DNA of 20,081 nucleotides. Origin: a virus. How positions within the stretch are numbered: the first letter of the stretch is position 1; each line of letters starts with the position of its first letter. Location: positions 1 to 20,081 of IMG/VR virus record IMGVR_UViG_3300032088_000123. One strand, written 5' to 3'. The notes below the pieces were generated by a model. That model ran no database searches. It was not told the origin of the DNA and saw only the letters and a program-made list of their open reading frames with translations. Position numbers and translations under genes: made by a program. Positions 1 through 20,081 of this stretch are shown here, in pieces.

Positions 1-1
1 T

Positions 2-715
2 CAACGCATAGAAGACCAAGAAAAACGACCCGATAGCTATGAGTGGATATGGGAAGGCGATTATGCCAGTGTGCATGAAGGCGCATATTTCTCTAAACTA
101 TTAGCGCAAGCTGAACGTGATAAACGGATTGTTGATAGTCTACCTATTGACCCTGCACTGCCTGTGTACGGCTTTCACGATATTGGTGGTTCTGGTGCTA
201 AAGCTGATAGTTATACTATTTGGTTAGCACAATTTGTAGGTGATTGGATACACATATTAGACCATTACATAGCACAAGGCCAAGTGCTTAGTTATCACAT
301 TAATGAAATGCGTAGACGATGGCCACACGCTATAATGCAGCTACCGCATGATGGTGTTAACGAAAATAGTTGGACAGGCAAAAGAATAGAAGACCATTGG
401 AGAGATGGCGGGTTTGAGGTGCTAAAACCATTGACAAACCAAGGTAAAGGCGCAGCAATGCAACGTGTTGAAGCTGTAAGACGCATATTACCTAAATGTA
501 AGTTTGTTAGAGAAAAAACACAGGCTGGCCGAGTATCACTTGGTTGGTATCACGAAAAGCGCCCTGCTGATGGACGTGACATAGGACTTGGCCCTAATCA
601 CGATTGGTCATCACATGACGCTGATAGTTTTGGATTAATGGCAATAATGTCAGATAGATTTGTTAGACGTAAAGCAAAACCACTGATAATGCCTAATTAC
701 GGAAGTGCAATATAA
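2..715 (+). CDS. terL: Terminase large subunit, C-terminal nuclease half (5' truncated)
   Basis: The reading frame is open from base 2 to the TAA at 713-715, giving a 237-residue fragment. A GTG at 71 is not a true start, because the frame continues upstream with family-like sequence (WIWEGDYASVHEGAYFS), which resembles the link between the ATPase and nuclease domains of phage large terminases. Acidic residues of an RNase H-like nuclease are visible at D60 (HDIGGSGAKAD), D117 (LPHDG) and D206/D208 (SSHDADSFGLMA). The Walker A/B ATPase half must lie left of the window. The family pumps DNA through the portal and cuts the concatemer at start and end of packaging. The stop overlaps the portal start by one base (TAATG), so the two are probably translationally coupled. 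The assignment to terminase is firm; the exact catalytic residues are inferred. Confidence 0.9.
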   Translation, partial: QRIEDQEKRPDSYEWIWEGDYASVHEGAYFSKLLAQAERDKRIVDSLPIDPALPVYGFHDIGGSGAKADSYTIWLAQFVGDWIHILDHYIAQGQVLSYHINEMRRRWPHAIMQLPHDGVNENSWTGKRIEDHWRDGGFEVLKPLTNQGKGAAMQRVEAVRRILPKCKFVREKTQAGRVSLGWYHEKRPADGRDIGLGPNHDWSSHDADSFGLMAIMSDRFVRRKAKPLIMPNYGSAI

Positions 716-2766
716 TGCAAGAATACAACGCAGACATATTTGACGATGATGAAAACAACACTGCTGACGGCGTAGATGATACGGGTGATGATGATGTGTT
801 ATCTATGGTACGTGCTGAGTTTGAACAATCTATTGGTATGTCACATGATAGTGACCTAACAAACAGTCGTGAAATAGCATTACGTTACTACAATGGCGAT
901 GTGTTTGATGTATCTGTATTTGGACAGCGCAGTAAAACTGTAAGTACAGATATTGCTGATAATGTTGAATCTATACTGCCTGACCTTGTAGAAATATTGT
1001 CAGGTGAAGATGTAGCTGTATTTCAACCTGTAGGTATAGAAGATGAAGAAGCTGCCCAACAAGAAACAGATTATATTAATCATGTGTTTTTTGAACAAAA
1101 CAATGGGTTCCAGGTGCTATATGACGGCATAAAAGAAGCATTATTGCTTAAAACAGGTATATTTCGTTGGTATTGGGAAGAAGATAGCTACGACGATAAA
1201 CAAACATACGAACAGATTGATGGCTTTGGCTATATGTCAATGCTGGAAAACGGTTATGAATTAACTGCTGGTGAAACAGAAGAACGTGAAGATGGTCAAA
1301 TAACTATAACAGGCGCTGAGTTTACTAAAACTACTACAAAAGGCCGCGTAAAAATAGAAACAGTACCTGCTGAACGATTTGCAGTAGCAAAAGATACTGT
1401 AAAATTGCGAGATGCAACATATTGCGTAGCGCAAATACAAACACGTAAACAGGATTTATTAGAAAAGGGTTATGACCCTGACAAAGTAGCAAATTTAACT
1501 AATGTAGATGTTGGTGACAATGAAACCGTTACTGATGCACGTAGTTTAGACACTGAAGATGATTTATTTAACAATTCTATAGGTGTAATGGAGCAAGTTA
1601 CTGTTTTAGAGCATTATATACGTGTTGAAGGCCAAATAAAACGACTTATAACTAATGACGATGCGTCTGTAATATTGGAAATAGAAGATGCGGACTATAT
1701 ACAATACTCTAGTATATGTCCATACCCAATGCCCCATAAATTTTATGGATTGTCTTTAGCCGATAAATTAATTGAAGTGCAGCGTGTAAAAACAGGCATA
1801 CAACGACATATGCTAGATGAACTGTCATTTAGCCTCAATCAACGCATGGAAGTGTCAGAAGATGGTGCGAATGAAAACACTATATCTGATTTGCTCAACA
1901 ATACGCCTGGCGCACCAATAAGGTCACGCAATGGCGGTGCCGTAAGACCAGTTAGACTGGCTGGCAGTGGTTTTGACTATATGTCAGGTCTAGAAACAGC
2001 AAATGTCATGGCAGAGCGCCGTACAGGCATCATGCGCGGTGAAACGGGTATAAAGGCTGACACATTGCACGAAACGGCCTCAGGAGCGCTTACAATGCTT
2101 TCTGAAGGTAAAAAACGTACAAGACTAATGGCACGTATCTTTGCTGAAGGCGGTATTAAAGATATGATGTTAGGTATACATTGTCTTATTAAAGATTATG
2201 CAACGGAAGCTGATTATGTCCGTCTTAGAGGTAAGTGGACACAAGTAGACCCTACAAAATGGGGTAGGCGACACGATATGACTATAGAAATTGGCGTTGG
2301 TGCTGGTGGTAAGCAACAAGAAGCATTATTAGCTAAAGAAGTTATAAATCTGCAAGCTGCAATTGTTAGTCAGCAAGGCGGTGCGCCGCAAGGTTCGCTT
2401 GCAACACCTGAGTCAATACACGCTGCATTAATACGATATGCTACAAAAGCTGGTATAAAAGCACCTGAAATGTTTTTCCCTGCACCACAGCCTGGCATGG
2501 GTGAGCAAGGCCAAGAGCCGCAAGATAACAGCGAACAAATAAAAATGCAAATGGAAGCACAAGCTAAACAGCAAGAAATGGAACTTAAAAAGTACGAAAT
2601 AGATAGCAGAATGCAAATTGAGCGTGAAAAAATGGCTGCAAACGATGCATTGCAACGTGAAAAAATTGACAGAGAAACAGCATTGGCTGTGCAGATGCGT
2701 GAAATGGAAATGCAGTATAAACAAGAAGTATCATCATTTAGACCTGGTGGTAGCCTTATAACATGA
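715..2766 (+). CDS. Portal protein
   Basis: This 683-residue protein has the size of podovirus portals (P22 gp1 is 725 aa) and lies directly after the terminase. The first 30 residues are very acidic. The core carries portal-like sequence: SKTVSTDIADNVESILPDL at about residue 78, followed by an FRWYWEE stretch. The last 80 or so residues are Gln/Glu/Lys/Met-rich (KMQMEAQAKQQEMELKKYEI and onward) and look like one long charged helix, as in the C-terminal barrel of P22-type portals. Portals form a dodecameric ring at one capsid vertex, where they nucleate assembly, dock the terminase and pass DNA. The gene starts in a TAATG overlap with terL and ends in an ATGA overlap with the next gene. Identification rests on family resemblance plus position. 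Confidence 0.85.
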   Translation: MQEYNADIFDDDENNTADGVDDTGDDDVLSMVRAEFEQSIGMSHDSDLTNSREIALRYYNGDVFDVSVFGQRSKTVSTDIADNVESILPDLVEILSGEDVAVFQPVGIEDEEAAQQETDYINHVFFEQNNGFQVLYDGIKEALLLKTGIFRWYWEEDSYDDKQTYEQIDGFGYMSMLENGYELTAGETEEREDGQITITGAEFTKTTTKGRVKIETVPAERFAVAKDTVKLRDATYCVAQIQTRKQDLLEKGYDPDKVANLTNVDVGDNETVTDARSLDTEDDLFNNSIGVMEQVTVLEHYIRVEGQIKRLITNDDASVILEIEDADYIQYSSICPYPMPHKFYGLSLADKLIEVQRVKTGIQRHMLDELSFSLNQRMEVSEDGANENTISDLLNNTPGAPIRSRNGGAVRPVRLAGSGFDYMSGLETANVMAERRTGIMRGETGIKADTLHETASGALTMLSEGKKRTRLMARIFAEGGIKDMMLGIHCLIKDYATEADYVRLRGKWTQVDPTKWGRRHDMTIEIGVGAGGKQQEALLAKEVINLQAAIVSQQGGAPQGSLATPESIHAALIRYATKAGIKAPEMFFPAPQPGMGEQGQEPQDNSEQIKMQMEAQAKQQEMELKKYEIDSRMQIEREKMAANDALQREKIDRETALAVQMREMEMQYKQEVSSFRPGGSLIT

Positions 2767-3005
2767 CAACAATAAGTAGCGCAGAAGCAAGCACGAACGC
2801 TACACAGGCTAAACGTGAATTAAAGCTGACAACTACAGCACTAAAAAACATGGAAGAAATAGCATATGAAACGCTTTTGCAAACAGGAGCAAAAGACGAA
2901 GATAAACGACGTGAACTTATAGCACTTATCAATGTGTGCCGTGAGATTCCACGTAAACTAAACAACTACATTGACACTCATAAGATTAACCAAGAAGGAG
3001 TCTAA
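2763..3005 (+). CDS. Small hypothetical protein between portal and scaffold
   Basis: This gene encodes 80 residues and starts in a 4-base ATGA overlap with the portal stop, which points to translational re-initiation. The protein is charged and mostly helical-looking (ATQAKRELKLTTTALKNMEE, then DEDKRRELIALINVCREI), with no membrane segment, signal peptide or known motif that I recognise. The scaffold gene follows after 3 bases, and the scaffold's Shine-Dalgarno AAGGAG lies inside this gene's last codons. Small helical proteins are common at this place in podovirus head operons. A head-assembly accessory role is a positional guess only. Confidence 0.65.
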   Translation: MTTISSAEASTNATQAKRELKLTTTALKNMEEIAYETLLQTGAKDEDKRRELIALINVCREIPRKLNNYIDTHKINQEGV

Positions 3006-3008
3006 GAA

Positions 3009-3980
3009 ATGAGTAATGAAGCCCCCTTAAGTATCGACCAAGCCGTAAGCGAGCTAACACAGTTAGAGCCGCCAAAGCCTGAAGAAGCAGAAACTACAAA
3101 TGCTGTAGAGGAAGTAGAAACAGAAGATACTGAACTAGATGGTGAACCAGAAACCATCGACGACGACGAGGAGCCTGACGATAGCGAGGTCAACCTTGAA
3201 GATGAAGAAGTTGAGGAAGTTGAAGCGGAAGAAGATGTTCCGTCAATCGACGCACCCCAATTCTGGACTGATGGCGCAAAAGATGTTTTTTCATCACTGC
3301 CTGCTGAAGCACAATCTGTTATTGCAGACGAAGTTAAGCGGTCACAAGCTGAAACAACTAGAGCGCAACAAGCTGCGGCTGAAGTAACTAAACAGTCAAT
3401 GCAACGTATGGAACAACTACATAATGTTATTGAGTCAGTGCAAACTGAAACAGCAACATTAGACAGACTGTTTGATGAGCGTTGGAATAACATTGATTGG
3501 GTAGCTATGTCGCAAAGAGACCCATCAGAATACTTGCAAAACAAAGCGTTGTTTGAAGCTGAGTCGCAAGCCTTAGAGGTTCATAAAGAATCTGCGGTTA
3601 ATGCACAACAAGAATATGAACAACAGATATTGCAAGAAAACTTTGCAAATGTACCTAAACAATTTCCAGATTTACTGGATGCTGTTAAAGGGCCAGAAAT
3701 ACAACAAACATTGACTAAAACATTGTTGGATTTAGGCGCGACACCAGAAGAACTTAGGTTTGCAAAACCAGGAATGTTAGCTTTAGCTTATGATGGTATT
3801 AAGTACCGCAATAGTCAAAAGAAACTTTCAAAAACTAGCGCAAAACCTGCGCCTAAGACAATTAAGTCAAAAGGCAAATCAGCAGGCAATGCAAATTCAT
3901 TAAGAAAAGCTCGTGCTGCAAAGCGCTTCAACAAGTCTAATTCATTAGATGATGCTGTAGCGTTATTGTTATCGAGTTAG
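3009..3980 (+). CDS. Capsid assembly scaffolding-like protein
   Basis: This 323-residue protein lies immediately before the coat gene. Roughly residues 18-80 are extremely acidic (runs of E and D), followed by APQFWTDGAKDVFSSLPAEA, a motif I associate with scaffolds of marine podoviruses. A long Gln/Glu/Ala-rich helical middle follows (about residues 110-215). The end is Lys/Arg-rich (KKLSKTSAKPAPKTIKSKGK and beyond). This acidic-to-basic polarity fits P22-type scaffolds, whose basic C-terminal helix-turn-helix binds coat protein and whose bulk is helical and removable. Such proteins line the procapsid interior and exit before DNA packaging. The start is supported by AAGGAG at 2995-3000. I infer the role from position and composition; no enzymatic motif such as a maturation protease is visible. 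Confidence 0.75.
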   Translation: MSNEAPLSIDQAVSELTQLEPPKPEEAETTNAVEEVETEDTELDGEPETIDDDEEPDDSEVNLEDEEVEEVEAEEDVPSIDAPQFWTDGAKDVFSSLPAEAQSVIADEVKRSQAETTRAQQAAAEVTKQSMQRMEQLHNVIESVQTETATLDRLFDERWNNIDWVAMSQRDPSEYLQNKALFEAESQALEVHKESAVNAQQEYEQQILQENFANVPKQFPDLLDAVKGPEIQQTLTKTLLDLGATPEELRFAKPGMLALAYDGIKYRNSQKKLSKTSAKPAPKTIKSKGKSAGNANSLRKARAAKRFNKSNSLDDAVALLLSS

Positions 3981-3988
3981 CTATCAAC

Positions 3989-3994
3989 AGGAGA
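3989..3994 (+). promoter_or_regulatory. Strong ribosome binding site of the coat gene
   Basis: AGGAGA lies 7 bases before the ATG at 4002, among the best Shine-Dalgarno matches in the window. It sits in one of the few real intergenic gaps (3981-4001), which fits the high expression expected of a coat gene. Confidence 0.7.
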
Positions 3995-4001
3995 TATTAA
4001 G

Positions 4002-4961
4002 ATGGCTGCACCAACAAACACAATCGTACCAGCAGGTGTTGCTGGCAACAGAGAAGACCTCTCAAACCTCATCGAGCGCGTTGCTCCTGAGAAAACACCA
4101 TTCTGCTCAAACATTAAAGGCGGCGGCGTTAAAGTTACTGCTACACGTCATGAGTGGCAAACAGAAACACTAGCAACTCCAGATGCTGCTTCAGCACAAG
4201 TTGATGGTGATGATACTACATCATTCGAAGCTAACACAAGAACACGTGTTGCTAACCGCGTACAAACTAAAAAGCGTGCGGTAGTTGTAGCTGGCATACA
4301 AGAAGCTGTTGACTCGGCTGGTGTAGCGTCAGAAATGGCTAGACAAAAGCTTATCAAAGGTATTGAGCTAAAGCGTGACTTTGAAGCACGTTTTATTGGT
4401 AACTTTGCTTCATCTGAAGAATCAGGTTCAACTGGTCGTAAAGCTGCTGGTGCATTAGCCTGGGCAACTTCAAACGTATCGCGTGGTACAAATGGTGCTA
4501 ATGGTGGATATAGCGGAACAGATTGTGCTGCTGCTACAAATGGTACACAGCGTACTTTTACCAAAACTATTATGGATTCCGTAATTCAATCTGGATTTAA
4601 CAATGGCGCTACATTCTCACAAATTTATATGAGTGCTGCTCATAAAGCAATATTTGCTGGATTTGCTGGACTTGCAGCTAACCGTTATGAAATCAACGGA
4701 ATGGATGAAGGCGTAGTTGTTGGCGGTGCAGACGTTTATCTGTCTAACCACGGCAAACTAACTATAATACCAGTACAGTATGGTTTAACACGCGATGCTC
4801 TATTTGTAGACCCATCCATGTGTACATTAGGTACATTACGTTCACCACGTTATGAAGAACTATCCAAAACTGGTGACAACGAAAAAGGTCAAATCCTTGG
4901 TGATATGACACTAATCGTTAAAAACGAAAAAGGTCTAGGCGTAGCCGCAGACTTAACCTAA
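4002..4961 (+). CDS. Major capsid protein (SU10/DUF5309-type, HK97 fold)
   Basis: This 319-residue protein begins MAAPTNTIVPAGVAGNREDL and continues with SNLIERVAPEKTPFCSNI. That opening (NREDLS..I...P..TPF) is characteristic of the SU10 major-head-protein family (DUF5309), which has the HK97 fold. The C-terminal part has the expected beta-rich P-domain/A-domain feel (ADVYLSNHGKLTIIPVQYGL, then FVDPSMCTLGTLRSPRYEEL). The size is normal for the family. No N-terminal delta domain or cleavage site is evident; the separate scaffold gene upstream fits that. The subunits form the icosahedral shell around the DNA. The gene has a strong ribosome binding site and is followed by a stable hairpin. Codon use here is richer in G and C than in the ejection-protein genes downstream, as in highly expressed phage genes. 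Confidence 0.88.
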   Translation: MAAPTNTIVPAGVAGNREDLSNLIERVAPEKTPFCSNIKGGGVKVTATRHEWQTETLATPDAASAQVDGDDTTSFEANTRTRVANRVQTKKRAVVVAGIQEAVDSAGVASEMARQKLIKGIELKRDFEARFIGNFASSEESGSTGRKAAGALAWATSNVSRGTNGANGGYSGTDCAAATNGTQRTFTKTIMDSVIQSGFNNGATFSQIYMSAAHKAIFAGFAGLAANRYEINGMDEGVVVGGADVYLSNHGKLTIIPVQYGLTRDALFVDPSMCTLGTLRSPRYEELSKTGDNEKGQILGDMTLIVKNEKGLGVAADLT

Positions 4962-4975
4962 TATTAGGTAACGAA

Positions 4976-5001
4976 TGGGGGTTGGCATTTGCCAGCCCCT
5001 A
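4976..5001 (+). promoter_or_regulatory. RNA hairpin just after the coat gene
   Basis: GGGGTTGGC (4978-4986) pairs with GCCAGCCCC (4991-4999), with one G-U pair, around the loop ATTT. Two more outer pairs (G4977-T5000, T4976-A5001) extend the stem to 11 bp. It lies 15 bases past the coat stop. The 3' side reads CAATTAGG, so there is no T-run. It is therefore not a classic intrinsic terminator. It could be a leaky attenuator, or an mRNA 3'-end stabiliser or processing site that sets coat message above downstream messages. Confidence 0.6.
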
Positions 5002-5017
5002 CAATTAGGAGATAAAT

Positions 5018-5236
5018 ATGCCAAAAGCAAAAGCACCAAAGATTAAAGCTAAAATACAAAAAGATGATGGTATTGAATGCATAGTTACTAAAAAAGGCGG
5101 TATAGCTTGCATTAGAACAGGTAAAAATAATGCTGATGGCAGTGAAATATGTTACAAAAAAGGCGACATATTTAAAACAAATGCAGCGCAAGCTAAATTA
5201 CTAGAAGAAAACGATTTAGTTGTAGCAAGGGATTAA
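5018..5236 (+). CDS. Small Lys-rich hypothetical head protein
   Basis: This gene encodes 72 residues, with a good Shine-Dalgarno (AGGAGA at 5007-5012, 5 bases before the ATG). The N-terminus is Lys-rich (MPKAKAPKIKAKIQKDDG). Three cysteines follow in a beta-looking core (ECIVTKKGGIACIRTG, EICYKKGDIF), ending in a short helix (AAQAKLLEENDLVVARD). No enzyme motif is seen. Its place directly after the coat hairpin and before the adaptor suggests a head decoration, cementing or head-completion protein, but this is inferred from position alone. The three cysteines are not arranged as an obvious zinc site. Confidence 0.65.
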   Translation: MPKAKAPKIKAKIQKDDGIECIVTKKGGIACIRTGKNNADGSEICYKKGDIFKTNAAQAKLLEENDLVVARD

Positions 5237-5237
5237 C

Positions 5238-5567
5238 ATGAGTAGTTTTAAACCATTTTCATATGATGCAGCAACAGGCATGAAACACAGCCTGGCAGTA
5301 GATAGTGCAACAGATGAAATGTATGTAAAAACAGAACAAGATGTCACTAAAATATTAGATGATAATAAAAGACAACAATATGATGCTAAAGGTACATTGG
5401 GCAAGGCTGACTTGGTAAAGGTTGGCACAATACCATTAGGGCTTATACAGCATTGGAAAGCAACAGAAGGCATTGATGTATTTAATCAAGACCATTGGCC
5501 TCGTGTTGTAGAAAAATTAAATAGTAATGAATTTCAAGCATTGCGAGTGGCGCAGTTTAAGGTGTAG
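5238..5567 (+). CDS. Hypothetical protein, head-tail region
   Basis: This gene encodes 109 residues and starts one base after the previous stop, with AAGGGA about 5-7 bases upstream of the ATG. The protein is soluble and mixed alpha/beta in appearance (FKPFSYDAATGMKHSLAVDS, then KTEQDVTKILDDNKRQQYDA). It contains IPLGLIQHWKATEGIDVFNQ and ends in a short helical tail (EFQALRVAQFKV). I recognise no named family. In podovirus genomes this slot between coat and adaptor usually holds small head proteins. The head-related role is inferred only from that. Confidence 0.65.
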   Translation: MSSFKPFSYDAATGMKHSLAVDSATDEMYVKTEQDVTKILDDNKRQQYDAKGTLGKADLVKVGTIPLGLIQHWKATEGIDVFNQDHWPRVVEKLNSNEFQALRVAQFKV

Positions 5568-5569
5568 TT

Positions 5570-6181
5570 ATGGCATTTGCAAATCTAGGCGAGTTAAAAA
5601 CAGTTATAAATGACACGTTAAATCGTGATGATTTGACTGCACAAATACCTAATTTTATTAAAATGAACGAAGAAAGCGTTAACCGCAAAGTTAATGTATC
5701 TGAAATGGAAGAATATACTGAGTTTACTATAAACGTAGGCCAAACAACACTTCCTACAAACTTTTTAGAAATGCGTAATATACAGATGAAAAACTCTGAA
5801 TATCCATTGCAGTATGTACCGCATAACTCATTAGATGGCATAGGCGCTGACTCAGGTATACCTAGGTTTTATTCTATACAAGGCACTAAATTATTATTTT
5901 ATCCATTTCCACCAGATGCTACTATTGGCATTATGAGATATTTGGCTGAAGTAACGCCTTTAGTAAATGATGTAGACACAAATTGGTTGCTAAGTAAATC
6001 ACCACAAATATATTTATACGGTACACTATTACACGCTGCACCATTTTTGAATGATGACAGTAGATTGCCTGTGTGGAGTGCATTATTTGAAGATGCTGTA
6101 AAGGCATTAAATGACCAAGACAAACGCAGAATGTCAGGAACAAAACCACAGATGATTAACACAACAGCAGGATACTATTAA
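5570..6181 (+). CDS. Head-tail adaptor protein
   Basis: This 203-residue protein begins MAFANLGELKTVINDTLNRD and continues with IPNFIKMNEESVNRKVNVSE. It has the helix-turn-helix start of podovirus adaptor proteins, which bind under the portal. The middle is beta-rich (EFTINVGQTTLPTNFLEMRN, then YSIQGTKLLFYPFPP), and helices close the protein (LLSKSPQIYLYGTLLHAAPF, then WSALFEDAVKALNDQDKRRM). This order matches the SU10-type/T7 gp11-like adaptor class. Such adaptors form a dodecamer that seals the portal and carries the nozzle. The start has AAGG 7 bases upstream. Position before the nozzle gene supports the call. Unlike P22 gp4, no peptidoglycan hydrolase motif is visible. Confidence 0.75.
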   Translation: MAFANLGELKTVINDTLNRDDLTAQIPNFIKMNEESVNRKVNVSEMEEYTEFTINVGQTTLPTNFLEMRNIQMKNSEYPLQYVPHNSLDGIGADSGIPRFYSIQGTKLLFYPFPPDATIGIMRYLAEVTPLVNDVDTNWLLSKSPQIYLYGTLLHAAPFLNDDSRLPVWSALFEDAVKALNDQDKRRMSGTKPQMINTTAGYY

Positions 6182-6182
6182 T

Positions 6183-6719
6183 ATGCCTACAACAACTAAC
6201 TATGGCTGGACATATAATACACCAGGTACTGCACAAGATACATGGGGCGGTGATTTAAACGCTACGCAAATAGCAATTGATGCACAAGTAAAAATTAATG
6301 AAAACTTAGCTAATGCTAAAGCACCAATAGCCAATCCTACATTTACAGGCACAGTAACAGGGCCAACATTTGCTGGTAATTTAACAGGCAATGTTACAGG
6401 TAACGTAACAGGTAACGTAACGGGTGCTGTGACAGGCAATGCAACATCAGCAGATAAATGGTCTACTGCTAGAACAGTAACGTTAACAGGCGCTGTAACA
6501 GGAAGTGTAGCATTTGATGGTACAGGTAATTTTTCGTTAGCTACAACACTTGCTACTGTAGCTGACAGTACATTTACAATAGCAAAAACAAGCGGTTTGC
6601 AAGCTGCATTAGACAGCAAAGTAACACACGCTAGTGGCAATGGCAGAACAATAACTGTAGGCACATCAGCACCTAGCAGTCCATTAACAGATGACATTTG
6701 GTTTGATACAACAGTATAA
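6183..6719 (+). CDS. Short fiber-like structural protein with GNVT repeats
   Basis: This 178-residue protein is low in charge and rich in Thr, Ala, Gly and Val. Residues about 50-64 (IANPTFTGTVTGPTF) and the following GN[LVA]T repeats (65-88) are typical of phage fiber shafts and base segments. A second beta-rich stretch follows (ARTVTLTGAVTGSVAFDGTG). The last segment, TSAPSSPLTDDIWFDTTV, resembles the 'APSSP..GD.WFDT' end pieces common in phage fiber proteins. No S74 chaperone or host-binding domain is present, so it may be an accessory fiber, a fiber-attachment protein or a former part of a larger protein. It ends in a TAATG overlap with the Ig-like gene, which lies in the -1 frame. Confidence 0.65.
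   Translation: MPTTTNYGWTYNTPGTAQDTWGGDLNATQIAIDAQVKINENLANAKAPIANPTFTGTVTGPTFAGNLTGNVTGNVTGNVTGAVTGNATSADKWSTARTVTLTGAVTGSVAFDGTGNFSLATTLATVADSTFTIAKTSGLQAALDSKVTHASGNGRTITVGTSAPSSPLTDDIWFDTTV
6375..6446 (+). repeat. Six 12-bp units encoding GNVT-type repeats
   Basis: Six in-frame 12-bp units encode GNLT, GNVT, GNVT, GNVT, GAVT and GNAT (residues 65-88 of the 178-aa protein). The DNA units are only similar (for example ggtaacgtaaca against ggcaatgttaca), so this is an older array than the minisatellite at 11377. Repeats of this kind form beta-helical or triple-stranded fiber shafts. Confidence 0.8.
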
Positions 6720-7183
6720 TGGCAATAAAAACGTATAACGGCACTGCATTTGCAGAGGTAACAGCTAAGTATTACAACGGTAGTGCGTGGGTAGAACCTA
6801 ACAGTGGTGTTAAAAGATGGAATGGTAGTGCATGGGAAGTTGTTTCTACTGCATTTGAAGCAACATTAACGCAAACAACATTGTCTGGCTCATCATCATA
6901 TAACTCATCTATAGGTAGTTACACAGGCGTTACAAGTAGTCCTGGCACGGGCTATACAGCGGTAACTGTTACAGGCGGTAGAGCGCCATTTACATATCAA
7001 TGGTTCTATATATCTGGCACTGTAAGTAGCATAAATTTATTTCCACAACTCCCTACGCAGTACACTACAAGATTTGGTTTTAATTACGCATTGCAAGGTG
7101 GAAATGCTGTTTACAGATGTCAAGTAACAGATGATGATGGCAACGTAATAAATTCAGATACAGTTACAGTGAGTTTTAGTTAA
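6719..7183 (+). CDS. Structural protein with Ig-like domain
   Basis: This 154-residue protein begins with three imperfect copies of a short surface motif (TYNGTAF, KYYNGSAWVE, RWNGSAWEVV; residues about 4-42). A C-terminal Ig-like beta-sandwich follows from about residue 85, seen in GRAPFTYQWFYISG and in YRCQVTDDDGNVINSDTVTV with the conserved YRC strand and Trp. Ig-like domains are common decorations on phage capsids and tails and are thought to bind surface sugars weakly. Both gene ends are TAATG overlaps, with the fiber-like gene before and the nozzle gene after, so the three are probably translated together. No clear ribosome binding site precedes it. The exact virion location is unknown. 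Confidence 0.65.
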   Translation: MAIKTYNGTAFAEVTAKYYNGSAWVEPNSGVKRWNGSAWEVVSTAFEATLTQTTLSGSSSYNSSIGSYTGVTSSPGTGYTAVTVTGGRAPFTYQWFYISGTVSSINLFPQLPTQYTTRFGFNYALQGGNAVYRCQVTDDDGNVINSDTVTVSFS

Positions 7184-8661
7184 TGTTAGTACCATTAAAC
7201 ATACCACCAGGTGTATACACCAACGGCACAGAGTATCAGTCAAAAGGCCGTAACTTTGATGCTAACCTTGTGCGCTGGCAATTTGGAGCACTAGGGCCAA
7301 TAGGCGGTTGGAGGCAAAGAACAACTACAACTGTAAGCGGCAAGGCAAGACGTGTTATATCTTGGCGTGATAACAGTAATCAAATATTTGCCGCTATAGG
7401 TACCAACAGTAACTTGTACGCTATGACTGTAGGAGGTGCTGTAACAGATATTACGCCTTCTGGATTGACTACAGGCAGGGCAGATGCAGATACAGGTGCT
7501 GGTTATGGCACAGGTTTATATGGTCGCGGCCCGTATGGGGTTAGTAACCCTGCTGTAACTAATACTATAAATCCAGCAAGTGTATGGTCATTAGACACTT
7601 TTGGTCAAATATTACTAGGTGTATTGCCTGATGATGGTAAATTATACGAATGGAATGTAGATGTAAATGTTGATGCTACACAAGTAACAAATGCACCTAT
7701 AAGTAATAAAGCAGTATTAGTAACACCAGAACGTATTGTAATGTGTCTTGGAGCAGCAGGAGTGCCAAGAGATGTTGCTTGGTCAGACCAAGAAGATAGA
7801 AATCAATGGACAGCGGCAGCCAACAACCAAGCTGGTAACTTTAGCTTGCAAACAGCTGGTACAATATTAAATGCTGTTAATGTAAAAGGTGGTAGCCTGA
7901 TATTTACAGACAAAGACGTATGGCGCGTTGTATATTTAGGGCCGCCATTAGTGTACGGATTTCCACAAGATAATGCTGGTGGTGGTTTAGTATCTGCTGG
8001 TGCTGTAACTACGGCTGATGGCGCAGCATATTGGATGTCACATGAAAACTTTTATGTTTATACAGGTTACAGCCAACCTATAAAATGCGACGTACATGAT
8101 GCAGTATTTAAAGATATTAACAGAGCGCAAATTAGTAAAGTTACTGCTTGGCATAACGCATCATTTGGTGAGGTTTGGTGGTTTTACCCTAGTGCGGATA
8201 GCACTGAAAATGACAAATATGTGGTTTATGACTACAGAGAAGGGCATTGGAATAAAGGCAGTTTATCGCGATTATGTGCGACAGACAAAGCGCCGTTACC
8301 ATATCCAATAGCTGTAGATGCTACTGGTAAGATATATGACCATGAGTTTGGGTATGACCACAATGGCGATGTAAGTTTTATTGAGCATGGCCCTGTAGAA
8401 TTAGGTTCGGGTGAAAACAGCTCTAATCTTACGTTTTTATACCCTGATGAAAGCGCACAAGGCGATGTGAGCATGACATTTAAAACCAAAATGTATCCTA
8501 ACGGCACAGAGCGTAGTTTTGGGCCATATACAGCAACTAGGCAACCTGTACCAATAAGAGTACATGGCAGACAGATGCTTGTTAAGGCAATAGGCGCAGA
8601 GTCAACTAATTGGAGGCTTGGTGTACCGCGTATTGAAGTTAAACCAGGGAGCAAACGATGA
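7183..8661 (+). CDS. Tail nozzle / DNA-stabilisation protein (P22 gp10, T7 gp12 role)
   Basis: This 492-residue protein begins MLVPLNIPPGVYTNGTEYQS, the opening typical of podovirus nozzle proteins ('PPGVY.NGT.Y...GRW.D.N.VRW'). The body is a run of beta-strands consistent with a beta-propeller, including ISWRDNSNQIFAAIGTNSNL, VAWSDQEDRNQWTA, SLIFTDKDVWRVVYLG, AAYWMSHENFYVYTG and WWFYPSADS. Gly/Tyr-rich loops (GAGYGTGLYGRGPYG, about residues 104-118) are also usual for the family. P22 gp10 (472 aa) has a similar length. The hexameric nozzle extends the adaptor and plugs the packaged DNA. It starts in a TAATG overlap and ends in an ATGA overlap, in a chain of coupled tail genes. Family identity is judged by eye. 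Confidence 0.8.
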   Translation: MLVPLNIPPGVYTNGTEYQSKGRNFDANLVRWQFGALGPIGGWRQRTTTTVSGKARRVISWRDNSNQIFAAIGTNSNLYAMTVGGAVTDITPSGLTTGRADADTGAGYGTGLYGRGPYGVSNPAVTNTINPASVWSLDTFGQILLGVLPDDGKLYEWNVDVNVDATQVTNAPISNKAVLVTPERIVMCLGAAGVPRDVAWSDQEDRNQWTAAANNQAGNFSLQTAGTILNAVNVKGGSLIFTDKDVWRVVYLGPPLVYGFPQDNAGGGLVSAGAVTTADGAAYWMSHENFYVYTGYSQPIKCDVHDAVFKDINRAQISKVTAWHNASFGEVWWFYPSADSTENDKYVVYDYREGHWNKGSLSRLCATDKAPLPYPIAVDATGKIYDHEFGYDHNGDVSFIEHGPVELGSGENSSNLTFLYPDESAQGDVSMTFKTKMYPNGTERSFGPYTATRQPVPIRVHGRQMLVKAIGAESTNWRLGVPRIEVKPGSKR

Positions 8662-8867
8662 GGCTACCTGATGCAATGCCAGCCTACGATGCAATAAATG
8701 AAACAGAAACACGTCGCAATATTACATATGAAATGACGCAAACACGTAAGATTAATGAAGATATAAATATAAACGCAAACAATAGATTAATACTTACAAG
8801 TCCTAACGGCACACGCTATAGTGCAAGTATTAATAACTCTGGAGTATTAACATGGACGGCTCTGTAA
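8658..8867 (+). CDS. Small conserved-type phage protein
   Basis: This gene encodes 69 residues, with AGGGAG at 8646-8651 six bases before the ATG and a 4-base ATGA overlap with the nozzle stop. The N-terminus is polar and Asn-rich (INETETRRNITYEMTQTRKI). The C-terminus, LILTSPNGTRYSASINNSG, resembles the LTSPNGTRY-type ending of small structural proteins seen in many tailed phages, with alternating beta-strand residues. No enzyme motif or membrane segment is visible. It overlaps the next gene by 16 bases. A minor virion role is inferred from the neighbours. Confidence 0.65.
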   Translation: MRLPDAMPAYDAINETETRRNITYEMTQTRKINEDININANNRLILTSPNGTRYSASINNSGVLTWTAL

Positions 8868-9223
8868 ATATAGAGAACCATAAAGAACAAATTGTAAACG
8901 CTTTAGCACGTTCAGGACATAAACACACGTATGATGATGTAAAAAAAGCTGTTGCAAATAGTGAGGCACAATATTGGCCCGCTAATAACAGCGCTGCAAT
9001 AACACAAATAGCTAACAAATCTGATGGAACTGTTGGATTAAATGTTTGGCTATATGGTGGCGATTTAAAAGATTTTTATCTTTTAGTAGATGCCGCAAAA
9101 AAACACGTAAAAGACTTAGGCGGTGACTTTATTATGACATTTGACCACCGCAAGGGTTGGAACAGATTATTAAAAAAACTTGGTTTTGTTGAGCATGGCA
9201 AAACCTTAATATGGAGGCTGTAA
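8852..9223 (+). CDS. GNAT-like protein before the ejection genes
   Basis: This gene encodes 123 residues, with GGAG at 8841-8844 seven bases before the ATG. A helical N-terminus (VNALARSGHKHTYDDVKKAV) is followed by alternating strands and helices. The end, GGDFIMTFDHRKGWNRLLKKLGFVEHGK, has the 'helix then GF' shape of the last part of GNAT acetyltransferases. Small GNAT-like proteins occur next to internal virion protein genes in T7-like and other podoviruses. The clear acetyl-CoA pyrophosphate-binding loop (Q/RxxGxG/A) is not visible, so it may be a fold relic or a structural protein rather than an active enzyme. It overlaps the next gene at TAATG, and its Trp-Arg codons (TGG AGG) double as that gene's Shine-Dalgarno. 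Confidence 0.55.
   Translation: MDGSVNIENHKEQIVNALARSGHKHTYDDVKKAVANSEAQYWPANNSAAITQIANKSDGTVGLNVWLYGGDLKDFYLLVDAAKKHVKDLGGDFIMTFDHRKGWNRLLKKLGFVEHGKTLIWRL
9213..9217 (+). promoter_or_regulatory. Ribosome binding site that fixes the ejection-gene start at 9223
   Basis: GGAGG lies five bases before the ATG at 9223. An in-frame ATG at 9211 exists but overlaps this site, so the downstream ATG, in a TAATG junction with the preceding stop, is the better start. Confidence 0.7.
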
Positions 9224-10239
9224 TGGGCGGCAAGAAAAAAGTTGAAGATAAAAAAGATGTTACGTTTGACCCGTACTCAAGACAAATGCTGGATAGCGCT
9301 AATCGTAATGTTAATGAGCTTACAGGGCAAGAATTTGCACCCTATACAGGCGAACGTGTTGTAGATATAACGCAAGGTGAACGTGATGCTGTAGCTAATT
9401 ATTTAGGGAACAACGTAAGTAATCGCGGTTTTGTTGAGCAAGGCTTGTCAATGGCACAGCAAGGCGCACAATACACGCCAGACCAAATACAATCACAAAA
9501 CTTTACTGATGCAGATATTAGCGGATACATGAACCCATACATGGAAAACGTAATTAGTAATGCATTAAGTGATATAGACCGCAGAGAAATGGCTAGTGCT
9601 GAAAATATTGATGCACAAGCCTCTAGAGCATCTGCATTTGGGGGTTCTAGACAAGCAATACAGCAAGCTGAAAATACACGTAATTTTGGTGAAATAGCTG
9701 CAAAAACTGCGGCACAACTAAGGCAACAAGGTTATGAAGATGCTGCAAGTAGAGTGCAAGCAGATGCACAAAGACAGCTTATGGCAGACCAATATAATCA
9801 GTCGGCTGGATTACGAGGTGCAGATATGAGAGCGCGTAGTGCAGACCAAGTGGCAAATATGGCTGGTCAATTATCTGACGCTGATATGAGAGCAATGCAA
9901 ATTGAATCTGGATTAGGTGCTGCGGATAGAGAAATTGAACAGCAAAGATTGCAAGCAGCATATGATGATTATTTAGCAGGAATAAACGATAGATATAGAC
10001 GCGCTGATTATCAGATACAATTAGGTCAATTAACACCAAACTTACAAGACAGTACAAGCACACGTACAACAAGTGGTGGTAGCGGCATCGGTGGTATGAT
10101 TGGGCAAGGTCTGTTAGGATTAGCTAGTATGCCATCAGGCGGTGTAGGTGCTGGTATATTAGGTGGATTATTTAGTAAGCCATCAGCACCATCAGTACCT
10201 AGAGTTGACACTGGATTTGGTAATTACAACAGACTGTAA
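9223..10239 (+). CDS. Probable DNA-ejection / internal virion protein
   Basis: This gene encodes 338 residues if translation starts at 9223 (GGAGG five bases upstream) rather than at the in-frame ATG at 9211. The protein begins MGGKKKVEDKKDVTFDPYSR. It has a long Gln/Ala-rich helical core with repeated patterns (ADMRARSADQVANMAGQLSD, then DMRAMQIESGLGAADREIEQ). It ends in a Gly-rich hydrophobic stretch (about residues 290-318, around GQGLLGLASMPSGG and GAGILGGLF) that could insert in a membrane. Such a helical body with a glycine-zipper-like tail is usual in podovirus ejection proteins, which leave the virion first and help build a channel across the envelope. The neighbours on the right are also ejection-type. 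Role inferred from composition and order. Confidence 0.65.
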   Translation: MGGKKKVEDKKDVTFDPYSRQMLDSANRNVNELTGQEFAPYTGERVVDITQGERDAVANYLGNNVSNRGFVEQGLSMAQQGAQYTPDQIQSQNFTDADISGYMNPYMENVISNALSDIDRREMASAENIDAQASRASAFGGSRQAIQQAENTRNFGEIAAKTAAQLRQQGYEDAASRVQADAQRQLMADQYNQSAGLRGADMRARSADQVANMAGQLSDADMRAMQIESGLGAADREIEQQRLQAAYDDYLAGINDRYRRADYQIQLGQLTPNLQDSTSTRTTSGGSGIGGMIGQGLLGLASMPSGGVGAGILGGLFSKPSAPSVPRVDTGFGNYNRL

Positions 10240-10254
10240 ACAAAAGAGAATGAC

Positions 10255-12861
10255 ATGAGAAACCCACAACAAAATGCACTGTTAGCAAATATATTAATAA
10301 ATCCAAATACAGGACTTCCGTATCGTGGGCAAAGAAATAATAATTTGTTAAATATACGATATAATAAAGGTAATAATTGGCAAGGGCAAACAGGGCAAGA
10401 TGATTCGGGATACGCACAATTTGATAATAGATTTAGTGGCATACGTGCAGCTGATAAAGTATTAAACAATTATAGTAAATTGCATAATATAGACACAATT
10501 GAGGGTATGGTAAATAGATTTGCGCCTAAAGGTGATAATAATCCTGTAGATGCATATATAGACAATATATACGACAAAACTGGTATAGAGCGTGGAAGTA
10601 AAATTAATTTACAAGACCCAAATGTAAGAAATCAGTTGTTACCTGTAATGGGAAATTTTGAAACACCAGGTGCAAATATTACTTTAGATGACTTGCAACG
10701 CGCAAGAGGATTTAGCAAAGCACAAACAATACCAAGTAACAATCAGGGTGCTATAGCAAACCCATTGTTTGACCCAAATAATCAAGGCAGAATAAATGTA
10801 GACTTAACAAATAACTCTAACGAGCCAGTGTTTAGCGCCAAGGACATGATGAGAAATGATTACTACAAAGGTAGAGCAAAGTATGCACTTGGAAATAAAC
10901 AAAGAGTACAAGAACAAAAACAACGTGAAGAAAATTTAGCAGTAGCTAGACGTGTAAACAAAAAAATAGACATTGAGCAAAATCCATATGCAATTGGAGG
11001 TAAAAGAATTACACGCGAACCACAAGACCAAAGAATACTTGACATACTAACAAATAGAAAAAACAGACAAACAAACCAAAGGACAGAACCTACAGTTGTA
11101 AATACAAGACCAGGGTTTTTAGATTTAAAAAGAAAGTCTACATTAACACCCGAGGACGTAAATCCAGGCGAAGATTTACTAGGACAAAAAGTAAGTCGCA
11201 CAGCCTTACAAGTAATGTCTGCACCGCCTGATGAAGTAATAACAAGTAAAGCTGGTAATGTTACATATCAGCATTTAAAAAATACACCAGAAGATGTAAA
11301 AAAAGAATTGGCGAGACAAGCAATTGAAAAAGCAAAAGCTAAAGAGGCATTATATAAAGATAAATTAGGAGATAGTACTGGCTCTGGTACTGGCTCTGGT
11401 ACTGGCTCTGGTACTGGCTCTGGTACTGGCTCTGGTACTGGCTCTGGTACTGGCTCTGGTACTGGCTCTGAAAGTGGTAGTTTTTTGAATGCTGGTATGT
11501 ATCGTAATCCAGCAGGGCAAATAAATACAAATGTAGAAAGGCCAGAAACTGAAAGAGATAGATTAACAAGATTAATACAAGAAGAATACAAGCCAACAAG
11601 TATGAACAAAAATAAATATTTACTAGGCATATTAGGTGGCATTATGGCAGATAGATTTGGCGACCCTACTGTAAACAATAATAATTTTGGTCAATTTATG
11701 GATTACGCACAAAGCCAAAATGCAAATAATTATGAACAATATAATGACCGCAGAAATTCATTGCTAGAACAATTAAAATTACTAGATGACCAAAGCATTG
11801 ATAAACAAGATAGTGCAGGTTATTACAACCCTTACCAAACTGGTTTAATGTATGGATATTACGATGGTAATAATTTTGTACGCGTACGTGATAGTGAAGA
11901 CAAAAAAGCAGACTACGCTGCAAATGCAGCTGCAGGTGGTATGAAAACACCAAGATTTGCACCATTTACAGCTAGTACAGTTGCACCTGACGCAGCTAAC
12001 AATTTACCTACAGAAGCAGATGTAGTAAGCCTTGACCCAGAAATACAAAAAACAAACGCACAATTACTTAATAATATAGAAAGTAATTATGAAATTGATG
12101 ATAGTTTGTCAGGCGAAGATAAAGAAAGAAAAAAAATTGAAAATATTAACAATTTAATTGGCGCACCACCAAAAAGTGCATTGATAGAACAACTTGACGG
12201 CACTAAAAAATATTGGTTTGATACTGGCCAGCCTGGGCAGCTTGAAACAATGCAATTACCAGGTGGCAAAACAATTAATATAAATTCACGCGCATCAAAG
12301 AAATATTACGATACATACGGAAGTGACGCACCACAAATAATTGCATCACTGCTGAAGCAAACTGATGGTTTAGCAAGAGAGTTAAATACATTAGATAATA
12401 TATTAAATATTGACCCTAAAATATTAAATAAAATGTCAGGCCCATTTAGAGGTGAAAGTGATAGCAAAATAGGTAAAACATTAGTAGGTACGTCAAAAGC
12501 GTTGGATTATTTTATACCAAGTGCAGTAGGCGGCCAACGTGGTGTAGCAGAAGATATAACTGCAGCAATATCATACTTTGACCAATTTGACGGACAAGTA
12601 TACGCAAAAGCTTATGAAATACTTAAAGGCGCTGGTCAAATCACTGAGTTTGAAGCACAAACAGTTGCAAAAGGACTTACAAACATTAGCAGAGGTTTAA
12701 GCGGTAAGAAACTTGTAGAGGCTATAAAGGAATATAAATTGATAAATCAAATTATATTAGATAATGGTAAAGCAAGATTTGGTATGAGAGATGAAAATGG
12801 TAATCCTTATGTAGAAAAAGACTTAGAAAAAGCATTGGCAGAACTTAAAGGTAGAAATTAA
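10255..12861 (+). CDS. Large internal virion protein with N-terminal muralytic-like domain
   Basis: This is an 868-residue protein. Residues about 22-115 (RGQRNNNLLNIRYNKGNNWQ, then QFDNRFSGIRAADKVLNNYS and NRFAPKGDNNPVDAYIDNIY) match the RNNNPGNIRY...W.G Q.G....F..F....GIRA pattern of phage structural peptidoglycan-degrading proteins, which open a local hole in the wall during DNA entry. Polar, Asn/Lys-rich sequence follows, then a (TGSG)n linker at residues 375-406. The C-terminal part contains AKAYEILKGAGQITEFEAQT (about residues 783-802), a motif I associate with internal virion proteins of podoviruses. Combining a wall-degrading domain with an ejection body resembles T7 gp16 in logic, though not in sequence. 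Base composition is markedly AT-richer than in the preceding genes. The catalytic residue of the N-terminal domain cannot be fixed by eye. Confidence 0.7.
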   Translation: MRNPQQNALLANILINPNTGLPYRGQRNNNLLNIRYNKGNNWQGQTGQDDSGYAQFDNRFSGIRAADKVLNNYSKLHNIDTIEGMVNRFAPKGDNNPVDAYIDNIYDKTGIERGSKINLQDPNVRNQLLPVMGNFETPGANITLDDLQRARGFSKAQTIPSNNQGAIANPLFDPNNQGRINVDLTNNSNEPVFSAKDMMRNDYYKGRAKYALGNKQRVQEQKQREENLAVARRVNKKIDIEQNPYAIGGKRITREPQDQRILDILTNRKNRQTNQRTEPTVVNTRPGFLDLKRKSTLTPEDVNPGEDLLGQKVSRTALQVMSAPPDEVITSKAGNVTYQHLKNTPEDVKKELARQAIEKAKAKEALYKDKLGDSTGSGTGSGTGSGTGSGTGSGTGSGTGSGTGSESGSFLNAGMYRNPAGQINTNVERPETERDRLTRLIQEEYKPTSMNKNKYLLGILGGIMADRFGDPTVNNNNFGQFMDYAQSQNANNYEQYNDRRNSLLEQLKLLDDQSIDKQDSAGYYNPYQTGLMYGYYDGNNFVRVRDSEDKKADYAANAAAGGMKTPRFAPFTASTVAPDAANNLPTEADVVSLDPEIQKTNAQLLNNIESNYEIDDSLSGEDKERKKIENINNLIGAPPKSALIEQLDGTKKYWFDTGQPGQLETMQLPGGKTININSRASKKYYDTYGSDAPQIIASLLKQTDGLARELNTLDNILNIDPKILNKMSGPFRGESDSKIGKTLVGTSKALDYFIPSAVGGQRGVAEDITAAISYFDQFDGQVYAKAYEILKGAGQITEFEAQTVAKGLTNISRGLSGKKLVEAIKEYKLINQIILDNGKARFGMRDENGNPYVEKDLEKALAELKGRN
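11377..11470 (+). repeat. 12-bp minisatellite encoding (TGSG)n linker
   Basis: The unit actggctctggt occurs seven times perfectly (11377-11460), followed by ten bases of an eighth copy. It is in frame and encodes TGSG units (residues 375-402), then TGSES. Every copy uses identical codons, so the array is recent or kept uniform by slippage. Because the unit is a multiple of three, copy changes would lengthen or shorten the linker without breaking the frame. Confidence 0.95.
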
Positions 12862-12862
12862 A

Positions 12863-14407
12863 ATGACTGATTTTATAATAGATAAAAATGGCAATTTAAT
12901 TTCCGTAGATGAAATAGAGTCACAAAACTCTATAGATAGTAGCAATAGATTGGCTAAAGGTTTGACACAGCAAGCATTTAGAGGCGCAACTGCTAATTTA
13001 AGCGACCCAATATATGCTGGTATTAAATCACTAAGTCCAAATGTAACCTATCAAGATGCAAGGCAAGGTTTACGTGAATTAGATAAATACACTAAAGAAA
13101 CTGCACCTAAAGCTGCTATGGCTGCAAATATTGGTGGTTCAGCAATAGGATTTGGAAAGCTTAATGCATTAAAAGTATTACCATCACAATTAGCTAAAAG
13201 AGCAACATTGCGAGGACAACCAGAAAAAGCAGTAAAACGTGCATTAGAAAAAGCATCATTAAATGCAAAAGGAGTTGCAGGTGATTCTGTAGCATACAGT
13301 GTTGCAAGTGATATTGTTGACGATAAAGACGCTGAATTAGTTGCAAGAAACGCTGCGCTATCAGGATTGCTAGGCGCTGGTAGTGCTAAATTAATAAGCG
13401 GTGTGGGTAAAGGATTAGTTAGCAACGCAAATCGTAGAAAAATTAAAAAAGATAAAATTTCATCAGAAAATATATTAAAGCAAAGTGAAAAACATTATAA
13501 AGATGCAGCAAAACATAATACACCACTAGATGATAACATTGTTGATGATGCAATTAGAAATGCTAGTAGTAATAGAGATGTACAATATGCAACTGGTGAA
13601 ACTAAAGCATTTATAGATGCATTAAGAAACAAAGTTAATGTAGAACCACAATTAATAAATAATAAAAGTGTGCGTATACAAACAACAAATTCATTACAAA
13701 AATTAATAACTGATGCAAAAGCTAGATTGCCAGGACTAGTGAAAGACCAAAAAGCACAAGCAACAGCAATATTAGATATTATAGATAGTTTAAACGACAC
13801 ACTTATAAATAAAGTTGGTGGCAATGCTAAAAAGTCACACGCAGCTTATTTGTTGGGTAATCAAGAGTATTCACGTTATAGTCGTATAGCTAATTCAGAA
13901 AAAGTAATAGGAAATCCAAATGCAACTGATATTGCAGGAAACCCAATAAGGGGTAATATTGAATATATGCGCGGTGCAGATGCAATACAAGAAATAAGAA
14001 ATACCGCACGAAATGTAGCAAGTGGCTCAAGTGGTGTAGGTAAAAATTCTGTAGGCAATAAGAATGTATTAAATATTGCAGATGATTTGGTGTATCCATC
14101 AACAACGCAAAAATTAAAAGAAGTAGTTGCTGGTACTTCACTTACTGATGGCAATCTTAATGTTGCTGGTGGGTTAGGCGTATTAAGTGGTGTTGCAACA
14201 GGTGGTATAGCTGGCCCAATAGCTATACTTACAAGTGCTGATATTGTTAGTAAAAGTGTAAAAAAACAAGCAGTTAAACAATTGCAAGAAATTATTAATG
14301 CATTAAAATTGCAGGAAAATTATAGATTGTTAAGTCCTAGTGAAACAAATACAATGCGTACAATTAGTAGAGTATTAGGCGCGCAATCAAGTAATTTGTA
14401 TGATTAG
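12863..14407 (+). CDS. Probable DNA-ejection protein with hydrophobic Gly-rich segments
   Basis: This 514-residue protein starts one base after the stop of the 868-aa gene. It begins MTDFIIDKNGNLISVDEIES and is mainly helical and polar. Three Gly/Ala-rich, membrane-competent stretches stand out at about residues 84-98 (AAMAANIGGSAIGFG), 164-187 (LSGLLGAGSAKLISGVGKGL) and 434-462 (VAGGLGVLSGVATGGIAGPI onward). The last of these, 25 or more residues long, is the best transmembrane candidate. This pattern suits podovirus ejection proteins, which are stored in the head and then cross into the cell envelope. No enzymatic motif was recognised. It shares the low-GC composition of the preceding gene and overlaps the next gene by 8 bases. 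The function is inferred from order and composition. Confidence 0.6.
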   Translation: MTDFIIDKNGNLISVDEIESQNSIDSSNRLAKGLTQQAFRGATANLSDPIYAGIKSLSPNVTYQDARQGLRELDKYTKETAPKAAMAANIGGSAIGFGKLNALKVLPSQLAKRATLRGQPEKAVKRALEKASLNAKGVAGDSVAYSVASDIVDDKDAELVARNAALSGLLGAGSAKLISGVGKGLVSNANRRKIKKDKISSENILKQSEKHYKDAAKHNTPLDDNIVDDAIRNASSNRDVQYATGETKAFIDALRNKVNVEPQLINNKSVRIQTTNSLQKLITDAKARLPGLVKDQKAQATAILDIIDSLNDTLINKVGGNAKKSHAAYLLGNQEYSRYSRIANSEKVIGNPNATDIAGNPIRGNIEYMRGADAIQEIRNTARNVASGSSGVGKNSVGNKNVLNIADDLVYPSTTQKLKEVVAGTSLTDGNLNVAGGLGVLSGVATGGIAGPIAILTSADIVSKSVKKQAVKQLQEIINALKLQENYRLLSPSETNTMRTISRVLGAQSSNLYD

Positions 14408-14681
14408 CCGCAAACCCATACTAAAAGCTAAAATGAAGTGCAACAAGCCTAGACGTACGCCTGGGCATAAAACAAAGTCGCACGTTGTAAAAGCGTGTTA
14501 TGATGGCAAAGAAAAGATAATACGCTTTGGACAGCAAGGTGCTAGTACAGCAGGAAAGCCTAAGTCTGGTGAAAGCCAACGTATGAAGAAAAAGAGAGCT
14601 AGTTTTAAAGCGAGACATCGCAAGAACATAGCAAAAGGTAAATCAAGCGCAGCTTATTGGGCTGACCGCGTAAAATGGTAA
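14400..14681 (+). CDS. Small, strongly basic phage protein
   Basis: This 93-residue protein is very rich in Lys and Arg. It has KCNKPRRTPGHKTKSHVVKA near the start, then DGKEKIIRFGQQGA, SFKARHRKNIAK and the ending AYWADRVKW. This 'KPRRT....SHVVKA..GK.K.IRFG..G.......SFKARH.....S..YWA....W' layout occurs in a small protein family of unknown function found in many marine phages. I do not give it a name. Its charge suggests nucleic acid or internal-DNA contact, and its position next to ejection genes and before the fiber suggests a minor virion protein. It starts inside the last codons of the 514-aa gene (8-base overlap). Confidence 0.7.
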   Translation: MISRKPILKAKMKCNKPRRTPGHKTKSHVVKACYDGKEKIIRFGQQGASTAGKPKSGESQRMKKKRASFKARHRKNIAKGKSSAAYWADRVKW

Positions 14682-14682
14682 T

Positions 14683-14686
14683 GGAG
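14683..14686 (+). promoter_or_regulatory. Ribosome binding site of the tail fiber gene
   Basis: GGAG within GGAGAG lies 6 bases before the ATG at 14693 if the full GGAG is extended to AG (14683-14688 gives a 4-base gap). The site falls in the 11-base gap after the basic-protein gene. Confidence 0.6.
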
Positions 14687-14692
14687 AGTTAA

Positions 14693-17600
14693 ATGCCAAT
14701 AGCTGAAGATAGTGCTGGTGGTTCACCCGTACCCGTACCTACAGACTTAACTACAAACCTTACTGGAGAAGCAACAGGTAGTGGTACGTTAGATTACACA
14801 ACAGGCGATATAGATATTGTAGTTACTGTTGTAGATAATGGTCATAATCACATATTAGACAACATTACAGATGTGCAAGTCAATAACGCCATAAGCGGTC
14901 AGGTATTAAAGTACAATGGAAATGTATGGGTAAATGGCACAGATGAAAATGCTGGTATTACTGCACTTGTGCAGGATTTGTCACCTCAGCTTGGCGGAAA
15001 TCTTGATTTAAATAATCGGAATATCACAGGCACAGGCAATTTAGATTATACAGGAGACATTACTTTAACAGGTACTGTTGATGGTCGTAATGTATCAGTA
15101 GATGGCACAAAGCTTGACGGCATTGAACCTGGAGCTACAGCAGACCAAACAGCCGCACAAATTAAAACCGCGTATGAGAGTAATGCAAACACAAACAATT
15201 TTGCTGACGCTGATGTAAGCAAACTTAGCGGTATAGAGCCAGGTGCAACAGCAGACCAGACAGCGGCACAGATTAAAACAGCATACGAAAGCAACAGCAA
15301 CACAAACGCATTTACAGATGCTGACCACACAAAATTAGACGGAATAGAAACAGCGGCTGATGTAACAGATACAACAAATGTTGTTGCTTCACTAACCGCT
15401 GGTACAAATGTAACTATAGCGGCTGATGGTACTATATCTGCAACAGGCGGCACTAGCGGTATAGCACACGTTGTAGACGACACTTCACCCGAGCTTGGCG
15501 GCAACTTAAGTCTTAATAGCCACGATATTACAGGCACAGGTAACTTAAACTTTACAGGAAATCTAACCCTATCAGGCACAGTAGATGGCCGCGACGTAGC
15601 TGCTGATGGCACTAAACTCGATGGCATAGAAGCATCTGCTGATGTAACAGATACTGCTAACGTAACAGCCGCAGGAGCCTTAATGGATTCTGAGGTTACT
15701 AACTTAGCACAAGTCAAAGCATTTGATTCATCTGATTATGCTACTGCCGCACAAGGTACTACTGCTGATGCTGCGCTACCTAAAGCTGGCGGCACTATGA
15801 CAGGCGATATACTGTTTAACGACAGTGTTAAAGCTAAGTTTGGTACTAGCTCAGACTTACAAATCTATCACGATGGTACACACAATTGGATAAGAGATGT
15901 TGGAACAGGTGCGCTTTTCTTAGACACGAACTCAGCAATACATTTATATGCTAATGGCAGTGAAAATATGCTATATGCACAACCTAATGCGGGTGTTCAA
16001 GTATTCTATGATAACGTCAAGAAACTTGAAACAACATCTACTGGTATAGATGTAACAGGTACAGCTCAAGCCGATTTTATGAAAATTAGCACTCCCGATG
16101 CTGGTGGTTCTCCTTCAACAACCGCAATACTTGATATACATGGATATGAAGGACGTGGCGCTGGTATAAAAATTAGAGACAATGCTAATAGCGCTAGTGG
16201 TGCAAGTAATAGAGAATGGTTTGTTGGTAGTGGCTATAATCAAACTGGGTTTAATATTGGTTATTCACCTACAGGTTCGCAATCATCTTATGCCGCACAA
16301 AATAAATTAACCATTGATACGTCTGGTAACGTAGGCATAGGAACTACAAGTCCTAACCATGAGCTACATATTGAAAGCGCATCACCGACTATTCGTTTAG
16401 TTGATACTGATGGAAATAATACATTAGATATTGGACAAAGCGGTTCGGCTTGTTATGTAGATTTTGATAACACTGTAAGATTTAGGAATTTAGCTAATGT
16501 TGAAAGACTTAGGATTGATACAGGTGGTATAGATGTAACAGGTGTAACAAAGACTTCAGGTAGTGGTTACAACCCTGCTAATACGGGTTGGGCAACTAAT
16601 GCGTCACTTATTACAAGTGGTTCATATGGTGGTGGTTTAACCATGATAGATGGCAGTAATGCTTTCTCTGTTCGTGTAGATACAGGTGGCCTAGCAATGC
16701 GAATTGCACAAGGAGCTACAAGTGGTGCGCTTAATTCAGACATAGCAGTCTTTACTAATAATTCTTTAGATGTAAAACGTGATATTAATACTACAGGTAA
16801 CATTTATCTTAATAGCAGTAATCAAGACAGTCCACAAGTAGTATGGCAATCACAAGGTTATGGCGACCAATACATAGATAACTATCAAGGTAGACTAAGA
16901 GTTGTAAACTCTGGTGCTGAACAACTGAGCATTTCTCAAGGTGGTAATATGAATATCTATGGGAATTTAGATGTATCTGGTGTTATCAGATGCGTTGTAA
17001 CAAGTGCCCCTGCATGGGATACAAATACAAGGTTCTGGGGTGAAAGCGGATTTGGCGCACGTTATGATTCATACCAACACCGCTGGGATGTAGGAGTAAC
17101 ACGTACTGAGGCAATGCGTATTGACCAATCGGGTAACGTTAGTATAGCGTCAGGTGACTTACTTGTGCAAAACACATCACCTGTAATTACTTTGAAAGAT
17201 ACTGATGGAAATGCAACTACATCCACACCATATGTGCTATACCAATCATCAACAGGTTCACAACTTGGTTATATTGGTTACGGTAGTAGTAGTAATGGTA
17301 AGTTAAATATTGTTAACTCTAATAACGATGATATAACATTCTTTACTGATAACACTCAACGTATGGCAGTAACAGGTAGTGGTGTAAATGTAACAGGTGC
17401 AACTACAACTACAGGTACTAGCGGAACTTTACAATGGTCTGCGGGTACAGCAGGACAGAAGTTAGCAATATATGGCTATGATAACAGTACATTCTACCAC
17501 AGACTAGATTCAGGTAATGCTACTAATTATCAATGGGGTGCATACGATAACATTCCAATCTACACTATTACTAATAATACTATTAGGACAACACTGTTAG

Positions 17601-18697
17601 GTAATGGTAATTTTGGCGTGGGTACTACGTCACCTGCAGACAAAGTCCACGTCGAAGGCAATATATATCTTGGTAGCTCGTCTAGGTCTGTATACACAGG
17701 TGGTAGTGGTGATTTAAGATTACAAACGAATACAGGTGAAGTTAAAGTATTAACTGCGAATGGCGCAACGACTAATCTAATTACAAGCGGTACAGGTATA
17801 AATATTCCTGCTAATCTAGACGTAGGTAATGCATTAAACGTTGGTGGTGCTAGTGCAGCAGGTAGTGGCTTTATAGAATCTACTGTTGTAGGGTCTTCAC
17901 GTGCTTTACAAACTGTAGGCAATGTTAACACTACTCAGACCCATATAGGATTTGAAAATCCTTATGGTGAGATAGGTAGAATAGATGTTAGTGCATTTTC
18001 AGTAAGTTATGTAACTAGCTCAGATTATAGGCTCAAGACTGATATACAACCTATGCAAGGAAGTATTGACAGAGTAAAAGCATTGAAGCCTGTTAACTTT
18101 GAGTGGAAAGAAGACGGTACTAGGGTAGATGGTTTCTTAGCACATGAAGCACAAGAGGTAGTACCAGAAGCTATTAGTGGAGAAAAGGATGCAATGCGTG
18201 ACCAAGAGTATGTTGAGAGCGAGGCAACAGGTGACATATACACTCCTGCCGTTGACGCAACGTATGAAACAATACAAGTTGAGCTAACACCTGCTGTTGA
18301 GGCCGTTTATGAAACAGTAACAGTAGAGATAAGTCCTGCCGTAGAAGCTACATATGACGAAGATGGCAATGAACTTACCCCTGCTATTGAAGCAGTAACA
18401 GAAGAACAAGAGCAACTTGTTACACCTGCCGTTGACGCTACCTATGAGGCGCAAGAGCGAGAGCTAACTCCTGCGATTGATGAAGTAATATATAGCTCAG
18501 ATGTTGTAGAGCCAGATGAACTTGAGGAAGGTCAACTATGGCGAGAAACAACAGAAAAGGTTATGGCAACAAGGCAAGTGCCAGACTACCAAGGCATCGA
18601 CCAAAGTAAGATTGTGCCATTGCTAACATCTGCACTACAGGACGCGATTGCTAAGATTGAAGCATTAGAAACACGACTAGAGGCGTTGGAAAGTTAA
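14693..18697 (+). CDS. Tail fiber with C-terminal S74 intramolecular chaperone
   Basis: This 1334-residue protein is rich in Thr, Gly, Asn and Ser. Residues about 1-90 are likely virion-attachment sequence. Two 49-residue blocks of SP[QE]LGGNL type (97-145 and 265-313) flank two 37-residue GIEPGATADQ units (143-216). Next come FGTSSDLQIYHDGTHNWIRD (383 onward) and several beta-rich repeats with IDTSGNVGIGTTSP (near 541-554) and GVGTTSP (975-981). Such repeats build trimeric beta-helical shafts. The C-terminus carries the S74 chaperone signature SDYRLKTDIQ (S1110), with K1115 and the downstream FLAHEAQEVVPEAI. This class directs trimer folding and then cleaves itself before the Ser. The chaperone is interrupted by a 90-residue repeat array (1184-1273). 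The fiber should bind the host surface, but no receptor-binding tip can be identified by eye. Confidence 0.88.
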   Translation: MPIAEDSAGGSPVPVPTDLTTNLTGEATGSGTLDYTTGDIDIVVTVVDNGHNHILDNITDVQVNNAISGQVLKYNGNVWVNGTDENAGITALVQDLSPQLGGNLDLNNRNITGTGNLDYTGDITLTGTVDGRNVSVDGTKLDGIEPGATADQTAAQIKTAYESNANTNNFADADVSKLSGIEPGATADQTAAQIKTAYESNSNTNAFTDADHTKLDGIETAADVTDTTNVVASLTAGTNVTIAADGTISATGGTSGIAHVVDDTSPELGGNLSLNSHDITGTGNLNFTGNLTLSGTVDGRDVAADGTKLDGIEASADVTDTANVTAAGALMDSEVTNLAQVKAFDSSDYATAAQGTTADAALPKAGGTMTGDILFNDSVKAKFGTSSDLQIYHDGTHNWIRDVGTGALFLDTNSAIHLYANGSENMLYAQPNAGVQVFYDNVKKLETTSTGIDVTGTAQADFMKISTPDAGGSPSTTAILDIHGYEGRGAGIKIRDNANSASGASNREWFVGSGYNQTGFNIGYSPTGSQSSYAAQNKLTIDTSGNVGIGTTSPNHELHIESASPTIRLVDTDGNNTLDIGQSGSACYVDFDNTVRFRNLANVERLRIDTGGIDVTGVTKTSGSGYNPANTGWATNASLITSGSYGGGLTMIDGSNAFSVRVDTGGLAMRIAQGATSGALNSDIAVFTNNSLDVKRDINTTGNIYLNSSNQDSPQVVWQSQGYGDQYIDNYQGRLRVVNSGAEQLSISQGGNMNIYGNLDVSGVIRCVVTSAPAWDTNTRFWGESGFGARYDSYQHRWDVGVTRTEAMRIDQSGNVSIASGDLLVQNTSPVITLKDTDGNATTSTPYVLYQSSTGSQLGYIGYGSSSNGKLNIVNSNNDDITFFTDNTQRMAVTGSGVNVTGATTTTGTSGTLQWSAGTAGQKLAIYGYDNSTFYHRLDSGNATNYQWGAYDNIPIYTITNNTIRTTLLGNGNFGVGTTSPADKVHVEGNIYLGSSSRSVYTGGSGDLRLQTNTGEVKVLTANGATTNLITSGTGINIPANLDVGNALNVGGASAAGSGFIESTVVGSSRALQTVGNVNTTQTHIGFENPYGEIGRIDVSAFSVSYVTSSDYRLKTDIQPMQGSIDRVKALKPVNFEWKEDGTRVDGFLAHEAQEVVPEAISGEKDAMRDQEYVESEATGDIYTPAVDATYETIQVELTPAVEAVYETVTVEISPAVEATYDEDGNELTPAIEAVTEEQEQLVTPAVDATYEAQERELTPAIDEVIYSSDVVEPDELEEGQLWRETTEKVMATRQVPDYQGIDQSKIVPLLTSALQDAIAKIEALETRLEALES
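14981..15127 (+). repeat. 49-codon fiber block, copy A
   Basis: Residues 97-145 of the fiber (SPQLGGNLDLNNRNITGTGN through DGTKLDGIE). The partner at 15485-15631 has exactly the same length, with diverged codons. Confidence 0.8.
15119..15340 (+). repeat. Two tandem 111-bp fiber units
   Basis: Units start at 15119 and 15230, each 111 bases (37 residues). By eye, 31 of 37 residues match, and the first 22 are identical. Of those 22 codons, 15 differ, all synonymously. Confidence 0.85.
15485..15631 (+). repeat. 49-codon fiber block, copy B
   Basis: Residues 265-313 of the fiber (SPELGGNLSLNSHDITGTGN through DGTKLDGIE) are colinear with copy A at 14981-15127, without gaps. Confidence 0.8.
18017..18697 (+). 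other. S74 self-cleaving chaperone domain of the fiber
   Basis: The signature SSDYRLKTDI starts at residue 1109. By analogy with endosialidase chaperones, cleavage is predicted between S1109 and S1110, with the Ser-Asp dyad and K1115 as the conserved positions, releasing a 225-residue piece. VKALKPVNFEW and FLAHEAQEVVPEAI follow. The closing helix YQGIDQSKIVPLLTSALQDA with the coiled coil IAKIEALETRLEALES is typical of the family end. The usual domain has only a short loop between these two parts. Here a repeat array fills that loop. Confidence 0.85.
18242..18511 (+). repeat. Six 45-bp units (15-residue TPAV repeats) inside the S74 domain
   Basis: Units start at 18242, 18287, 18332, 18377, 18422 and 18467, exactly 45 bases apart. 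Each begins with T/S-P-A-V/I (TPAVDATYE, TPAVEAVYE, SPAVEATYD, TPAIEAVTE, TPAVDATYE, TPAIDEVIY). The units are acidic, and their codons are well diverged. Confidence 0.9.
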
Positions 18698-18701
18698 CAT
18701 C

Positions 18702-19001
18702 ATGGAAAATACAGCAAACGTAGATGTTAAGACATTATTAACTTTTTGTGCATTATTAGTTACGTTTGTTGGCGGTGTTATTGCCAGAGATAGACAGGTC
18801 TCAGCTAAGATAAGTAATGACAACTCTAAAACACATAGTCGTATAGATGATTTAAAAGATGACATGAATGAAAACTTTGCAAGGAAAGATGATGTACGTG
18901 AATCTGTTAAAAGAGTGGAGCGCAGTATTGAAAGCCTGGGCGTTGAAATGCGGCAAAACCATAAAGACCTCACTGCACTCATTATTAAGAATGAAAACTA
19001 A
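18702..19001 (+). CDS. Small membrane protein with coiled coil (lysis cassette)
   Basis: This 99-residue protein has one transmembrane segment at about residues 10-28 (KTLLTFCALLVTFVGGVIA). A charged, heptad-like helix covers the rest (RIDDLKDDMNENFARKDDVR, then ESVKRVERSIESLGVEM). No signal-peptidase site or lipobox is visible. It sits between the fiber and the endolysin and overlaps the endolysin start by 11 bases, so it is probably a lysis accessory: a holin or antiholin-like protein, or an inner-membrane spanin-like protein. One TM followed by a long soluble coil is more spanin- or XhlA-like than classic holin-like. Exact role unknown. Confidence 0.6.
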   Translation: MENTANVDVKTLLTFCALLVTFVGGVIARDRQVSAKISNDNSKTHSRIDDLKDDMNENFARKDDVRESVKRVERSIESLGVEMRQNHKDLTALIIKNEN

Positions 19002-19398
19002 ACATTACATAAAAGTCGATTGGGATAGTGACCGATGGCCTAACTTTAGTGCCAAAGAACTATCATGCAATCATTGCGGTCAATACTACCATGACCCAGA
19101 GTTTTTAGACAAACTTCAATGGGTACGCACAAAGATAGAAAAGCCGTTGCACATAAACTCTGCACATAGATGTTTTAGGCATAACCTAGCTGTTGGTGGT
19201 GTGCCAATGAGTCAGCATAGAAAACTTGCTGTAGATATATCCCTACGTAATCACAACAAAGAAGAATTAAATTTTATGTGTAAGTCTGCTGGCTTTACAG
19301 GCTTTGGTTATTATCAGACCTTTTTACACATAGATACAGGTCGCCGCCGACATTGGTTTGGCGGTGATAAGTCATTGGAGTTTTGGTCAGATGATTGA
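18991..19398 (+). CDS. M15-type peptidase endolysin (D-Ala-D-Ala carboxypeptidase-like)
   Basis: This gene encodes 135 residues from the ATG at 18991. An upstream in-frame ATG at 18868 lies deep inside the preceding gene and adds unrelated sequence, so it was rejected. The protein begins MKTKHYIKVDWDSDRWPNFS and then AKELSCNHCGQYYHDPEFLD, the usual start of small M15 phage hydrolases. Zinc-site features are INSAHRC, SQHRKLAVDI and FLHIDTGRRRHWF; the His and Asp of the second and the H-x-D of the third are the likely metal and catalytic positions. The second motif normally reads SxHxxGxAxD; here the Gly is missing and the His-Asp spacing is one residue shorter. The enzyme would cut peptidoglycan peptides for lysis. 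No signal peptide is present, so it needs a holin. Both neighbouring membrane-protein genes overlap it. Confidence 0.8.
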   Translation: MKTKHYIKVDWDSDRWPNFSAKELSCNHCGQYYHDPEFLDKLQWVRTKIEKPLHINSAHRCFRHNLAVGGVPMSQHRKLAVDISLRNHNKEELNFMCKSAGFTGFGYYQTFLHIDTGRRRHWFGGDKSLEFWSDD

Positions 19399-19966
19399 TA
19401 TTTTATCCCCTATTCTATCAACAGGCGTTGGTATCTTTGGCGCGTTCTTGCAGCGTAAGCATGAGCGCAATATGTTTAAACATGAAACAGAGCGTATGCG
19501 CGTGGAGTTTGAGCAAGAGTTAGCACTGACCGAAATGTCAATGAAAGCAAGGCGTGAAGAAACTGAGCAAGAGATTGCACTAACAGAAATTGCTGGCAAT
19601 ATATCTGCGTTTACTAACTCGCAAGATGCTGAAAACAATCTGAGTAAGATTAGATGGGGTAAGTCAATGTTAGGCGATATTGCAAACTTTATGCGCTCTA
19701 TCACCAGGCCAGGCATAACTTGGTATTTAGTTTTAATGACAAGCATACGTACTAGCGAATACTACGCTATTACAGATAAACTAACGCAAGATGTAACTAA
19801 CTTGAATGACCAGGTAGCATTAATTGGCACGGCGTTTGACCAGATGCTAGCAAATCCGTTTGACTTGGCATTAGTTAACATGACAGCAATGGTTGTTGGC
19901 TGGTGGTTTGGTAGCCGAGGTCAAAATACTAGCTATGAAGATGAGCATTACAAAAGAACTTCGTAA
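19391..19966 (+). CDS. Holin-like membrane protein (3-TM type)
   Basis: This gene encodes 191 residues from the ATG at 19391 (MIDILSPILSTGVGIFGAFL). An in-frame ATG at 19358 would add eleven residues inside the endolysin; the downstream start, with GGAG at 19377-19380, gives a clean hydrophobic N-terminus. TM1 is at about residues 4-20. A long charged coiled coil follows (about 22-85; KHERNMFKHETERMRVEFEQ onward). TM2 is near ITRPGITWYLVLMTSI, and TM3 is ALVNMTAMVVGWWFGSRG near the end. The RP..TW and GWWFGSR patterns resemble the 3-TM holin family known from gene transfer agents and marine phages. It would release the endolysin to the cell wall. Family assignment is by eye. Confidence 0.65.
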   Translation: MIDILSPILSTGVGIFGAFLQRKHERNMFKHETERMRVEFEQELALTEMSMKARREETEQEIALTEIAGNISAFTNSQDAENNLSKIRWGKSMLGDIANFMRSITRPGITWYLVLMTSIRTSEYYAITDKLTQDVTNLNDQVALIGTAFDQMLANPFDLALVNMTAMVVGWWFGSRGQNTSYEDEHYKRTS

Positions 19967-20081
19967 TGAAAACACATACAAGTATTGAACGCGCTAAAAG
20001 AATAGCAGAAGTTTGGCCTAACAGCACATCACTTGCTGATGCTATGCGTAAGGCTGGTATTAGCACAAATACAGAACGTGC
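19966..20081 (+). CDS. Start of an HTH-like gene (3' truncated)
   Basis: An ATG in a TAATG overlap with the holin stop opens a frame that runs off the window end, giving 38 full residues. It reads MKTHTSIERAKRIAEVWPNS and then TSLADAMRKAGISTNTERA. The segment SLADAMRKAGISTNTE has the shape of a helix-turn-helix (helix, turn at AGIS, second helix), as in small DNA-binding proteins, terminase small subunits and some homing endonuclease tails. Coupling to the lysis genes is unusual for a regulator. Which of these it is cannot be decided from the fragment. Confidence 0.5.
   Translation, partial: MKTHTSIERAKRIAEVWPNSTSLADAMRKAGISTNTER

What the first reader, a model, noticed from the sequence alone, without database searches (positions are those of the whole stretch)
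11377..11470. Perfect 12-bp minisatellite in a DNA-ejection protein
Seven exact copies and most of an eighth of actggctctggt encode a flexible (TGSG)n linker in the middle of the 868-aa virion protein, after the N-terminal muralytic-like part. Uniform codons imply recent slippage. In-frame length variation could tune the distance between a wall-degrading domain and the body that spans the envelope, perhaps matching host envelope thickness.
Basis: partly seen in the sequence, partly recalled or inferred. Interest (0 to 1): 0.5.

Follow-up and report, generated by a model that had tools for sequence, protein, structure and literature searches.

The report
Variable repeat linker in phage protein
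An uncultured short-tailed phage carries a perfect 12-base repeat that lengthens a probably floppy linker in a protein thought to be injected into its host, and a near-identical relative differs by exactly one repeat, so the linker changes length quickly although its purpose is unproven.

Summary
The array is real: 8.0 perfect copies of a 12-bp unit at 11375-11470, encoding (TGSG)7-TGS at residues 375-405 of an 868-aa protein. That protein is probably an ejected internal virion protein: residues 19-132 match a muralytic (phrog_873, Enc34-type) domain in an SU10-like virion module.

One other IMG/VR contig is identical to the window from 1 to 17757 except for one extra 12-bp unit. A second pair, with a 15-bp unit (AAPVD), is identical over 3.9 kb except for one unit. 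Relatives carry other perfect arrays (GAGD, AVDKE, DDTKT, AAPVD) in this gene: in 36 contig pieces, 9 perfect arrays of at least 2.5 copies lie in it and 0 in 288 kb outside.

So recent in-frame gain and loss of units is well supported. Tuning to envelope thickness is not: linker length ranges 243-320 aa in 12 proteins, some relatives lack arrays, and a 4-5 aa step is small. Best reading: a tolerant tether in which coding minisatellites repeatedly arise. New variant of a known kind, moderate interest.

The parts
11375..11470 (+). perfect 12-bp tandem array (8.0 copies of GTACTGGCTCTG), residues 375-405 = (TGSG)7-TGS
10255..12861 (+). 868-aa probable ejected internal virion protein that holds the array
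   Evidence: for identity
10309..10650 (+). N-terminal muralytic-like domain, residues 19-132 (phrog_873 'endolysin'; Enc34-type)
10705..11619 (+). variable linker region, residues 151-455, array near its C-terminal end
   Evidence: landmark distances; alignments
11620..12858 (+). conserved core from LLGILGGIMADRFG (residue 456) to the C-terminus
9211..10239 (+). 342-aa neighbour, matches phrog_4287 'DNA ejection protein'
   Evidence: E=1e-10
12863..14407 (+). 514-aa neighbour, probable further internal virion protein (by position only)
   Evidence: no confident family

Best explanation
The array is a young coding minisatellite in a long, probably disordered linker of an internal virion protein that is probably ejected into the host at the start of infection. 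The N-terminal domain degrades peptidoglycan, the C-terminal core presumably belongs to the ejection apparatus, and the linker is a flexible tether between them. Slipped-strand replication or unequal recombination adds or removes whole units. Because the units are multiples of three bases and encode small, mostly hydrophilic residues, such changes are tolerated here, so different units repeatedly arise, expand and decay. SHOWN: the array; its place between a muralytic-like module and a conserved core; one-unit differences between otherwise identical contig stretches for two repeat types; several different units in the same gene in relatives. INFERRED: enzyme activity, ejection, disorder, the slippage or recombination step, and tolerance rather than selection.
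For: Window vs L007: identical over 3211-16224 apart from one 12-bp unit, and 0 mismatches in 1-5300 and 6875-17757. L024 vs L056: identical over 3,903 bp apart from one 15-bp unit. Different perfect units in relatives: GAGD x7.1 (L008), AVDKE (L002, contig ends in it), DDTKT x3.3 (L018), AAPVD x4.5 or 5.5 (L024, L025, L031, L056). Perfect arrays of at least 2.5 copies and 36 bp: 9 in this gene (68,862 bp), 0 outside (287,748 bp), 5 distinct units against 0, in 36 pieces. All five units are 12 or 15 bp. A degraded GAGD/GAGN array of 2.8 copies at 90% match in L027-L029 looks like decay or early growth.
Against: With looser settings the concentration fades: at least 2.0 copies and 100% match, 9 in and 4 out; at least 2.5 copies and 80% match, 10 in and 10 out. 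Thresholds were chosen after a first look, and several pieces are near-duplicates. The L018 array lies well upstream of the core, not at the same spot. AAPVD is not hydrophilic on average (+0.54), and for it another frame is less hydrophobic. No raw reads were available, so copy numbers rest on assemblies. Both structure models were poor, so disorder is untested.
Confidence: 0.7

Rival explanations
1. Adaptive length tuning or bet-hedging: copy-number alleles set the reach between the wall-degrading domain and the body, and host envelope properties select among them.
For: Alleles differing by one unit exist on otherwise identical backgrounds. Contig L025 ends exactly at the base where the 4.5- and 5.5-copy alleles part, which hints that alleles coexist in one sample. 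Precedent: copy number of 15-18 bp in-frame repeats in periplasm-spanning TolA alters phenotype (PMC3477136, abstract and passages).
Against: Linker length spans 243-320 aa in 12 proteins, far more than a 4-5 aa step; L021-L023 have no array; no host, envelope or fitness data.
Confidence: 0.12
2. Assembly artefact: the true copy number is the same in both members of each pair and one assembly lost or gained a unit.
For: Short-read assemblies handle tandem repeats poorly; contigs L002 and L025 end inside arrays.
Against: Arrays of 67-108 bp are shorter than a typical 150-bp read (read length recalled, not checked). The same kind of one-unit difference occurs for two unrelated units. The window and its partner are different genotypes, since their fibre tips differ from 17758 on.
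Confidence: 0.12
3. The array is a recombination site for exchanging N-terminal muralytic modules.
For: Modules do swap between close relatives: Enc34-type in L021, SLT-type in L023, with 98.8% DNA identity just upstream.
Against: The switch points lie just after the module, around residues 160-200, not at the array, and L021-L023 have no array.
Confidence: 0.05

Closest known systems
E. coli TolA intragenic tandem repeats (PMC3477136; abstract and passages)
   Same: In-frame 15-18 bp repeats in the linking domain of an envelope-spanning protein; copy number varies between close strains (8-16 in 234 isolates).
   Different: Bacterial host protein with imperfect, helical Lys/Ala-rich repeats; function of copy number was tested there and not here.
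Phage tape measure protein repeats (PMC8616913, passages)
   Same: Repeats in a phage virion protein whose number sets a length (tail length).
   Different: 11-residue periodicity with aromatic markers in long-tailed phages; the units here have 4 or 5 residues without aromatics, in a phage with podovirus-type genes.
T7 gp16, epsilon15 gp15 and SU10 gp20 ejection or transglycosylase proteins (PMC8954989 and PMC9509320, passages; annotation of epsilon15)
   Same: Large internal virion proteins with a peptidoglycan-degrading domain; in T7 gp16 an extended 'molecular tape' follows that domain.
   Different: No tandem array was found in the epsilon15 gene; T7 gp16 and SU10 gp20 were not scanned. 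The hydrolase of T7 gp16 is described as lytic transglycosylase; the window's is Enc34-type.
Xanthomonas phage tail-fibre domain duplications (PMC2248197, passages)
   Same: Copy-number change of repeated segments in a phage virion gene.
   Different: Whole domains in a tail fibre, discussed in relation to host range; not a short linker repeat.
Gly-rich linkers of filamentous phage g3p (recalled, no call)
   Same: Repetitive Gly/Ser linkers between domains of a phage entry protein.
   Different: Different virus group and protein; not compared here.

Membership tests
Coding minisatellite / in-frame VNTR | head-to-tail near-perfect copies | tested here: met
   TRF 8.0 copies, 100%
Coding minisatellite / in-frame VNTR | unit length a multiple of three, in an open frame | tested here: met
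   12 bp, ORF 10255-12861
Coding minisatellite / in-frame VNTR | copy number differs between close relatives | tested here: met
   8 vs 9 copies on an identical background, from assemblies
Coding minisatellite / in-frame VNTR | copy number changes phenotype | not testable with these tools
   no isolate
Phage ejection (internal virion) protein with hydrolase domain | peptidoglycan hydrolase domain by sequence | tested here: met
   phrog_873 E=2.1e-27; PDB 9vvp Gp29 E=8.2e-15 and Enc34 endolysin E=5.5e-6
Phage ejection (internal virion) protein with hydrolase domain | gene lies in the virion module between tail genes and fibre, beside another ejection protein | tested here: met
   order; phrog_4287 for the gene before it
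Phage ejection (internal virion) protein with hydrolase domain | C-terminal part resembles a protein known to be released at infection | tested here: inconclusive
   phrog_2534 in 5 of 10 homologues, not in the window protein at E up to 0.1
Phage ejection (internal virion) protein with hydrolase domain | packaged in the head and ejected | not testable with these tools
   needs particles
Tape measure protein | 11-residue periodicity with aromatic marker residues (as in PMC8616913) | tested here: not met
   unit of 4 residues, no aromatics

The most novel reading that the evidence does not exclude
The linker is a contingency locus for genome entry: within one phage population, alleles with different numbers of repeat units coexist and change quickly, and hosts with different envelopes select among them, so that the reach of the injected wall-degrading domain is adjusted without point mutations. 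Contig L025, which stops exactly where two length alleles part, hints that alleles coexist in one sample.
Probability: 0.12. Interest if true: 0.7.

Novelty: new variant of a known kind. Interest (0 to 1): 0.42.

Why it matters
Short-tailed phages must pass the host cell wall before their DNA can enter. A linker that changes length in unit steps between otherwise identical phages would let one ask, with natural variants, how much reach an injected wall-degrading domain needs. It also flags a practical point: contigs of uncultured phages can break inside such arrays, so their length variation is probably under-recorded.

Tried and rejected
Structure prediction of the whole protein (mean pLDDT 37.9) and of the C-terminal core (47.4) was too poor; no fold search was run. 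A scan of bacterial and archaeal genomes with the core alignment found no relative, so no host is named. The degenerate TGSG pattern hit 56 stretches of viral contigs; judged by eye from the printed context, only L084, the contig already known, is the same protein, so the motif is no family marker. AAPVD and GAGD patterns brought no new relatives. Seven named phage loci with the same muralytic domain (L138-L144) had no perfect array in that gene; two had weak 2.1-copy repeats at 93% and 80% match, and two of the seven genes (L141, L144) are short single-domain proteins without a linker. An eighth record, L145, ends near the capsid gene and was not used. The array as a site of module exchange was considered and disfavoured. 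An on/off frameshift switch was set aside because the five units are all multiples of three. Matching epsilon15 gp13 and gp14 to the window's neighbour genes gave nothing, so full synteny with epsilon15 is not claimed.

Rows left out before counting: L015, L017, L019, L026 and L038 end before or at the start of the gene; L045, L049 and L051 gave no homologue; loci repeating a contig already counted. One search counted 30 pieces, one search added L032-L037, of which L032 and L033 show no similarity to the window core and L034-L037 were taken by position only. For L010, L012-L014 similarity to the window core was also not found directly; they are linked through L009, which itself matches the window core only at E=0.04. 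The window's own clade is small: besides the window only L001/L007, L002 and L003/L008.

Full report
WHAT IS THERE. The window is the whole of a 20,081-base virus record. At 11375-11470 it holds eight perfect copies of a 12-bp unit, read in frame as (TGSG)7-TGS, residues 375-405 of the 868-aa product of ORF 10255-12861. The longest lag-12 match in the gene is 84 bases, against a maximum of 15 in 2000 codon shuffles. Codons are identical from copy to copy and are not the gene's usual choice for Thr and Ser.

THE PROTEIN. The phage has an SU10-type portal and major capsid protein and an S74 fibre. No close cultured relative was found: the portal's listed best match is 34% identical, and all 294 matching records are below 60%. 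Residues 19-132 match phrog_873 'endolysin' (E=2.1e-27), the first residues of Gp29 of PDB 9vvp (E=8.2e-15) and the Enc34 endolysin (E=5.5e-6). With epsilon15 gp15 the domain is 34% identical over 158 positions, and Glu136 is aligned with a Glu there and in Gp29. PMC8943055 (passages) assigns catalysis in Enc34 to Glu131; the Enc34 alignment reported stops before that residue, so Glu136 as catalytic residue is inference. The gene before it matches phrog_4287 'DNA ejection protein' (E=1e-10). The C-terminal part of 5 of 10 homologues scanned matches phrog_2534 'released from the phage upon host infection'; the window protein itself does not at E up to 0.1. An ejected internal virion protein is the likely identity; it is not shown.

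RELATIVES AND MODULES. Queries with this protein, both neighbours, the fibre start and a core alignment brought in the homologous gene, or the gene at its place, from 29 other contigs counted. Similarity to the window core is direct for 14 of the other 24 proteins compared at E below 1e-4, weak (E 0.02-0.04) for 2, not meaningful for one truncated protein (L025, E 8.5) and absent for 7 (L002 because it ends earlier). The N-terminal module differs between relatives: Enc34-type in the window, L007, L008, L002, L021, L022 (by hmmscan for window and L021; by near-identical sequence for the rest); SLT (PF01464) in L020, L023, L024, L028 and, by likeness to these, in L025, L027, L029, L031. L009, L013, L016, L018 and L050 gave no muralytic hit. 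Mosaic exchange of hydrolase domains among ejection proteins is already described (PMC8954989, passages). Between module and the core motif LLGxIMADRxG lies a linker of 243 to 320 residues in 12 proteins (landmarks set by hand); the window's array sits near its C-terminal end.

COPY NUMBER VARIES. L007 (contig IMGVR_UViG_3300021185_002194) equals window 3211-16224 exactly once one 12-bp unit is left out: 9 copies against 8. There are also 0 mismatches in 1-5300 and in 6875-17757. From 17758 the fibre tip has diverged, so the two are separate genotypes, not the same contig twice. A second pair, L024 and L056, is identical over 3,903 bp once one 15-bp unit is left out (AAPVD, 5.5 against 4.5 copies). 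L025, identical to L024 over all its 7,542 bp, stops after exactly 4.5 copies, the base after which L024 continues the array and L056 leaves it. That suggests, but does not show, that both alleles were present in that sample and split the assembly.

UNITS TURN OVER. The 94-95%-identical relative L008 has GAGD x7.1 where the window has TGSG. In a related clade the corresponding place holds no array (L021-L023; L020 and L048 likewise), a degraded GAGD/GAGN array of 2.8 copies at 90% match (L027-L029, near-identical contigs), or AAPVD (L024, L025, L031, L056). L002 ends inside a 15-bp AVDKE array; L018 has DDTKT x3.3 further upstream. In 36 contig pieces, perfect arrays of at least 2.5 copies and 36 bp number 9 in this gene (68,862 bp) and 0 outside (287,748 bp), five distinct units against none. 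Looser settings weaken this: at least 2.0 copies and 100% match, 9 in and 4 out; at least 2.5 copies and 80% match, 10 in and 10 out. The thresholds were not blind to a first look, several pieces are near-duplicates, and some were taken by position only. In four of five units the frame in use is the most hydrophilic open one; AAPVD is the exception.

HOW IT MOST LIKELY WORKS. A flexible tether tolerates gain or loss of whole in-frame units, so slippage or unequal recombination leaves visible arrays there, while purifying selection would remove them elsewhere (inference). In TolA, 15-18 bp in-frame repeats contract at 6.9x10^-5, largely RecA-dependent, and copy number alters phenotype (PMC3477136, abstract and passages). 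That precedent keeps the tuning idea alive, but nothing here shows it: linker length varies far more than one unit, and relatives without arrays exist.

LITERATURE. Six searches of the held library aimed at such arrays listed no paper that, by title or start of abstract, describes them in phage ejection proteins; the library lacks most subscription journals, and listings were capped at 20. Two more searches concerned SU10-like phages and Enc34. Eight papers were seen as passages only.

VERDICT. Observation confirmed; recent in-frame gain and loss of units well supported from assemblies; envelope tuning unproven. New variant of a known kind, moderate interest.

Noticed in passing
17758-18398: The fibre tip around the S74 chaperone domain is strongly diverged from contig IMGVR_UViG_3300021185_002194, although everything from 1 to 17757 is identical except the array: a mosaic exchange of the receptor-binding end.
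   Followed up: partly
15116-15353 and 18242-18357: Imperfect tandem repeats in the fibre gene: period 111 bp (2.1 copies, 73% match) and 45 bp (2.6 copies, 70% match).
   Followed up: no
L021 2352-4634 and L023 2071-4461: Close relatives carry unrelated N-terminal modules on the same linker and core: phrog_873/Enc34-type in L021, SLT in L023, with 98.8% DNA identity just upstream.
   Followed up: partly
18868-19398: ORF that reads like an M15-type peptidase endolysin (judged by eye, not tested).
   Followed up: no
6375-6446: Imperfect 12/24-bp repeat encoding GNVTGNVTG in a small virion-module ORF, also present in L007, L008 and L002.
   Followed up: no
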